This document shows, piece after piece, positions 1 to 64,000 of a DNA stretch of 64,000 nucleotides. Within the stretch, counting starts at the first letter, position 1, and each line of letters opens with the position of its first letter. Both the position numbers and the translations under genes were made by a program. Source of the DNA: Micromonospora sp. C31. GTDB taxonomy: Bacteria; Actinomycetota; Actinomycetes; Mycobacteriales; Micromonosporaceae. Location of the stretch: contig NZ_JAGPXN010000001.1 of NCBI RefSeq assembly GCF_018070575.1, forward strand, positions 1 through 64,000, given 5' to 3'. The notes below the pieces were generated by a model. That model saw only the letters and a program-made list of their open reading frames with translations. It searched no databases and was not told the DNA's origin.

Positions 1-46
1 ACGCCGCCAGCGTTCGTCCTGAGCCAGGATCAAACTCTCCAACAAA
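1..46 (-). rRNA. rrs: 16S rRNA, 5' end only (partial)
   Basis: Read on the minus strand, this stretch holds the universal 16S 5' motif AGAGTTTGATCCTGGCTCAG (positions 38 down to 19), followed by GACGAACGCTGGCGGCGT, the usual actinobacterial continuation. The mature 5' end is placed about 8 nt before the motif by analogy with other 16S genes. The rest of the gene lies off the left edge. Confidence 0.97.
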
Positions 47-162
47 AACTTGTTGAAAAACTGTCCCGACAACAAAAAGTGTTGCCAAAGGAATCCAAGA
101 CCAGCCAAACCGAAGCCTGACCAGTCCAGGGTATAAATCATAATTGGCACTGGCTTATCAAG

Positions 163-189
163 CACCCTGTTGAGTTCTCAAAGAACAAC
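163..189 (-). promoter_or_regulatory. rRNA leader antitermination/processing element (boxA-like)
   Basis: On the minus strand the leader reads GTTGTTCTTTGAGAACTCAA followed by CAGGGTG. This matches the conserved actinomycete pre-16S leader block that contains the boxA antitermination sequence and the start of the RNase III processing stem. It contains the small inverted repeat GTTCT-TTG-AGAAC. It lies between the promoters at 244-445 and the mature 16S end, as expected. Confidence 0.75.
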
Positions 190-243
190 CACACACCACT
201 CAGGTGTCCCACATCGTGGGAACCCGCTTGGGGCAACTTCCCT

Positions 244-272
244 ACCTTACTCGGCTCACCTTCCCGCATCAA
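244..272 (-). promoter_or_regulatory. rrn promoter, proximal
   Basis: On the minus strand there is a -35 hexamer TTGATG (272-267), a 17-nt spacer and a -10 hexamer TAAGGT (249-244). Spacing and position about 200 nt upstream of 16S fit a housekeeping-sigma rRNA promoter. Read by eye; no transcription start is known. Confidence 0.6.
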
Positions 273-416
273 CCTCGTGTCCGAGGTGATCAAGGAAGAG
301 CTTTCCGGCTCCACGATTACGCACGCCGAGTTGCGGCGGTCGTTGCTGTCGTGGGAAGTGGCAGACCGGCCGATCACCACTCCGTGGCGACCCGCCCGGC
401 TCCTGCCGGCTTCAAG

Positions 417-445
417 AATCTACCCGGTCAGCCTCGCGATCGCAA
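417..445 (-). promoter_or_regulatory. rrn promoter, distal
   Basis: On the minus strand there is a -35 hexamer TTGCGA (445-440), a 17-nt spacer and a -10 hexamer TAGATT (422-417). It lies about 170 nt upstream of the proximal promoter. Tandem promoters are usual for actinomycete rRNA operons. No convincing gene is seen between 46 and 690; open frames there are unsupported. Confidence 0.5.
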
Positions 446-690
446 CCCCGTATCAGAGTGTTCTCGCACTGCCCGGATCCCCAGCCTCGCTCGGCGTCTC
501 CGCCACGAGCCTGGTGCCGTTGTCGGCCGGCTGCCCGGCCTTCCGCGTGCAGAGAGAAAGTTACGCCGCCCTGCCGCAGAAGGCAAATCGGCGTCCGTCG
601 CTGCCGGCTGGGCGACGCCCGCCGGCGGTCGCCCGATCGTGATGAGCGCGCGGGGTCCGGAGGCGGCCCCGGCGTGCCAGAGTGTCTGTC

Positions 691-918
691 ATGGCTGACC
701 TCCCGCGTACCCGGGTGACCGTGCTCGCCGAGGATGCGCTGACGGGACTGCTGCTGCCGTTCTGGCAGGTGGTCATCGGTGCCTTCGTGCTCTTCGTCGT
801 CGTGGTCTCGGTGGCACGGCTGGCGCGGCGGGGACGGTCGCGGATGACGACGGCACTACTGGTGACGGCCGCCGCGATCGCCGGCTTCGCCGTGGTGGGC
901 GTACTGCTGCAGGGCTGA
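691..918 (+). CDS. small membrane protein, two TM segments
   Basis: The protein is 75 aa from the ATG; an in-frame GTG nine bases earlier is also possible, and neither has a clear ribosome site. It has two hydrophobic segments, about residues 19-43 and 54-73, separated by a short arginine-rich loop, so it is predicted to be a two-pass inner-membrane protein. No enzymatic motif is visible and the family is not recognised. It lies between the rRNA promoter region and a convergent amidase gene whose stop is 3 bases away. Function unknown. Confidence 0.6.
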   Translation: MADLPRTRVTVLAEDALTGLLLPFWQVVIGAFVLFVVVVSVARLARRGRSRMTTALLVTAAAIAGFAVVGVLLQG

Positions 919-921
919 GCG

Positions 922-1719
922 TCAGAGGCGACGGTTCGCCAGGCTGGGCAGCTCGGCGCGGATGGTCCGCAGCCGGTCGAAGTCGAGATCGGTGACGGCC
1001 AGGCCCGGCCCGTCGGGCACCTGGGTGAGCACCGTCCCCCACGGGTCGACCACCATGCTGCGCCCGTAACAGGTCCGGTTCGGCTGGTGGTCGCCGGTCT
1101 GCCCCGCCGCGGCGACGAAGCACTGGTTCTCGATCGCCCGCGCGCGCAGCAGCACCTCCCAGTGATCCCGTCCCGTGTGGACCATGAAGGCCGCCGGCAC
1201 CACGAGCAGCTGGGCGCCGCCGTCGACGACGAGTTGCCGGTACAACTCCGGAAAGCGGAGGTCGTAGCAGATCGAGAGCCCGACGCGGAGGCCCTCGACG
1301 TCGACGACCACCGGCTGGTCGCCCGGAGCCACGGTGGCCGACTCGAGGTAGGAGACCCGGCCGGGGATCTCCACGTCGTACAGGTGGATCTTTCGATAGC
1401 TGGCGGCGAGCGTGCCGGAGCGGTCGAAGACCAGGGACGTGTTCCAGGTGCGGGCCGGATCCGGCCCGCGCTCGTGGATCGACCCGGCGATCAACCAGAT
1501 GCCGAGCCGCCGGGCGATGCCGGCGAAGAACTGGCCCACCTCGCCGTCGACCGGCTCCGGTTCGGGCAGATTCGCGTCGGGCCCGAGGTAGTCGACGAAC
1601 TCCGGGAGGAGCGCGAGGTCCGCGCCGGCTGCCGCCGCGCGTTCCAGCAGGGCCTCCGCGGCTGCGAGGTTCGCCTTACGGTCTTCCCCGGAGTTGAGCT
1701 GGCAGACGGCGACGCGCAT
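922..1719 (-). CDS. carbon-nitrogen hydrolase (nitrilase superfamily, Nit-like amidase)
   Basis: A 265-aa protein of the length typical for nitrilase-superfamily amidases. The Glu-Lys-Cys catalytic triad is visible: Glu in LALLPEF (about residue 40), Lys in YRKIHLYD, and Cys in SICYDLRFPELYR. The RFPELYR tail after the cysteine is typical of the Nit1/Nit2-like branch, which includes deaminated-glutathione and omega-amidases acting on small carboxamides in the cytoplasm. Start ATG at 1719. It is a single gene on the minus strand, about 150 nt downstream of the clpX stop. The exact substrate cannot be read from the sequence. Confidence 0.88.
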   Translation of the reverse strand: MRVAVCQLNSGEDRKANLAAAEALLERAAAAGADLALLPEFVDYLGPDANLPEPEPVDGEVGQFFAGIARRLGIWLIAGSIHERGPDPARTWNTSLVFDRSGTLAASYRKIHLYDVEIPGRVSYLESATVAPGDQPVVVDVEGLRVGLSICYDLRFPELYRQLVVDGGAQLLVVPAAFMVHTGRDHWEVLLRARAIENQCFVAAAGQTGDHQPNRTCYGRSMVVDPWGTVLTQVPDGPGLAVTDLDFDRLRTIRAELPSLANRRL

Positions 1720-1869
1720 GGGATCAGCGTACGGCCGGAGCGCGCCTGGCGACAGCGCCGAAAGGTGTCGGTGGGGCTTCCGGGGTGCGCGGAGCCGCCG
1801 ACGACGGCCGAGCCGGGTGCGGACACGACGCCGCGCCCGACCTGAGCGGACGGGCGCGGCGGCGGTGGA

Positions 1870-3165
1870 TCAGGCCGACTTCTCCTCGCGGTCCCGCCGG
1901 GCGCGCCGGCCGGTGAACTCGCGCGGCACGATCGTCGGGTTGACGTTCTCGAGCACGACCTCGCGGGTGATCAGCACCCGGGCGGCGTCGGGGTTGCTCG
2001 GCACCTCGTACATCACGGAAAGCAGAACCTCTTCCATGATCGCGCGCAGGCCGCGGGCGCCGGTGCCGCGCAGCATCGCCTGGTCGGCGATCGCCTCCAG
2101 GGCCGGCGGCTCGAACTCCAACTCGACACCGTCGAGCTCGAAGAGGCGCTGGTACTGCCGGACCAGGGCGTTGCGCGGCTCGGTGAGGATGCGCACCAGT
2201 GCGGTGCGGTCGAGGCTGCGCACGTTGGTGATCACCGGAAGCCGGCCGATGAACTCGGGGATCAGCCCGAACTTCAGCATGTCCTCCGGCATGACCTGGC
2301 TGAAGATGTCGTCGGTCGACCGCTCGGAGACCGACCGGAGCCGGGCGCCGAAGCCGGTGCCGCCGTGACCGGTGCGGGCCTCGATGATCTGGTCGAGCCC
2401 GGCGAAGGCACCACCGCAGATGAACAGCACGTTGGTGGTGTCGATCTGGATGAACTCCTGGTGGGGGTGCTTGCGCCCGCCCTGCGGCGGCACGTTGGCC
2501 ACCGTGCCTTCCAGCATCTTCAGCAGCGCCTGCTGGACGCCCTCGCCGGAGACGTCCCGCGTGATCGACGGGTTCTCCGACTTACGGGCGATCTTGTCGA
2601 CCTCGTCGATGTAGATGATGCCGGTCTCGGCGCGCTTGATGTCGTAGTCGGCGGCCTGGATCAGCTTGAGGAGGATGTTCTCCACGTCCTCGCCGACGTA
2701 GCCGGCCTCCGTGAGCGCGGTGGCGTCGGCGATGGCGAACGGCACGTTCAGCATCCGGGCCAGGGTCTGCGCCAGGTGGGTCTTGCCGCAGCCGGTGGGG
2801 CCGAGCAGCAGGATGTTGGACTTGGCCAGCTCGACGGCGTCAGTGCCGGAGCCCGGTGCGCCGGCCGCCTCGGCCTGGATCCGCTTGTAGTGGTTGTAGA
2901 CCGCGACGGCGAGCGCCTTCTTGGCCTGGTCCTGCCCGACGACGTAGGTGTCGAGGAACTGGCAGATCTCCATCGGCTTGGGAAGCTCTTCCCACTTCAC
3001 CTCGCCGGACTCGGCCAGTTCCTCCTCGATGATCTCGTTGCAGAGATCGATGCACTCGTCGCAGATGTAGACCCCTGGGCCCGCGATGAGCTTCTTGACC
3101 TGCTTCTGCGACTTCCCGCAGAACGAGCATTTAAGTAGGTCGCCGCCGTCACCGATCCGTGCCAC
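1870..3165 (-). CDS. clpX: ATP-dependent Clp protease ATP-binding subunit ClpX
   Basis: A 431-aa AAA+ unfoldase that delivers substrates to ClpP. The N-terminal zinc-binding domain has four cysteines (residues 13, 16, 35 and 38). Next come Walker A GPTGCGKT, the pore loop GYVGE, Walker B YIDEVDK and the second pore loop GGRKHPH, with the usual C-terminal small domain. The start is GTG, with GGGAG about 9 nt upstream. Length and motif order match the family fully. It lies downstream of clpP1P2 but behind its own roughly 220-nt gap, which contains a hairpin terminator, so it probably has its own promoter. Confidence 0.98.
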
Positions 3166-3341
3166 CTACGTTCTCCCTGCACTCGTCGACCGGAGCCCCG
3201 GCCCTCGCCTGCGGACGTGGAAGCGCCCGCCTCGTTCACCCCGCTCGTTCACCCCGCCGGCGGACCGGTGGAGCCGCACAGACCCGACGTTACCCGCTGG
3301 CGGGGGTTTCTCCGACCCCCAAAACGGGTGTGTCAGGCGGT

Positions 3342-3365
3342 CGGCCGGGAGCCAACTCCCGGCCG
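3342..3365 (-). terminator. hairpin after clpP2
   Basis: A perfect 10-bp inverted repeat CGGCCGGGAG (3342-3351) and CTCCCGGCCG (3356-3365) with a CCAA loop, just downstream of the clpP2 stop codon. There is no U-tract, as is common in actinomycetes. Confidence 0.6.
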
Positions 3366-3382
3366 CCCGCGACCCGAGCTTC

Positions 3383-4045
3383 TCAGCTGGCGGCGTTGGC
3401 CGCCAGCAGGCCCTTCTTGCGGCTGGTGAGGATGGTGTCCACCAGCCCGTACTCCTTGGACTCCTCGGCCGTCATGATCTTGTCGCGGTCGATGTCCTTG
3501 CGAACCTTCTCGATCGGCCGGTTGCAGTGCCGGGAGAGCATCTCCTCGAGCTGCGTCCGCATCCGCAGGATCTCCCGGGCCTGGATCTCGATGTCCGAGC
3601 CCTGCCCGTAGCCGCCCTCGGTGGCCGGCTGGTGGATGATGATCCGCGAGTTCGGCAGCGCCATCCGCTTGCCCGGGGTGCCGGCGGCCAGCAGCACGGC
3701 GGCCGCGCTGGCGGCCTGGCCGAGGCAGACCGTCTGAATGTCGGGCCGGACGTACTGCATGGTGTCGTAGATCGCCGTCATGGCGGTGAACGAGCCACCG
3801 GGCGAATTGATGTACATGATGATGTCGCGGTCGGGGTCGGTGCCCTCGAGCGTCAGCAGCTGCGCCATCACGTCGTTGGCCGACGCGTCGTCGACCTGGA
3901 CGCCGAGGAAGATGATCCGGTCCTCGAAGAGCTTGTTGTAGGGGTTGGACTCCTTCACCCCGTACGACGTGCGCTCGACGAACGACGGCAGGACGTAGCG
4001 GTTGTGCACGGCCGCGAACTGGGGCGGCAGGCTCAGGTCGGTCAT
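3383..4045 (-). CDS. clpP2: ATP-dependent Clp protease proteolytic subunit ClpP2
   Basis: A 220-aa serine peptidase subunit of family S14. The catalytic serine is in GQAASAAAV (about S113) and the histidine in RIIIHQPA (about H138); the third residue, an Asp, lies near residue 187. In Actinobacteria two different ClpP subunits form a mixed tetradecamer. This one is the downstream copy, 10 nt after clpP1, so the two are co-transcribed. The N-terminal extension of about 15 residues is typical of ClpP2. Start ATG at 4045. Confidence 0.95.
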   Translation of the reverse strand: MTDLSLPPQFAAVHNRYVLPSFVERTSYGVKESNPYNKLFEDRIIFLGVQVDDASANDVMAQLLTLEGTDPDRDIIMYINSPGGSFTAMTAIYDTMQYVRPDIQTVCLGQAASAAAVLLAAGTPGKRMALPNSRIIIHQPATEGGYGQGSDIEIQAREILRMRTQLEEMLSRHCNRPIEKVRKDIDRDKIMTAEESKEYGLVDTILTSRKKGLLAANAAS

Positions 4046-4055
4046 CGTCAGCTCC

Positions 4056-4697
4056 TCAGCTCAGGGTCCCGGCGCCATCCGGAACCTGGGCGGCCCCGAT
4101 GATCACCTTGTCGATGAAGCCGTAGTCCAGGGCCTCCTGGGCGGTGAACCAGCGGTCGCGGTCGGAATCCGCCTCGATCTGCGCCTGGCTCTGGCCGGTG
4201 TGGTGCGCGACCCGCTCCTGGAACATCCGCTTGGTGTAGAGCATCTGCTCCGCCTGGATGGCGATGTCGGACGCGGTGCCGCCCAGACCGCCGGAGGGCT
4301 GGTGCATCATGATCCGCGCGTGCGGCAGGGCGTAGCGCTTGCCCTTCGTGCCGGCGCAGAGCAGCAGCTGACCCATGGACGCCGCCATGCCCATCGCCAC
4401 GGTCGAGACGTCGTTGTCGATGAACTGCATGGTGTCGTAGATCGCCATGCCGGAGTAGACCGAACCGCCCGGCGAGTTGATCCAGAGGTTGATGTCGCGG
4501 TCCGGGTCCTCCGCGGCGAGCAGCAGGAGCTGCGCGCAGATGCGGTTGGCGACCTGGTCGGTCACCTCGCTGCCCAGGAAGATGATGCGTTCCTTGAGCA
4601 ACCGGTTGTAGACCGAGTCGTCGAGGTTGCCAATGGTGTCGCCACCGCGGGCATCGATCCCCCGGAGCGACTTCGCTTGGATGTGCATGTCGGTCAT
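4056..4697 (-). CDS. clpP1: ATP-dependent Clp protease proteolytic subunit ClpP1
   Basis: A 213-aa S14 peptidase subunit. The catalytic serine is in GMAASMGQ (about S107) and the histidine in RIMMHQPS (about H132). It is the promoter-proximal gene of the clpP1-clpP2 pair and partners ClpP2 in the mixed proteolytic core used by ClpX and ClpC1. About 80 nt upstream lies a sequence matching the ClgR activator site (4775-4789), which suggests proteolysis-stress control. Start ATG at 4697. Confidence 0.95.
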
Positions 4698-4774
4698 GGC
4701 AGCCCTTCGCTCTCCGTACCGTCCTACCCGACACTAACCGCTCAGCCGGATGGCAGAGCGTCGGTCCGGGCAGT

Positions 4775-4789
4775 GTTCGCTATCAGCGC
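4775..4789 (-). promoter_or_regulatory. ClgR-type operator upstream of clpP1
   Basis: The plus strand reads GTTCGCTATCAGCGC, so the minus strand reads GCGCTGATAGCGAAC. This fits the actinobacterial ClgR box as recalled: GTTCGCT followed by a short spacer and GCG, with inverted CGCT and AGCG half-sites. It lies between the tig terminator side and the clpP1 start, in the position expected of an activator of clpP1P2. The assignment rests on recalled consensus and was not scored. Confidence 0.6.
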
Positions 4790-4822
4790 AGCACCGCCGA
4801 GGCGTACCCGAAAAGGGAATCG

Positions 4823-4856
4823 GCCGCCGTCCACCGCAGGCGGCGGACGGCGGCCT
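4823..4856 (-). terminator. hairpin after tig
   Basis: Inverted repeat GGCCGCCGTCC (4823-4833) and GGACGGCGGCC (4846-4856), with an additional CCGC/GCGG inner pairing, about 10 nt downstream of the tig stop codon. The stem is strong and probably separates tig from clpP1. Confidence 0.7.
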
Positions 4857-4866
4857 CCCCCGACGA

Positions 4867-6207
4867 TCAGTGCTCGTGCTCGGCCTCGTTCTCGGCGCGC
4901 AGCGCGTCGAGGGTGACCTCGTTGCCCGCCGAATCCTTGATCTTGATGCGCTCCATGACCGAGGCCAGGGCCTTGCCCCGCCGCACGTCACCGAAGACGG
5001 CGCCGGCCGCGCCCGAGCGGACCAGCTGGTCGTAGTACTGCTGCGGCGCCATCCCGGCGCGCTGGGCCCGGTGCACGATCTCGTGACCGAACTCGTCGTC
5101 GGAGACCTGCACGTCCTCGGCGTCGGCGAGGGTGTCCAGCAGCAGCTGGACCTTCACGCCCTCGGTCGCCGCCTCGGTCAGCTCGGCGTCGATCTGCTCC
5201 TCGGTCTTCTCCTCGGCCGCGAGGTACTCCTCGAGCGAGGCGCCGATCCGCTCGAGCTGGTCGACCATCGCCTGCTTGCGGCTCTCGACCTCCTCGCGGA
5301 CGATGCCCTCCGGCGCCGGCACCTCGGCGGCGGCCACCATCTGCTCCAGGGCCTTGTCACGGGCGGCGTAGATCTGCTCGACCCGCTTGCCCCGGGTGAC
5401 CCGCTCGCGCAGGTCGCCGCGCAGCTCCTCGATGGTGTCGAACTCGCTCGCCATCTGCGCGAACTCGTCGTTGAGCTCCGGCAGCTCCTTCTCCTTGACC
5501 GTACGGACGGTCACCGCCACGTCGGCGTCGCGGCCGGCGAAGTCGCCGCCGACGAGCTGGGTGGTGAAGCTGGTGCTCTCGCCGGCAGCCAGACCGACGA
5601 CGGCCTCGTCCAGGCCCGGAAGGAGCTGCTTGCTGCCGACCTCGTGGGAGATGTTGCTGGCGGAGCCGCCCGGCACGTCCTCGCCGTCGACGGTCGCGTT
5701 CAGGTCGATCTGGACGTAGTCGCCCTCCTGGGCGGCCCGCTCGACGGTCTTCAGGGTGGCGAACCGCTCGCGCAGGCCCTTCACCTGCTCGTCGATCTCA
5801 CTGTCGTCGATCTGGAGCTCGTCGACGGTCACCTCGATGGTGGCCGGGTCCGGCAGGGTGATCTCCGGGCGGACGTCGACCTCGGCGGTGAAGTTCAGCG
5901 AGTCACCGTCGTTGAACTCGGTGATCTCGACCTCGGGGCGGCCGAGCGTCTTCAGGTCGTGCTCGCGGACGGCGGCCAGGATGTTCTGCGGGATGGCCTC
6001 CTGCACCGCCTCGTTGAGGACGGTGCCCCGGCCGACCCGCTGGTCGATCACGGCCGCAGGAATCTTGCCCTTGCGGAAGCCGGGCACCTGGACCTGCTGC
6101 CCGATCTCCCGGTACGCCTTCCTGAGGCTCGGCTCGAGCTCGACGAACGGCACCTCGATGGCGAGCCGCACGCGCGTCGGGCTCAGAGTCTCGACGGTGC
6201 TCTTCAC
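4867..6207 (-). CDS. tig: trigger factor (ribosome-associated chaperone, PPIase)
   Basis: A 446-aa protein with trigger-factor architecture. The N-terminal ribosome-binding domain (about 1-115) carries the tail-binding signature as PGFRKGKIP near residue 43. The middle FKBP-type peptidyl-prolyl isomerase domain (about 150-240) follows. The long helical C-terminal substrate arm ends in acidic and His-rich residues. It acts on nascent chains at the ribosome exit. It sits directly upstream of clpP1P2, the conserved order in actinobacteria. tRNA-Pro lies about 135 nt upstream on the same strand. Confidence 0.96.
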   Translation of the reverse strand: MKSTVETLSPTRVRLAIEVPFVELEPSLRKAYREIGQQVQVPGFRKGKIPAAVIDQRVGRGTVLNEAVQEAIPQNILAAVREHDLKTLGRPEVEITEFNDGDSLNFTAEVDVRPEITLPDPATIEVTVDELQIDDSEIDEQVKGLRERFATLKTVERAAQEGDYVQIDLNATVDGEDVPGGSASNISHEVGSKQLLPGLDEAVVGLAAGESTSFTTQLVGGDFAGRDADVAVTVRTVKEKELPELNDEFAQMASEFDTIEELRGDLRERVTRGKRVEQIYAARDKALEQMVAAAEVPAPEGIVREEVESRKQAMVDQLERIGASLEEYLAAEEKTEEQIDAELTEAATEGVKVQLLLDTLADAEDVQVSDDEFGHEIVHRAQRAGMAPQQYYDQLVRSGAAGAVFGDVRRGKALASVMERIKIKDSAGNEVTLDALRAENEAEHEH

Positions 6208-6343
6208 AGGCGTACTCCTTGACGGATCTCGGTTTTAGTCTGGGCGTGATAAGCCCATCGAGTGTAGGCGAGCCGGCCGGACGCACCGGCAGCGCCCGGG
6301 GACCGCACGGAGGGCGACCCCGGCGGCCGGCCGCGGACGACAG

Positions 6344-6417
6344 TCGGGGTGGCGGGATTTGAACCCACGGCCCCTCGCTCCCAAAGCGAGTGCGCTACCA
6401 AGCTGCGCCACACCCCG
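6344..6417 (-). tRNA. tRNA-Pro (anticodon TGG)
   Basis: The minus strand folds as a full cloverleaf. The acceptor arm CGGGGTG (6417-6411) pairs with CACCCCG, with discriminator A at 6344. The anticodon stem is CTCGC/GCGAG with loop TTTGGGA, giving anticodon TGG. The T arm contains GGTTCAAATCC. CCA is not encoded. It lies upstream of tig on the same strand. Confidence 0.95.
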
Positions 6418-6597
6418 TGGCGACGAGCAGTCTATGCGGTCGCGGCCCGCCGGAAGTCCCGGGGCGTCCCTCAACGCGCCGAAGGGGGACCAACCGGACA
6501 TCCGTCGCTCCGGCACCACCCGCCGGGGGACACGGCCGCGCGGAGCACGCGGGTCATTCGGTACGCTGTCGGCGCGCCCTGCGGTGGCAGGGCGCAC

Positions 6598-6671
6598 GCG
6601 GGCGTAGCTCAATGGCAGAGCTTCAGTCTTCCAAACTGACGGTGCGGGTTCGATTCCCGTCGCCCGCTCCA
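6598..6671 (+). tRNA. tRNA-Gly (anticodon TCC), CCA encoded
   Basis: The acceptor GCGGGCG (6598-6604) pairs with CGCCCGC (6661-6667), followed by T and an encoded CCA. The anticodon stem TCAGT/ACTGA flanks the loop CTTCCAA, so the anticodon is TCC. The T arm is GGGTTCGATTCCC. It is followed by a bipartite hairpin terminator at 6681-6714. A decayed copy of the 3' half, with the same hairpin, lies at 7521-7638. Confidence 0.95.
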
Positions 6672-6680
6672 GCAGTAACG

Positions 6681-6714
6681 GCCCAGGTCAGCGGCGTTGT
6701 CGCCGAGCCTGGGC
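6681..6714 (+). terminator. hairpin after tRNA-Gly
   Basis: Outer stem GCCCAGG (6681-6687) with CCTGGGC (6708-6714), and an inner stem GGCG/CGCC around TTGT. It starts 9 nt after the tRNA end. A near-identical hairpin follows the tRNA-like remnant at 7601-7638. From 6715 to 7057 no gene is supported; the stretch is less GC-rich towards the orphan gene. Confidence 0.65.
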
Positions 6715-7057
6715 GGTTCTCGTTCTGGGCTGTCTTGCCGTCGTGCCGTGCGCTCGACTCCGTGGAAGCCTCGCTCCTTCGGGACGGGGGCCGCGGCGGC
6801 GGCAACCGTACGACGCCGGACAGCCGCGCCACCGCCCAGCCATGCCAGCCGCGTGCAGGTAGCCGGCCCTCCAGCGGTCGACAGCGGTCACAATCGGCGG
6901 TACGGCACCGCGACATCGTACCGAAACGCCGTCAGGCCGAGGCGGTAGTGAGCAAACTCAGGCCGCTTTGCCGATCACTCACCTATCGTGGCCATTGATC
7001 GCACGCCAGGGCATGTCGAGGCGGAGCAGCAACCGCCCCTGTCGAAAAAGGTGGGAA

Positions 7058-7501
7058 ATGGCGAAGAAGGTTGCCGTCAAAGTCAACGAGGATGCCATCG
7101 TCTGGAAGGAGTTCACCAGCGCAAAGGGAAAGAAGTACGAGGTGGGCTACCTCGGCGAACCCGACGCGGACCAGGGCGGATCGGCTGCACCCATGGGGAA
7201 GAGCGACTTCGGCATCAGCTGCAACTGGCCCGTTGGTGGAAACGACTGGATAACCACCGAGTCCAGCTTCAAGGCCACGACGGCCATCTCGAGGTACAAG
7301 CTGCACTCCAATGCTGACATGCCGGGGGACGACGTCGGCGGCTATGCCTACCGGCTGGAGTTTTCCAACGAGGAGCACTACGACTACTACTTCTCGGACC
7401 AGGAAGGCGACAGCTACCGGTGCAACACCTTCAGCAATACCGACCATTTCGTTCGGTACAACTCCGACAAACCCACGATCGCGTACATCAAAGGTAGTTA
7501 G
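7058..7501 (+). CDS. orphan hypothetical protein between tRNA-Gly and its remnant
   Basis: A 147-aa protein that I do not recognise. The start is ATG at 7058, with a good ribosome site AAAAGGTGGG ending 3 nt upstream. It is hydrophilic, rich in Tyr, Asp, Ser and Asn, and has no signal peptide or membrane segment. It contains an N-terminal Lys-rich stretch, a central GISCNWPVGGNDWITT segment and a Tyr-rich HYDYYFSDQEGDSY segment, a composition that suggests a small beta-rich fold. Third codon positions are visibly less G/C-biased than in the neighbours. With its position between the tRNA gene and a repeat of the tRNA 3' end, this suggests acquired DNA. Function unknown. Confidence 0.75.
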   Translation: MAKKVAVKVNEDAIVWKEFTSAKGKKYEVGYLGEPDADQGGSAAPMGKSDFGISCNWPVGGNDWITTESSFKATTAISRYKLHSNADMPGDDVGGYAYRLEFSNEEHYDYYFSDQEGDSYRCNTFSNTDHFVRYNSDKPTIAYIKGS

Positions 7502-7520
7502 CATCGAGAGTCCTCGTTCG

Positions 7521-7593
7521 ACAGATGCATGGGTAGCGCCTGAGAGGCGCTTCCCAACCTGACGGTGCGGATTCGATCCCGTCGTCTGCTCCA
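7521..7593 (+). pseudogene. decayed tRNA-Gly-like remnant
   Basis: A stretch of 73 nt keeps tRNA features. CTGACGGTGCGG (7559-7570) is identical to tRNA-Gly 6636-6647, followed by a T-arm-like ATTCGATCCC and an acceptor-like CGTCTGC plus TCCA. The 5' side (CAGATG) can still pair weakly with the 3' acceptor, but the D arm and anticodon arm no longer fold: the loop has an extra base in CTTCCCAA. The hairpin after the functional tRNA is repeated after this copy too. It could be a second, dead tRNA gene of an old tandem pair, or the distal attachment copy left by an integrated element. Confidence 0.6.
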
Positions 7594-7600
7594 CAGCTTC

Positions 7601-7638
7601 CGGCCCAGGTCACCGGCGTTCTCGCCGCACCTGGGCCG
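7601..7638 (+). terminator. second copy of the tRNA-Gly terminator hairpin
   Basis: Perfect 10-bp arms CGGCCCAGGT (7601-7610) and ACCTGGGCCG (7629-7638), with an inner GGCG/CGCC pairing. Sequence and spacing match the hairpin at 6681-6714, so it belongs to the same duplicated unit as the tRNA remnant. Confidence 0.6.
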
Positions 7639-7750
7639 TTGTCGTCACAGGGCCGGGCCGACTGGCAAGCGGTCCGCCGTCGCCGGCGAGAGTCGGAGAG
7701 TGGCCGCGACGATCGGGAGACGACCGGAGCGCCGGGGGTACCCTCTCGAC

Positions 7751-8170
7751 GTGGAACTTGATGGTCCTCCGCTTGCGGAGTTCGCGTTTCCGGGGCCGCT
7801 GCGGGACAGCCTGGTAGCCGCGATCCTGTCCGGCGCGAAGACCTCGACGTCCAGCCTCGTGCTCGGCTACGAGCGGGCGGACGAGCCGCTGCCCGAGGTC
7901 GGACAGCGATCGGCGGTCGTCGATTCGGCAGGCCGGCGGGTCGCGGTGATCGAGACGACCGACGTGCGGGTGGTGCGCCTCGGCGACGTCGACCTGCGAC
8001 ACGCCCTCGACGAGGGCGAGGGGTACGAGTCCGTGGCGCAGTGGCGGGCCGGGCACGAGACGTTCTGGCACAGCGCGGAGGTGCGCGCGGAACTGGGCGA
8101 CCCGGGCTTCACCGTCGACGACGACACCCAGGTGCTGCTTCAGCGCTTCCGGCTGGTGCACAAGGTCTGA
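7751..8170 (+). CDS. ASCH-domain protein
   Basis: A 139-aa protein from GTG at 7751. The frame is open further upstream, but that part runs through the tRNA remnant and terminator, so the late start is preferred. It shows ASCH/PUA-like fold features: an N-terminal GPLRDSLVAAILSGAKTSTS block, which is the conserved G-x-K-T-x-T of ASCH proteins, a glycine turn and a C-terminal beta-rich half ending in VLLQRFRLVHKV. ASCH domains are thought to bind RNA or nucleotides. It stands alone, followed by a small hairpin. Confidence 0.75.
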   Translation: MELDGPPLAEFAFPGPLRDSLVAAILSGAKTSTSSLVLGYERADEPLPEVGQRSAVVDSAGRRVAVIETTDVRVVRLGDVDLRHALDEGEGYESVAQWRAGHETFWHSAEVRAELGDPGFTVDDDTQVLLQRFRLVHKV

Positions 8171-8176
8171 GCGCCT

Positions 8177-8198
8177 GCCCGGTACGCGACGACCGGGC
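8177..8198 (+). terminator. possible hairpin terminator
   Basis: A 7-bp inverted repeat GCCCGGT (8177-8183) and ACCGGGC (8192-8198) just after the ASCH gene stop. The stem is short and the call is weak. Confidence 0.35.
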
Positions 8199-8353
8199 GT
8201 GCGGCGAAGGGGAACCCGACCAGATCTGGACCTGATCGTGGGCTGACCAGCCCGCACCGGCTGAGCCGCGCGTCAGGGCGCGATCGGCGCTGGTGCGGCT
8301 GCTGCGTACCATGCGGGGCCGGGCATCCCCTCGTCCCGCGGAGGTAACGGCAG

Positions 8354-11203
8354 ATGGCAGGCCAGCACGAGGGGTACGCCCTCGGCGTCGACCTCGGCAC
8401 GTCCCACACCGTCGCCGTGCTGCGCCGGCCCGACGGGCACACCCGCCCGCTGCTCGTGGACGGGCACCCGATCATCCCCTCCGGCGTGTACGCCGACCCG
8501 GACGGGCTGCTGCACGCCGGCCGGGACGCCCAGCGGCTGGCCCGCACCGATCCGGGCCGGTACGAGCCCAACCCGAAGCGGCGCATCGACGAGCCCGCCG
8601 TCGTGTTGGGTGACCGCCGGTACCCGCCGGCCGAACTGCTGGCCGCGACGCTGCACGCGGTGGCCCGGGCTGCCGTCGAGGCGGTCGGGTTCCTGCCTCC
8701 GGCGGTGCTCACCTGCCCGGCGACCTGGGACGCGACCCGGCGTCAGGTGCTGGCCGACGCCCTGGCGGCGGCCGGCTGGCCGTCGGCGGCCGAGCACACG
8801 CTCGCCGGTCCGACGCCGCCGGGCACCCGGCTGCTGCGGGAGCCGGTGGCCGCGGCCCGCTACTACACCCAGGTGCTGCGTCGCCCGGTGCCGGTGGGCG
8901 GGACGATCGCGGTCTTCGACTTCGGTGCCGGGACGCTCGACGTGGCGGTGCTGCGCAACGAGGGCGCCGACCCGTGGGGCGACTCCGGGTTCACGGTCGT
9001 CACCGCGGGCGGCGCCGACGACCTCGGTGGCCTGGACGTGGACGCCGCCCTGCTGGGTCGCCTCGGTGAGCTGGTCGCCGAGGCGCACCCCGCCCGGTGG
9101 GAGCAGCTGACCCGCCCGGCGTCCGCGACGCAGTGGCGGGAGCGGCACGAGCTCTGGGAGAACGTCCGGGGCGCCAAGGAGATGTTGTCGCGGGTGCCGG
9201 CGGCGCCGGTGGCGGTGCCGGGGGTGGAGGCGGCGGTCACGCTCACCCGGGCCGACCTGGAGCGGGTGGCCGGGCCACTGCTGGGCCGGGCGGTGGCGGT
9301 GACCCTGGAGGTGATCGGCGCGGCCGGCCTGGACCCGCAGCAGCTCTCCGGCCTGTTCCTGGTCGGCGGCGCCACCCGGATGCCGATGGTGGCCCGGCTG
9401 CTGCACGCCGAGTTGGGCGTCGCCCCGACCGTGCTGGAGCAGCCGGAGCTGCCGGTGGCCGAGGGGGCGCTGACCGACCTGCCCCTGCCCCGACGCGCCC
9501 GGGCCGCCGACGCCTTCGCCGCGCCCGCCGGCGCATCGGCGCGACCGGCCGCACCCGCCCTGCCGGCGCCACCGGCCGGAGCACCACGACCCGATCCCGC
9601 CGGCCCGGCCCCCACGCCGACCGCCGTCGCCGGGCCGGAGGGCGTCACCCCGGCCCTGCCCGCCGGGCTGGCGCCGACCATGCTCGGCGGCCAAGGGAGC
9701 CCGGCACCCTACGCGGCACCGGGCGTAACCCCGGGCGGTCCCGTCGGGGCGTTCCCGGGCGTACCCGCCTCCGGGACGCCGGTGTCGCCGTCGCCCGGCG
9801 GTGGGAGTGCGCCGGCACTCCCCCGACGCCGGGCGCTCTGGGTCTCGCTCGCCGCCGTCCTCGCGCTCGCCGGCGTGGCGACGGCGGCGGTGCTGTACCT
9901 GACCCGGGACCGCTACCCGGCCCTGGAGTTCCGGACCGTCGACCAGCTCGCCCGGGTGCCCGCCGGCACGGAACGACCGGCGAACATGTTCACCGCGGTT
10001 CTCGGCGGCCGGGCGTACCTCGGGTATCCGCTCGGCGACGGGCGGCTGGAGGTGGTGGCGGTGGACGCCGGCACCGGCGCGGTGAAGTGGCGGAAGCAGA
10101 CGGCGGTGTCCGCCGACCGGTGGAAGCGGATCGTCGCCCTGCCCGGCGCGGTCGCGGTCTTCGCCGACGCCATCGGCGACGACACCCCCCGGGACCTCGT
10201 GCTGCTCGACGGCTCCTCGGGCGACCAGCGGTGGCGCCGGCCGATCCTGGGCGACGACGACGTCATCTTCGGCGACGGCGTCGCGGTGCAGGTGGACCGC
10301 ACCGGAAAGCGGCTGGTCGGGCTGCGCCTGCGCGACGGCGGGGAGATCTGGGCGCAGCCCAGCCCGCGCGACGGGTACGACAACACCCGCACCAGCGTCC
10401 ACCTCGTCACCACCGACAAGGCGCTGGGCGGCCCGGCCTTCCTCGACGGCTCCCCGCGTGACGCGTGGCGCGGCGACGTCAGCCGGATCGTGCAGGTGGG
10501 CGCGGACCGGTCCGTCCGGCTGATCGACATGGGCAGCGGCCGGGTGGTCCGCGCCCGCGCCGGGGTGGCCGACCACGACGACCTGGTGGTGGCGCACGAG
10601 GACCGGCTCTACGTGGCGCGCGACGACGCCGGCTTCCAGCTGCTCGCGTACGACCTGACGAGCGATGCCCAGCCGAAGGTGCTGTACACCGCGGAGGACG
10701 ACCGGCGCCGGCCGAAGTCGCTGGTGCCGTGCGGCGAGCGGCGGGCGTGCCTGCTGGAGGTCGCCGGCGGTGCCGACGACACCGCCGAGGTCGTGGCGGC
10801 GACCGAGGAGAAGTGGATCCGCTGGAAGGCGCCGAAGGCGACCGTGCTGGTGCCGCTCGGCGAGCACCTGCTCGCCCGGCGGACGTCTCCGAAGTCGGCC
10901 GGCACGCTGTTCGACCCCGACGGTCGCGCCGTGCTGTCCGAGCGCGGCGGGGTGGCGGTCCGGCTCGACGCGGGCAACCTGCTGCTCCTCGCCGACCCGC
11001 CCAGCTCGATCGAGGACGACCGCAGCGTCGCCGGCATGTCGGTGGGCTCGGGCGAGGTGGACGAGCTGGGCCAGTTGGAGGACGTCCGCAGCGACACCTG
11101 CTCGTGGAACACCAGCGTGATCGCCTGCGGCGCCGGCAGGCAGAGCGGGGACGCCGGGGCCCGGTCCCCGTACGGCTTCGTGCTCTATCGCTTCGCCGAG
11201 TAG
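8354..11203 (+). CDS. Hsp70-like ATPase fused through a TM segment to a beta-propeller domain
   Basis: A 949-aa protein; ATG at 8354 with GGAGGT 9 nt upstream. Residues about 8-375 resemble an Hsp70/actin-fold ATPase: phosphate-1 loop [12 protein letters not shown], phosphate-2 loop [15 protein letters not shown] and adenosine loop [11 protein letters not shown]. The DnaK substrate-binding domain is absent. Instead there is a Pro/Ala/Gly-rich linker (about 380-490), one hydrophobic segment (about 495-515) and a roughly 430-residue C-terminal part with repeated short beta-strand blocks resembling a PQQ/WD-type propeller. Predicted topology is ATPase inside and propeller outside, as in a membrane-spanning sensor or anchor. 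A subtilase gene follows 116 nt downstream on the same strand. Role unknown. Confidence 0.85.
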
Positions 11204-11319
11204 CCGATACCCGACAGCCATTCAGAACTGTCGATATAGCCGATAGCCTCCTTCCAACGGCCAGCTGCCCCGCGTCCGGTCACGAGCCGACGCGGGGCCG
11301 ACAGGAGGAGGACCGGCAG

Positions 11320-12543
11320 ATGACACTTCCCCGTACCCGGCGATGGCGGGCCCGCGCGGTGGGCGTACTCGCCGTCGCCACGGTCGTCGCCGCGCTGGGC
11401 ACCCCCGCGGCGGCAGCCCCGGCCACCGGCGAGATCCTGCACGCCGACGCCCCGAACGCCGTGACCGACGCATACGTGGTGGTGCTCAGGGACGACGCAC
11501 TCGGACGCGCCGGCGACCGGCGGGCCGCCGTCACGGACGCCGCCGACCGGCTGGCCGACCGCTACGGGGCCACCGTCGGCCGCGTCTACGGGCACGCGCT
11601 CACCGGATTCGTGGCGCACCTGCCGGAGCGGGCGGCCCGCCGGCTCGCCGCCGATCCGAGCGTGGCGTCCGTGGAACGGGACCGGGTGGTGACCCTCGTC
11701 GGGCCGGGCGTGCAGCCCAACCCGCCGTCGTGGGGCCTGGACCGCATCGACCAGCGCCGCCTGCCGCTCGACGGCCGGTACGCCTACCCGAACACCGCGC
11801 ACAACGTGCACGCGTACGTCGTCGACACCGGCATCCGCAGCACGCACGGCGACTTCGGGGTCCGGGCCGGCGGCGGCGTCGACCTGGTCGACGGCGGCCC
11901 GGCGGACGACTGCAACGGCCACGGCACCCACCTCGCCGGCACCGTCGGCGGCACCCTGCACGGGGTGGCGAAGGAGGTCCGGCTGCGACCGGTACGGGTG
12001 CTCAACTGCTCGGGCAGCGGCAGCATCTCCCAGGTGATCGCCGGGGTGGACTGGGTCACCGCGAACGCGGTGCGGCCCGCGGTGGCGCTCATGGCGCTCG
12101 GCGGCGGCGCCAGCACGACACTGGACGCCGCGGTGAACCGCTCGATCTCCTCCGGGGTGACCTACGTCGTCTCGGCGGGCAGCTCGAACGGCAGCGCGTG
12201 CAACTACTCGCCCGCGCGGGTGGCGGCGGCGCTCACCGTGGCCGGCACCACCAGCACCGACGCCCGGATGCCGAGCGGCAACCACGGCCCCTGCATCGAC
12301 CTGTTCGCTCCCGGCGCCAACATCAGGTCCACCTGGCACACGAGCGACACGGCGGTGACCACCATCAGCGGCACCTCCATGGCCGCCGCGCACGTCGCCG
12401 GGTGCGCCGCGCTCGCGCTCTCGGCCAACCCCACCTGGAGTCCCGCGCAGGTGGCGGCGTACCTGAACGGCAGGGCGACGACCAGCGTGGTCACGGGCGT
12501 GGTCAGCGGCACGCCGAACCGCCTGCTCTACTGCGGCCCCTGA
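11320..12543 (+). CDS. secreted S8 serine protease (subtilase), atypical oxyanion residue
   Basis: A 407-aa protein; ATG at 11320 behind AGGAGGAGG. The signal peptide covers about residues 1-32 (twin Arg, hydrophobic core, ending TPAAAAPA). An inhibitor-I9 propeptide follows (about 40-130, with AYVVVLRD and [19 protein letters not shown]). The mature subtilase domain has Asp in VVDTGI, His in [10 protein letters not shown] and Ser in [11 protein letters not shown]. At the site of the oxyanion-hole Asn, family members read AGN, but this protein reads [12 protein letters not shown], so Ser replaces Asn by hand alignment. That could lower activity. Four cysteines in the mature part suggest disulfides. 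It is probably extracellular. Confidence 0.9.
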
Positions 12544-12731
12544 CCCACCCGGGAGCATCGGACGCCGGTGCCCCTCCAGGCCTCCGAGCAGCGGATCCCG
12601 GCGTCCGTCCGCGCGGCCCGTCGTACCGGCGGGCCGCGCGGCCCGCCCTCCGGACGGCGTCCCGATCGGCGATGATGATCGACACTCGTCGACCCTTGTC
12701 CCGGCGCGGTCCGCCGACTACCGTTCGATCG

Positions 12732-13829
12732 ATGATCGACTATCTGGTCATCGGCGGAGGCATCGCGGGCGCCAGCGCCGGGCACCACCTCGCCGCGTAC
12801 GGGACCGTGGTGCTGCTGGAGATGGAGCAGGTTCCCGGCCAGCACTCCACCGGCCGCTCGGCCGCGGTGTTCTCCGAGTACTACGGCGGGCCGGCGGTGC
12901 GCGCGCTGACCCGGGCCAGCCGGGGCTTCCTCACCGCGCCGCCGCCGGGGTTCACCGAACACCCGCTGCTCACCCCGCGGGGCGTGCTGAGTCTCTGCCC
13001 GCCCGGCAGCGACGAGGCCTTCGAGGCGGCGCTGCGCGACGGGGCCGAGGTGGACCCGCCGGCCCGCGAGATCGACGTCGCCGAGCTGCCCCGACACTGC
13101 CCCGTCGTGCGGCCGCAGTGGTGCCGGCGGGCGATGGTGAAGCCGGCCGTGCAGGACCTCGACGTCGCCGCGCTGCACCAGGGCTACCTGCGCGGCATCC
13201 GGGCGGCCGGCGGTCGGGTCGGGTGCGACGCGCGGGTCCGCCGGCTGCGGCGGAGCGGCGACGGATGGCAGGTCACCACGGACACCGGCGACCTCACCGC
13301 CCGGGTCGTCGTCAACGCGGCGGGCGCCTGGGCCGACGAGGTCGCGACGGCGGCGGGCGTACGACCGATGGGGTTGACGCCGCTGCGGCGCACCGCCTTC
13401 CTGGTGGACGCGCCGACCGGCGTCCCGGCGGCGGACTGGCCGATGGTCAACGACGTCGACGGCAGCTTCTACTTCAAGCCGGAGTCGGGACGCCTGCTGG
13501 TCTCCCCGTGCGACACCACCCCCGTACCGCCCGGCGACGCCCGCCCCGACGACCTCGACGTGGCGATCGGCGCCGACCGGGTGCAGGCGGCGACCACGCT
13601 GGAGATCCGCCGCGTCCACCAGCCCTGGGCCGGGCTGCGGACCGCCGCCCCGGACGACGTGCCCGTGATCGGCCCGTCGACCGACGCGCCGGGCTTCCTG
13701 TGGATGGCCGGGCTGGGCGGCTACGGCGTACAGACCGCGCCCGCGGCGGGCGCCCTGCTCGCCGCGCTGGCGGTCGACGCCCCGCCACCGGTCGACCCCA
13801 CCGCCCTCTCCCCCGCCCGCTTCCCCTGA
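12732..13829 (+). CDS. FAD-dependent amino-acid oxidoreductase (DAO family)
   Basis: A 365-aa protein from ATG at 12732. The N-terminal Rossmann dinucleotide motif is YLVIGGGIAGASAGHHLA, with an acidic residue ending the second strand (VVLLEME). A DAO-family core follows, with VVVNAAGAWADEVA and a C-terminal GLGGYGVQTAPAAGALLAAL that closes the FAD site. It resembles D-arginine dehydrogenase and glycine/D-amino-acid oxidases, which oxidise an amino acid to the imino acid. The substrate cannot be inferred. It is convergent with the encapsulin operon and separated from it by a long inverted repeat, so a link to that pathway is only a possibility. Confidence 0.85.
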   Translation: MIDYLVIGGGIAGASAGHHLAAYGTVVLLEMEQVPGQHSTGRSAAVFSEYYGGPAVRALTRASRGFLTAPPPGFTEHPLLTPRGVLSLCPPGSDEAFEAALRDGAEVDPPAREIDVAELPRHCPVVRPQWCRRAMVKPAVQDLDVAALHQGYLRGIRAAGGRVGCDARVRRLRRSGDGWQVTTDTGDLTARVVVNAAGAWADEVATAAGVRPMGLTPLRRTAFLVDAPTGVPAADWPMVNDVDGSFYFKPESGRLLVSPCDTTPVPPGDARPDDLDVAIGADRVQAATTLEIRRVHQPWAGLRTAAPDDVPVIGPSTDAPGFLWMAGLGGYGVQTAPAAGALLAALAVDAPPPVDPTALSPARFP

Positions 13830-13848
13830 CCGGCCCTGCGTGGGCCGG

Positions 13849-13911
13849 CGTCGATGATGAGGTTGGCGGCCGTCGAGGAGATCGACTCCGCCGCCAACCT
13901 CACGATCGACG
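13849..13911. terminator. bidirectional terminator, 22-nt arms
   Basis: The arms 13849-13870 and 13890-13911 are inverted repeats matching at 20 of 22 positions, with a perfect 12-bp core GAGGTTGGCGGC and GCCGCCAACCTC. It lies between two convergent genes, the FAD oxidoreductase and the MFS gene, and probably ends both transcripts. Confidence 0.75.
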
Positions 13912-13914
13912 GGG

Positions 13915-15084
13915 TCAGCCGGGGTGCTGGTCCACCAGTGAGCGGCGCGGCAGCATCGTCAACGCCGAGATGGCGGCCGACACCAACGCCGCCACCAGCA
14001 TCACCTGGAAGACCGCCGGGTAGCCGGCCACGCTGGCGACCAGGCCGGCCAGCGGTGCCCCGGCCACCAGGCCGATGTCCCAGAACGAGGTGAACGCGCC
14101 GAGCGCCGCCCCCTGGTAGGCCGGGTCCGTCCGGTTGATCACCAGCAGGGCCAGCGCCGGGAAGAGCAGCGAGAGCCCGGCGCCGATCACCAGCCCGCCG
14201 AGCACCGCGACCAGCAGGTTCGGCGCGAACGCGACGAGGAGCAGCCCCACCGCCTCCACCAGGGCCGAGCCGACGGCCACCCGGCCGGCGCCGAGCTTGT
14301 CGGGCAGCCCGCCCACGAAGAGCCGGACCCCGACGTAGGTGAAGCCGAACGCGTTGAACGCGGCGATGCCGTTCTCGACGCCCCGCTCGGCCATGTGCAG
14401 CGCCACGAACGCGGCCAGCGCGGCGTAGCCGAACCCGGCCAGGGAGAGCGCGACGCCGGGGGCCACCGCGCTGCGTGGCAGGATGCCGGCCCGGCCCGCC
14501 GCACTCGCCTGCCGCGGGCCGGGCCGGGCCGCGACGAGCACGGCCCCGGCGACCGCCGCCACGATCGCGAACAGCCACACCGCGGGATAGCCGGAGGTAC
14601 GCAGCAGCACCGCGCCGAGCAGGGCGCCCAGCGTGATGCCGAGCCACATGTGGATGCCGTACAGGCCGACGACCCGCCCCCGCCGGTCGGCCGGCGCGAG
14701 CGCCACCAGCCAGGCCGCGCCGGCGGTGTAGACGGCCGCCTCACCCACCCCGTGCAGGACCCGGACACCCACCAGCACGCCGACGTTGCCGGCCACCAGG
14801 TAGGCCGCCCCGGCGGCGGCGCACACCACCGCCCCGCCCAGCATCACCGTCCGGTACCCGTGCCGGTCGCCGATCCGGCCGGCGACGGGCCGGGCGATCA
14901 CGGCGGAGACCGCGATCGCGGCGATCACCACCCCCACCTCGACCCGGTTGCCGTCCAGCTCGTCGAGCACGTAGAACGGCAGCACGGCCAGGGACGCGCC
15001 CACGCCGAGCAGGCACAGGAAGATGGCGGCGAAGAGCGGCACGATGGGCCGGTAGAACGAGAGTTTCCCGCCGGTCGTGGTCAT
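13915..15084 (-). CDS. MFS transporter, last gene of the encapsulin operon
   Basis: A 389-aa membrane protein with about 12 hydrophobic segments. The MFS loop-2/3 signature appears as GRIGDRHGYRTVM (about residue 70) and a weaker repeat occurs in the C-terminal half (LPDKLGAGRVAVG). The size and lack of extra domains suit a drug:H+-type antiporter. The start ATG at 15084 is 12 nt after the encapsulin stop codon, so it is almost certainly co-transcribed with it. In this context it may export the pathway product or give self-resistance; that is inference. Confidence 0.88.
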   Translation of the reverse strand: MTTTGGKLSFYRPIVPLFAAIFLCLLGVGASLAVLPFYVLDELDGNRVEVGVVIAAIAVSAVIARPVAGRIGDRHGYRTVMLGGAVVCAAAGAAYLVAGNVGVLVGVRVLHGVGEAAVYTAGAAWLVALAPADRRGRVVGLYGIHMWLGITLGALLGAVLLRTSGYPAVWLFAIVAAVAGAVLVAARPGPRQASAAGRAGILPRSAVAPGVALSLAGFGYAALAAFVALHMAERGVENGIAAFNAFGFTYVGVRLFVGGLPDKLGAGRVAVGSALVEAVGLLLVAFAPNLLVAVLGGLVIGAGLSLLFPALALLVINRTDPAYQGAALGAFTSFWDIGLVAGAPLAGLVASVAGYPAVFQVMLVAALVSAAISALTMLPRRSLVDQHPG

Positions 15085-15096
15085 GCGGTGCTGCTC

Positions 15097-15954
15097 CTAG
15101 GCCGGTACGACGTGGAAGAAGTGGGTCGGCAGGTGCACGGCCAGGCCCTCGTGGATCTCGGCGCAGACGGCCGGGCCGTCGGTGGCGAAGGTACCCGGCG
15201 GCGGGGTGCCGACGCGGATCGCCGAGCGCCCGGCGTCGAGCAGGCGGGCCGCCATCGCGAAGTCGCCCACCACCGCCTCGCCCGGCGCCACCATCCGGGT
15301 ACGGCTGATCTGCACGCCGTTGCGGGTCAGGTCGGCCAGGAAGGCGCCCCGCCCGAGCAGGTGGGTGTAGTAGTCCCTCGGGTTGACGATCATCGCGTGC
15401 GGGGTGGCGCCGGTCTGCTCGATCTCGTCGCAGGCGGCGAGCAGACCGCTGAGCCAGTCGTGCCGGTACGGCAGCCGCCCGATCTCCGGGTGCCGCAGCA
15501 GGCCGCCCTCGCCGATGGTCAGCGCCTGGTTCTCGGCCGTGGCGAGGCGGACCAGCAGCCGGTAGTCGATGAAGACGGCCAGCGCCTCCGGGTCGTCGGC
15601 GAGCTCCTCGGGGATGCGTACCCAGGCGCGGATCGGGTGCACCCCGGCGGAGGCGGTGCCGAACCGGAACGCGGCCTCCCGGCGCAGGCCCGACTCGTGC
15701 ACCGCCGCGGCCTCGCCCGCGTCGGGCCGGCCCTCGCACCAGAACCGGACCGGGTCCATGCCGACCGACCGCTTGCGGAACAGGTTGCGGACGGTCACCC
15801 GGGGCCGTTCCTTGGTCGGCTGGAAGGCGTCCGTGATGGTGTAGTCGAAGCGCACCTCGGCGCCGGCGGGATCGTCGGCGTACGCGCGGGCGAACAGCTC
15901 ACCGGGCGACAGGGTCGCCGAGGCGGTCACGGGCGGCGCGGCGGTGGTGGTCAT
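15097..15954 (-). CDS. HK97-fold encapsulin shell protein (natural-product, family 3 type)
   Basis: A 285-aa protein with the pattern of HK97-type capsid proteins. Residues about 90-130 have a phage-capsid-like block: SGLRREAAFRFG, a beta stretch, then IPEELADDPEALAVFIDYRL. The spine helix ends in ATAENQALTIGEGG. Next comes a P-domain helix and strand with TPHAMIVNPRDYYTHLL, then APGEAVVGDFAMAARLLDAG, and the last strands CAEIHEGLAVHLP and FFHVV. No portal, terminase, protease or tail gene is nearby, so this is not a prophage. Encapsulins found inside peptide natural-product clusters, next to sulfotransferase genes, are called family 3 (recalled, not searched). The start ATG overlaps the sulfotransferase stop (ATGA), with GGGGAGG upstream, so the two are translationally coupled. 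Confidence 0.8.
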   Translation of the reverse strand: MTTTAAPPVTASATLSPGELFARAYADDPAGAEVRFDYTITDAFQPTKERPRVTVRNLFRKRSVGMDPVRFWCEGRPDAGEAAAVHESGLRREAAFRFGTASAGVHPIRAWVRIPEELADDPEALAVFIDYRLLVRLATAENQALTIGEGGLLRHPEIGRLPYRHDWLSGLLAACDEIEQTGATPHAMIVNPRDYYTHLLGRGAFLADLTRNGVQISRTRMVAPGEAVVGDFAMAARLLDAGRSAIRVGTPPPGTFATDGPAVCAEIHEGLAVHLPTHFFHVVPA

Positions 15955-16688
15955 GAGTCCTCCCCGATGCAGATGGCGTGCCGGATCAGCCGCTGGTAGA
16001 AGGGCTGGTGGTGGTCGTGGTACGACCGCAGGGTGTCGTTGTTCGCGACGGTCACCTCGAAGGACTTCTCGACCGGTGCGAAGCCCGAGGTGCGTTCGAC
16101 GTCGAGGTGCCACTTGCGGGTGCGCCGCCACTCGGCGCGCTCGCCGGGCGCCCAGTTGAGCGCCTCCGGCCGGAACGGCAGCCCCACGGCGGCGCACCAG
16201 GCGGCCACCGTCTCCCCGGGGTGCCGCAGCAGGTCCTCGGCCCGGATCACCACGGGCGGCCGGCGCGCGGTCCGGCTGACCAGGTCGAACAGCTCCCACT
16301 GGTGCTCGTAGCCGATCTCCGGGCAGGTCACCGTCGGCTTGATCGCGTAGTGCGAGCTGATCGTGCGGGCCGGGTCCCGGACGATGAAGGTGTGCGCGAC
16401 GTCCGCGATCGCCCCGGGATCGTCGAACAGGTGCCGGTAGCGGTACTCCAGGGTGTCCTTGACGAAGACGGTCCGGTTCCGGCCCAGCGCCGTCAGGTGG
16501 GCGAGGACCTCGGGCGCGTCGGTCACGGTGACGGTGCCGCCGTCGGCGTCGGGCAGCTCGACGTGCCCCTCGTCGACGAGGGTGACCAGGGGTTCGTGCA
16601 CGACGGTGACGTCACCGCGGGCGATCATCATGCGCAGGAACGCGGTGGAGAGCGCCCGGGGATGCGCCCACATGGCGATCACCGGCAT
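15951..16688 (-). CDS. PAPS-dependent sulfotransferase-like protein
   Basis: A 245-aa protein with the sulfotransferase fold. The N-terminal 5'-phosphosulfate loop is WAHPRALSTAFLRMM, and the 3'-phosphate-binding region is FIVRDPARTISSHYA with its conserved Arg and Ser. The C-terminal part is rich in Trp and Arg (WAPGERAEWRRTRKWH). Such enzymes transfer sulfate from PAPS to a hydroxyl or amine, here probably of a small molecule. It overlaps the encapsulin start by 4 bases and follows the aldo/keto reductase by 58 nt. Sulfotransferases recur beside family 3 encapsulins, which supports the operon assignment. Confidence 0.8.
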   Translation of the reverse strand: MPVIAMWAHPRALSTAFLRMMIARGDVTVVHEPLVTLVDEGHVELPDADGGTVTVTDAPEVLAHLTALGRNRTVFVKDTLEYRYRHLFDDPGAIADVAHTFIVRDPARTISSHYAIKPTVTCPEIGYEHQWELFDLVSRTARRPPVVIRAEDLLRHPGETVAAWCAAVGLPFRPEALNWAPGERAEWRRTRKWHLDVERTSGFAPVEKSFEVTVANNDTLRSYHDHHQPFYQRLIRHAICIGEDS

Positions 16689-16746
16689 GCCGGCCCCCCG
16701 TACCGCGTCTCCCGCCGCCTGAGCGCGGCCCCGCGGCGGGCGGCGC

Positions 16747-17730
16747 TCACTGCGACCACGCCGTGGGCTTGCGGTCCCACCGGTGGCCGCGCAGCGTGTC
16801 CAGCAGCCCGGCGTCCAGCGGTACGCCGTCGCTGACGGCCAGGTTGGCGCGCACGTGCTCGACGCGGCGCATGCCGGGGATCACCGTGCTGACCGCCGGG
16901 TGGTGCAGGATGAAGCGCAGCGCCAGTTCCGGCATGGACATCCCCGCCGGCACGTCGGCGGCCAGCCGCTCGGCGCGCTCCACGCTGGGCAGCAGGTTCT
17001 CCGGCCCGAAGTACGTGCTGCGCCAGTCCTCCTCCGGCCAGGTGCTGTCGGCGGTCAACGTGCCGGTCAGCGTCCCCTCGTCGAACGGGACCCGGGCGAT
17101 GATCGCGATGTCGTCACGCTGGGCGCGCGGGAACAGCTCGTCCTCCGGCGCCTGGTCGAAGACGTTGTAGATGACCTGCACGACGTCGATCAGGCCGGTG
17201 TCGAGGGCGGCGTGGCAGTTCGTCGGCTCCCAGCGGTTGACGCTGATCCCCACCCCGTCGACCACGCCCTCCCGCTTGAGGTCCGCGACGGCCTCCTGCC
17301 AGCGGCCGTCGGCGGCCCACCGGTCCTCCCAGACGTGGAACTGGAGCAGGTCGATCCGGTCCACGCCGAGGTTCTCGAGGCTGCGGTGGGTGAACTCGCG
17401 GATGTGCTCGGCCGGGAAGACGTCGTCCAGGGTGTCCTGCGGGCCGGGCGGCCACTCCCGGTTCTTCGGCGGGATCTTGGTGGCCAGGTGGAGCCGGCGG
17501 TCCGGGTGCCGGCGCACCAGCCCGCCGAGGAGCTGCTCACTGACGCCCCGCCCGTAGACCCAGGCGGTGTCGAAGAAGTTGCAGCCCCGTTCCACCGCCT
17601 CGTCCAGGCAGGCCGGCGCGGTGTCGTAGTCCCAGCCGGTGAAGCCGCCGGGCCCCCCGCCGATGCCCCACATCCCGTACCCGACCTCGCTGACCTGCCA
17701 GCCGAGCCGACCCATCCTGCGGTATCGCAT
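16747..17730 (-). CDS. aldo/keto reductase
   Basis: A 327-aa NADPH-dependent oxidoreductase with a TIM-barrel fold. The catalytic tetrad is visible: Asp and Tyr in FFDTAWVYGRG, Lys in LATKIPP, His in DLLQFHVW. The C-terminal cofactor region contains VSTVIPGMRRVEHV. In this operon the natural substrate would be the aldehyde released by the upstream reductase-terminated NRPS-like enzyme, giving the alcohol; this is inferred from context. Start ATG at 17730, 44 nt after the NRPS-like gene stop. Confidence 0.9.
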   Translation of the reverse strand: MRYRRMGRLGWQVSEVGYGMWGIGGGPGGFTGWDYDTAPACLDEAVERGCNFFDTAWVYGRGVSEQLLGGLVRRHPDRRLHLATKIPPKNREWPPGPQDTLDDVFPAEHIREFTHRSLENLGVDRIDLLQFHVWEDRWAADGRWQEAVADLKREGVVDGVGISVNRWEPTNCHAALDTGLIDVVQVIYNVFDQAPEDELFPRAQRDDIAIIARVPFDEGTLTGTLTADSTWPEEDWRSTYFGPENLLPSVERAERLAADVPAGMSMPELALRFILHHPAVSTVIPGMRRVEHVRANLAVSDGVPLDAGLLDTLRGHRWDRKPTAWSQ

Positions 17731-17774
17731 TCCACTCCCTCATCCGTGCCGGTCACCGCGTCGCGCGCGGCCGT

Positions 17775-20700
17775 TCACCCTGGTCCCGCCGGCAGCAGCA
17801 GCCGGTCGGCCGCCCGCCGCACGTGCTCGCCCAGCCAGGCGCGGTAGGCGCCGACGGACGGCCCGAGCCGGTGGTCGGTGAAGCCCCGGCGCCGTTCCAG
17901 CTCGGCGCAGCCGTCGCGCCGGAACAGCCGGGGGTTGTCGGTGAGCAGCGTCGCGAAGACCGCGCGCAGCCGCTCCTCGTCGGCGCCCGCGTCGGGCGGG
18001 AAGAGGGCCAGCAGCACGGCGGCGTCGCGGTCGCCCTCGCCCGCCGCCTCGCGCAGCCCCGCCAGGAACCGCCCGCAGCTCACCCGGGGCAGGGCGTCCG
18101 CGCCGGCCAGCGGCAGGTCGGTGAAGTCGACGCTCACCGGGTGCAGGACGTGCAGCGTGCCGCCCCACTGGCGCGGGTCGACCACCGTGGCGACGATCCG
18201 CCGGGCGGCCCAGTCCACCGGCGTCCAGTCGGAGCGCACCGGCGCGTCGGGCCGCATCCGTAGCCGGTGGCAGGCCGCCAGCAGCAGATGGGTCAGGGCC
18301 CGGGGGTTGGGATGCCCGTCGTCGGCCGCGGGCATCACCTCGCCGAGGCGCAGCACCGTGACGGTCGCGCCCCGCCGCCGGGCGGCGTCGAGGTACCGCT
18401 CCGCCACCCACTTCGACCGGCTGTAGCCACTGGTCGGCGGGACGGCGAGGGCCGGGTCGTACGTCTCGGGCAGCGGCTCCGCGTGGCGGGCGGCCTCGCT
18501 GTCGAGGACGCCGAGGGTGGAGACGTGGTGCAGTGGCTTCGGCCGGCCGGTCAAGCACAGCCGGAGCAGCTCGGCGGAGCCGAGGACGTTCGCGGCGCGG
18601 TGGGCCCGGTAGTCGAACAGGAAGTTGACCAGCGCCCCGGCGTGCAGCACGAGGTCGCAGTCGTGGGCCAGCCGGTCCCATGCCTCGGATGTCAGGCCGA
18701 GCGCCGGGCGGCCGAGGTCGGCCGCGTACCCGTGCAGGCGCAGGCCGTGCCCGGGCCGCCACAGGCCCCGCTCCGCCAGCGCGCGGACGACGCGGGCGGT
18801 GGCCTCGGCGTCGTCGGCCGCCCGGGCCAGGCACAGCACCCGGACGTCGGTGGTGGCGAGCAGCTCGTGCACCAGTCGCGCGCCGACGAAGCCGGTGGCG
18901 CCGGTGACCAGGACGGTACGCGGCGCCCGGCGCCGACCGACGGGGCGTACGGGCAGGTCGGCCGGGACCTTCGCGTCCCGCTCCACCAGCTCGTCCTCGG
19001 TCTCGGCGGGGTCGGCCGCGCGCAGCCGCACCTCGAGCGCCCGGGCGAGCCGGCTGGCGCTGCGGTGGGTGAACAGGTCCTGCACGCCGACGCGGAGGCT
19101 CTGGTCCGTGCCGAGGGCGTTGACCACGTCGAGGGCCTGCAACGAGTCGCCCCCGGCGTCGAGGAAGTCGGTGTCGGGGTCGAGGTCGGGCCGGCCGAGG
19201 ACCGTCCGGAACACCCCCAGCACCCGCTCGGGCAGCGTCCGCGCCTCGGCGGGTGCGGCCGACGGGCGCGTCCGGTCGGCGAACGTACGGTCCAGCCAGG
19301 CCTCCAGCGCCCGCCGGTCGACCTTGCCGTTGCCGGTCAACGGCAGCGCGTCGCGCACGACGACGTGCCGGGGCACGTGGGTGCGGGGCAGCAGCCGCCG
19401 CAGGTGCGCCCGCACCAGCGGCTCGGTCACCTCGGGGTCGGCGGCGAGGAAGAGGGCCAGCGATCTGCCCCGGTGCTCGCGGGCCAGCAGGACCTTCGCC
19501 TGCCGTACGCCGGGCAGCCGGGTGGCGGCGGTCTCGATCTCGCCGGCCTCGATCCGCACGCCGTTGACCTTGAGCTGGTGGTCACGCCGGCCGGCGAAGT
19601 GCAGCCGGCCGTCGGCGGCGACGCGGCCGAGGTCGCCGGTGCGGTAGAGCCGTGGGCCCGGGATGCCGGGCAGCGGGTTGGGCACGAACACCTCGGCGGT
19701 GCGGGCGGGGTCGGCGAGGTACCCCTCGCCGAGGCACACGCCGCCGATGACGATCTCGCCGGTCTCGCCGGGCGGCAGGGGGCGCAGTTCGGCGTCCACC
19801 ACTGCGGCGTGGCAGTTGTCGATGGGCCGGCCGATGGGGATGACGTCGCCGTCGGAGTGGGCGACGGTGTGGAAGATCATGCCGATCGACGCCTCGGTGG
19901 GGCCGTAGCCGTTGGTGACCGCGACCCCCGGCACCATCTCGACCAGCCGGTGCACCGCCCACGGGTCGATCTCCTCGCCGCCGACGATCACGTCGCGCAG
20001 CGACGCGACGGCGCGGCGGGCGGCCGGGTCCCGGTCCAGGACCGAGACGAGCGCGCCGAGCACGCTCGGCACGAAGTCGGTCATCGTGACGGTCTCGTCG
20101 GCGATGGTCCGGACGGTCCGCTCGACGTCGAGGAACCCGCCCTCGACCGGCACGACCGTGCGGCCGCCGGTGGTCAGCGGCCAGAACATCTGCCACACCG
20201 ACGAGTCGAAGGTGTGCCGGCTGTTCTGGAGCACCACCTCGGCACCCGTCGCGGCGAAGTGGCGGGTCATGAAGCGCAGCCGGTTGGCGATCCCGTCGTG
20301 CCGGTTCAGCGCGCACTTCGGCGTGCCGGTGGTGCCGGAGGTGAAGATGCCGTAGATCAGGTCGGCCGGGCCGATCGGCACGCCGGGCCGGCGACGGGTC
20401 GGGACGATCTCGTCGAGGTCGACGGGCAGGCAGGGGACATCGCCGGTGTCGGGACGCGGGCCGGTGCCGCGTACCACCGCGAGCCGGGGCCGGACCACCC
20501 GCAGCGAGGCGTGCAGCCGGTCCGCCGGCCAGCCGGGATCGACGGGTACGAAGGCCGCGCCGAGCTTCATCAACGCCAGGTCGACGACGGGCAGTTCGAG
20601 TCCGTCGGCGAGCAGGACGGGCACCACGTCGCCCCGCCGGACGCCTCGCCCGGCGAGCATGGCGGCGACGCCGTTGGCCAGCTCGTCGAGTTCCCGGTAG

Positions 20701-20900
20701 GTCAGCGAGCGGCCCCGGAACGACACCGCCCGGCGGTGCGGGTGCCGGTCGACGCGGTCCTCGACCATGCGGGGCACCGCCTGGAAGGGCCCGTCGCCGC
20801 GCGACCCGGCGGCAGCCGCCGCACGGGTGGCGGTGCACCGGCAGGTGGGCCCGTCGATGACGGGAACCGCTGCCGTGGTTCCGGTGTCGCCCGCCCTCAT
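17775..20900 (-). CDS. NRPS-like enzyme: adenylation - carrier protein - thioester reductase
   Basis: A 1041-aa protein, starting at ATG 20900 because AGGAGG lies 4 nt upstream; a GTG 39 nt earlier is less likely. After a roughly 35-residue Ala/Gly/Thr-rich N-terminus comes the adenylation domain (about 35-540): FTSGTTGTPK (A3), FDSSVWQMFW (A4), NGYGPTEASIG (A5), YRTGDLG (A7), LKVNGVRIEAGE (A8), TGNGKVDRRAL (A10). The carrier domain has the phosphopantetheine Ser in FLDAGGDSLQALD (about 585). The C-terminal extended-SDR reductase domain has TGATGFVGARLV, HVSTLGVLD and YSRSKWVAE. There is no condensation domain. The A4 Asp suggests an alpha-amino acid substrate. Expected product is an amino aldehyde, or an alcohol if reduced twice. 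Confidence 0.92.
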   Translation of the reverse strand: MRAGDTGTTAAVPVIDGPTCRCTATRAAAAAGSRGDGPFQAVPRMVEDRVDRHPHRRAVSFRGRSLTYRELDELANGVAAMLAGRGVRRGDVVPVLLADGLELPVVDLALMKLGAAFVPVDPGWPADRLHASLRVVRPRLAVVRGTGPRPDTGDVPCLPVDLDEIVPTRRRPGVPIGPADLIYGIFTSGTTGTPKCALNRHDGIANRLRFMTRHFAATGAEVVLQNSRHTFDSSVWQMFWPLTTGGRTVVPVEGGFLDVERTVRTIADETVTMTDFVPSVLGALVSVLDRDPAARRAVASLRDVIVGGEEIDPWAVHRLVEMVPGVAVTNGYGPTEASIGMIFHTVAHSDGDVIPIGRPIDNCHAAVVDAELRPLPPGETGEIVIGGVCLGEGYLADPARTAEVFVPNPLPGIPGPRLYRTGDLGRVAADGRLHFAGRRDHQLKVNGVRIEAGEIETAATRLPGVRQAKVLLAREHRGRSLALFLAADPEVTEPLVRAHLRRLLPRTHVPRHVVVRDALPLTGNGKVDRRALEAWLDRTFADRTRPSAAPAEARTLPERVLGVFRTVLGRPDLDPDTDFLDAGGDSLQALDVVNALGTDQSLRVGVQDLFTHRSASRLARALEVRLRAADPAETEDELVERDAKVPADLPVRPVGRRRAPRTVLVTGATGFVGARLVHELLATTDVRVLCLARAADDAEATARVVRALAERGLWRPGHGLRLHGYAADLGRPALGLTSEAWDRLAHDCDLVLHAGALVNFLFDYRAHRAANVLGSAELLRLCLTGRPKPLHHVSTLGVLDSEAARHAEPLPETYDPALAVPPTSGYSRSKWVAERYLDAARRRGATVTVLRLGEVMPAADDGHPNPRALTHLLLAACHRLRMRPDAPVRSDWTPVDWAARRIVATVVDPRQWGGTLHVLHPVSVDFTDLPLAGADALPRVSCGRFLAGLREAAGEGDRDAAVLLALFPPDAGADEERLRAVFATLLTDNPRLFRRDGCAELERRRGFTDHRLGPSVGAYRAWLGEHVRRAADRLLLPAGPG

Positions 20901-21050
20901 CACGCCTCCTGTCCCCGAGCCCGCCCGGCCTGTCGTCACGCCATGGACGGGACGAATCCGACCCGACGCACAGCAAGGGAAGTTATCGTCACCGGTCGAT
21001 GCCCTGGCTGCTGGTCAAGGACATTAGAGGGCCGATCGAGGGGAGGGAAT

Positions 21051-21281
21051 ATGCAACTTTCTGCTACATCGACTCCCGTCACTAGCAAGTGGCGACCGCG
21101 ACTCCGGGCGCCCCCTGCGCGCCGCCCGTCCGGCGGACACGCCTCCCACCAGGTGATCCTTCGCCCGCACAAAGGTGTACGCGGACATTCCACGCTGGAC
21201 CGGCGGCCGCGTGCGGAGGCGGGCCGACGGGGCCGGACCGTCCCCGCCATGCGGACGAGCAGGGACGATGACGGGCGGTAG
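21051..21281 (+). CDS. possible small ORF with strong ribosome site, divergent from the NRPS-like gene
   Basis: A 76-aa frame from ATG at 21051, preceded by GGGGAGGG 3 nt away, which is a better ribosome site than chance would usually give. The first residues MQLSATSTPVTSKWRP are Ser/Thr-rich; the rest is Arg-rich and low-complexity, as out-of-frame high-GC DNA often is. No homology is recognised. It is the only candidate in the 456-nt region between the NRPS-like gene and the acyl-CoA ligase, which must also hold the operon promoter. Treat as unproven. Confidence 0.25.
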   Translation: MQLSATSTPVTSKWRPRLRAPPARRPSGGHASHQVILRPHKGVRGHSTLDRRPRAEAGRRGRTVPAMRTSRDDDGR

Positions 21282-21356
21282 CCGGCGATGCCCGGACCCC
21301 TGGACCGGCCGAGGCCGTACGCCGCCACCTCGCCCTGGCCGCCACCGTCGTCGCGA

Positions 21357-22925
21357 TCAGCTCACCCTGCGCTCGTGGCCCTGCCAGAACCGCTCCCGCA
21401 GCTCGCGGCGCAGGATCTTCCCACTGGGGTTGCGCGGCACCCGATCGATGAACTCGTAGTGCAACGGCTGCTTGAAGCCGGCCAACTGCCCGCGCAGGTG
21501 CAACGCCAGGTCGCGCTCGGTGAGCTGCTGACCCTCCACCGGCACCACGAACGCGTACACCGCCTCGCCCCAGCGCTCGTCCGGCACCCCGACGACCGCC
21601 GACTCGGCGACCAGCGGATGACGGCCGATCACGTTCTCGACCTCCGCCGGGTAGACGTTCTCCCCCGCCACGATGATCATGTCCTTGATCCGGTCGCGGA
21701 TGAACAGGTAGCCGTCCTCGTCCAGCACGCCCGCGTCGCCGGTCACGACCCACCCGTCGACCAGCGTCCTCGCGGTGGCCTCCGGCAGGTTCCAGTACTC
21801 CACCATCACGCCCGGGGAACGCAGCCAGACCTCGCCCACCTCGCCCGTTGGCAGCGGGTTGCCCTTGTCGTCGGCGACCTTGACCTCGAAGCCCGGGTAC
21901 GGCAACCCCGCCGACCGCATCCTGCCGCTGTCCGGCGTGTGGTCGGCCGGAGGCAGGCAGACGGCGGAGTTGCCGGTCTCGGTCAGGCCGTAGATCTGGG
22001 CGAACTCGCAGCCGAAGCCCTCGACGCAGCGGGCCAGCAGCGCGGCCGAGATGGGCGCGCTGCCATAGACGATCTTCCGCAGGGAGGCGAAGTCCGCCTT
22101 GGTGACGCCGGGCTCCGCGAGTAGCAGCCGCAGCATCGAGGGCACCGCGAGGATGGTGGTGACGCGCAGCGTCCTGATCAGCTCCACCGCGCCGGCGGTG
22201 GTGAACTCGCGCATCACCACGTTCGTGGCGCCCGAGGCGAAACCCATCGCCGCCCACGACAGGCCGCCGATGTGGAAGCCGCCGTTGCAGAGCAGGCTGA
22301 CGTCGCCCGCACGCAGGTCGAGCCAGTCCAGGGCCGCCGAGGCGAGCCCGTCACGGACACAGAAGAAGCTGCGGTGCGCGAGGACGACGCCCTTCGGCAG
22401 GCCCGTCGTCCCGCTGGTGTACATCTGGGCCAGCGGCGTGTCGGGGGTGACCTTGGTCAGCACGTTCGCGTCGGGCTGGGCCGACACCCAGGCCGCGAAG
22501 CCGGCCCGGGCCACGCCGCCGGAGTCCAGCGCGACCACCTGCTTGAGCATCGGCAGCTCCGGCGCCAGCTTGTCGGCCACCGCAGCCGAGTCGGCGTCGA
22601 CGAACAGCAGGGCGGCACCCGAGTCGCGCAGGATGTGCTCGACCTCGCCGGCGGCCAACCGCCAGTTGATCGGCACCAGCACCACGCCGGCCTTCGCCGC
22701 CCCGAAGAATAGGTCGTAGAAGTGCTCGGACTCCCTGCCCAGCCAGGCGATGCGGTCACCTGGGCGCAACCCCGCCGCCTGGAGGCCGCGCGCCACCTGG
22801 TTGCTGACGCGGTGCAGGGTGACGTAATCGACGCGCCGACCCTCGCAGACGATCGCGACGGCGTCCGGCTGCTGGGCCGCGTGCCTGCGCGCCACGTCGA
22901 CGAGCGTGCGCAACTGAACGGTCAC
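21357..22925 (-). CDS. acyl-CoA synthetase (AMP-forming, FadD-like)
   Basis: A 522-aa ANL-superfamily ligase. The start is GTG at 22925 with AGGAGG 5 nt upstream. Motifs are MYTSGTTGLPKGVVL (P-loop), QIYGLTETGN, GWVVTGDAGVLDEDGYLFI, RIKDMIIVAGENVYPAEVE and a C-terminal catalytic Lys in RNPSGKILRREL. It should form acyl-AMP and then acyl-CoA from a carboxylic acid. The full-length layout fits the medium/long-chain or aromatic acid CoA ligase group; the substrate is unknown. It is on the same strand as the encapsulin operon but separated by 456 nt, so it is probably transcribed separately. Confidence 0.88.
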   Translation of the reverse strand: MTVQLRTLVDVARRHAAQQPDAVAIVCEGRRVDYVTLHRVSNQVARGLQAAGLRPGDRIAWLGRESEHFYDLFFGAAKAGVVLVPINWRLAAGEVEHILRDSGAALLFVDADSAAVADKLAPELPMLKQVVALDSGGVARAGFAAWVSAQPDANVLTKVTPDTPLAQMYTSGTTGLPKGVVLAHRSFFCVRDGLASAALDWLDLRAGDVSLLCNGGFHIGGLSWAAMGFASGATNVVMREFTTAGAVELIRTLRVTTILAVPSMLRLLLAEPGVTKADFASLRKIVYGSAPISAALLARCVEGFGCEFAQIYGLTETGNSAVCLPPADHTPDSGRMRSAGLPYPGFEVKVADDKGNPLPTGEVGEVWLRSPGVMVEYWNLPEATARTLVDGWVVTGDAGVLDEDGYLFIRDRIKDMIIVAGENVYPAEVENVIGRHPLVAESAVVGVPDERWGEAVYAFVVPVEGQQLTERDLALHLRGQLAGFKQPLHYEFIDRVPRNPSGKILRRELRERFWQGHERRVS

Positions 22926-23213
22926 CGGGTCCTCCTCAGTGGGCGTACGGGCGGGGGCGACGCACGCCACGTCGGCCGCGAGACGCACGCCGGACGGATC
23001 GACCAGGGCCAATCAGCAGCACCTCAGCCCTCGGCGATGTCGTCATCGCCGCTCGCGCTTGGTGCACGAGCGCGAACTGAACGTAATCAGCGCGCGTCCA
23101 TCGCCCGGTAACAGGGGAAGAACCGCCCCCGCGGGCCCGGGCGAGCATGTTCCAGCAGCACGCCCGGCGAGCGGGCGGGCGCACAGGCGGGGCCAGCCGG
23201 AGCACACGCGCGC
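22926..23213. other. intergenic region, no gene seen
   Basis: About 290 nt between the start of the acyl-CoA ligase gene and the terminator of the trypsin gene. It must contain the ligase promoter. I see no supported gene or clear operator; short open frames here lack ribosome sites and recognisable content. Confidence 0.5.
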
Positions 23214-23244
23214 GGGGCCCGACCGGACGAGCCGGTCGGGCCCC
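23214..23244 (-). terminator. hairpin after the trypsin-like gene
   Basis: Perfect 13-bp arms GGGGCCCGACCGG (23214-23226) and CCGGTCGGGCCCC (23232-23244) with loop ACGAG, about 15 nt downstream of the stop codon of the S1 protease gene. Confidence 0.75.
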
Positions 23245-23258
23245 CGAGGGCGGTTCGT

Positions 23259-24167
<909 letters not shown>

Positions 24168-24250
24168 TCATACCGCGGCCGGACAGGAGCCGACCCGCCC
24201 GGCCGGACCCCGCCCGTTTTGCACCGGGACCGTCCGGGTAGGGCCTCCAC

Positions 24251-24517
24251 ATGGACACGAACACGAAGGCACACCTCGTTGGCGGGCCCCGCGACGGCAG
24301 CACCATCGACACGGGCGGAGACGCCCTCGTGGAGGTGGAGATCGACGGGATGATGCACCGCTACATCCGGACCACGAAGCAGCACGGCGAGGACGGCACG
24401 GTCTACAACTACGACGGAGTGGCGGCCCCCGACGGCGGAGAGCGCGGCGTCGAGGACCCGGCGGCCCGGGTGGCCTCCCCGAAGGCGGACGCGGAGGGCC
24501 ATGGCGGGAAGCACTGA
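24251..24517 (+). CDS. small hypothetical protein
   Basis: An 88-aa acidic, soluble protein from ATG 24251. The first 60 residues look folded (AHLVGGPRDGSTIDTGG, then MMHRYIRTTK and GTVYNYDGVA), with beta-strand-like alternation. The C-terminal tail is charged, low-complexity and ends in His/Lys. There is no signal peptide or membrane segment. Similar short proteins occur across actinomycetes as uncharacterised genes. No strong ribosome site is visible. Function unknown. Confidence 0.65.
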   Translation: MDTNTKAHLVGGPRDGSTIDTGGDALVEVEIDGMMHRYIRTTKQHGEDGTVYNYDGVAAPDGGERGVEDPAARVASPKADAEGHGGKH

Positions 24518-24661
24518 CCTGCGGATCGGCCCCGGCCGGGCACGGATGAACCGCGCCCGGCCGGGTAAGCAGCCGCGACCTGGTGGAACGACCGGAGGTC
24601 GCGAGACCCCGCGACCGGACGCGCGGGCGGGCGGCACAGACCGACCCGCCCGGGCGTACGG

Positions 24662-25207
24662 TCAGTTGTTGGTGATCCAGTTCCAGGCCGACACGACCCA
24701 CTCGGTCTGCTGGAGATAGGCGATCCCGAGACCGGTCAGGAAGACCGCCGTCACCAGATGCGCCCCGCGCGCGCTGCGACGTACCCGGCCGAGCTGCCGC
24801 TCCAGCACCACGCGGCCGAGCAACCGGGCCAACGCGAAGAGGCCGGCGGCCACCAGCAGGCTCAGCAGGAAGATCAGGAACGGGCCGCCCAGGTTCCCGC
24901 CGCCCGAGATGGCCCAGATCCCCCAGCAGACGAAGGCGAAGAGCGCCCCGGCGGCACTCCACTCGCCGCCGCGCTTCAACTGCTCGACGTGCCAGCTCAG
25001 CGGCCGGCGCGGGGCCGACGCGTGCGGCCACCCCGTGCCCGTCGGCTCGTGCTCGACGACGGGAAACGGCTCGGTACGCGACGTACGGGACTGCCCGACC
25101 GAGGCCACCCCCCGCTGGAACGCGTCGCGCTGCGGCGGCACCCCGACACCGGGCTGCGGCGGCACCTCGACGGTCCGCTCGGCCCACGGCTGCGTCTGGT
25201 CGACCAT
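24662..25207 (-). CDS. membrane protein with Pro-rich cytoplasmic N-terminus
   Basis: A 181-aa protein; ATG at 25207 with GGGGAGGGA upstream. The N-terminal 80 residues are Pro/Gln/Val-rich and hydrophilic. Three hydrophobic segments follow: about 87-105 (ALFAFVCWGIWAI), 112-132 (FLIFLLSLLVAAGLFALARLLG) and 150-170 (HLVTAVFLTGLGIAYL). The protein ends in WVVSAWNWITNN. No enzymatic motif is visible. It is a predicted integral membrane protein of unknown role, transcribed alone. Confidence 0.7.
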   Translation of the reverse strand: MVDQTQPWAERTVEVPPQPGVGVPPQRDAFQRGVASVGQSRTSRTEPFPVVEHEPTGTGWPHASAPRRPLSWHVEQLKRGGEWSAAGALFAFVCWGIWAISGGGNLGGPFLIFLLSLLVAAGLFALARLLGRVVLERQLGRVRRSARGAHLVTAVFLTGLGIAYLQQTEWVVSAWNWITNN

Positions 25208-25442
25208 CTCGTCCCTCCCCTGGACCCGACGGCGACCACCGGCCGCCGTCCGTTCCGAGGGTAGCCAGCCGGCAAACCGGTCGCCGAGGCCGCACCCGGA
25301 CGTGGGAGCCGATCCGTCCGCCCCGGCGGGGCCGACACGCCAGCACCGCGTCTGCGCGGGCCTGCCGCGCCCGACCGGGTCGCTCGGCAGACGGGGGACA
25401 CACGAGCCGGCGCCGACCGGGCCGGGGCGGTACGGTCGGCTG

Positions 25443-25763
25443 ATGGGGGACACGGAGCGCCGCCGGCGTCGGCTACGGCACCCGAGCGGTGACACGGGCG
25501 GGGCCGAGGGCCCGAACGCGACGACCGCCGGGGTGCACGACGCCCCCGAGCCACCGCGTGCCCGCCGGGGCGGCCCGGGTGACGAGGGCGATCGCGGGCT
25601 GCGTGGTCTCGTCGGCCCCGGCACCTCCCAGGTGAGCGTGACCGCTGCGATGCGGGCCCGCGACGCGGCCCGCCCCACCGACGAGGACCTGGCCGCGGCC
25701 GAGGAACGCGTCGTGATCATCCGCCGCAACTGGACGCCCCGCGAGGACCTTCCCCGCCGCTGA
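25443..25763 (+). CDS. hypothetical charged protein, 106 aa
   Basis: The start is ATG at 25443. The first 60 residues are Arg/Gly/Pro-rich and look disordered. The last 45, from LVGPGTSQVSVTAAMRARDA to VVIIRRNWTPREDLPRR, look conserved in kind, with a helical stretch and an Arg/Trp tail. There is no membrane segment. I recognise it only as the sort of short protein often annotated next to rpiB in Micromonosporaceae; no function is inferred. Confidence 0.55.
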   Translation: MGDTERRRRRLRHPSGDTGGAEGPNATTAGVHDAPEPPRARRGGPGDEGDRGLRGLVGPGTSQVSVTAAMRARDAARPTDEDLAAAEERVVIIRRNWTPREDLPRR

Positions 25764-25899
25764 CCCCGGATCCTGGCGGGAAGGGCCCTGCCGGGGTCGC
25801 TGTCCGTCCGGGAACCACACCACCCCGGCAGGTGCGGACGTCACCCCGCCGCCAGGACGGCCGGTCGGGCGGTCAGGGCCGCAGAGCCGGGCGGTCGGG

Positions 25900-25962
25900 G
25901 CAGCTCCGCGAGCGCTGGGGCGGTCAGGTCGGCGCAGCTCCGCGAGCGCTGGGGCGGTCAGG
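25900..25962. repeat. two perfect 29-bp direct repeats at the 3' end of rpiB
   Basis: The unit starts GCAGCTCCGCGAGCGCTG and continues GGGCGGTCAGG. Copies lie at 25900-25928 and 25934-25962, a period of 34 nt. The second copy contains the rpiB stop codon (read on the minus strand), so the duplication lies across and just beyond the gene end. A degenerate further copy, GGGCGGTCAGGGC, lies just before it. Confidence 0.85.
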
Positions 25963-26425
25963 GCAGCGCGGGGAGCTGGCGGGTGCCCTCGTAGTGGGCC
26001 ACCTGGGCGATCCGGCGGGCGTGCCGCTCGTTGCCCGAGAACGGGGTGGTCAGGAACGCCTCGACGATGGCGGTCGCCTCGTCCAGCGTGTGCTGGCGGG
26101 CGCCGACCGCGACGACGTTCGCGTCGTTGTGCTCGCGGGCCAGCTGGGCGGTGTCGATGCTCCAGGCGAGGGCCGCCCGGACGCCGGCCACCTTGTTCGC
26201 GGCGATCTGCTCGCCGTTGCCCGAACCGCCGATGACCACCCCGAGGCTGCCGTCGTCAGCCACCACCCGGTCCCCGGTGTGCAGGCAGAAGGCCGGGTAG
26301 TCGTCGTCCGGGTCGTAGGCGTGCGGGCCGACGTCGACCACGTCGTACCCCTCCTTGGTCAGGTGGTTGACCAGGTGCACCTTCAACTCGAAGCCGGCGT
26401 GGTCGGATCCCAGGTAGACGCGCAT
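25958..26425 (-). CDS. rpiB: ribose-5-phosphate isomerase B
   Basis: A 155-aa protein of the RpiB/LacAB fold; ATG at 26425. The N-terminal SDHAGFELK motif binds substrate phosphate. The GGSGNGEQIAANK block around residue 67 carries the conserved glycine loop; this subclass has GSGNGE rather than the GTGIG version with the catalytic Cys, as in mycobacteria. The HNDANVVAVGAR motif follows. It interconverts ribose 5-phosphate and ribulose 5-phosphate in the pentose phosphate pathway. Its position near the Rv2466c-like gene and pepN is conserved. Confidence 0.95.
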   Translation of the reverse strand: MRVYLGSDHAGFELKVHLVNHLTKEGYDVVDVGPHAYDPDDDYPAFCLHTGDRVVADDGSLGVVIGGSGNGEQIAANKVAGVRAALAWSIDTAQLAREHNDANVVAVGARQHTLDEATAIVEAFLTTPFSGNERHARRIAQVAHYEGTRQLPALP

Positions 26426-26447
26426 ACCGCGCAGTCTGTCAGGCGCC

Positions 26448-26481
26448 CCTCCGGGGCGACGCGCGGGCGGCGCCCCGGAGG
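26448..26481 (-). terminator. hairpin after the DUF1015 gene
   Basis: Perfect 11-bp arms CCTCCGGGGCG (26448-26458) and CGCCCCGGAGG (26471-26481), between the DUF1015 gene stop and the rpiB start. Confidence 0.55.
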
Positions 26482-26497
26482 CGGATTCGTCACAGGG

Positions 26498-27697
26498 TCA
26501 GCGGGACAGCTCGGCGACCACCAAGCCGCCGCGCGCCTTCGGGGTGAACCAGGTGCTCTTGCGCGGCATCTTCTCCCGCGCCAGGTTCACGGCGACGAAG
26601 TCGTCCACCGTCACCGGGGCGACCAGCACCGCCAGCTCGGCCCGCCCCGCGTCGACCTCGCCGGTCAACCAGCTCGCCGGATAGTCGCCGCCGACGTAGG
26701 TGATCCGCTTGTCGCCCGGGTCGAGCCCGAGCGCGTCACGCAGCAGCAGCCGCTCGACCAGGGCGTGGTCCAGGTTCTCCAGCCGGTTGTCGCCGACGTG
26801 CGGCAGGGTGACCGCGTACCCCCGGCCGGTGAGGCGAAGGTGGACGGTGCCGCCGGTCGCCGGGACCTCGACCGGGCCGTCGATCGGGCTGATCTCCGCG
26901 CCGGCGGCGCGCAGCCGGGCGAGCAGGTCGTCGGCGGTGGTGGTCAACTCGCTGACCAGCCGGTTGTAGGGCTGGATCGCCACCGACGCCGGGGTCGTGA
27001 CCACCGACAGGAAGCGCGGCAGCCCGCCGGTCTGCGCGGCCAGGCTGCGGTGGTTGCCGTCGGCCACGACCAGCTCGCCGCCGCCCGCCAGGGCCGTCAG
27101 CTCGTCCTGGCGCGGGCCCGGCCCGAGCAGCCAGATGGCGTGCGTGCGCCCGGCCTGGTCGGTGTCGGTCGCCGCCGGCGCCCCGGCCACGTCGGTCGCC
27201 GCCGCGAGGGCGGCGTGCAGCTCGTCACCGCGCCCGGTCTGGAGCAGGAGTACGGGCGACAGCAGGTGCCCCAGCGCCTCGGCGAGGGCCACCCGCTCGC
27301 GCACCTTGGCGATGAAGACGTCCTCGTTGCGGATGACCAGACCGGGCTCGTCGGCGCGGGTGGAGATCTGGTCGGTGTCGACCATGGCGAAGATCCCGTA
27401 CGCGTTCTCCTCCCCCGGCGCGCTGATCCGGTAGAGGACCACGACCTGCTCCGCCGGGGTGTAGCTGCCGTCGGCCTTGGCCTCGGCGAGCCGGGTCACC
27501 GCGTCCGGCAGGGCGTCGAGGAAGGACCTCCCCAGGCTCTCCGGCGCCCGGTGCGGCATCTCGATGCCGAGGGCACTGTGCGGGTTCGCCTCGATGATCG
27601 CGGTGATCTCCGCGTCGTCTGCGAACTCGTCGTAGTTCTGCGCGCCGGTGCCGCCAGTGGTGATCCAGGCCCGGGCGATCGGATGCACGACCGTCAT
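26498..27697 (-). CDS. DUF1015 family protein
   Basis: A 399-aa soluble protein; the start is the ATG at 27697, giving MTVVHPIARAW, rather than an earlier in-frame ATG. The C-terminal half carries the DUF1015-like blocks VVADGNHRSLAAQ and MPRKSTWFTPKARGGLVV. This family is widespread in bacteria and its activity is not established; the conserved DGNHR suggests a catalytic or binding site. It lies between rpiB and a small gene, all on the minus strand. Confidence 0.75.
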   Translation of the reverse strand: MTVVHPIARAWITTGGTGAQNYDEFADDAEITAIIEANPHSALGIEMPHRAPESLGRSFLDALPDAVTRLAEAKADGSYTPAEQVVVLYRISAPGEENAYGIFAMVDTDQISTRADEPGLVIRNEDVFIAKVRERVALAEALGHLLSPVLLLQTGRGDELHAALAAATDVAGAPAATDTDQAGRTHAIWLLGPGPRQDELTALAGGGELVVADGNHRSLAAQTGGLPRFLSVVTTPASVAIQPYNRLVSELTTTADDLLARLRAAGAEISPIDGPVEVPATGGTVHLRLTGRGYAVTLPHVGDNRLENLDHALVERLLLRDALGLDPGDKRITYVGGDYPASWLTGEVDAGRAELAVLVAPVTVDDFVAVNLAREKMPRKSTWFTPKARGGLVVAELSR

Positions 27698-27788
27698 GTG
27701 CGAAGACGCTACCGGCGGCGCGTGTCCCACCGACGCGGGACCCGCGCGGGGTCCACCAGATGAAAGGGCCACCGGGCGGGCGCCGGGT

Positions 27789-28136
27789 TCAGGCGGTGCG
27801 GTCGGGCCGTCCCGCCACCCGACGGTGCCGGCCGTCCGGCGCGGGGCCGACCGGCGGTCGCCGGCCCGGCCCGGCGGGGACGATCCTCCGCGGTCCCGCC
27901 GACGACGACGGCACGACCGGCCGGTGCTCCGCCGGCGGGGTGAGCCGGGAGGTGGCCGGCACGCGGGCGACGCCGACCACGATCGGCGGGGCGAGCAGGT
28001 CCACCAGGTGGGCGGGAAGGTCGGGACGGACCGTCGGCCAGCGGAAGTCGTCGACCGACCAGTACGCCGCGTCCGGGCGCTCGGTCACCCCCTCCCGGGT
28101 CGACGGAACGTCACCGGGCACACGGTGCTTGGCCAT
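27789..28136 (-). CDS. hypothetical protein, 115 aa
   Basis: The start is ATG at 28136 with GGAGG 8 nt upstream. The N-terminal 65 residues look folded (PDAAYWSVDDFRWPTVRPDL, then HLVDLLAPPIVVGVARV). The rest is Arg/Pro-rich and low-complexity, so the end could be over-long. No family is recognised. The 203-nt gap before it (28137-28339) holds no other candidate. Confidence 0.5.
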   Translation of the reverse strand: MAKHRVPGDVPSTREGVTERPDAAYWSVDDFRWPTVRPDLPAHLVDLLAPPIVVGVARVPATSRLTPPAEHRPVVPSSSAGPRRIVPAGPGRRPPVGPAPDGRHRRVAGRPDRTA

Positions 28137-28339
28137 CGGAACTGCCTCCACGAGCTGCGGGGTGCGGCCCTGCGGGTCGCTGCGGCGGACACCGGGGCCA
28201 ACGATCCCGCCACCGTCGCGGTGACGCCCCGCACTCCCTCCCCGCCTCGTCCCCGGGCGGGGCGGGGGCCCGCGCCGGAAACCCGACGCGAGCCCCTCGA
28301 TCAGCGGGAGGCGCGAGCCCTGCGATCCGGGAGGGCGGA

Positions 28340-28963
28340 TCAGTCGAACATCGGGTCGAGGTCGCGGGAGCGCTTCAGCTCGTAGAAGCCCGGGGTGCCG
28401 GCGACCAGCAGTACGCCGTCCCAGAGCCGGCCGGCGGCCTCGCCCCTCGGTGCCGGGGTGACCACCGGGCCGAAGAAGGCGACCGTGCCGCCGTCGGCAC
28501 CGGGCGCGTGGATCACCGGGGTGCCGACGTCGGTGCCGACCGGACGCATGCCGGCCTCGTGGCTGGCGCGCAGCGCCTCGTCGTGGCCGGTGCCCTCGGC
28601 GGCGTCGGCCAGCGCCGGGTCGAGCCCGACGTCGGTCAGCGCGGCCACGAACAGCTCCCGCGTGAGCTTCTCCTGCCCGAGGTGGATCCGGGTGCCCATC
28701 GCGGTGTAGAGCTTCCGGACGGCGTCCGGGCCGTGCCGCTGCTCCACCGCGACGCAGACCCGCACCGGACCCCAGCCGGCCCGCATCAGCTCCTGGTACT
28801 GCTCGGGCAGCTCCCGGCCCTCGTTGAGCACCGACAGGCTCATCACCCGGAACCGGACGTCCACGTCCCGGACCTGCTCCACCTCCAACAGCCAGCGGGA
28901 GGTGATCCACGCCCACGGGCAGAGGGGGTCGAACCACATGTCGACGGCGGCACGGTCACTCAC
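28340..28963 (-). CDS. DsbA-fold protein, Rv2466c-like (mycothiol-linked nitroreductase family)
   Basis: A 207-aa thioredoxin/DsbA-fold protein starting at GTG 28963, with AAGGGA upstream. The active-site region is WFDPLCPWAW at about residue 10-19, so it has only one cysteine; the M. tuberculosis relative has CPWC (recalled). A cis-Pro loop is seen at VGTPVIHAP. Rv2466c is a mycothiol-dependent reductase that acts under oxidative stress. This one, with a single cysteine, would need a monothiol mechanism. It is divergent from pepN by about 200 nt, as in mycobacteria. Confidence 0.8.
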   Translation of the reverse strand: MSDRAAVDMWFDPLCPWAWITSRWLLEVEQVRDVDVRFRVMSLSVLNEGRELPEQYQELMRAGWGPVRVCVAVEQRHGPDAVRKLYTAMGTRIHLGQEKLTRELFVAALTDVGLDPALADAAEGTGHDEALRASHEAGMRPVGTDVGTPVIHAPGADGGTVAFFGPVVTPAPRGEAAGRLWDGVLLVAGTPGFYELKRSRDLDPMFD

Positions 28964-29167
28964 GGCTGGTTCCCTTCGAACGGGGGTGCGCCGGCCTCCC
29001 GGCGCCTGTTGCGATCCTCACCCCCGCGGGTATCGACCGACAGCGGAATGAGAGCGTGACCTCGCCCACCACGGGGTGTTCCTGCATGGAAGACTCGAAT
29101 CCGGCCGTCACGAGCGGCCGATGACGGCGCCAACAGGGCGTGCGGCGAGACGGGATGGAGACGAAAA

Positions 29168-31726
29168 GTGCCGGGAGTGCGCAACCTGACGCAGGTCGAG
29201 GCCACGGAGCGGGCCCGCCTGCTCGACGTGACCGGATACGACATCAGTCTGGACCTCTCGTCCGCCGTACGGGCGGCCGAGGCTCGCACCTTCCACTCGC
29301 GGACCGAGGTCCGGTTCCGCTGCGCGGAACCCGGCGCGAGCACCTTCATCGAGCTGGCCGCCGACTCCGTGCGTTCCGCCACGCTGAACGGCGCCCCGGT
29401 GGACCTGGGCGACTGGTCGGCCGAGAAGGGCCTGACCCTGTCGGGACTGGACAGCGACAACACGCTGGTCGTCGAGGCGGACTTCGCGTACTCGAACAGC
29501 GGGCAGGGCCTGCACCGCGCCGTCGACCCGGTCGACGGCGAGACCTACCTCTACAGCCAGTTCGAGACGGCCGACGCCCAGCGGGTCTTCGCCTGCTTCG
29601 ACCAGCCCGACCTGAAGAGCGTCTACACCTGGCACGCCACCGTCCCGGAGCACTGGAAGGTGGTCTCCAACATGCCCGTGCAGCGGGAGGAGGCGGCGGG
29701 CGACGGGCTGAAGACGGTCCACCTCGCCACCTCGGTGCGGATGAGCACCTACATCACCGCCCTCTGCGCCGGGCCGTACCACGAGGTGCGCGACAGCCAC
29801 GACGGCATCGACCTGGGCGCGTTCTGCCGGGCCTCGATGGCGCCGCACCTCGACTCGGACGACCTCTTCCTGGTCACCAAGCAGGGCTTCGACTTCTTCC
29901 ACGAGCAGTTCGGCGTGCGCTACCCGCTGCCCAAGTACGACCAGCTGTGGGTGCCCGACTTCAACGCCGGCGCGATGGAGAACTTCGGCTGCGTCACGCA
30001 CGCCGAGGCGCACTACCTCTTCCGCTCACAGGTCACCGACTACGAGTACGAGCAGCGGGCCAACACGATCCTGCACGAGCTGGCGCACATGTGGTTCGGT
30101 GACCTGGTCACCATGCGCTGGTGGAACGACCTGTGGCTCAACGAGTCGTTCGCCGAGTGGGCCAGCCACTGGTGCAACACCCACGCCACCCGCTTCACCG
30201 AGGCCTGGACGACGTTCCTGTCCATCCGGAAGAACTGGGGCTACCGCCAGGACCAGCTCTCCTCCACCCACCCGGTCTACTGCGAGATGCCGGACCTGGA
30301 GGCGGTCGAGGTCAACTTCGACGGCATCACCTACGCCAAGGGCGCGAGCGTGCTCAAGCAGCTGGTCGCGTACGTCGGCGAGGAGCCGTTCCTGGCCGGG
30401 CTGCGGGCCTACTTCGCCAAGCACGCCTGGGGCAACGCCACCTTCGACGACCTGCTCTCCGAGCTGGAGGCGGCCTCCGGCCGGGAACTGCGCAAGTTCG
30501 CCGCCCAGTGGCTGGAGACGGCGCAGGTCAACACCCTGCGGCCGGAGCTGACGATCGGTGCGGACGGCACGTACGAGCAGGTGTCCGTGCGCCAGGAGGC
30601 GCCGGTCGGGCACCCGACGCTGCGTACCCACCGGATCGGGGTGGGCCTCTACGACCTGACCGACGGCCGGCTGGTCCGCCGCGAGCGCTACGAGGTCGAC
30701 GTCGCCGGCGAGCGCACCGAGCTGCCCGCGCTGCGCGGCGTGCCCGCCGCCGACGTGCTGCTGCTCAACGACGACGACCTCACCTACACGAAGCTGCGCC
30801 TCGACGAGCGGTCGATGGCCACCGTGGTGCAGCACATCGCCGGCTTCGAGTCGTCGCTGGCCCGCGCGCTGTGCTGGACCGCCGCGTGGGACATGACCCG
30901 CGACGCCGAGCTGGCCGCCCGCGACTACGTGGCGCTGGTGCTGGCGGGGCTGCCCGCGGAGACCGACATCAACCTGGTCAACGCCGCCCTGCGGCAGACC
31001 AAGTCGACGCTCACCTTCTACGTCGACCCGGTTTGGGCGCCGACCGGCTGGGCGGAGCTGGCCCGCACCGCGCGGACGACGCTGGCGGCGGCGGAGCCGG
31101 GTAGCGGCTTCCAGCTGACCTGGGCCCGCGCGTACGCCACGGCGGCCCGCTCGGCCGAGGACCTGGCCATCCTGCGTGGCTGGCTGGCCGGCGCCGACGT
31201 CCCGGCCGGCCTGTCCATCGACACCGAGCTGCGCTGGGCCGTGCTGGACGCGCTGGTCGCCAACGGCGCGGCCGGTCCCGCCGACATCGAGGCCGAGCTG
31301 GCCGGGGACCGCACGTCCAGTGGCGAGCGGGAGGCCGCGTACGCGCACGCGCTGGTGCCGACGGCGGAGAACAAGGCCGCCGTGTGGGCCCAGCTGACCG
31401 GCCCGGAGCCGCTGCCGAACTGGCGTAACCGGGCCCTGTTGCAGGGCCTCACCCACCCGGCGCAGATCGAGCTGGCGGCGCCCTACCGGGAGAAGTACTT
31501 CGCCACGGTGGCCCAGGTGTGGGGCAGCCGGGACAGCGAGCCGGCGCAGGAGTTCGCGCAGCTGGCGTACCCGGCGTTCCTGGTGGACGACGACACCGTG
31601 GCGGCCACCGACGAGTGGCTGGCCGGCGACGGCCACCCGGCGTCGCTGCGGCGGCTGGTGGCGGAGGGCCGCGACGGCGTCGTGCGCGCCCTGCGGGCCC
31701 GCGAGCGGGACGCCCGCAGCGCCTGA
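29168..31726 (+). CDS. pepN: aminopeptidase N (M1 family)
   Basis: An 852-aa zinc metallopeptidase from GTG 29168. It has the exopeptidase signature GAMENFG (about residue 270) and the zinc site HELAHMWFGDLVT plus the Glu of WLNESFAEWAS 18-19 residues on. The ERAP1-like C-terminal helical domain is complete. It removes N-terminal amino acids from peptides in the cytoplasm. Length and motif order are normal for actinobacterial PepN. It is followed by a perfect 19-bp terminator. Confidence 0.97.
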   Translation: MPGVRNLTQVEATERARLLDVTGYDISLDLSSAVRAAEARTFHSRTEVRFRCAEPGASTFIELAADSVRSATLNGAPVDLGDWSAEKGLTLSGLDSDNTLVVEADFAYSNSGQGLHRAVDPVDGETYLYSQFETADAQRVFACFDQPDLKSVYTWHATVPEHWKVVSNMPVQREEAAGDGLKTVHLATSVRMSTYITALCAGPYHEVRDSHDGIDLGAFCRASMAPHLDSDDLFLVTKQGFDFFHEQFGVRYPLPKYDQLWVPDFNAGAMENFGCVTHAEAHYLFRSQVTDYEYEQRANTILHELAHMWFGDLVTMRWWNDLWLNESFAEWASHWCNTHATRFTEAWTTFLSIRKNWGYRQDQLSSTHPVYCEMPDLEAVEVNFDGITYAKGASVLKQLVAYVGEEPFLAGLRAYFAKHAWGNATFDDLLSELEAASGRELRKFAAQWLETAQVNTLRPELTIGADGTYEQVSVRQEAPVGHPTLRTHRIGVGLYDLTDGRLVRRERYEVDVAGERTELPALRGVPAADVLLLNDDDLTYTKLRLDERSMATVVQHIAGFESSLARALCWTAAWDMTRDAELAARDYVALVLAGLPAETDINLVNAALRQTKSTLTFYVDPVWAPTGWAELARTARTTLAAAEPGSGFQLTWARAYATAARSAEDLAILRGWLAGADVPAGLSIDTELRWAVLDALVANGAAGPADIEAELAGDRTSSGEREAAYAHALVPTAENKAAVWAQLTGPEPLPNWRNRALLQGLTHPAQIELAAPYREKYFATVAQVWGSRDSEPAQEFAQLAYPAFLVDDDTVAATDEWLAGDGHPASLRRLVAEGRDGVVRALRARERDARSA

Positions 31727-31738
31727 CGTACGCGTCAC

Positions 31739-31779
31739 ACGGTGAAGCCCGGCCCGCTGTGCGGGCCGGGCTTCACCGT
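31739..31779. terminator. strong bidirectional terminator after pepN
   Basis: Perfect 19-bp inverted repeat, arms 31739-31757 and 31761-31779, with a 3-nt TGT loop. It lies between convergent pepN and the DUF5130 gene and probably serves both. Confidence 0.85.
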
Positions 31780-31803
31780 CAGGTGCGGGTGGGCTCGGGT
31801 CGG

Positions 31804-32205
31804 TCAGCCCTTGCCGGCGTGGCTGGCGAGCTGGTCGAGGCCGTTGATGATGCCGCCGGCCAGGTCGCCGCCGCCGAACGCCGCCACCATGGAGAGCGCG
31901 GCGAGCCGGGCGTACGTGTCGGGGATGCGCTTGCGGGCCTGCCGACCGGTGACGATCTCCAGCTGCCGCTGGTTGGGCGACACCGCGATCAGGACCGACA
32001 GGTCGGGCTCGGCGAGCTGGCGGTGCAGTCGCTCGGCGTGCTCCCGGATCGGCTCGTCGAGGCCGCCGACGAAGACCGAGAAGACCAGGCCGGTGCCCTG
32101 GTCGGCCAGGCGCAGGGCCTCGTCGATGCGCAGCAGCTGGCGGGTCGAGAACGGCCCGTCCAGCACCTCGGGCGGGTTTCCCGCCTGCTTCTCACCAACG
32201 GTCAC
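31804..32205 (-). CDS. DUF5130 / Rv2468c-like protein
   Basis: A 133-aa protein; GTG at 32205 with GGAGG 5 nt upstream, inside the end of the preceding gene. It has a TPM-like alpha/beta pattern: FSTRQLLRIDEAL, then FSVFVGGLDE, then SVLIAVSPNQRQLEIVTG and a C-terminal glycine-rich helix pair. The position next to pepN matches M. tuberculosis Rv2468c (recalled). Role unknown; TPM-like domains are often periplasmic or membrane-linked, but no signal peptide is present here. Confidence 0.75.
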   Translation of the reverse strand: MTVGEKQAGNPPEVLDGPFSTRQLLRIDEALRLADQGTGLVFSVFVGGLDEPIREHAERLHRQLAEPDLSVLIAVSPNQRQLEIVTGRQARKRIPDTYARLAALSMVAAFGGGDLAGGIINGLDQLASHAGKG

Positions 32206-32500
32206 TTGCGCCTCCGGTTCCACCGGCCGGCGGCTCGACGCCGGCCCGCTCGAGCTTGTGGCTGGTCAGCGCCGGCGCCTGCGCGCCCGCTGCCAGGGCG
32301 GTGCCGGCCGAGTCGGCCAGCTGCTCCGGCCGGCCCAGGAACCAGACCGGAGTGAAGTCGAAGGGCCGGCCCGGTCGGTAGCGCTTTGCGCCGCCACCGC
32401 CGCCACGGCTACCGGCGTACGCCAGACCGGCGATCACCAGCACCGCGGCCGCCGGGATGCCGACGAAGACCAGCAACGTCTCGGTTACAGACAATCCCAA
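32192..32500 (-). CDS. small single-pass membrane protein
   Basis: A 102-aa protein from ATG 32500. The hydrophobic segment is about residues 8-28 (TLLVFVGIPAAAVLVIAGLAYAG), followed by a Gly/Arg hinge, the conserved-looking RYRPGRPFDFTPVWFLGRPEQL and a disordered tail. It overlaps the start of the DUF5130 gene by 14 nt, so the two form an operon. It probably has the N-terminus outside and the tail in the cytoplasm. Function unknown. Confidence 0.75.
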   Translation of the reverse strand: MGLSVTETLLVFVGIPAAAVLVIAGLAYAGSRGGGGGAKRYRPGRPFDFTPVWFLGRPEQLADSAGTALAAGAQAPALTSHKLERAGVEPPAGGTGGASDRW

Positions 32501-32549
32501 CGCCCCCAGGCGGAAGAAGAGACCTCAAGGATCCGGGTCGGGTGGACGA

Positions 32550-34013
32550 TCATGGCGCCGACCGCCCGACACCGCTGCCATTCACGTTAGCGGAGCCCAC
32601 GGCCCGCCAGATTGCGGGGTGGCGATCCCATCCGCCACTGGAGTGCTCCAGTTGCGCAGCGGTGGCGATCAACCTCGCGTCGTCGCCGTACCGGCCGGTC
32701 AGCAGGACCCCCACCGGCAGCCCCTCGGCGGTGACGCCCACCGGCAGCGACACGGACGGATCGCCCGTGACGTTGAAGACGGCGCAGTACGGCGAGAACC
32801 GGCGTTGCCGGTCGAAGTCCTCGGCCGGGTCGCCGCCTGCGGCGAACCAGCCCAGCGGCGCCTGCGGCGCGGCGAGGGTGGGGCAGAGCAGCAGGTCGCA
32901 GCCGGCGGTGCGGCGCACGCCGAGGCGTACCTGCGCCTGGAGTTCGCCGAGCGTGGCGGTGAGGGTGCCGGCGGAGATCTCCGCGCCCCGGGCGCGCAGG
33001 TGGCGGGTCAGCGGCAGCAGTGCGCTCTCCTGCCCGGGCGGCACGGGCGCGAGCGCGAGCACGTACCAGACGATCTCGAACAGTGGCCACACGGCGGGCC
33101 CGAGGGGCGCGGGGACGTCGACCACCTCGTGGCCGGCGGCGGTGAGCAGCGCCGCGGCCCGTTCCACGGCGGCGAGGCAGTCGGGGTGCACCGGCTCGTC
33201 GGCGAGCATCGGGGCGGTGAACCGCCCGACCCGCAGCCGCCCCGGGTCGGCCGCCCGGGCCGCGCCGAGCCAGCCGCCGGCGGGCGCGGCGGGCGCCAGG
33301 TAGGGCTCGCCGGGCACCGGCCGGGCCAGCACGTCGAGCAGCGCCGCCACGTCGGCGACCGTACGCCCGATCGGCCCGTTGGTCGGCAGGCCGAAGGCGC
33401 CGGAGCCGACCGGCCCGCCGGAGACCAGGCCCCGGCTCGGCTTGTAGCCGACCAGGCCGCACAGCGACGCGGGGATGCGCAGCGAGCCGCCGCCGTCGGA
33501 GCCCTGGGCGACCGGCACCAGCCCGGCGGCGACGGCCGCCGCCGCCCCTCCGCTGGAGCCACCGGCGGTGTACGCCAGGTCCCACGGATTGCGGGCCGGC
33601 GGCGCGACCAGCCCCTCCGAGTAGAGCGAACAGCCCAGCTCGGAGGTGGTGGTCTTACCAAGGCTCACCAGCCCGGCCGTCGCCATGAACCGGACCACGT
33701 CGGCGTCCACCGGCGGCACGAAGTCGGCGAACGCCGCCGAACCGAAGGTGGTGCGCACCCCGGCGGTGAGGGTGAGGTCCTTGATCGCGGTCGGCACGCC
33801 GTGCAACGGGCCGCGCTCGTCGGCGGGGACGGCATCGGCGGCGCGGGCCGCCGCGCGGGCCCGATCGCCGGTGACCGTGACGAACGCGCCGACGGTGTCG
33901 CCGAGCGCGTCGATCCGGGTCAGGTGGTGCTCGACCAGCTCCAGGCTGGACAGTTCGCCGCCGGCGACGGCGGCGGCCTGCTCCAGCGCGGTCAGGTCGT
34001 GCGGCTCGGCCAT
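32550..34013 (-). CDS. amidase-signature enzyme
   Basis: A 487-aa protein; ATG at 34013 ([10 protein letters not shown]). It has the amidase-signature Ser-cisSer-Lys triad: Lys in PTAIKDLT, cis-Ser in [14 protein letters not shown] and the nucleophile Ser in [13 protein letters not shown]. These enzymes hydrolyse amides, but the substrate is not predictable. It is on the same strand as the downstream small membrane operon, 49 nt from its start. It is not the typical kynurenine formamidase fold, so it does not obviously fill the gap in the tryptophan pathway encoded at 35-46 kb. Confidence 0.88.
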
Positions 34014-34224
34014 CCCCTCATCCTGCCCGCCCGTCCCCCGCTCCGCCGCACGACACGACCGGCCGGTGCGTGCGCCGCGCGCCATATCCCCCTGACATGA
34101 CCACTTAGGGATGACCGCCCACCGGCGCCCGGGACGGAGGATGGACATCGATCGATGGCGATCACTGTCCACCGGTGGCCCCGCAGTCACGCCACCGACC
34201 CCCACCCCCGCAGGGAGCGTCGCC

Positions 34225-35163
34225 GTGCAACCTGTACCTGCTCTGCACCCCGTCCCCGGCCGTCGCTGGTCGGCGCGCGCCACCCGGCCGCTGCTGGCCC
34301 TCGTCCTGGTCGGCGCGAGCCTGACCGCCACTCCCGCCGCACCGGCCGGTGCCCAGGACGTGTCTCGGGCCGCGCCGCTCGCCGCCAACCCGTACGAGCG
34401 GGGCCCCGCTCCCACCGTGGCCAGCATCGAGGCCACCCGCGGTCCGTTCGCCACCGCGCAGACCACCGTCTCCGCCAGCAGCGTCAGCGGCTTCGGCGGC
34501 GGAACGATCTACTACCCGACCAGCACCGCCGAGGGCACCTTCGGCGCGGTCGCCATCTCACCCGGCTTCACCGCTCGCCAGACCTCGGTCGCGTGGCTCG
34601 GCCCCCGCCTGGCCTCGCAGGGCTTCGTCGTCATCACCATCGACACCCGTTCGGTGTGGGACCAGCCGGTCAGCCGGGGCACCCAACTGCTGGCCGCCCT
34701 GGACTACCTGACCAACACCAGCACCGTACGCACCCGCATCGACCGCGACCGGCTCGCGGTGATGGGGCACTCGATGGGCGGCGGGGGCAGCCTGTCGGCG
34801 GCCAGCACCAGGCCCGCGTTGCAGGCGGCGATCCCGCTGACCGGCTGGCACACCCAGAAGAGCTGGTCGTCGGTGCGCGTACCGACCCTGGTCATCGGGG
34901 CCGAGAACGACACCGTCGCCCCCGTCTCGTCGCACTCTGAGCCGTTCTACACCAGCATGCCGACCACCCTCGACAAGGCGTACCTGGAGCTGAACGCGGC
35001 CAGCCACTCCGCGCCCACCTCGTCGAACGTCACGGTGGCGAAGTACAGCATCTCCTGGCTCAAGCGGTTCGTCGACGACGACACCCGCTACGAGCAGTTC
35101 CTCTGCCCGGCCCCCCGGGGCTCAACGATCGAGGAGTACCGGGACACCTGCCCGCACTCCTGA
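34225..35163 (+). CDS. secreted polyester hydrolase (bacterial cutinase / PETase-like)
   Basis: A 312-aa protein; GTG at 34225 with GGGAG about 8 nt upstream. The signal peptide (about 1-42) ends near [10 protein letters not shown]. The mature part follows Thermobifida-type cutinases and Ideonella PETase closely: [60 protein letters not shown]. Catalytic residues are Ser in GHSMGGGG, Asp in ENDTVAPV and His in [12 protein letters not shown]-terminal Cys pair (FLCPAP and DTCPHS) fits the conserved disulfide. The residue after the catalytic His is Ser, as in Ideonella PETase; most cutinases have Phe there. It should act on cutin-like or aliphatic/aromatic polyesters outside the cell. Confidence 0.92.
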
Positions 35164-35172
35164 ACCGCACGC

Positions 35173-35214
35173 TCCGGAGCCGTCGCGCGCACTGGGGGCC
35201 GCGACGGCTCCGGA
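35173..35214. terminator. bidirectional hairpin terminator
   Basis: Perfect 15-bp arms TCCGGAGCCGTCGCG (35173-35187) and CGCGACGGCTCCGGA (35200-35214), 10 nt after the polyester hydrolase stop and 88 nt from the end of the tryptophan operon on the other strand. Confidence 0.8.
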
Positions 35215-35301
35215 TCCACCCCCGCGAGCCGCACCCGGAGCGCCGCCGGCCGGCGGGTCCCGGCTGAGCCGCCGCAGCCCTGCCGCGCGCCGCAGCGGGC
35301 C

Positions 35302-36327
35302 TCAGGTACGGGTGCCGAGGAACCGCAGCGCGTTGCCGCCGAGCAGCAGACCACGCTGCTCCCCGGTGAGGAAGTCCGCCTCGCGCACCACCCGGCCGAC
35401 CGGCCGCTCCCCCAGCGGGTACGGGTAGTCGCTGCCGACGAGCACCCGCTCGGCGCCCATCGTGTCGACCAGCAGCCGCAGCGCGGGTGCGGAGAAGACC
35501 ACCGAGTCGACGCAGAACCGGTCGACGTACGAGCTGGGCGGGGCGGTGGAGGCACCGCGTACCAGGTCGCCCCGGCGGTGCCAGGCGTTGTCGGCCCGGC
35601 CCAGCCAGAACGGGAAGCTGCCGCCGCCGTGCGCGAAGCAGATCCGCAGCGTGTCGGGCACCCGGTCGAAGACACCGCCGAGGATCAGCGCCAGCACCGA
35701 CAGGTGCGTCTCGGCCGGCATCCCGGCGAGCCAGCGGGCCATCCACCGGTCCAGCCGGGGGCCGCCCGGCATGTCCCACGGATGCACGAAGACCGGGGCG
35801 CCCACCTCGGCGCAGTGCGTCAGGAACTCCACGATCCCGGCGTCGTCGAGGTCGCGGTCCCCGACGTGGTTGCCGATCTCCACCCCGGCGTGCCCGGCCG
35901 CGAGGCAACGGTCCAGCTCGGTGCAGGCCGCCTCCGGGTCCTGCAACGGCACCTGGCAGAACGGCACCAGCCGGTCGCCGCCGGCGGCGGTGACCTCCAG
36001 GGTCAGGTCGTTGAAGATCCGCGCGACCTTCACCGCCTGGTCGGCGGGACGGTCGTAGCTGAAGAAGACCGGGGTGGGCGAGACGACCTGCACGTCCACG
36101 CCGTCGGCGGCCATGTCGCCGAGCCTGGTCGGCGCGTCCCAGCACTCCGCCCCGACGGGGCGGAACTCCGTCTCCCCCACCATGATCATGGCGGCCCGTT
36201 CGGAGTCGACCCGCAGCCAGGGCCAGCCGGACCCGCCGCACGCCGCGCCGAGGTCCGGCCACCCCTTCGGTACGACGTGCGTGTGCACGTCGACCACCGG
36301 AGGCCGCGCCTGCCCGGGATCGCGCAT
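35302..36327 (-). CDS. 2-amino-3-carboxymuconate-6-semialdehyde decarboxylase (ACMSD)
   Basis: A 341-aa amidohydrolase-superfamily decarboxylase. Metal ligands are visible: His-x-His in VVDVHTHVVP, His in VFVHPWDMPG, His in CFAHGGGSFP, Asp in LVGSDYPYPLGE. It converts 2-amino-3-carboxymuconate semialdehyde to 2-aminomuconate semialdehyde, steering 3-hydroxyanthranilate towards acetyl-CoA instead of quinolinate. It is the last gene of the operon; its ATG at 36327 overlaps the dioxygenase stop (TGATG). Confidence 0.93.
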   Translation of the reverse strand: MRDPGQARPPVVDVHTHVVPKGWPDLGAACGGSGWPWLRVDSERAAMIMVGETEFRPVGAECWDAPTRLGDMAADGVDVQVVSPTPVFFSYDRPADQAVKVARIFNDLTLEVTAAGGDRLVPFCQVPLQDPEAACTELDRCLAAGHAGVEIGNHVGDRDLDDAGIVEFLTHCAEVGAPVFVHPWDMPGGPRLDRWMARWLAGMPAETHLSVLALILGGVFDRVPDTLRICFAHGGGSFPFWLGRADNAWHRRGDLVRGASTAPPSSYVDRFCVDSVVFSAPALRLLVDTMGAERVLVGSDYPYPLGERPVGRVVREADFLTGEQRGLLLGGNALRFLGTRT

Positions 36328-36851
36328 CAGCCCCTGCCCGGGTGCAGCGCGCCGCAGTTCGCGCAGGTTCGCGCGGCCTCGTCGGCGTAGAACGCCGCGA
36401 AGACCGGGGGCAGGTCGGCGGCGATGTCCCTGACCTGCAACTCCACCTCGTGCACCTTGTGCCCGCACTCCGCGCAGTACCACTGGAACTTTTCCAGCGT
36501 GCCCTCCTCGCGGACCCGCTCCACGACCACCCCGATCGAGCCGGCCTCGGGCCGCTGCGGCGAGTGCGGGGTGTCGCGCGGCAGCATCCACATCTGCCCC
36601 TCGCGCACGTGCACCGTACGCGGCCCCTCCGGGAGCATCAGGTTGATGTGCATGTTGCCCTTGACCTGGTAGAAGAACTCCTCGTACGGGTCGACGTGGA
36701 AGTCGGTGCGCTGGTTGGGCCCGCCCACCACCATCACGATGAAGTCGTCCCCGCCCGGGAACATCTCCTTGTTGCCGACCGGCGGCTTGAGCAGATGCTG
36801 GTTGTCCGCGATCCAGCCCGGGAAGCTGAACGGCTCCGCGATCTCACTCAC
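36327..36851 (-). CDS. 3-hydroxyanthranilate 3,4-dioxygenase
   Basis: A 174-aa cupin of the 3-HAO family. Iron ligands are in the cupin core ([15 protein letters not shown], with His and Glu, and the following His in [13 protein letters not shown] strand as [10 protein letters not shown]). The bacterial C-terminal rubredoxin-like site has Cys pairs CAEC and CANC. It opens 3-hydroxyanthranilate to 2-amino-3-carboxymuconate semialdehyde. The GTG start at 36851 overlaps the upstream stop by 4 bases (GTGA). Confidence 0.95.
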
Positions 36852-37348
36852 GACTGACCTCCTGACGGAAGAAGGGCCACGGCCTGTATTTCGATGAGCA
36901 GGTGCGGGTGGGGTAGCTGGTGCACGGCGACGGTGGTGCGGGTGGGGCCGGTGGCGTCGAAGTGCTCGGCCCAGACCTGGTTGTAGCCGCCGAAGTCGTT
37001 CATGTTGACCAGGTAGGTGGTGACCTGCACGAGGTCGCTCAGGTCGGCGCCGACGGAGCGCAGCAGGTCGCCGATGTTGTCGATCACGGCCCTGGTCTGG
37101 GCACGGATGTCGAGGTTCGTGGTGCCGAACTCGTCGACCTGCACACCGGCGAAGGTGTTGTCCGGCCGGCGGCTGGAGGTGCCGGAGACGAAGACGAACC
37201 CGCCGGCGACCTTGACGTGCGGGAACGCCCCACGGGGCACGGCCTTGCCCTCGACGACGTGCGCCTGCGCGCTCCCGCCGTGGCCGGCTGTCGTGTCGTG
37301 GCCCGCTGTCGTGTCGTGGCCTGCTGTCGTGTCGTGGTTCGTGGTCAT
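36848..37348 (-). CDS. RidA-family 2-aminomuconate deaminase with N-terminal repeat
   Basis: A 166-aa protein. Residues about 35-160 form a RidA/YjgF domain ([48 protein letters not shown], then [20 protein letters not shown]). In this operon the role is 2-aminomuconate deaminase (AmnD/NbaF type), giving 4-oxalocrotonate plus ammonia. The first 22 residues contain HDTTAG three times, encoded by an 18-bp tandem repeat at 37287-37340. The start ATG at 37348 overlaps the upstream stop (ATGA). Confidence 0.88.
37287..37340 (-). repeat. three 18-bp tandem repeats inside the RidA gene
   Basis: Units at 37287-37304, 37305-37322 and 37323-37340; the plus-strand core GCTGTCGTGTCGTGG is identical in all three, and the last 3 bases vary. 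Each unit adds one HDTTAG hexapeptide to the N-terminus. The length suggests slippage without frameshift. Confidence 0.9.
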
Positions 37349-38118
37349 GCCGTGGCTCGCAGGGAGGCGGTGCCGAGCTTCTCGACCACGGCGCGCACGT
37401 GGGCGCCGGGCTTCAGGGGGACGGCGGCGGTGGCGGCGCCGGCGAGGAACACCCAGCCCTCACGCAGCCGCACGCCATGACGCCCCGCGAGGCGGATGCC
37501 CTCGTCCAACGCACGGCGGGGATCGCCGAGGATCGCCGCGGTCGAGCCGACCTGCGCGACACGCCCGTCGATCTCCAACAGCACACCCAGGTTCTCCAGG
37601 CCGTCCGGCACCGGCGACCACGCGCCGACGACGAACGCGGCGGCGGAGGTGTTGTCGGCGATCACGTCCGGCAGCGAGAAGCTGAAGTTCGCGTACCGCG
37701 AGTCGATCACCTCGATCGCCGGGGCGACCGCCCGGACGGCGTCGGTGAAGTCACCCACCGGCTCGCCCGGCTCGGGCAGGCGGTCCAGCAGGAACGCCAT
37801 CTCCGGCTCCACCCGAGGGTGGATGAAGCTGGCGACGTCGACGCTGCCGCCGTCGGGCACGCGCATCGTGTCGGTGAGCCGGCCCCAGATCACCTCGTCC
37901 ACGCCGACCTGCGCCATCTTCGCCCTGCTGGTCAGGCCCATCTTCAACCCGACCAGGCGCTCGCCCCGGTCGAGGCGACGCTGGACCAACGCGGTCTGCA
38001 CCGCGTACGCCGCAGCCACGTCCAGCCCCGTCTCCGCCGCCAACTGCGCGATCGCGGTGGCGGTGTCCGCCGCCACGCCCAACCGCTCGGCGATACCCGC
38101 GGTGTCCGGCCCGATCAT
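37345..38118 (-). CDS. 4-oxalocrotonate decarboxylase (2-oxo-3-hexenedioate decarboxylase)
   Basis: A 257-aa protein of the hydratase/decarboxylase family. Metal-binding and active-site blocks are [27 protein letters not shown] (Glu pair) and [15 protein letters not shown]. In meta-cleavage pathways it decarboxylates 4-oxalocrotonate to 2-hydroxypenta-2,4-dienoate, working as a pair with the hydratase encoded at 40200-40994, which has the same fold. The start ATG overlaps the aldolase stop (ATGA). The two paralogues could be swapped; gene order and the SRAKM block favour this assignment. Confidence 0.82.
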
Positions 38119-39176
38119 GACTTCTCCTTGCCGGCGAGGTCCAGTGCCACGTCCACGATCATGTCCTCCTGACCGCCGACCATCCGACGGCGACCCAACT
38201 CGACCAGGATCGAGCGCACGTCCACCCCGTACCTGTCCGAGGCCCGCTCCGCATGCCGCAGGAAACTCGAATACACCCCCGCGTAACCCAGCGACAGGGT
38301 CTCCCGGTCGACCTGCACCGGCCGGTCCTGCAACGGGCGCACGATGTCGTCCGCGGCGTCCATCAACGCGAACACGTCACAACCGTGCTCCCACCCGTGC
38401 AACTCCGCCACGGCCACGAACACCTCCAACGGCGCGTTACCCGCCCCGGCACCCTGCCCCGCCAGTGACGCGTCCACCCGCACCGTGCGCCCATGGCTCG
38501 CCTGGGCGCCTACGGCGGCGTCACCGGCGACGCGGCCGTGCTCCACCGCGACCACACTGTTGGCCACACCCAGCGACAGGTTGTGGTGGGCGTGGATACC
38601 GATCTGCGTCTCCGGCGCCAACACCTGCCGGTACGCGTCCACCCGTTCGGCCACGTCCGACATGAGCAGCCGACCGCCGGAGTCGGTGACGTAGACGCAG
38701 TGCGCCCCGTACGACTCCATCAACTTCGCCTGCCCCGCCAACCCGGCCGGGTCGTTCATGTGCGACATCATCAGGAACCCCGACACGTCCATGCCGTTCT
38801 CCCGCGCCCACGCGATGTGCTGCGCCGAAATATCGGCCTCCGTGCAGTGCGTCGCGATGCGCACACTCGACACGCCAAGCGCCTTCGCCGCCTTCAAGTC
38901 GGCGATCGTGCCGATCCCCGGCAACAGCAGAGTCGTCAGCTTCGCGTTCGTCATCACCTCGGCCGCCGCCGCGATCCACTCGGCGTCACTGGCCGCACCA
39001 TGGCCGTAGTTCACACTCGAACCCGCCAGCCCGTCACCGTGCGCGACCTCGATCGCGGCCACCCCAGCCGCATCCAACGCCGCCGCGATCGTGCGGACCT
39101 GATCCACCGTGTAGCGGTGCGCGACAGCGTGCATACCATCGCGCAACGTCACGTCCTGGATGTACAGATCAGTCAC
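38115..39176 (-). CDS. 4-hydroxy-2-oxovalerate aldolase
   Basis: A 353-aa class II aldolase of the DmpG/BphI/MhpE type: N-terminal [13 protein letters not shown] (Arg, Asp and His of the metal site), central [16 protein letters not shown], and [15 protein letters not shown] with the two metal-binding His. It splits 4-hydroxy-2-oxovalerate into pyruvate and acetaldehyde, passing acetaldehyde to the dehydrogenase encoded by the adjacent, 4-base-overlapping gene. The start is GTG at 39176. Confidence 0.95.
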
Positions 39177-40156
39177 CCGGTCACCCCCACGACGCCCCGA
39201 CCCGCACCGTCGCCACCAGCGCCGTCACGGCGCCCCGCCGCCGATCGAAGCCCTACCAGCCGCTCCGCCGTACGCAGCGCCGCCGACGTCATTATGTCCA
39301 GATTCCCCGCGTACGCCGGCAGATAATGCCCCGCACCGGAGACCTCCAGGAACACCGACACCTGCAACCCGCGCAGATGCCGCCCCAACGACGGCACATA
39401 CGTGTCGACCCGGTCGAACTGCACGTCCTGCTTCAACCGGTACCCCGGCACGTACTCCCGCACCGCCGCCACCATCTGCGCCACCGATCCGGCGATCGCG
39501 GCTTGGTCGGCGTCGGCATCCGGGCACAGGCAGTAGACGGTGTCGCGCATCAACAGCGGCGGGTCCGCCGGGTTCAACACGATGATCGCCTTACCCCGCC
39601 GCGCGCCGCCGACGACCTCGATCGCCCGCGCCGTCGTCTCGGTGAACTCGTCGATGTTCGCCCGCGTCCCCGGACCCGCCGACCGCGACGCGATCGACGC
39701 CACGATCTCCCCGTACACCACCGGCGTCACCCGACCCACCGCCGCCACGACCGGCACCGTCGCCTGCCCACCACACGTCACCATGTTCACGTTGCGCTCA
39801 CCCAGATGCTCATCCAGGTTCACCGGCGGCACCGCATACGGGCCGATCGCCGCCGGCGTCAGATCCACCACCAGCCGACCATGCGCCGCCAACACCGCAT
39901 CGTTGCGCCGGTGCGCACCCGCCGACGTGGCATCGAACACCAACTCCACATCCGCGAACTCCGGCATCCCGACGAGACCGTCCACACCCTCGGCCGTGGT
40001 CGCCACACCCAACCGCCGCGCCCGCGCCAGACCATCCGAGTCCGGATCGATGCCCACCATCGCCACCATCCGCAGACTGTCACTCAGCCGCAACACCTTG
40101 ATCATCAAATCGGTGCCGATGTTGCCCGACCCGATCACCGCAACCCCGACACTCAC
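39173..40156 (-). CDS. acetaldehyde dehydrogenase (acetylating)
   Basis: A 327-aa DmpF/BphJ-type enzyme. The N-terminal NAD-binding motif is [13 protein letters not shown], and the catalytic Cys is in [12 protein letters not shown] (about residue 130). It forms a channelling complex with the aldolase, turning acetaldehyde, NAD+ and CoA into acetyl-CoA. Start GTG at 40156 with GGGGAGGG 6 nt upstream. The last 25 residues are Gly/Ala/Arg-rich and lie at the overlap with the aldolase gene. Confidence 0.95.
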
Positions 40157-40199
40157 GACGAGCCCTCCCCACGCACCACCACAAGGCCCGCCAACCCAC

Positions 40200-40994
40200 T
40201 CACGACCCCTCCCCCGCAAAACACACGCGCACCGAACCCAGGCCGGAAATCCGCGCCTCGTACGCCGCACCCGCCGTCACCGGCACCATCGGACCGAGCG
40301 CCCCGGACAGCACCACGTCGCCCGCGCGCAGCGGGTCCCCCGAGCGGGCCATCGTCTGCGCCAGCCACTCCAGGGCGTGCAGCGGGTTGCCGAGGCAGGC
40401 CGCGCCCGCCCCCACCGACACGGGCTCACCGGCATGTTCGAGGACCATCCCGCACAACCGCAGGTCCACGTCGGCCAACCGACGCGGCGCGGTGCCGAGC
40501 ACGAAGAGACCGCTGGAGGCGTTGTCGGCCACCGTGTCCACGATGGAGATGTCCCACCCCGCCACCCGCGAATCCACGATCTCGATCGCCGGCAGCACGT
40601 GGTCGACCGCCCGGATCGCGTCCGCGGTGGTGATCCGCTCGTCGGGCAGATCCGCGCCCAGCACGAAGGCGACCTCCGCCTCCACGCGGGGTTGGAGCAG
40701 CCGGCCCGTCGGCACCTCAGCCCCGTCGGGCACCGCCATGTCGTCCAGCAGCACACCGAAGTCCGGCTGGAAGACGCCGAAGCTCTCCTGCACCGCCCGC
40801 GAGGTCAACCCGACCTTCGCGCCCACCCGCCGGTGACCGGCGTCCAGCCACCGCCGGACCTGGAGCTGCTGCACCTGGTACGCCGTGTCGACGTCGCTCT
40901 CCGGCAGCAGCCGCCCGCGCAGCGGCGGGCAGGGCTTGCCGTTCTCCCGCGCGTCGACCAGTTCCCGGGCCGCCGCCTCGTAGTCAATGCTCAT
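40200..40994 (-). CDS. 2-keto-4-pentenoate hydratase
   Basis: A 264-aa protein of the same family as the decarboxylase: [44 protein letters not shown]. It hydrates 2-hydroxypenta-2,4-dienoate to 4-hydroxy-2-oxovalerate (DmpE/MhpD role). Start ATG at 40994 with AGGAG 6 nt upstream. It is separated from the next gene by 43 nt and from the preceding aldehyde dehydrogenase by 67 nt. Confidence 0.87.
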
Positions 40995-41061
40995 GCCGGC
41001 TCCTCGCTCCACTCGCCGCCGCCACGACACTCCGCGACACCGATGTGCTCGTCACGTCCGC

Positions 41062-42570
41062 TCATGTCAGGTCCACACACACGTTGGTGAGTTCGGAATA
41101 GAAATCGAGGGAGTGCACGCCACCCTCACGCCCGATACCCGACGCCTTCACCCCACCGAACGGCGTACGCAGATCCCGCAGGAACCACGTGTTCACCCAC
41201 ACGATCCCCGCATCCAACCGCGCCCCCGCCCGATGCGCCCGCCCCACATCCCGCGTCCACACCGCCGCCGCCAACCCGTACTCCGTACCATTCGCCAACG
41301 CGAACGCCTCATCCTCATCATCGAACGGCGCCACATGCACCACCGGCCCGAAGATCTCCTCAGTGTTGGTGCGAGCCTGCGGGCCCAACCCCGTCAACAC
41401 CGTCGGCTGCACATACGCCCCACCATCACGCCCATCACCGAACGCCGGCACCCCACCCCCGGCCAACACCTGCGCACCCTCGGTCCGGGCCAGGTCGTAG
41501 TAGCCGAGCACCTTGTCCCGATGCTGACGCGAAATCAACGGCATGTTCACCGTCGCCTCGTCCGCAGGCCACCCGAACCGCAGACCAGCAGCCTCCCGCG
41601 CAAGCCGCGCCGTGAACTCCTCGAACACCGGCCGCTGCACAAAGATCCGCTCCGTGCACAGACACACCTGCCCACCGTTGGTGAAACTCGACCGCACCGA
41701 GCCGGCCACCGCCGCATCCAGATCGGCATCGGCGAACACCAGACCGGCGTTCTTACCGCCCAACTCGAACGACACCGGCTTCACCCCATCGGCAGCCGCC
41801 CGCATGATGGCGCTGCCGGTCGCCGACTCGCCGGTGAAGGTGATCGCGTCCACCCCCGGATGCCGGGTCAGAAACTCCCCCGCCGAGTCCGGACCGAAGC
41901 CGTGCACCAGGTTGAACACCCCATCCGGCACGCCCGCGGCGGCCATCACCTCCGCCAACAACGTCGCCGACGCCGGCGTCTCCTCACTCGGCTTCACCAC
42001 CACCGCGTTACCGCACGCCAACGCCGGAGCGACCTTCCACGTCAACAGCAACAACGGCAGATTCCACGGCACGATCACCGCCACCACACCCACCGGCTTA
42101 CGCACCGCGTAGTTCAACGCCCGCCCACCCGACGGCGTGACCGTCGTGAACGACTCCGTCGACGCCGTCGCCACGATCTCCGCGAACGCACGGAAATTCG
42201 CCGCACCACGCGGAACATCCAACGTCCGCGCCTGCGAAATCGACTTACCCGTATCCGCCACCTCAGCGGTCACCAGGTCGTCGAAACGACGCTCCAACTC
42301 GTCGGCCACCCGACGCAGCACCTCCGCGCGCTCCCGCTCCCCCATCCCACCCCACGGCCCACCCAACGCCGCCCGCGCCGCCGCCACCGCATCGTCCACA
42401 CACCCCCGATCCGCCTCCGCGACCTCGAACACCGGCTCACCCGTCACCGGACTGCGCTTGACGAACCGCCGCCCACCCCCGACGAACTCACCACCGACGA
42501 AGTTGCGCAGCAGGCCCGGACCGCCGGGCGCCCGCCCGGCCATCAGCCGGGGATCCCAGGTCACCGTCAT
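41062..42570 (-). CDS. aldehyde dehydrogenase (2-aminomuconate semialdehyde dehydrogenase)
   Basis: A 502-aa ALDH-superfamily enzyme. It has VVAVIVPWNLPLLLLTWK, the NAD-binding VDAITFTGESATGSAI, the general-base Glu in SFELGGKNAG and the catalytic Cys in NGGQVCLCTERIF. In the operon the substrate should be 2-aminomuconate 6-semialdehyde, oxidised to 2-aminomuconate. The same class also covers 2-hydroxymuconate semialdehyde. The start ATG overlaps the monooxygenase stop (ATGA). Confidence 0.9.
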   Translation of the reverse strand: MTVTWDPRLMAGRAPGGPGLLRNFVGGEFVGGGRRFVKRSPVTGEPVFEVAEADRGCVDDAVAAARAALGGPWGGMGERERAEVLRRVADELERRFDDLVTAEVADTGKSISQARTLDVPRGAANFRAFAEIVATASTESFTTVTPSGGRALNYAVRKPVGVVAVIVPWNLPLLLLTWKVAPALACGNAVVVKPSEETPASATLLAEVMAAAGVPDGVFNLVHGFGPDSAGEFLTRHPGVDAITFTGESATGSAIMRAAADGVKPVSFELGGKNAGLVFADADLDAAVAGSVRSSFTNGGQVCLCTERIFVQRPVFEEFTARLAREAAGLRFGWPADEATVNMPLISRQHRDKVLGYYDLARTEGAQVLAGGGVPAFGDGRDGGAYVQPTVLTGLGPQARTNTEEIFGPVVHVAPFDDEDEAFALANGTEYGLAAAVWTRDVGRAHRAGARLDAGIVWVNTWFLRDLRTPFGGVKASGIGREGGVHSLDFYSELTNVCVDLT

Positions 42571-43904
42571 CGACGCCTCCCTCTGCTGATCGTGAGGCCG
42601 ACCGCCCCGGCCAGCAACGCCGTCACCCCGGCGGCCACCGCCCCGAGCACCCGGTGCTGCCGGCGGACCCGGCGACGCACCTGCGCGTACGGGGTGGTCG
42701 AGAAGGACACCAGCTCGTACCGGGAGACGTACCGACCCGGCAGCACCCGCTCCAGCGCGTGCTCGACCTTTCGGCCGGCCTGGAACAGCGGCGAGGCCAC
42801 CTTGTCCCGCATCTCCACGAAGTTCGCCAACGCCATCTGCGCGATCGCCTCGGCGTTCTCCTGCCGTCGCTGCTGGAACAGCGGCAGCGCCTCCGCCCAG
42901 TCGTCGGCGCACTCGTCCAGGCAGCGGTCCAGCTCGACCACGTCCTCGAAGGCGCAGTTGGCGCCCTGACCGTAGAACGGGACGATGGCGTGCGCCGCGT
43001 CGCCGAGCAGGCCGACCTTCCCGTACGCCTGCCACGGGGAGCAGCGGACGGTGCCGAGCACGCCCACCGGGTTGTGCTGGTAGTCGTCGACGAGGCCCGC
43101 GGCCAGCGGCGGCAGGTCCGGGTAGTGCTCGGCGAAGTGCCGCTCGATGGCCGCCGGGCTGCCCAGCGAGGCGAAGCTGGCGGTGCCGTGGGTGGGCCAG
43201 AAGAGGGTGCAGGTGAACGAGCGGTCCGGGTTCGGCAGCGCGATCATCATCGAGGTGCCGCGCGGCCAGATGTGCAGCGCGTCCGGGTCGAGGGCGAACT
43301 CCCCGCCCAGCGGCGGGATCGTCAGCTCCTTGTAGCCGTAGTCGAGGAAGTCGACGCTCTCGGTCAGCAGCCCGTACGCCAGCAGCTGCCCGCGCACCGC
43401 CGAGCCGGCGCCGTCGGCGCCGAGGACGACCGACGCGGTGGCCGCGACCGTGCCCTGCGGGGTCTCGAAGGTCATGCCGCCGCTGGCCGGATCGAGCCCG
43501 ACGAGCCGGTGGTCGAAGGCGACCCGCACCCCGGGCAGGGCGGTGGCCGCGTCCAGCAGGGCGTTGTTCAGCGCGCCCCGGCTGATCGAGTTGATCGCCC
43601 GGTCGCCGGAGGCGCTGTACGACTGGAACTGCGCCTCGCCGTCCACGGGGTGGATCATCCGGCCGCGCATCGGCAGCCCGTCGGCCAGCACCTGCTCGTC
43701 CAGGCCGATCCGGCGCAGCGCGTCCAGGCCACGCTCGGAGAGCGCCAGGTTGATCGAGCGTCCCCGCTCCACCGTGCCGGTACGCGGGTCGGACCGCCGC
43801 TCGTAGAGCGCCACCGGGTAGCCCCGCCGGGCCAGGAAGCAGGCCAGCAGGCAGCCGGCCAGGCCCGCGCCGACCACCGCGATCTCGTTCCGCTCTGCCG
43901 TCAT
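42567..43904 (-). CDS. kmo: kynurenine 3-monooxygenase
   Basis: A 445-aa flavoprotein hydroxylase. The FAD motif is IAVVGAGLAGCLLACFLARR, with the GD motif in VGLLGDAAHAIVPFYGQGAN. A conserved RSINLALSERGLDAL block, typical of KMO, follows the first strand. The C-terminus has Arg-rich residues and one hydrophobic segment (about 420-438), as in membrane-attached KMOs. It hydroxylates kynurenine to 3-hydroxykynurenine using NADPH and O2. The start ATG overlaps the kynureninase stop. Confidence 0.95.
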   Translation of the reverse strand: MTAERNEIAVVGAGLAGCLLACFLARRGYPVALYERRSDPRTGTVERGRSINLALSERGLDALRRIGLDEQVLADGLPMRGRMIHPVDGEAQFQSYSASGDRAINSISRGALNNALLDAATALPGVRVAFDHRLVGLDPASGGMTFETPQGTVAATASVVLGADGAGSAVRGQLLAYGLLTESVDFLDYGYKELTIPPLGGEFALDPDALHIWPRGTSMMIALPNPDRSFTCTLFWPTHGTASFASLGSPAAIERHFAEHYPDLPPLAAGLVDDYQHNPVGVLGTVRCSPWQAYGKVGLLGDAAHAIVPFYGQGANCAFEDVVELDRCLDECADDWAEALPLFQQRRQENAEAIAQMALANFVEMRDKVASPLFQAGRKVEHALERVLPGRYVSRYELVSFSTTPYAQVRRRVRRQHRVLGAVAAGVTALLAGAVGLTISRGRRR

Positions 43905-45211
43905 GAGTCGTTCTCCTCCACCGTGGCTGCCAGCGCCTCGGCCGCCCGCCAGCAGTCGTGGAACGTGGAATAGAGCGGCACCGGGGCGAACCGGATGATG
44001 TCCGGCTCACGGGCGTCGGCGATCACCCCGTGCTCGTGCCGCAGCCGCTTGGCGAGCTCGGCCGCGCTGCCCGCGCCGATGCGTACGGAGAGTTGGCAGC
44101 CGCGCCGCTCCGGCTCGCGCGGGGTGACCACCGCCAGCGGACGGTTCGCGGTCACCTCGTCGAGCAGCCCCGCCAGGTACCCGGTGAGCCGGAGGCTGCG
44201 CTCGCGCAGCGCGGGCATCCCGACGGCGTCGAAGAGTTCCAGCGAGGTCCGCACCGGGCCCATCGCGAAGATCGGCGGGTTGGAGATCTGCCAGGCCTCG
44301 ACGGTGGCCGGCGGCCGGGAGACCGGGGTCATCTCGAAACGGGTGGCCGCCTCGGTGCTCCACCAGCCCTCGAAGCGGGGCAGGTCCGGGTCGCCGAGGT
44401 GCCGCTCGTGCACGAAGACCCCGGCGAGCGCGCCGGGACCGGAGTTCAGGTACTTGTAGGAGCACCAGGCGGCGAAGTCGACGTCCCAGTCGTGCAGCGC
44501 GAGCGGGACGTTGCCGGCGGCGTGCGCCAGGTCCCAGCCGACCACGGCTCCGGCCGCGCGGCCGGCGGCGGTGATCGTCGGGATGTCCATCAGCTCGCCG
44601 GTGAGGTAGTTGACCCCGCCGAGCAGCACCAGCGCCACCGTGTCGCCCTCGGCGGCCAGGTAGGCGGTCACGTCCTCGGTGCGCAGGTTGTCCTCGCCGT
44701 CGCGCGGACGCAGCCGGACGACCGTGGTGTCCGGGTCCAGGCCGTGGAAGCGGGCCTGGCTGCGCACGGCGTAGCTGTCCGACGGGAAGGTGCTGTCCTC
44801 GATGACGATCCTCCTCCGCGCCCCGGCCGGCCGGTAGAAGCTGACCATCAGCAGGTGCAGGTTGACCGTCAGGGAGTTCATCACCACGACCTCCGCCGGG
44901 GTGGCGCCGACCAGTCGCGCGGCCGGCGCCGTCAGCAGTTCGTGGTACGGCAGCCAGGGGCGCCCGCCCTCCACGTGGCCCTCGACGCCGAGCCGGCTCC
45001 ACGCGTCCAGGTCGGCGACGAGTTCGGCGTGGGTGGCCCGGGGTTGCAGGCCGAGGGAGTTGCCGGCCAGGTAGGCGGCCTCGGGGTGCCGTCCGCCGTC
45101 GGCCGGCGGTACGTGGAACAGGTGGCGGTGCCCGGGATCGGCGGCGTCGAGGCGACGCGCCTCGGTTTCGCCGGCGGCGAGCCCGAACGACTCAGGTGTG
45201 TGGGTGTCCAT
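43901..45211 (-). CDS. kynU: kynureninase
   Basis: A 436-aa PLP enzyme of fold type I: YLAGNSLGLQPRAT, VVMNSLTVNLHLLM, IEDSTFPSDSYAVRSQ, the PLP Asp/His in VGWDLAHAAGNVPL and the Schiff-base Lys in WCSYKYLNSGPGALAG. It cleaves 3-hydroxykynurenine to 3-hydroxyanthranilate and alanine. The ATG at 45211 gives MDTHTPES. A GTG at 45235 would make a GTGA overlap with the dioxygenase stop and add 8 residues; this is plausible because most junctions here overlap. Confidence 0.94.
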   Translation of the reverse strand: MDTHTPESFGLAAGETEARRLDAADPGHRHLFHVPPADGGRHPEAAYLAGNSLGLQPRATHAELVADLDAWSRLGVEGHVEGGRPWLPYHELLTAPAARLVGATPAEVVVMNSLTVNLHLLMVSFYRPAGARRRIVIEDSTFPSDSYAVRSQARFHGLDPDTTVVRLRPRDGEDNLRTEDVTAYLAAEGDTVALVLLGGVNYLTGELMDIPTITAAGRAAGAVVGWDLAHAAGNVPLALHDWDVDFAAWCSYKYLNSGPGALAGVFVHERHLGDPDLPRFEGWWSTEAATRFEMTPVSRPPATVEAWQISNPPIFAMGPVRTSLELFDAVGMPALRERSLRLTGYLAGLLDEVTANRPLAVVTPREPERRGCQLSVRIGAGSAAELAKRLRHEHGVIADAREPDIIRFAPVPLYSTFHDCWRAAEALAATVEENDS

Positions 45212-45231
45212 GGGGTTGTCTCGCTCTCGGG

Positions 45232-46131
45232 TCACATCGCTGTCCGGGCCGACCACAGCTCGGGGAAGACCACCCGGGCCATGCTGCGCTGCAACCACGC
45301 CAGTCCGGCGGAGCCGCCGCTGCCGACCTTGGCGCCCATTGTGCGCTGCACCGCCTTGACGTGGTGCTGCCGCCAGTCGCCGAACTGCTCGGCCACCTCG
45401 GTCAGGGCCTCGCCCAGCATCCGCAGGTGGTTCTCCGGGCCCGGCTCGGCGTAGATCCGCACCCAGGCCGCCTCCACGTCCGCGTGCGGCTGGTGCTCGG
45501 CGGCGAACTCCCGGTCGAGCAGGCCGGTCGGCAGCTCGTGGCCGTGCCGGGCCAGCAGGGCGAGCACGTCGTCCCAGAGGCTCGGCGCCGCCAGGGTGGC
45601 CCGCAGCTCGGCGTGCACGTCGGTCTGCCGGCGGAACGGACGGATCAGCGTCTCGTCGCGGAGGCCGAGCAGGAACTCCAGGTGGCGGTACATCGCCGAC
45701 TGGAAGCCGGACCCCTCGCCCAGCAGGTTGCGGAACCGGTTGAAGTCGGCCGGGGTCATCCAGCGCAGCCCCTTCCAGGCCGCGTTCAGCCCCTCCAGGT
45801 GCAGCGCGGCGCGGCGCAGCGGGGCCAGCGCGTCCCACACCCGGTCGGCCCGCAGCAGCCGCTGTGTCTCGCGCAGCTCGTGACAGGTCAGCCCGAAGTA
45901 CAGCTCCATGATCTGGCTGACCATCAGGAAGGACATCTCGCCGGGGTCGTCGCTCAGCGGCTGCTGCAACCGGTGCAGCGTGCTGGCGTGCACGTACGCG
46001 TCGTACGGCACCCGCTCGGCGAACTCCAGCGTCGGTTCGCCGCCGTTGCGGGCGGCGCGGGCGGCGCGCTGCCGCGGGGTCGCCGGGCGCACCGCCGCCT
46101 GGGCGGGTGCCCGCAGCTCCGTCTGCTCCAC
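45232..46131 (-). CDS. kynA: tryptophan 2,3-dioxygenase
   Basis: A 299-aa heme dioxygenase and the first gene of the operon. It has VHASTLHRLQQPLS, SFLMVSQIMELYFGLTCHEL, the FQSAMYRHLEFLLG block and the heme-ligand region DWRQHHVKAVQRTMGAK followed by GSGGSAG. It opens tryptophan to N-formylkynurenine. The GTG at 46131 with AGGGAGG 6 nt upstream is the best start; the N-terminus before PTLEFAERVPYDAY is Ala/Arg-rich and variable. Confidence 0.95.
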   Translation of the reverse strand: MEQTELRAPAQAAVRPATPRQRAARAARNGGEPTLEFAERVPYDAYVHASTLHRLQQPLSDDPGEMSFLMVSQIMELYFGLTCHELRETQRLLRADRVWDALAPLRRAALHLEGLNAAWKGLRWMTPADFNRFRNLLGEGSGFQSAMYRHLEFLLGLRDETLIRPFRRQTDVHAELRATLAAPSLWDDVLALLARHGHELPTGLLDREFAAEHQPHADVEAAWVRIYAEPGPENHLRMLGEALTEVAEQFGDWRQHHVKAVQRTMGAKVGSGGSAGLAWLQRSMARVVFPELWSARTAM

Positions 46132-46163
46132 CGGTGGCCTCCCTCTGTTCTGCGTCACCCGGA

Positions 46164-46176
46164 CGACCGACGGTCG
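46164..46176. promoter_or_regulatory. possible operator between kynA and the Lrp/AsnC gene
   Basis: A perfect small palindrome CGACCG-A-CGGTCG in the 181-nt divergent region. AsnC-family regulators usually bind the shared promoter region, and this is the clearest symmetry there. No consensus for this regulator is known to me, so this is a weak call. Confidence 0.25.
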
Positions 46177-46312
46177 GCCGTGCTGGGGATGTCCGCCATG
46201 ATCTCTCGGCGGAACCCCCGATTGGAATGCCGGATCAACGGCGCACGCCCCGTCTGACCTGCGGCGCGAAAGGCATGAGTCGGATTCGGGTTTGAGGAAG
46301 TAAGGTCGCCGC

Positions 46313-46768
46313 ATGGACGACATGGACTGGGCGCTGCTGCGGGAACTGCAGGCCGACGCGCGCCTCTCCTTCAGCGAACTCTCCCGTCGGGTGCACCTGT
46401 CGCCGCCGGCCGTGGCCGAACGGGTGCGCCGGCTGGAGGAGTCGGGGGTGATCACCGGCTACCACGCCCACGTCGACCTGACCCGGGCCGGCCGCACCGT
46501 GGTCGCGCTGATCCGGATGTCCTGCTACGGATCGCGGTGCATCCTGCACGACCCCGACGTGGCGCACTGGCCCGAGATCCTGGAGATCCACCGCATCACC
46601 GGCGACGCGTGCAGCATGCTCAAGGTGGCCGCCGGTTCGATCGGGGACTTCGAGGCGGTCATCGACCGGCTCGCCCCGTACGGCCAGCCGTCCAGCACGA
46701 TGGTGCTCTCCACTCCGCTCCAGTGGCAGCCCGTGACCCCGCTGCCCCCCGCCGACCGGCACCGCTGA
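46313..46768 (+). CDS. Lrp/AsnC-family regulator, probable kynurenine operon regulator
   Basis: A 151-aa protein: N-terminal helix-turn-helix (MDWALLRELQADARLSFSEL, then VHLSPPAVAERVRRLEESGVI), followed by an RAM ligand domain (HRITGDACSMLKVAA). AsnC-type regulators next to kynurenine genes (KynR type) respond to kynurenine or tryptophan. Here the gene diverges from the tryptophan operon by 181 nt, so control of that operon is likely. ATG at 46313; GAGGAAGTAAGG is upstream. Confidence 0.88.
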   Translation: MDDMDWALLRELQADARLSFSELSRRVHLSPPAVAERVRRLEESGVITGYHAHVDLTRAGRTVVALIRMSCYGSRCILHDPDVAHWPEILEIHRITGDACSMLKVAAGSIGDFEAVIDRLAPYGQPSSTMVLSTPLQWQPVTPLPPADRHR

Positions 46769-46858
46769 GCAACCCCGGGTTTGCCCCCCGGCCAGCGGGA
46801 AAGCAGGCCCTGTTGCCCGGGGGAGGAATTCCGGTGCTCGTCACCGGAAGGGGGGATC

Positions 46859-47368
46859 ATGCCGGTGCTCACAGCGTTCCAACGTGCCCTGACCGTGTTG
46901 GGCCTGGTCGGGGCGTTCGTCCTGACGACCGTCGCGCCCGCGTGGGCGGGAGAGGAAACCTTCGTCGAGGTGGTGCCCAACAGCGCGCAGGCCGGCACCC
47001 GGGTCAGCATCCGGGCCGGCTGCCACGACGCGAACGACCGCCAGGCCGACGTGCACTCCGACGCCTTCGGGCGGGTGATGCTGCGGCCCGACAACGGCTT
47101 CCTGACCGGTCAGGTCACCATCCCGGGCAGCAAGGAGCCCGGCGACTATCCGGTCGACCTGCGCTGCGACAACGGGAAGACCGCGACCACCAGGCTCACG
47201 GTGCTGAACATGGAGCAGCCCAGCAAGGGCCCGGCCACCGGGGGCGGCGGCACCGCCGGCGCCTCGGGCACCGGTTCGATCCTGATGGTCGGCGGCCTCG
47301 CGGTGGTGGCGCTCGCCGTGGGCTTCGGCTTCCTCGGCAACCGCCGCCGGACCGGGACCGGTTCCTGA
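46859..47368 (+). CDS. secreted, membrane-anchored small protein paired with a sortase
   Basis: A 169-aa protein. The signal peptide is about residues 1-30 (ALTVLGLVGAFVLTTVAPAWA). The extracellular domain (about 32-120) has one likely disulfide (Cys in RAGCHDAND and LRCDNGK). A Gly/Ala/Ser/Thr-rich linker follows, then a hydrophobic segment (about 141-158) and a basic tail (NRRRTGTGS). The layout is that of a sortase substrate, but no LPXTG-type motif is seen before the hydrophobic segment. The sortase gene follows after 12 nt. Confidence 0.8.
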   Translation: MPVLTAFQRALTVLGLVGAFVLTTVAPAWAGEETFVEVVPNSAQAGTRVSIRAGCHDANDRQADVHSDAFGRVMLRPDNGFLTGQVTIPGSKEPGDYPVDLRCDNGKTATTRLTVLNMEQPSKGPATGGGGTAGASGTGSILMVGGLAVVALAVGFGFLGNRRRTGTGS

Positions 47369-47380
47369 CCCGCCGTCGCC

Positions 47381-48232
47381 ATGGCCGGCTCCCAGAGGCG
47401 TACCAGGCGATCCGATCCGGGGCGGGTCCGGGCGACCACCCGGCGGGCGCTGCGGGCGTCCCGCCGGGCGGCGGCCGCGACGGCCCGACGGCTGCGCCGG
47501 GTGGCCGGGGAAACGGTGTCGGCGAGCGTCGCCACCACCGACCCGGCCGCCGGGCCGCTGCCCGCCCGACCCCGGCACCGCCGGATTCCGGCCGGCGGGC
47601 GACGGGTGGCCCCCGGCCGGGGGCCGGGCCTGCCGGTCCTGGTGATCGGAACGCTGATGGCGCTGATCATCACGATGCTCGGCGTGGAGCGGATCACCGG
47701 CGTGAGCGTGCTGCCGGAGCGGTTCCTCGCGGGGCTGCGGCCCGCACCGAAGAAGTTCCCGGTGCTGTCCGCCAGCCGACCCGTCGGCATCGCCATCGAC
47801 CCGATCGACGTCCGGGCGCCCGTGCACGGCGTCGGCATCGCCCCGGACGGCAGCATCGCGGTGCCCGACGCCGCCCGCGCCCAGGAGGCCGGCTGGTACG
47901 ACCGGGGCCCGACCCCGGGGCAGTACGGTCCCTCGGTGATCGTCGGGCACGTCGACACCAGCACCGGGCCGGCGGTCTTCCAGAGGCTGCGCGACCTGCG
48001 GGACGGCGACCGGATCGAGGTGGCCCGCCAGGACCGCTCGGTGGCGGTCTTCGAGGTCGACTCCGTCGAGCGCTTCGACAAGGACCGGCTGCCGGTCGAC
48101 GAGGTCTACGGGGACTTCAGCCGCCCCCGGCTGCGCCTGATCACCTGCGGCGGGCGCTGGGTGGGCGGCGAGACCGGGTACGCCGACAACGTGGTGGTCT
48201 TCGCGTCCCTGGTCCGGGCGCGCACGCCGTGA
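47381..48232 (+). CDS. class F sortase
   Basis: A 283-aa protein with a long Arg-rich cytoplasmic N-terminus (about 1-85), one TM segment (about 86-106, VLVIGTLMALIITMLGV) and the sortase domain from about 130. The catalytic His is in SVIVGHVDTS and the Cys in LRLITCGGRW, with the GYADNVVVFA strand typical of class F. It should act outside the membrane, probably on the protein of the gene 12 nt upstream. No ribosome site is obvious, consistent with coupling. Confidence 0.88.
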   Translation: MAGSQRRTRRSDPGRVRATTRRALRASRRAAAATARRLRRVAGETVSASVATTDPAAGPLPARPRHRRIPAGGRRVAPGRGPGLPVLVIGTLMALIITMLGVERITGVSVLPERFLAGLRPAPKKFPVLSASRPVGIAIDPIDVRAPVHGVGIAPDGSIAVPDAARAQEAGWYDRGPTPGQYGPSVIVGHVDTSTGPAVFQRLRDLRDGDRIEVARQDRSVAVFEVDSVERFDKDRLPVDEVYGDFSRPRLRLITCGGRWVGGETGYADNVVVFASLVRARTP

Positions 48233-48291
48233 CCGGCCGGGCCGCCGGGGTTCGTTGCGGCCCGCCGCGTTGCGGCAGGCGTGGCCGACGG

Positions 48292-48825
48292 TCAGGCAGC
48301 CTCGGGCTCGCGCAGGTCGAGCCAGTCGGCCCAGCGGGGATCCGGCGCCCGATGGCCGAGCACCCGCCAGGCGGTGCCCTTCGGGGCCGCCGGCAGCGCG
48401 TGCAGCCGCCAGCCCAGCTCGGCCGGCGTCTTGTCGCCCTTGGTGTGGTTGCACCGGGCGCAGGCCGCCACGACGTTCTCCCAGGCGTGCCGGCCGCCCC
48501 GGCTGCGCGGGAAGACGTGGTCGATGGTCTCGGCGGGGCCCCGGCAGTAGGCGCAACGCCAGCCGTCCCGGGCGAAGATGCCGCGGCGGGAGAGCCCGAC
48601 GTGGGTGCGGTAGGGCACGCGTACGAAGCGGGTGAGCCGGACGACCGACGGCACCGGCAGCGCGTCGCGGGCACTGTGCAGGATGCCGTCGCCGTCGGCG
48701 ACGCAGACCGCCTTGGCGGAGAGCACGAGAATCGCGGCACGACGCACCGACACGACGCACAGCGGCTCGTAGGTGGCGTTGAGGACCAGCGCACCGGAGC
48801 CCACCGTGGGTCGTATGTCAGGCAT
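48292..48825 (-). CDS. HNH endonuclease-domain protein (Rv2469c-like)
   Basis: A 177-aa protein from the ATG at 48825, which has GGAAGGG 8 nt upstream; a GTG 9 nt earlier is possible. The N-terminal domain reads LVLNATYEPLCVVSVRRAA. The HNH zinc finger has FARDGWRCAYCRGPAETIDHVFPRSRGG and a second Cys pair in CARCNHTKGDK. Relatives stand beside pepN and glbO in many actinobacteria. The target is unknown. It is not linked to phage or restriction genes here. Confidence 0.9.
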   Translation of the reverse strand: MPDIRPTVGSGALVLNATYEPLCVVSVRRAAILVLSAKAVCVADGDGILHSARDALPVPSVVRLTRFVRVPYRTHVGLSRRGIFARDGWRCAYCRGPAETIDHVFPRSRGGRHAWENVVAACARCNHTKGDKTPAELGWRLHALPAAPKGTAWRVLGHRAPDPRWADWLDLREPEAA

Positions 48826-49423
48826 CGCGTTCACCCTTCCGGTTCAGCGGCTCCTGCTCGCCACCGCCGACCGGGACCGGGCACGGCGACCCACCACGGC
48901 CGACGCCGGCCGGATCACCGACGTCCGTGCGCCCATCGTCCCTGATCGGCCCCCGGATTGCACGTACTAATGCTGGAAGCGACCTATTGATCGCCTCGAA
49001 TCCCGACAGGTCCGGCGTCAGGGGCAGCAAGATGGCCTCAACCGCTGTCGACGTTCCACACCCGCTCCTGGGTTCAGTTGCGCCGGACCGCGCCCGATGG
49101 TCTTGCAGGGCAGCGAGGGTCGGTGCTCCGGCGCCACTGCTGCCCCCCCGGTGCAGACCTCGGCCCGGACACGCGTGCCGCACCACGGCGGCGGTTCGGC
49201 CGACCAGGCGGCGTGCCCATCGCCACCGCCACCGTCATCCTCACCATCCGCAGCAGCCGGCAGCGCCGCCGAACGGCCGAGCTACCGCGCGTGAGCGTCT
49301 AGTTGGCTCCCGTGTCGCGGACCCTGCCCCGGCGGACCCCGCCACAGCGGCCCCTGCTGCGCCGTGCGCCGTGTACCGGAGCGTGACCGGCCGCCAGGCC
49401 GGACGCGCGACCCGGCGTGGCAC
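48826..49423. other. about 600 bp without a supported gene
   Basis: The stretch is mixed in composition. Short open frames on both strands lack ribosome sites and recognisable protein content. A minus-strand patch translating as ILLPLTPDLSGFEAINRSLP looks protein-like but continues into low-complexity sequence; it could be a gene relic. The HNH gene promoter must lie at its left end. Confidence 0.5.
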
Positions 49424-49451
49424 GACGGCGGGCCGCAAGCGGCCCGCCGTC
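49424..49451 (-). terminator. hairpin after the protease cassette
   Basis: Arms GACGGCGGGCC (49424-49434) and GGCCCGCCGTC (49441-49451) around GCAAGC, located 37 nt beyond the end of the two-gene cassette at 49488-50839. Confidence 0.7.
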
Positions 49452-49487
49452 GACCAGGCAGAGAAAGTCTGAACACACACGCTCCAG

Positions 49488-50129
49488 CTAACGGCCCGGT
49501 AGTCCCGGGTTCCTGTCTCTCCCTGCCGGCGGCTGTGGCGTTCGTGGGCCGTCTCCCGGGCTGGGAACTCGGCGGGCCCGGTATTCGCGGGCCGCGGCGG
49601 TGAGTTCCCGGAAGAACACGGATGGCGGTGTGATCTTGCCTTCGTTGCCGATTGGGGAGGGTGCCAGCGGTATGAGCAGGTCGGTGTGGGGTGAGTGCAG
49701 CCACAGGGCCATCTGGTAGAGCTCCGGGATCCGCAGGAGTCGCAGGTCGAACCCGGCGGCTTCGAGCTGCGGCAGGGCCCGCGCGGCTTTGATCGCGGTG
49801 GCAGTGGCTCCCACCGATGAGCTTCTGTAGAAACTCGGCGGGAAGGTACGTTCCGGCGTCTCGGAGACTTCGGCGCCGGCGATCACGTTGCCGCCGGACT
49901 CCAGCAGGAAGCGCCACCCCACCGGCTGCGCCCGCTCCAGACCGCCGTCGGCCTCGATATCGTCGGGTGCCAGGACGAACACCTGGTGCGGGGTGGACAC
50001 CTCCACGTCCTCCGGGGCGACCTCGCCCAGCAGTTTCGGGCCACCCCCGCCGGCCCTGGCGACGCGGCCGAGCTTGGAGCGTGTTTCCTCCCGGATCCGA
50101 CCCGGCGGCTCAGGAATGTTCAACGGCAT
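49488..50129 (-). CDS. hypothetical partner of the papain-like protease
   Basis: A 213-aa protein; ATG at 50129 with GAGAGG 6 nt upstream, 17 nt after the protease gene. No membrane segment is seen. A middle domain looks folded (STPHQVFVLAPDDIEADGG, GWRFLLESGGNVIAGAEV, SFYRSSSVGATATAIKAA, LRLLRIPELYQMALWLHSP). The N-terminus is charged and the C-terminal 25 residues are Pro/Arg-rich. I do not recognise the family. The tight pairing suggests it is a partner, inhibitor or substrate of the protease. Confidence 0.75.
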   Translation of the reverse strand: MPLNIPEPPGRIREETRSKLGRVARAGGGGPKLLGEVAPEDVEVSTPHQVFVLAPDDIEADGGLERAQPVGWRFLLESGGNVIAGAEVSETPERTFPPSFYRSSSVGATATAIKAARALPQLEAAGFDLRLLRIPELYQMALWLHSPHTDLLIPLAPSPIGNEGKITPPSVFFRELTAAAREYRARRVPSPGDGPRTPQPPAGRDRNPGLPGR

Positions 50130-50146
50130 TGCGAACCTCTCTTAGG

Positions 50147-50839
50147 CTAGTTTCTCCGCGTCTTGAAAGTTCGGTTCCATGTGCCGTTCACGCCGCCTGG
50201 ATACCCGCCGAAAAGCGTATCCCATTCGACCCAGAGGATGGGGGTTTCCTCCAAGCCGTCGTGCTGCCCTCCCGTGCCCTCCCAGGGGTCATGCACGAAT
50301 ACGTGCACCAGTTCGTTGCTGCCCGCCCGGTAGCTGTATCCCCAGATGTTGACGATGTGGCCGCTGAGCCCACCGCGCCAGCCGATGTTCATCACGATCG
50401 GGCGTCCGGCGTCTATCTCCGCCTTGACCTGTTCCTTCGTCAACGCCTTGAACCTTCTGAGCTCACCCCAGGTGATGGTGTTGGTGTCACGGGAGAAATT
50501 GTTGGGATCTTCACCGGCGGGAACCGGAACGTCGTGCCCGGCCACTTGCAGCGCCGCCTCGTCCGGCCAGTGGCCGTGGTTGCAATCCCAGGGGCCACCG
50601 CCAGGCGCACAACAGTCGTACGTCGGCTGATCAGGGTGTTGTGCGTGCCAGTCAGCAAAGATCTGGTCCATCACCGGGGTGGCGAGCTGGCACTGGGTAA
50701 AGCGCTCTGCGGCGGCGTAGTAGTTTGCCACGCTGACCGTCGTCGCGTTCCAGCACCAGTTGGTCTTCTGTTGGAATTGCATCCAAGACGAATAGGGGCC
50801 GATGAACTTGACCATCACGTCCGTGTCTAGCTCTGGCAT
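50147..50839 (-). CDS. papain-like cysteine protease (C70/AvrRpt2-like)
   Basis: A 230-aa protein. The catalytic Cys is in QKTNWCWNATTVSVANYY (about residue 29); Gln upstream in QFQQK would form the oxyanion hole. The His is in GLSGHIVNIWGY, followed by an Asp in VFVHDPWEG. Spacing fits papain-fold peptidases of the AvrRpt2/C39-like type. No signal peptide is present, so it is cytoplasmic or exported by a specialised route. ATG at 50839 with AAGGGA upstream. The cassette is visibly less GC-rich than its neighbours, suggesting acquisition. Confidence 0.82.
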   Translation of the reverse strand: MPELDTDVMVKFIGPYSSWMQFQQKTNWCWNATTVSVANYYAAAERFTQCQLATPVMDQIFADWHAQHPDQPTYDCCAPGGGPWDCNHGHWPDEAALQVAGHDVPVPAGEDPNNFSRDTNTITWGELRRFKALTKEQVKAEIDAGRPIVMNIGWRGGLSGHIVNIWGYSYRAGSNELVHVFVHDPWEGTGGQHDGLEETPILWVEWDTLFGGYPGGVNGTWNRTFKTRRN

Positions 50840-51125
50840 ACGCCGTCCCTTCGCTGCGCCAGTTGTGCCGTCGCCGGGGTTTCAGGACTCTGACCGTAAG
50901 ACCCGGAAAGAGGGTAGTCAATACGTCGCAGACAGTAGACGACTTGCGGGCGAAGCCCACACCGGACAGTTCGTCGGGTGGTTGTCCTAGATCCGATACA
51001 ACGTCGAGCGTCAAGTAGAAGTGGTTCTGTCACAGTTCCCGTGAAGGGCTCCGCAGGTCCACGGCCTACCTGCGACCGCCTCCGACAAGGCCCTTGGCGA
51101 GAATCCTTGCAGCGGCGTTAACTTT
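50840..51125. other. intergenic region upstream of the protease cassette
   Basis: About 285 nt of lower-GC DNA between the protease gene start and a gene relic. It probably contains the cassette promoter on the minus strand. No gene is supported. Confidence 0.4.
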
Positions 51126-51235
51126 GTGCACTTTCTGCGGGGATGGTGGCTGGCACCGAAGTGGGCGCCAACCGAGAGTGAGGTACTCAAACTTATTGAG
51201 GTGGCGCTTGAGGGACGTCTCGTAACTCGATGCGT
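51126..51235 (+). pseudogene. possible relic of a small regulatory or enzyme gene
   Basis: In this frame the translation HFLRGWWLAPKWAPTESEVL followed by KLIEVALEGRLVTRC looks like real protein sequence: it has a helix of the E-V-L-x-L-I-x-x-x-L-x-G-R-L kind. It then runs into low-complexity Arg/Pro/Gly sequence upstream of the mscS gene. There is no ribosome site. It may be the 5' part of a gene cut by the rearrangement that brought in the protease cassette. Confidence 0.3.
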
Positions 51236-51382
51236 TTCCACGGTGGATCATGTTGGGGAGGCAGGCGATCTCGACGGCCCTCGACGGCCCGCGATCCGAC
51301 AACCGCAACTGTCTCCGCAGCTAGAGGCCGGCGCCGGAGGGTCGGCGGGATCCAGCGCCACCGGGTGCGGTACGAAGACTGC

Positions 51383-52435
51383 GTGACCGCTGCCAGCCTG
51401 ATGCCGCCCGCTCTGCCCGCCGTCGAGGCGCCGGACCCGGCTCCGTCGCCGACCTGCCTGGACGACGCCCTCTGCAAGAGCGTCTACGACATGACCGGCT
51501 CGGTGTGGTTCGCCGAGGGCAGCTACTGGATCCTGCTCAAGCCACTGCGGATCGCACTGATCCTGCTGCTGGCGGTCGCCGCCCGGTGGCTGGTGCACCG
51601 CACGATCCGCCGGCTGGTGCGCACCACCACCGACGCGGGCGTGCCGACCATGCTGCGCCCGCTTCGCGAGCGGATCCCCACCGCCTCGGTCGAGCCGGGC
51701 GAGTTCGTCCCGGAGCGCCGCCGGCAGCGGGCCGAGGCGATCGGTTCCGTGCTGCGCAGCCTGAGCACCGCGTTCATCTTCGGCATCGCGCTGCTGATGA
51801 TCCTCAAGGAGTTCAGCTTCGACCTGGCCCCGCTGCTGGCCAGCGCCGGCATCGCGGGCGTCGCCCTCGGCTTCGGCGCGCAGAGCCTGGTCAAGGACCT
51901 GATCGCCGGCCTGTTCATGCTGATCGAGGACCAGTACGGCGTCGGCGACACCGTCGACCTCGGCGAGGCGACCGGCGTGGTGGAGTCGGTCGGGCTGCGG
52001 GTCACCACCGTCCGCGACGGGCGGGGCGTGCTCTGGTACATCCGCAACGGCGAGATTGTCCGGGTGGGTAACAAGAGCCAGGGTTGGGCCCTGGTGGTGG
52101 TCGACCTGCCGATCGGCTTCGCCGGCACGGAGGAGGCCACGGCCGTGCTGCGGACCGCCGCCGCCTCGGTGGCGATCGACCCCGACCTGGCACCGGAGAT
52201 CGTCGAGGCCCCGGAGGTGCTGGGCGTCGAGCAGATGACGGTCGACGGCGCGGTCATCCGTACGGTGGTCAAGACAACCGCGAACGGGCAGTTCGCCGTC
52301 GGCCGGGAGCTGCGTCGCCGCCTCGCCGAGGCGTTGGAGAACTCCGGCATCACCGCGAAGATCGCCGCCGCCCGGTTCTATCCCGGCATGCCGGTGCGCA
52401 CCCCCGGCGAGACCGGGCAGGGCGGCGCCACCTGA
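51383..52435 (+). CDS. mechanosensitive ion channel, MscS family
   Basis: A 350-aa membrane protein; start GTG at 51383. There are three hydrophobic segments (about 50-72, 135-155 and 160-180). The pore-lining TM3 and following beta domain show the MscS signature: LLASAGIAGVALGFGAQSLVKDLIAGLFMLIEDQY-type spacing, then GDTVDLGEATGVVESVGLRVTTVRD and the Asn in WYIRNGEI. It releases solutes on osmotic downshock. Single gene. Confidence 0.92.
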   Translation: MTAASLMPPALPAVEAPDPAPSPTCLDDALCKSVYDMTGSVWFAEGSYWILLKPLRIALILLLAVAARWLVHRTIRRLVRTTTDAGVPTMLRPLRERIPTASVEPGEFVPERRRQRAEAIGSVLRSLSTAFIFGIALLMILKEFSFDLAPLLASAGIAGVALGFGAQSLVKDLIAGLFMLIEDQYGVGDTVDLGEATGVVESVGLRVTTVRDGRGVLWYIRNGEIVRVGNKSQGWALVVVDLPIGFAGTEEATAVLRTAAASVAIDPDLAPEIVEAPEVLGVEQMTVDGAVIRTVVKTTANGQFAVGRELRRRLAEALENSGITAKIAAARFYPGMPVRTPGETGQGGAT

Positions 52436-52711
52436 GCCGGTTCCACGCCCCGGCGGCACCGCACCGGGGGGCGCCACCTGAGGCGTCCGCACGCCGGGCG
52501 GCGGGGGTCGCGAGCCGGGCGGCCCCTCGGGTATCGTCCGTTCGTTCAGTCGGGGATGCGACGATCAACCCCTTCGCCCTAGCCAGTCGTCGGACGATCG
52601 GGCAAAATCCGGTGCACGCGCTCCCCCGGAGCGTGATCACGTCCTCGCTGATCCGTAGATCCGACGACGGTTCCCGGGCCGTCCATCACGAGTGGCCCGC
52701 TCAGGGGAACG

Positions 52712-54121
52712 ATGGAGGCGACGGTGCCCGACGAGCGGCCATCCCCGGAAGGGCCGGCAACCTTCCGTGAGGTGTTCGCCAACCGCGAGTACGGCGCCGT
52801 CTTCACCGCAAGCGCTCTCTCCTGGATCGGCGACTACATCGCCAAGGCCGCCGTCACCCTGCTGGTCTACGAGGCCACCCGTTCCGTCGCGCTCTCCGCC
52901 GCCGCCTTCGCGGTGAGCTACCTGCCCTGGCTCGTCGGTGGTCCCCTGCTCGCCACGCTCGCGGAGCGGCACCGCTACCGGCAGGTCATGGTGATCTGCG
53001 ACCTCGTCCGGATGCTGCTGATGGTGTGCATCGCCATCCCCGGCATGCCGGTCCCGGTGATCCTGGCCCTGCTCTTCGCCACCACGCTGGCCAATCCACC
53101 GAGCCAGGCCGCCAAGTCGGCGCTGATCCCCCTGGTCCTCACCGGGGACCGCCTGGTGGTCGGGCTGTCGATGATCAGCAGCGTCGGCCAGGCCGCCCAG
53201 GTCGTCGGCTACCTGGCGGGTGCGGCCATCGCGGCGTTCGACCCGACCGCCGCGCTCCTGGTGAACGCGGCGACCTTCGCCCTGTCGGCCGCGCTGGTCC
53301 GCTTCGGCGTGGCCGACCGACCGCCGGCGATGACCGCCGCGCACCGCAGTCACCTGCTGCGGGAGACCGCGCAGGGCTTCCAGATCGTGTTCGGCACCCC
53401 GGTGCTGCGGGCCATCGCCGTGCTGGTCTTCGCCGCCATGCTCTTCTCGGTGGTGCCGGAGGGCCTCGCCGCCGCCTGGGCGAACGAGCACGCCAGTCAG
53501 CTGGACGCCGGCGCCGCCCAGGCCATCATCATGGCGGCGAACCCCGTCGGCTTCATCCTCGGCGGCCTGATCGTCAGCCGGGCGTTCGGGCCGGACCGCC
53601 GGCTGCGCCTGATGCGGCCGTTGGCGGTGCTCTCCCCGCTGGCCCTCGTGCCCGCCCTGCTCGACCCGCCGCCACTGGTGGTGGCGCTGCTCGCCGCGGC
53701 CTGCGGCTTCGCCGTCGCCGGCATGCTGCCGGTGGCCAACGGTCTCTTCGTCCGGGCCCTGCCCGCCGGCTTCCGGGCCCGTGCCTTCGGTGTGATGGCG
53801 ACCGGCGTCCAGGTCATCCAGGGCTTGGCCGTCCTGGTCACCGGGTTGCTGGCCGAGCGGTTCTCCATCCCGGTCGTGGTCGGGGTGTGGAGCGCGGCCG
53901 GGGTGCTGCTGATGACGCTCGCCGCCCTGCGTTGGCCGAGCCGGTCGACGATCGACGCGGCCATCGAGGCGGCCGAGCGGGCGGGCTCTGCCGCTCTCCG
54001 GCAGGCGGACGCCGCGTCCGACCCCGGCATGCCGGGACGGCCCGGCGAGGAACCGTCCGACGGGTCGATGGACCGCTGGGCCGTCACCCCGGCGAGGCGG
54101 GACAGCAGCGGCACACGGTGA
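52712..54121 (+). CDS. MFS transporter
   Basis: A 469-aa membrane protein from ATG at 52712 (AGGGGA just upstream), with about 12 hydrophobic segments and a hydrophilic 75-residue C-terminal tail. The start of the first helix reads EYGAVFTASALSWIGDYIAKAA, typical of the MFS_3 (enterobactin/macrolide exporter-like) subgroup. The loop after TM2 is ATLAERHRYRQVMV. The substrate is unknown. glbO follows after 58 nt. Confidence 0.88.
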   Translation: MEATVPDERPSPEGPATFREVFANREYGAVFTASALSWIGDYIAKAAVTLLVYEATRSVALSAAAFAVSYLPWLVGGPLLATLAERHRYRQVMVICDLVRMLLMVCIAIPGMPVPVILALLFATTLANPPSQAAKSALIPLVLTGDRLVVGLSMISSVGQAAQVVGYLAGAAIAAFDPTAALLVNAATFALSAALVRFGVADRPPAMTAAHRSHLLRETAQGFQIVFGTPVLRAIAVLVFAAMLFSVVPEGLAAAWANEHASQLDAGAAQAIIMAANPVGFILGGLIVSRAFGPDRRLRLMRPLAVLSPLALVPALLDPPPLVVALLAAACGFAVAGMLPVANGLFVRALPAGFRARAFGVMATGVQVIQGLAVLVTGLLAERFSIPVVVGVWSAAGVLLMTLAALRWPSRSTIDAAIEAAERAGSAALRQADAASDPGMPGRPGEEPSDGSMDRWAVTPARRDSSGTR

Positions 54122-54179
54122 CTCGGCCCACAGCCGGCACCTCCCGGTCGCCCGACGCGGCACCTGGCAGGATGGAACG

Positions 54180-54608
54180 GTGAATGCCGCAGGTGAGTCC
54201 GACCGTCCCGGTGCGTCGATGACCCTCTTCGAAGCGGTGGGCGGCGAGCCCACCTTCCGCAAGCTGGTGGACGAGTTCTACGCCGGGGTCGCCGCCGACC
54301 CGCTGCTGCGTCCCATGTACCCCGAGGAGGATCTGGGCCCGGCCGCGGACCGCTTGGCCCTGTTCCTCATGCAGTACTGGGGCGGCCCCAACACGTACTC
54401 GGCGCAACGGGGGCATCCGCGGCTGCGGATGCGCCACGCGCCGTACCGGATCGGTGCCGCCGAGCGGGACGCGTGGCTGCTGCACATGCGCCGCGCCGTC
54501 GAGAGTCTCGACCTGCCGCCGCAGATCGCCACCGCGCTCTGGGACTACCTGGAGCGGGCCGCCTACTTCATGGTCAACGCGATGGAGGACCCGGCGGGAC
54601 CGGCCTGA
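54180..54608 (+). CDS. glbO: truncated hemoglobin, group II (GlbO)
   Basis: A 142-aa protein from GTG 54180; Met14 is an alternative start. By hand alignment to trHbO: Tyr B10 in DEFYAGVAADP (Y34), Tyr CD1 in RPMYPEED (Y47), proximal His F8 in MRHAPYRI (H86) and Trp G8 in RDAWLLHM (W99). It binds O2 tightly and is proposed to act in oxygen and NO or peroxide chemistry near the membrane. Its place between the HNH gene and ettA is shared with mycobacteria. Confidence 0.95.
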   Translation: MNAAGESDRPGASMTLFEAVGGEPTFRKLVDEFYAGVAADPLLRPMYPEEDLGPAADRLALFLMQYWGGPNTYSAQRGHPRLRMRHAPYRIGAAERDAWLLHMRRAVESLDLPPQIATALWDYLERAAYFMVNAMEDPAGPA

Positions 54609-54698
54609 CCCGGTCGGCCCGACCGGACCAGCCGTCAGGTGGCCGGGGCTCGTCCGCGGAGACAGTGACCAGCGCGACGGCGGCGCGCCCCCGGCGGG

Positions 54699-54736
54699 CG
54701 CGTCGGTCCGCGTCGGGCGCGTCGGTCCGCGTCGGG
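54699..54736. repeat. two 19-bp tandem repeats
   Basis: CGCGTCGGTCCGCGTCGGG occurs at 54699-54717 and again at 54718-54736, in the gap between convergent glbO and the YbjN gene. Each unit is itself a near-duplicate of CGCGTCGG. No stem-loop function is obvious. Confidence 0.8.
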
Positions 54737-54780
54737 CGCCACCGGGCGCCGGATCGCCGCCCAGCGGGCCCCGGGCGGGC

Positions 54781-55296
54781 TCAGAGCAGGGCGCCCTCGT
54801 CGTGCAGCCAGTCCACGAAGCTGGTGGCGACCGCCGCGCCGCAGTCGAGCATCTCGACCAGCAGCGCGTCGTGCGCCCCGGCGCCGAAGGGCACCTGCAA
54901 CTCCGCGTAGATCGGCAGTTGGCCGCGCTCGGTCGGGTCGCCGATGTAGGCCTTGCAGAAGCGGCGGGTGTGGTTCCACTCGTTGACCACCCGGTAGGCA
55001 CGGTCGGCCCAGTCCGGCGGCACCGTCGCGTGTGGACGGGCCCGCATCACCAGGATCTCGTCCTCCGGACCCTCCAGTGTGACCAGCACGGCGTGCCGCT
55101 CCCACATGGCCAGCAGGTTGCCGTCGCCGTCGGCCAGGTAGCGCACGTCGAGCCTGTCGAGTGCGTCACAGACACGGCGCAGGGTGACCGGCTCGACCGT
55201 GGCGGGCACGTCCGCGATCACGGCGCGCTCCGTCGGCGGGCAGATGTCCTCCGGCTGACGCGGGGTCGGCGGTCCGACCCGGACGGTGCTCTCCAC
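54781..55296 (-). CDS. YbjN-domain protein
   Basis: A 171-aa protein; GTG at 55296 is chosen as the first start near a GGAG. It has the YbjN / type III secretion chaperone-like alpha/beta fold: VCDALDRLDVRYLADGDGNL, LEGPEDEILVMRARP, VVNEWNHTRRFCKAYIGD, YAELQVPFGAGAHDALL. Proteins of this fold are often chaperone-like or regulators; the role here is unknown. It lies 221 nt from the next gene on the same strand. Confidence 0.8.
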   Translation of the reverse strand: MESTVRVGPPTPRQPEDICPPTERAVIADVPATVEPVTLRRVCDALDRLDVRYLADGDGNLLAMWERHAVLVTLEGPEDEILVMRARPHATVPPDWADRAYRVVNEWNHTRRFCKAYIGDPTERGQLPIYAELQVPFGAGAHDALLVEMLDCGAAVATSFVDWLHDEGALL

Positions 55297-55517
55297 TGTG
55301 ATCCCGCTCCGCCTTTCCGGGTCGCCGCCGCCGTTGGCGGGACCGGGGCGCCATGACCACCACGGCATCGCTCGCGCACCTCACTCCCCAGCGGATCCAC
55401 TCGCCTACGGTGCGTTGGATCCGAGGATGGACGGTACCCGGACAGCCGGGTTGAAGCACCCCCCCAACGGCAGCACCAGGACAGAAGAATGACCACACGT
55501 CATCCGAACGGATGAAT

Positions 55518-56237
55518 TCAGACCGGCCTCACGGCAAGGTCCGTGGCCTTCTGCGACCATGCCGCTCCGTACGGTCCCACCAGTCCGACCCATCGGCCCG
55601 CCGTCCGCACCTGGACGTCGCCCGCGTCGCCCCGATCGGCGGACCCCTCGGCCGACCCCAGGAACCCCATCCGGACCAATCCCTGGACCATCCGCTGGGT
55701 CACCTCCACCGGCTCGCCGGGCGGGTCGTCCGGCGTGACGACAACCGGCACGTGGTCGAGCAGCGCGTCGCGCAGCGCCCGCTGCCCGACGGCCCGGCCG
55801 CCGACGCCGTGGGTGCTGGCGTCGCGCAGGGCTCCCGCCGCCGCCGCCGCTATCCGCCGCAGCTCCCCGCCCGGCAGCGTCTCCACCCGGAGGCTCGCCG
55901 GGGGCGGCAGCGGCCAGCGCCAGCGCTCGTCCTTCCGCGTCGGCAGGGCCACACCGCCCGCCGCCAGTTCGGCCAGCAGTTCGCCGGCCGGGACCGTGGC
56001 GTCGCCGGGGCCGTCGCCGGCCACGGTGCGGACGACCAGCACGCCCCACGGCAGGCGCCCCCAGAGGGCCGTACGGCCCCGCGCGTCGGTCGACCGGAGC
56101 CGGACCGGCGCGTCGCGGTCCAGCCGGACCAGGCGGGCCAGGAAGGCCCCCGCGTCGGCGGTGTCGGAGATCCCGTGCCCGCCGGCGGCCGTCCCGCCGC
56201 CACCGGCCCGCGCGGCCGGCCCGTCGGTCGCCGTCAC
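55518..56237 (-). CDS. conserved-type hypothetical protein coupled to a thioesterase
   Basis: A 239-aa soluble protein. The GTG start at 56237 overlaps the thioesterase stop (GTGA), so the two are coupled. It is mostly alpha/beta, with LRSTDARGRTALWGRLPWGV and DERWRWPLPPPASLRVETLPGG segments, and ends in an acidic loop plus VGLVGPYGAAWSQKATDLAV. No family is recognised. The coupling to the thioesterase and ettA is the only functional hint. Confidence 0.75.
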   Translation of the reverse strand: MTATDGPAARAGGGGTAAGGHGISDTADAGAFLARLVRLDRDAPVRLRSTDARGRTALWGRLPWGVLVVRTVAGDGPGDATVPAGELLAELAAGGVALPTRKDERWRWPLPPPASLRVETLPGGELRRIAAAAAGALRDASTHGVGGRAVGQRALRDALLDHVPVVVTPDDPPGEPVEVTQRMVQGLVRMGFLGSAEGSADRGDAGDVQVRTAGRWVGLVGPYGAAWSQKATDLAVRPV

Positions 56238-56680
56238 GCCGCCGGCCCCTGCGGCGCGTACGTGAGCAGGAACGTCCGCTCCTCGGGGGTGATCCGCCGG
56301 GGCCGCTGCCGGGTCAGGTCGAAGGGCACCAGCACCGAGCGGGCGCGGCTGGCCAGGACCTCGCCGTCGAACAACTCGTAGGCGACCGTGAAGGAGGCGC
56401 CCCGGATCTCCTCCACCCACAGCTCGATGCGCACGGTGGGGGCGGCCTCGGCGGTGGCCCGGCCGAGGGCGTACTCGACCGGGCGCAGGTAGTCGATCTC
56501 GTGCCGGCTGATCACCACGCCGTCGGCGAACGAGCCCACTCCCCACGCCCGGCCACCGGCGAACATCAACGCCACCCGCGCCTCCTCGTAGAGGGTCAGG
56601 AAGCGCGAGTTGTTGATGTGTCCGTACGCGTCCAGGTCGGACCACCGCAGGGTGCAGTGGTAGACGAAACGGTCTGCCAC
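56234..56680 (-). CDS. acyl-CoA thioesterase (hot-dog fold, 4HBT type)
   Basis: A 148-aa single hot-dog domain protein. The active-site region is LRWSDLDAYGHINNSRFLTLYEEAR, with the Asp and the HINN turn typical of 4-hydroxybenzoyl-CoA-thioesterase-like enzymes. It hydrolyses acyl-CoA thioesters; the chain type is unknown. It begins 1 nt after the ettA stop codon, so it is in the same operon. M. tuberculosis has a thioesterase gene in the same place (Rv2475c, recalled). Confidence 0.9.
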   Translation of the reverse strand: MADRFVYHCTLRWSDLDAYGHINNSRFLTLYEEARVALMFAGGRAWGVGSFADGVVISRHEIDYLRPVEYALGRATAEAAPTVRIELWVEEIRGASFTVAYELFDGEVLASRARSVLVPFDLTRQRPRRITPEERTFLLTYAPQGPAA

Positions 56681-56681
56681 G

Positions 56682-58358
<1,677 letters not shown>

Positions 58359-58533
58359 GGTGCGGGCTACCTCCGTAGGGTTGCGACTGGGCCGGCGGGC
58401 GCGGGCGCGGGCTGCGATCTCCGCCCGCCGCCGCCGGCCGGTGGCCGGCCGCACGCACGCCGTCGTCAATCCTGACAGGTACGCGGCACCGCGCCCACAT
58501 CACCCCGCCCCCACAGCGCCGGACGCGCCGTAC

Positions 58534-58557
58534 CACCCCTGCTTCCGAGCAGGGGTG
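58534..58557. other. 9-bp inverted repeat in the ettA-otsA divergent region
   Basis: CACCCCTGC (58534-58542) and GCAGGGGTG (58549-58557) around TTCCGA. The surrounding 330 nt between divergent ettA and otsA has no gene. The hairpin could be an operator or a leader element; it is not near any stop codon, so it is unlikely to be a terminator. Confidence 0.4.
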
Positions 58558-58689
58558 TCGACAAGATCACCCCATGGGTTGGACCATCGTGGGAAGGGTA
58601 GGTGACTCCGGCACGGGGCCCCAGAAGCCGCAGCTACGCTCAGTACGCTCATTCGCGGTTGACCCGTCAGCACCCGGAGGTGGCCGAAC

Positions 58690-60090
58690 GTGACCGTCCG
58701 CAGCTCCTTTGTCGTAGTGGCGAACCGGCTACCCGTCGACGAGGTGAGCACCCCCGAAGGACGGCAGTGGCGTCGCAGCCCCGGCGGGCTGGTGACCGCC
58801 CTGCACCCCGTCCTCGCCGAACACCAGGGCACCTGGGTCGGCTGGGCCGGCGGCACCGGCGCCGCTCCCGAGCCCTTCGACCTGGAGGGCATCCGGCTGC
58901 ACCCGGTGCCGTTGAGCGCGGAGGAGTTGGAGCGCTACTACGAGGGCCAGTCCAACGCGACGATCTGGCCGCTCTACCACGACGCGGTGGAGACGCCGGC
59001 CTACAAGCGCCGCTGGCGTGAGGCGTACCGCCTGGTCAACGCCCGCTTCGCGGAGGCCGCCGCGGAGGTCGCGGCCGAGGGCGCGACGGTCTGGGTGCAG
59101 GACTACCAGCTCCAGCTCGTCCCGGCGATGCTCCGCGAGCTGCGGCCCGACCTGAGGATCGGCTTCTTCCTGCACATCCCGTTCCCGCCGATCGAGCTGT
59201 TCATGCAGATGCCGTTCCGCACCGAGATCCTGCGCGGCCTGCTCGGCGCCGACCTGGTCGGGTTCCAGCAGCGCCTCGCCGCGCAGAACTTCGTCCGGCT
59301 GGCCCGGCACCTGCTCGGGCTGCGCTACGAGGGGCAGATGATCCAGGTCGACGGCCGCCAGGTGAAGGCCGGCGCGTTCCCCATCTCCATCGACACCAGG
59401 GAAATGGAGCGGCTGGCCGCCGACCCGGGGATCCAGGCCCGGGCGAAGGAGATCCGCGAGGAGCTGGGCAACCCGAAGACGATCATTCTGGGCGTCGACC
59501 GGCTGGATTACACCAAGGGCATCGAGTTGCGGCTGAAGGCCTTCCGCGAACTGCTGGCTGACGGAAAGTTGACAGTTCCCGACGCCGTCATGGTGCAGGT
59601 CGCCACCCCCAGCCGCGAGCGCGTGGAGCACTACCAGGCACTACGCGTGAAGGTGGAGCGGGAAGTCGGTCGGATCAATGGCGAGTTCGGCAGGGTCGGC
59701 GTGCCGGCGGTGCATTACCTGCATCAGTCGTACAGTCGCACTGAACTGGCCGCGATGTACGCCGCCGCCGACGTGATGATGGTGACCCCGCTGCGAGACG
59801 GAATGAACCTGGTAGCCAAGGAGTACGTCGCATCGCGCGCCGACCAGGGCGGTGCACTCGTGCTCAGCGAGTTCGCCGGCGCCGCCACCGAGCTGCGTCA
59901 GGCGTTCCTGTGTAACCCGCACGACCCTGACGCGGTCAAGGACGCCCTGCTGAGGGCCGTGCACGTCGAGAAGCCGGAGGCACGCCGCAGAATGCGGACA
60001 ATGCAACGCCATCTACGCACCCACGATGTGGGGCACTGGGCGAAGTCCTTCCTCACCGAGCTCGGTGTGCCAGAAGCGGAGGTCGCGTGA
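58690..60090 (+). CDS. otsA: trehalose-6-phosphate synthase
   Basis: A 466-aa GT-B glycosyltransferase (GT20). Start GTG 58690 with GGAGGTGG upstream. Motifs are [45 protein letters not shown], the donor-binding [11 protein letters not shown] and the C-terminal [18 protein letters not shown]. It makes trehalose 6-phosphate from UDP-glucose (or GDP-glucose) and glucose 6-phosphate for stress protection. The stop overlaps the start of the phosphatase fusion by 4 bases. Confidence 0.97.
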
Positions 60091-62690
60091 ACGCCGCCAG
60101 CGAGATCGTCACCCCGGCGGCCGGCACGATGGACCCGGAGCTGCGTGCCGCCATCGGCCGCATCGCCCGGGTGCCCCAGCTTCTGATCGCCTGCGACTAC
60201 GACGGCACCCTGGCGCCGATCGTGGCGGACCCGAGCAAGGCAGTGCCGCTGCCGGAGTCGGTGGCGGCCGTACGGGCGCTGGCCGCCCTGCCCCAGACCA
60301 CCGTGGCGGTGGTCTCCGGGCGGGCCCTGCGCGACCTGGCCGCGCTCTCCCGGCTGCCCAGCGAGGTCCACCTCGTCGGCAGCCACGGCTCCGAGTTCGA
60401 CATCGGCTTCGTCGAGCGGCTCTCCCCCGAGCTGATCGCGGTCCGCACCCGGTTGCGCGACGCGCTGCGCGAGATCGCCTCGGCCCACCCGGGCATCCGG
60501 CTGGAGCGCAAGCCCGCGAGCGTCGCGGTGCACACCCGCGGGGTCGCCCCGGAGGTCGCGGCTGCCGCCATCGAGGCGGTCCGCAACGGCCCCGCCACCT
60601 GGGACGACGTGACGGTCACCCAGGGCAAGGAGGTCATCGAGCTGTCGGTGGTCGCCACCCACAAGGGCACGGCCGTCGACCAGTTGCGCACCCAGCTCTC
60701 CGCCAGCGCGGTGCTCTTCATCGGCGACGACGTCACCGACGAGAACGCCTTCGGCAACCTGCACGGGCCGGACGTCGGCATCAAGATCGGCCCCGGTGAC
60801 ACCAGGGCCGGCTACCGGGTCGCCGAGCCGATCGAGGCGGCCCGCGCCCTCGGCCTGCTGCTGGAGACCCGCCGGCACTGGCTCTTCGGCGAGCGGGCGG
60901 TGCCCATCGAGCGGCACTCGATGCTGGCCAACGGGCGGACGGTGGCCCTGCTCACCCCCGAGGCCAAGGTCACCTGGCTCTGCCACCCCAAGCCGGACTC
61001 GGCGGCGATCTTCGCCGACCTGGTCGGCGGGAGCCCGGCCGGGCACTTCAGCGTCGCCCCGGAGCGCGGGGGCATCCCGCTCGGCCAGCGCTACCGCTCG
61101 GGCACGATGACCGTCGAGACCCGGTGGTCGGGCCTGACCGTCACCGACTGGCTGGACAAGCCGGCCAGGGAGACCACGCCCGACGGCCCGGCCGTCGTCA
61201 GCGGCGACTCGACCCTGGTCCGGGTGCTGACCGGGTCGGGCCGGGCCCGGGTGGAGTTCGCACCCCGGCCCGAGTTCGGCCAGGTCGCGGTGCAGTTGCA
61301 GCCGATCGGCGACGGCCTGCTGGTGCTCGGCTCCAACGAGCCGGTCGCGCTCTACGCCCCCGGCGTCGAGTGGCAGGTCAGCAACGACGGCGGCTACGAG
61401 ACGGCGAAGGCGGTCGTCGACCTCTCCGCCGCCGGTGGGCAGGTCGTGCTGGAGCTGCGCTTCGGCACGCACAGCCTGGAACACCACCGGCAGCCGGTCC
61501 ACGAGCGGCAGGCCCTGGCCGAGCAGCCGTGGAAGGACTGGGTGGCCACCCTGCGGCTGCCGAGCACCGCCCGGGACCTGGTGGTCCGTAGCGCGCTGAC
61601 CCTGCGCGGGCTATGCCACGAGGCCACCGGTTCGATCCTGGCCGCCGCGACCACCTCGCTGCCGGAGGAGCTGGGCGGCGTCCGCAACTGGGACTACCGC
61701 TACTGCTGGCTGCGGGACGCGGCAATGACCGCGCGTGCCCTGGTCGACCTGGGCTCGATCGGGGAGGCCGAGGCGCTGCTGCGCTGGGTCGACGGGTGCA
61801 TCGAGCGCACCGGCGGGCACCCGGAGCGGCTGCACCCGCTCTACACCGTGGACGGCTACGAGTTGGGCGCCGAGGCGGTCATCGACACCCTGCCCGGCTA
61901 CGCCGGCTCCCGGCCGGTGCGGGTCGGCAACCTCGCCAACCACCAGCTCCAGCTCGACGTGTTCGGCCCCATCGCGGACCTGATCGCGGCCGTCGCCGAC
62001 GCCCGCGGCTCCGTACGCGAGGACGAGTGGCGGGTGCTCGACAACATGGTCGAGGCGGTCCGCCGCCGCTGGCACGAGCCCGACCACGGCATCTGGGAGG
62101 CCCGCCTCCCCCCGCGGCACCACATCTTCTCGAAGGTGATGTGCTGGATGACCGTCGACCGGGCGCTGCACGTCATGCGCCAGCACGGCGGCGAGGACCG
62201 CCCGGAGTGGGTGGAGCTGCGCGACCGCATCGGCGCCAACGTGCTGGAGTACGGCTGGCACGAGACCGTCGAGGCCTACAGCGTGGCGTACGGGGACGAG
62301 GACATGGACGCCTCGTCGCTGTGGATCGGGCTGTCCGGCCTGCTCCCCGGCGACGACCCGCGCTTCCTCTCCACCGTCCTGCGGATCGAGGCGGATCTGC
62401 GCAGCGGGCCGGTCGTCTACCGCTACCACTGGGACGACGGCCTGCCGGGGCGCGAGGGCGGCTTCCACATCTGCACGGCGTGGCTCATCGAGGCGTACCT
62501 GCGCACCGGGCGGCGTACCGACGCCGAGGAGCTGTTCTCGCAGATGGTCGACACCGCCGGTCCGACGGGTCTGCTGCCCGAGCAGTACGACCCGATGGCC
62601 GAGCGCGGGCTGGGCAACCACCCGCAGGCGTACAGCCACCTCGGCCTGATCCGCTGCGCCCTGCTGCTGGACAACATGCTCAAGCAGTGA
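60087..62690 (+). CDS. otsB: trehalose-6-phosphate phosphatase fused to a GH15 glycoside hydrolase
   Basis: An 867-aa two-domain protein. Residues about 25-265 form a HAD-type trehalose phosphatase: [47 protein letters not shown]. Residues about 270-867 form a GH15 domain: an N-terminal beta-sandwich, then [58 protein letters not shown] and the general-base Glu in LPEQYDP. GH15 members of this type include bacterial trehalases and glucodextranases. A phosphatase that makes trehalose joined to a possible trehalase is notable. The GTG start overlaps the otsA stop (GTGA). Confidence 0.92.
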
Positions 62691-62702
62691 CCTGAGCGGC
62701 GA

Positions 62703-62742
62703 CGACGGCGGCCGGAGCGGATCCTCGCTCCGGCCGCCGTCG
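62703..62742. terminator. bidirectional terminator
   Basis: Perfect 17-bp arms 62703-62719 and 62726-62742 with loop GATCCT, between the convergent otsB-GH15 and cysG-type genes. Confidence 0.85.
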
Positions 62743-62771
62743 CGTGGCGGGACGGTCGTGGCGGCCGGAGG

Positions 62772-64000
62772 TCAGTCGCCGACGGATGTTCGCAGGGCGT
62801 CGACCACGTCCCCGACGACCACCACGGCCGGCGGGCGCAGGCCCGCGGCGAGCACGTCGGCGGCCACCGCGCCGAGCGTGGACCGCAGCACCCGCTGCGC
62901 CCCGGTCGTCGCCTCCTGCACCACGGCGGCCGGCGTCTGCTCGGGCCGGCCGTGCGCGATCAGCGTCGCGGTGATCGCCGCGAGGTTCTTCAGCCCCATC
63001 AGGACGACCAGCGTGCCGCGCAGCCCGGCCAGCGCGTCCCAGTGGACCAGGGAGGCCGGCGAGTCGGGCGCGACGTGCCCGGAGACCACGGTGAACTCGT
63101 GGGCCACCCCCCGGTGGGTGACCGGGATGCCCGCCGCTGCCGGAGCCGCGATCGAGCTGGTCACGCCCGGCACCACGGTCACCGGCACACCGGCCGCCGC
63201 GCAGGCCAGCAGCTCCTCGCCGCCACGACCGAAGACGTACGGGTCGCCGCCCTTGAGCCGGACCACGAACTTCCCGGCCAGGGCCCGGTCCACAAGGATG
63301 CGGTTGATCTCCTCCTGCGCGCGGGACGGGCCGTACGGGATCTTGGAGGCGTCGACGAGTTCGACGTCGGCGCGCAGCTCGTCGAGGAGCAGCCCCGGGA
63401 CGAGCCGGTCGGCGACCACCACGTCCGCCTCGGTGAGCAGCCGCCAACCCTTGACGGTGATCAGCTCCGGGTCCCCGGGGCCGGCGCCGACCAACGCCAC
63501 CCGCCCGCCCCCGGTGCAAGGAAGGGACCCTTCCTCTACCACAGGCGTTAACAAGGTGCCCTTCCTTACATCCAGCAGGGCGCGGATCGCGTCGCGGACG
63601 GCCATCGCCCGGCGCGGGTCGCCGCCGCCGAGCACCGCCACGGTCACCGGCCCGTGCCGGGTCACCGCCGGGGTCCAGGCGGTGGCGGCGGCCCGGTCGT
63701 CGGCGCGTACGCAGAAGATGCGGCGCTCGGCGGCGGCGGCGCTGACCGACGCGGCGGCGAGCGGGTCGTCGACCGCGACCTGGACCAGCCACGCGCCGTC
63801 CAGGTCGTCGGGGGCGAACCGGCGCGGCGCCCAGTGCAGCCGTCCGGCGTCGGCGTGCGCGCGCAGCGCCGGGGTCAGCTCCGGCGCGACGAGCAGGACG
63901 TGCGCGCCGGCGTCGAGCAGGGCCGGCACCCGCCGGGTGGCCACCGTTCCCCCGCCCACCACGACCACCCGCCGGCCGGCGAGCCGTAGGCCGAGCGGAT
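62772..64000 (-). CDS. siroheme synthase CysG-type: precorrin-2 dehydrogenase + uroporphyrinogen-III methyltransferase (5' end off window)
   Basis: About 410 residues are in the window; the frame is open to the right edge and begins PLGLRLAGRRVVVVGGGTVA, so only a few codons are missing. The first domain (to about 145) is the NAD-dependent dehydrogenase/ferrochelatase part. The second is the SAM-dependent methyltransferase: LVGAGPGDPELITVKGWRLL, VVADRLVP, VRLKGGDPYVFGRGGEE, VVPGVTSSIAAPA. It feeds siroheme and, in part, cobalamin synthesis. Between the domains lies an in-frame insert encoded by a repeat-like element (63516-63570). The C-terminal third seen in some CysG proteins is absent, as expected. 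Confidence 0.93.
   Translation of the reverse strand, partial: PLGLRLAGRRVVVVGGGTVATRRVPALLDAGAHVLLVAPELTPALRAHADAGRLHWAPRRFAPDDLDGAWLVQVAVDDPLAAASVSAAAAERRIFCVRADDRAAATAWTPAVTRHGPVTVAVLGGGDPRRAMAVRDAIRALLDVRKGTLLTPVVEEGSLPCTGGGRVALVGAGPGDPELITVKGWRLLTEADVVVADRLVPGLLLDELRADVELVDASKIPYGPSRAQEEINRILVDRALAGKFVVRLKGGDPYVFGRGGEELLACAAAGVPVTVVPGVTSSIAAPAAAGIPVTHRGVAHEFTVVSGHVAPDSPASLVHWDALAGLRGTLVVLMGLKNLAAITATLIAHGRPEQTPAAVVQEATTGAQRVLRSTLGAVAADVLAAGLRPPAVVVVGDVVDALRTSVGD
63516..63570. repeat. REP-like element inserted in frame in the cysG-type gene
   Basis: The minus strand contains AAGGAAGGGCACCTTGTTAA and, 30 nt on, GAGGAAGGGTCCCTTCCTT, which is itself a palindrome (AGGAAGGG-T-CCCTTCCT). The block is less GC-rich than the coding sequence around it and codes for a linker (RKGTLLTPVVEEGSL) between two conserved domains. 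Blocks of this look (GGAAGGG...TTAACGCC...) are, as I recall, scattered widely in Micromonospora and Salinispora genomes. Only this copy is seen in the window. Confidence 0.6.

Follow-up and report, generated by a model that had tools for sequence, protein, structure and literature searches.

The operon described here, in a 64,000-nt stretch of DNA (the window), encodes a family 3 encapsulin together with enzymes that may make an O-sulfated amino alcohol from one amino acid, the shell likely housing or serving the sulfation step. A probability of about 45% seems appropriate for this reading. The genes concerned are as follows.

12732..13829, plus strand: DAO, FAD-dependent amino-acid oxidoreductase, D-arginine-dehydrogenase-like by its DauA match (321 bits), convergent with the operon
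13915..15084, minus strand: predicted MFS exporter (PF07690, MFS_1, 150 bits)
15097..15954, minus strand: SHELL, family 3 encapsulin shell protein, 285 aa (NF041188; Pfam Phage_capsid)
15951..16688, minus strand: ST, PAPS-type sulfotransferase (PF19798, Sulfotransfer_5, 64.6 bits against a cut-off of 23.2)
16747..17730, minus strand: AKR, aldo/keto reductase (PF00248, 170 bits)
17775..20900, minus strand: APR, A-PCP-R NRPS-like carboxylate reductase (PF00501, PF00550 and PF07993)
21357..22988, minus strand: acyl-CoA-ligase-like AMP-binding enzyme, upstream of APR (PF00501)

The five minus-strand genes from APR to the exporter are separated by 44, 58, -4 and 12 nt in the ORF map of the window, as an earlier note on this DNA had it, and the 4-nt overlap of ST and shell reads ATGA. 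The APR reading frame extends to an upstream GTG at 20939; the ATG at 20900 is preceded by AGGAGG. Pfam families agree with the identities proposed in the earlier note (A-PCP-R, AKR, sulfotransferase, HK97-fold shell and MFS) and support its biosynthetic operon with the reductase placed before the sulfotransferase, and the Pfam scan likewise finds no condensation domain among the operon proteins. All five genes of its set are present, but a conserved sixth, the convergent FAD enzyme at 12732-13829 (plus strand), had been overlooked. The acyl-CoA-ligase-like gene is probably outside the core set. Such a gene lies upstream of APR only in L053, L056 and L058 of the other nine whole Micromonospora loci with this gene set (L050-L058; class A, see below).

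The shell protein scores 364 bits against NF041188 ("family 3 encapsulin nanocompartment shell protein", NCBIfam), for which the cut-off is 180. Its AlphaFold model (pLDDT 91.5, pTM 0.87) matches HK97 prohead I in Foldseek with an E-value of 1e-18 and a TM-score of 0.73 by target and 0.68 by query, and encapsulins are among the matches from E 4e-11, so the shell fold expected in the earlier note is found on a predicted model. The match to the 385-aa HK97 gp5 starts at gp5 residue 131 and shell residue 52, and in this comparison the N-terminal scaffolding (delta) region of gp5 is absent from the 285-aa protein. Conserved residues are spread along the whole sequence. By protein family and predicted HK97 fold, the protein is a family 3 encapsulin, akin to virus capsids and predicted to build a hollow shell. 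Its gene is embedded in a biosynthetic gene cluster and not in a phage, with no other structural phage match among eight window proteins scanned.

APR has AMP-binding, PP-binding and NAD_binding_4 domains, and would adenylate an amino acid, load it on its own carrier domain and then, by reduction with NAD(P)H, free it as the amino aldehyde that AKR would convert to the alcohol. Among the class A sequences covering each position, the PCP Ser and A10 Lys of APR are kept in 28/28, the R-domain Thr/Tyr/Lys in 29/29, and in AKR the Asp/Tyr/Lys in 29/29 and the His in 30/30; we take these to be the catalytic positions of the two enzymes. The route from amino acid through aldehyde and alcohol to sulfate given in the earlier note is consistent with these residues, as a proposed series of reactions. 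Motif anchoring gives the A-domain code DSWDIGGIGK (K517 taken from the A10 motif), read at what are presumably the Stachelhaus positions. D235, S236, W239, D278, G301, I330 and G331 are kept in 28 of 28 covering sequences, and the near-invariant code suggests that the substrate is probably common to class A. With an acidic residue at position 278, the substrate might have a basic or amide side chain, but no weight is put on this. The PDB relatives of the A domain gave no help in naming the substrate.

ST would transfer sulfate from PAPS to the alcohol, in or at the shell, whose gene it just precedes and overlaps. The AlphaFold model of ST has a pLDDT of 89.4, and its best 15 Foldseek matches are PAPS sulfotransferases (TM 0.44-0.54 by query), with guanylate kinases and Fap7 lower in the list; a PDB sequence search returned only antibody noise among the 60 matches listed. 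ST is thus classed, by family and predicted fold, as a PAPS-dependent sulfotransferase. In its product, a 2-aminoalkyl sulfate, the sulfate would be a good leaving group adjacent to the amine, and closure to an aziridine or a larger nitrogen ring may follow; such sulfates are prone to ring closure. The MFS protein would export the product.

DAO has DauA as its best solved relative, with an ungapped match over 352 residues. Invariant in 27/27 sequences are R222, Y249, R305, G332 and Q336, which we take to be the carboxylate and catalytic site of DauA. The positions of H48 and E87, presumably those that bind the basic side chain in DauA, are mostly Val or Leu, with His in 0/23 and Glu in 0/26 covering sequences. 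The substrate of DAO may be an alpha-amino carboxylate or a sulfate that mimics one, with DAO working either ahead of the other steps or after them. It lies near the shell gene in 29 of the 32 class A loci; L008 and L018, which lack it, are on short contigs, and L053 has none within 9 kb. An exporter gene belonging to one of three MFS types is present in 30/32; it is absent from L008 (contig end) and L053.

The same gene set surrounds the shell homologues, as the earlier note had asked in a test of its proposal, in 32 distinct loci (class A), from Micromonospora to three betaproteobacterial genera and thus across two phyla. All 32 have AKR and 31 have APR; in L014 the contig starts only after the position of APR. 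The 27 loci of class B have shells belonging to this family too. In class C, LysW-, LysX-, LysY- and LysZ-like genes accompany the shell together with transketolase and ST genes; beside the class A operon neither a LysW-type carrier gene nor a transketolase gene was found. In the shell tree, built without L008, L018, L087 and L100, classes A, B and C each form one side of a branch, with a warning for long branches. Gene starts in the compared loci are approximate, since they were called with our own codon-usage caller. A plasmid search for further family 3 clusters gave only distant capsids (4 records), and among 398 genomes of the Trinickia phylum one exceeded the shell cut-off, the centre genome itself.

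The feature shared by all of these loci is the sulfotransferase. An ST gene is present in 75/75 distinct shell loci (74 by gene call and one, L087, by tblastn), and never more than one per locus. The 75 were drawn from 85 context loci after removal of L105 to L108 (no shell gene over threshold) and L012, L091, L092 and L094 (duplicate shell sequences), with L088 and L089 dropped beforehand (below cut-off); the window itself and the genus match G032 (contig edge) are not among them. The sample covers Actinobacteria and three betaproteobacterial genera, and the Mesorhizobium and Myxococcus classes of PMC8346489 lie outside it; the text of that paper on the Mesorhizobium class names no sulfotransferase. 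PAPS-supply genes are found in 10/75 shell loci, and no pathway genes in six control loci with below-cut-off HK97-like matches.

The ST family differs between loci, with PF19798 in the window and PF13469 elsewhere, and the other enzymes vary too. The window ST has 36 matching ORFs (phmmer), 0/36 of which match any of three PF13469-type queries. Since STs of two families go with one shell family and the classes separate in the shell tree, ST appears to have been exchanged while sulfation stayed. ST directly adjoins the shell gene in 31/32 class A and 12/16 class C/D loci, and overlaps of 4 nt occur either upstream or downstream of the shell gene; in class B it is two genes away and adjacent in 0/27. 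Genes for such enzymes are rare: in the one genome counted (6.45 Mb), the window ST is the sole PF19798 match found and PF13469 has two matches. Shell and ST distances correlate at 0.90 over 300 pairs. With six candidates scored per genome in a 394-genome sample, class C ST relatives above 200 bits occur in seven genomes, all shell-bearing, and those in the other sampled genomes reach at most 168 bits. The shell likely serves the sulfation step, since an ST gene adjoins or lies near it in all 75 clusters. A PF19798-type ST relative (221 bits) occurs in the shell-less genome L147, so sulfation can also proceed with no shell.

No terminal targeting peptide was found on the operon enzymes, ST has no extra tail, and the termini listed for ST, DAO and the class B and C enzymes include no specific motif. 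The AKR C-terminal motif HRWDRxPTxWS was rejected as a cargo-loading peptide, the same or nearly the same tail being present on the AKRs of three genomes with no detected family 3 shell. The N-terminal extension of APR was likewise rejected as a targeting region: it exceeds 120 residues in 10/28 aligned relatives and is missing in others, and three extensions tested gave no Pfam match beyond the A domain save one weak match.

A bolder form of the sulfation reading, which we hold as tentative and rather doubtful, is that family 3 encapsulins are sulfation nanoreactors, in which a domesticated virus capsid encloses ST and, within it, sulfation and then displacement of a hydroxyl adjacent to an amine give aziridines or other strained nitrogen rings away from the cell's DNA and protein. 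The present operon would be the shortest form, making one alkylating warhead from one amino acid through A-PCP-R, AKR and ST.

It is also possible, if doubtful, that the sulfate is kept in the final product, with a sulfated amino alcohol made and exported and the shell merely organizing the enzymes. No dedicated ring-closing enzyme was recognized in the class A operon, and the exporter gene follows the shell gene. This reading is at odds with the ring-closing tendency mentioned above and with the FAD amine oxidoreductase conserved beside the operon, which would be superfluous for a plain sulfate ester. In the literature, clusters with SDR and ST genes are expected to yield products with sulfated hydroxyls (PMC8346489), while precedents for closure are given in PMC9570651 and PMC12559475, the latter stating that "sulfotransferase enzymes generate aziridines".

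Confinement of a reactive amino aldehyde between APR and AKR, as the earlier note proposed, is unlikely. The idea is already in print for the family (PMC8346489), and is consistent with the presence of AKR and APR throughout class A and with a semialdehyde dehydrogenase gene in the class C locus L059. However, the class B type locus L065 has no aldehyde-forming gene among its seven annotated neighbors, the shell gene is adjoined by ST and not by APR or AKR, and AKR relatives (65-69% identity) occur in three genomes with no detected family 3 shell, of which L147 has APR and ST relatives next to the AKR gene. The shell thus appears to track sulfation more tightly than aldehyde formation, since ST is common to 75/75 loci with otherwise varying enzymes and AKR relatives occur shell-less; the claim of the earlier note is poorly supported.

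It is quite improbable that the HK97-fold protein has given up forming a shell and instead serves as a scaffold, or even catalyzes the displacement of sulfate. No aziridine-forming enzyme was recognized among the annotated neighbors of L059, which leaves that step over, and a literature search turned up no account of assembled shells from family 3; against this, the prediction covers the entire HK97 fold with high confidence and the conserved residues are not confined to one part of the sequence. That the shell gene is a prophage remnant, in the operon by chance, is scarcely credible, and the recurrence of this gene set in 32 loci and two phyla already refutes it: the protein has a distant capsid match in Pfam and PHROGs, but it is far above the encapsulin cut-off, is alone among eight window proteins scanned in matching a structural PHROG, is only about 26% identical to the best phage capsids (best 10 of 59 records), and diverges in step with ST (the correlation of 0.90 over 300 pairs).

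For family 3 encapsulins, the literature search found no function on record. Of the one cluster studied, a 2021 paper (PMC8346489) says that what the shell does there is unknown, and a 2025 review describes the function of the cargo as still unclear (PMC12360286). The six-gene set is compact and includes an invariant partner enzyme of the shell. If the shell is a sulfation compartment, a protein of viral origin would have been put to a new use, the presence of such shells in natural-product clusters would be accounted for, and the loci would lead to small alkylating or sulfated metabolites that are as yet unexplored.

Among known systems, the A-PCP-R reductases myxochelin MxcG and L-aminoadipate-semialdehyde dehydrogenase share the domain order and reductase residues of APR. 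APR differs in having no condensation domain, and it scores 532 bits on the MxcG model against a full-length cut-off of 2300, and 313 bits against 1030 on the dehydrogenase model. DAO resembles DauA (PDB 3nyc) in its presumed carboxylate and catalytic positions, and differs at those assumed to bind the basic side chain.

The azinomycin/vazabitide amino-group-carrier pathway, in which a sulfated amino alcohol closes to an aziridine, resembles the route proposed here in placing an amine next to a sulfated hydroxyl, and class C loci in its LysW-like, transketolase and ST genes (PMC9570651). In class A, by contrast, A-PCP-R and AKR replace LysW and transketolase. The azinomycin pathway also requires an aminotransferase (PMC9570651), and none was recognized among the annotated neighbors of L059.

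Family 3 encapsulins were described by Andreas and Giessen 2021 (PMC8346489), with the same NF041188 family and predicted HK97 fold, in biosynthetic clusters of Actinobacteria and Proteobacteria with a sulfotransferase and an oxidoreductase nearby. The kind is therefore already known, and the "new system" of the earlier note is too strong, the aldehyde-sequestration idea having been published there as well. The main text of that paper names SDRs, with no mention in it of an aldo-keto reductase, amino acid oxidase, PAPS, Micromonospora or Nonomuraea, and describes sulfotransferases as "commonly found", in contrast to the ST genes in all 75 loci sampled here. Sulfation as the invariant of the sampled family 3 shell loci, and the present operon variant, seem to be new.

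The 285-aa shell protein is clearly a member of the family 3 encapsulins by sequence and predicted fold. It scores 364 bits against the NCBIfam family 3 encapsulin model (cut-off 180) and 26.1 against the NCBIfam generic phage capsid model, just under the cut-off of 27.5. Its AlphaFold model, built from 86 sequences, has a pLDDT of 91.5 and a pTM of 0.87, and falls below 50 pLDDT at the first 12 residues only. The top Foldseek matches of this model in the PDB are HK97 proheads (E 1e-18, TM 0.73 by target length and 0.68 by query), with the Pyrococcus particle (E 4e-11) and Myxococcus EncA (E 5e-10) further down, and the shell identity proposed in the earlier note is borne out. The match to HK97 gp5 starts at gp5 residue 131 and shell residue 52, so the shell lacks a counterpart of the gp5 scaffolding region. 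The nearest phage capsids are about 26% identical (best 10 of 59 records in an annotated collection), and among eight window proteins scanned the shell alone matches a structural PHROGs family.

All five minus-strand genes of the operon were found in place, with gaps of 44, 58, -4 and 12 nt; the overlap of the sulfotransferase (ST) and shell genes reads ATGA. The first enzyme, the reductase APR, has AMP-binding, carrier and NAD_binding_4 domains in Pfam, and the others are an aldo/keto reductase (AKR), Sulfotransfer_5, Phage_capsid and MFS_1 proteins. Pfam finds no condensation domain in the five. The A-domain code is conserved among APR sequences. Ten of 28 aligned class A relatives (L003, L006, L008, L013, L050-L052, L054, L055 and L095) have an extra N-terminal region; by our gene calls, 126 to 298 residues precede their A-domain anchor. 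The APRs of the window (20760-20900) and of L056 have just its first residues (MRAGDTG...), fused to the A domain, as though the region's central part had been deleted.

The gene set is conserved around shell homologues. In a scan of named genomes the order APR-AKR-ST-shell, or as much of it as the contig contains, is kept in 19/19 loci, including those of Catellatospora, Nonomuraea, Actinoallomurus, Allonocardiopsis, Streptomyces meridianus and the betaproteobacterial Trinickia, Paracidovorax and Ramlibacter. The window's operon type is a conserved variant. The nearest other shell protein, 98% identical, is from Micromonospora, and 40 of the 160 Micromonospora genomes searched, the window's own counted, have a shell over the cut-off. 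The window's type is not the commoner one there, at 10/160 (G032 is unassigned) against 23/160 for class B (L065-L087).

With genus, family and class genomes added, 85 context loci were tabulated, and 75 have a distinct shell over threshold; this sample covers Actinobacteria and three betaproteobacterial genera, the Myxococcus and Mesorhizobium classes lying outside it. Class A, the window's type, accounts for 32 loci, class B for 27 and classes C/D for 16. The last two groups are built as follows.

Class B type locus: DegT aminotransferase, MFS, ST, SDR, methyltransferase, shell, DadA-like FAD enzyme, racemase-family protein
Class C/D: LysW-type carrier genes and transketolase, or ATP-grasp ligases, with ST; SDR in 14/16

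In a tree of 71 shells built by maximum likelihood and rooted at the midpoint only, classes A, B and C each fall on one side of a branch and D does not; the tree carries the warning that long branches join between B and C/D. Three betaproteobacterial shells sit among actinobacterial class A shells, which suggests that the class A operon was transferred between phyla. In the 398-genome sample of the Trinickia phylum, none besides the centre is over the shell cut-off.

AMP-ligase genes, mostly with ATP-grasp genes, are common to class A loci L002, L020 and L115 and class D loci L062, L063 and L101-L104, as is one type of MFS gene, except in L062 and L063. This sharing suggests that building blocks are swapped between clusters and linked into small peptides. 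The shell gene of L100 is apparently split over two frames and the methyltransferase of L087 matches in two pieces, each through decay or assembly error. Nonomuraea sp. NEAU-A123 carries the same shell cluster on each of two scaffolds (L011/L012), and the two class A operons of Nonomuraea sediminis (L002/L015) differ from each other.

The sulfotransferase is the constant partner of the shell. An ST gene is present in 74/75 shell loci by gene call; tblastn finds it in the other, L087, at 86% identity, and there is never more than one per locus. In six control loci, whose HK97-like hits are below threshold, there are no further pathway genes. Sulfotransferases are rare in the window's 6.45-Mb genome (one match to PF19798, the operon's own ST, and two to PF13469), so chance adjacency is negligible. 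The ST directly adjoins the shell gene in 31/32 class A, 12/16 class C/D and 0/27 class B loci, the class B pair having two genes in between. Where the two overlap by 4 nt, the ST is upstream in Micromonospora class A and downstream in six class C/D loci. The class C ST query exceeds 200 bits in seven genomes, all shell-bearing, and reaches at most 168 bits elsewhere (394 class-level genomes, six candidates scored per genome). PAPS-supply genes lie inside 10/75 shell clusters, called by Pfam for L013, L059 and L014 and by phmmer for the others.

APS kinase: L013, L016, L110
CysD/CysN-type ATP sulfurylase pair: L059 to L061, L096, L098, L112
Both APS kinase and ATP sulfurylase pair: L014

The window ST and the annotated STs of classes B to D fall in different Pfam families, so one kind of sulfotransferase was apparently swapped for another while the shell stayed. 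By phmmer, 36 ORFs match the window ST, none of which matches any of three PF13469-type queries, and 42 ORFs match all three. The 15 best PDB matches of its predicted structure are PAPS sulfotransferases with modest TM (0.44 to 0.54 by query), among them tyrosylprotein ST, curacin ST, olefin-synthase ST and 3-OST; lower matches include Teg12 and StaL, but guanylate kinases too.

Confinement of a reactive aldehyde by the shell was proposed in the earlier note and in the main text of PMC8346489. As a common function of shell loci it is weighed against by two results. None of the seven neighbours annotated in class B locus L065 is an aldehyde-forming enzyme, and three genomes without a match to the family 3 model (G000 was the positive control) have AKR relatives at 65 to 69% identity. 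Two such shell-less loci, L146 and L147 (genomes G151 and G757), have an AKR 69% identical and an A-domain code nearly the same as in class A. In both the AKR relative lies beside an APR relative, in L147 also beside an ST of the window's type. This type of ST can manage without a shell, which counts against the sulfation reading. In Pfam L147 also carries argininosuccinate-synthase-like and diaminopimelate-epimerase-like genes; a similar argininosuccinate-synthase-like gene in L146 was labelled by eye. The AKR tail was considered as a targeting peptide and rejected, being present on shell-less AKRs. Judged by gene content, what is common to all sampled shell loci is sulfation, not aldehyde chemistry, which is a new, testable point. 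All 75 loci are most simply explained by a shell that serves the sulfation step or its product.

DAO (12732-13829, plus strand), an FAD-dependent oxidoreductase gene convergent with the operon, is near the shell in 29/32 class A loci; in many of these it immediately precedes APR in the same orientation. Shell pairwise distances correlate with those of ST (0.90), APR (0.88), AKR (0.85) and DAO (0.83) over 300 pairs, which involve related sequences and so are not independent. The best solved relative of DAO is D-arginine dehydrogenase (321 bits, ungapped). The positions that we take to be its carboxylate and catalytic sites are invariant in 27/27 DAO sequences, and His48 and Glu87, presumably its side-chain pocket, are mostly Val or Leu, so the compound that DAO oxidises is probably an alpha-amino carboxylate whose side chain is not basic, or an analogue with sulfate replacing the carboxylate. 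A DadA-like FAD enzyme is present in 27/27 class B loci, and neither type turned up in any class C/D locus (0/16).

Elsewhere in the window, an Hsp70-like protein, whose PQQ_2 match falls slightly short of the cut-off, adjoins a secreted subtilase (8354-11203 and 11359-12543). Genes of similar length, matched by length and not sequence, come after the FAD enzyme in close relatives. Minus-strand genes in 34000-46000 are kynureninase-, FAD monooxygenase-, aldolase- and acetaldehyde-dehydrogenase-like in Pfam, which looks like tryptophan/kynurenine breakdown; GC skew is marked there (-0.25 near 40 kb).

The literature searched, with most subscription papers outside its reach, yielded no experimental study of any family 3 shell. 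The main text of PMC8346489 does not contain 'aldo-keto', 'Micromonospora', 'Nonomuraea', 'amino acid oxidase' or 'PAPS'; class A may be in its figures or supplement. The class A product would be a 2-aminoalkyl sulfate, which may close to an aziridine, a predicted ring closure. According to PMC9570651, such sulfate esters close to aziridines in azinomycin, and PMC12559475 has sulfotransferases generating aziridines this way, naming AziU3/U2. No aminotransferase was recognised in class C locus L059. The class C loci hold LysW-type genes, a transketolase and an ST beside the shell, which is part of the azinomycin logic.
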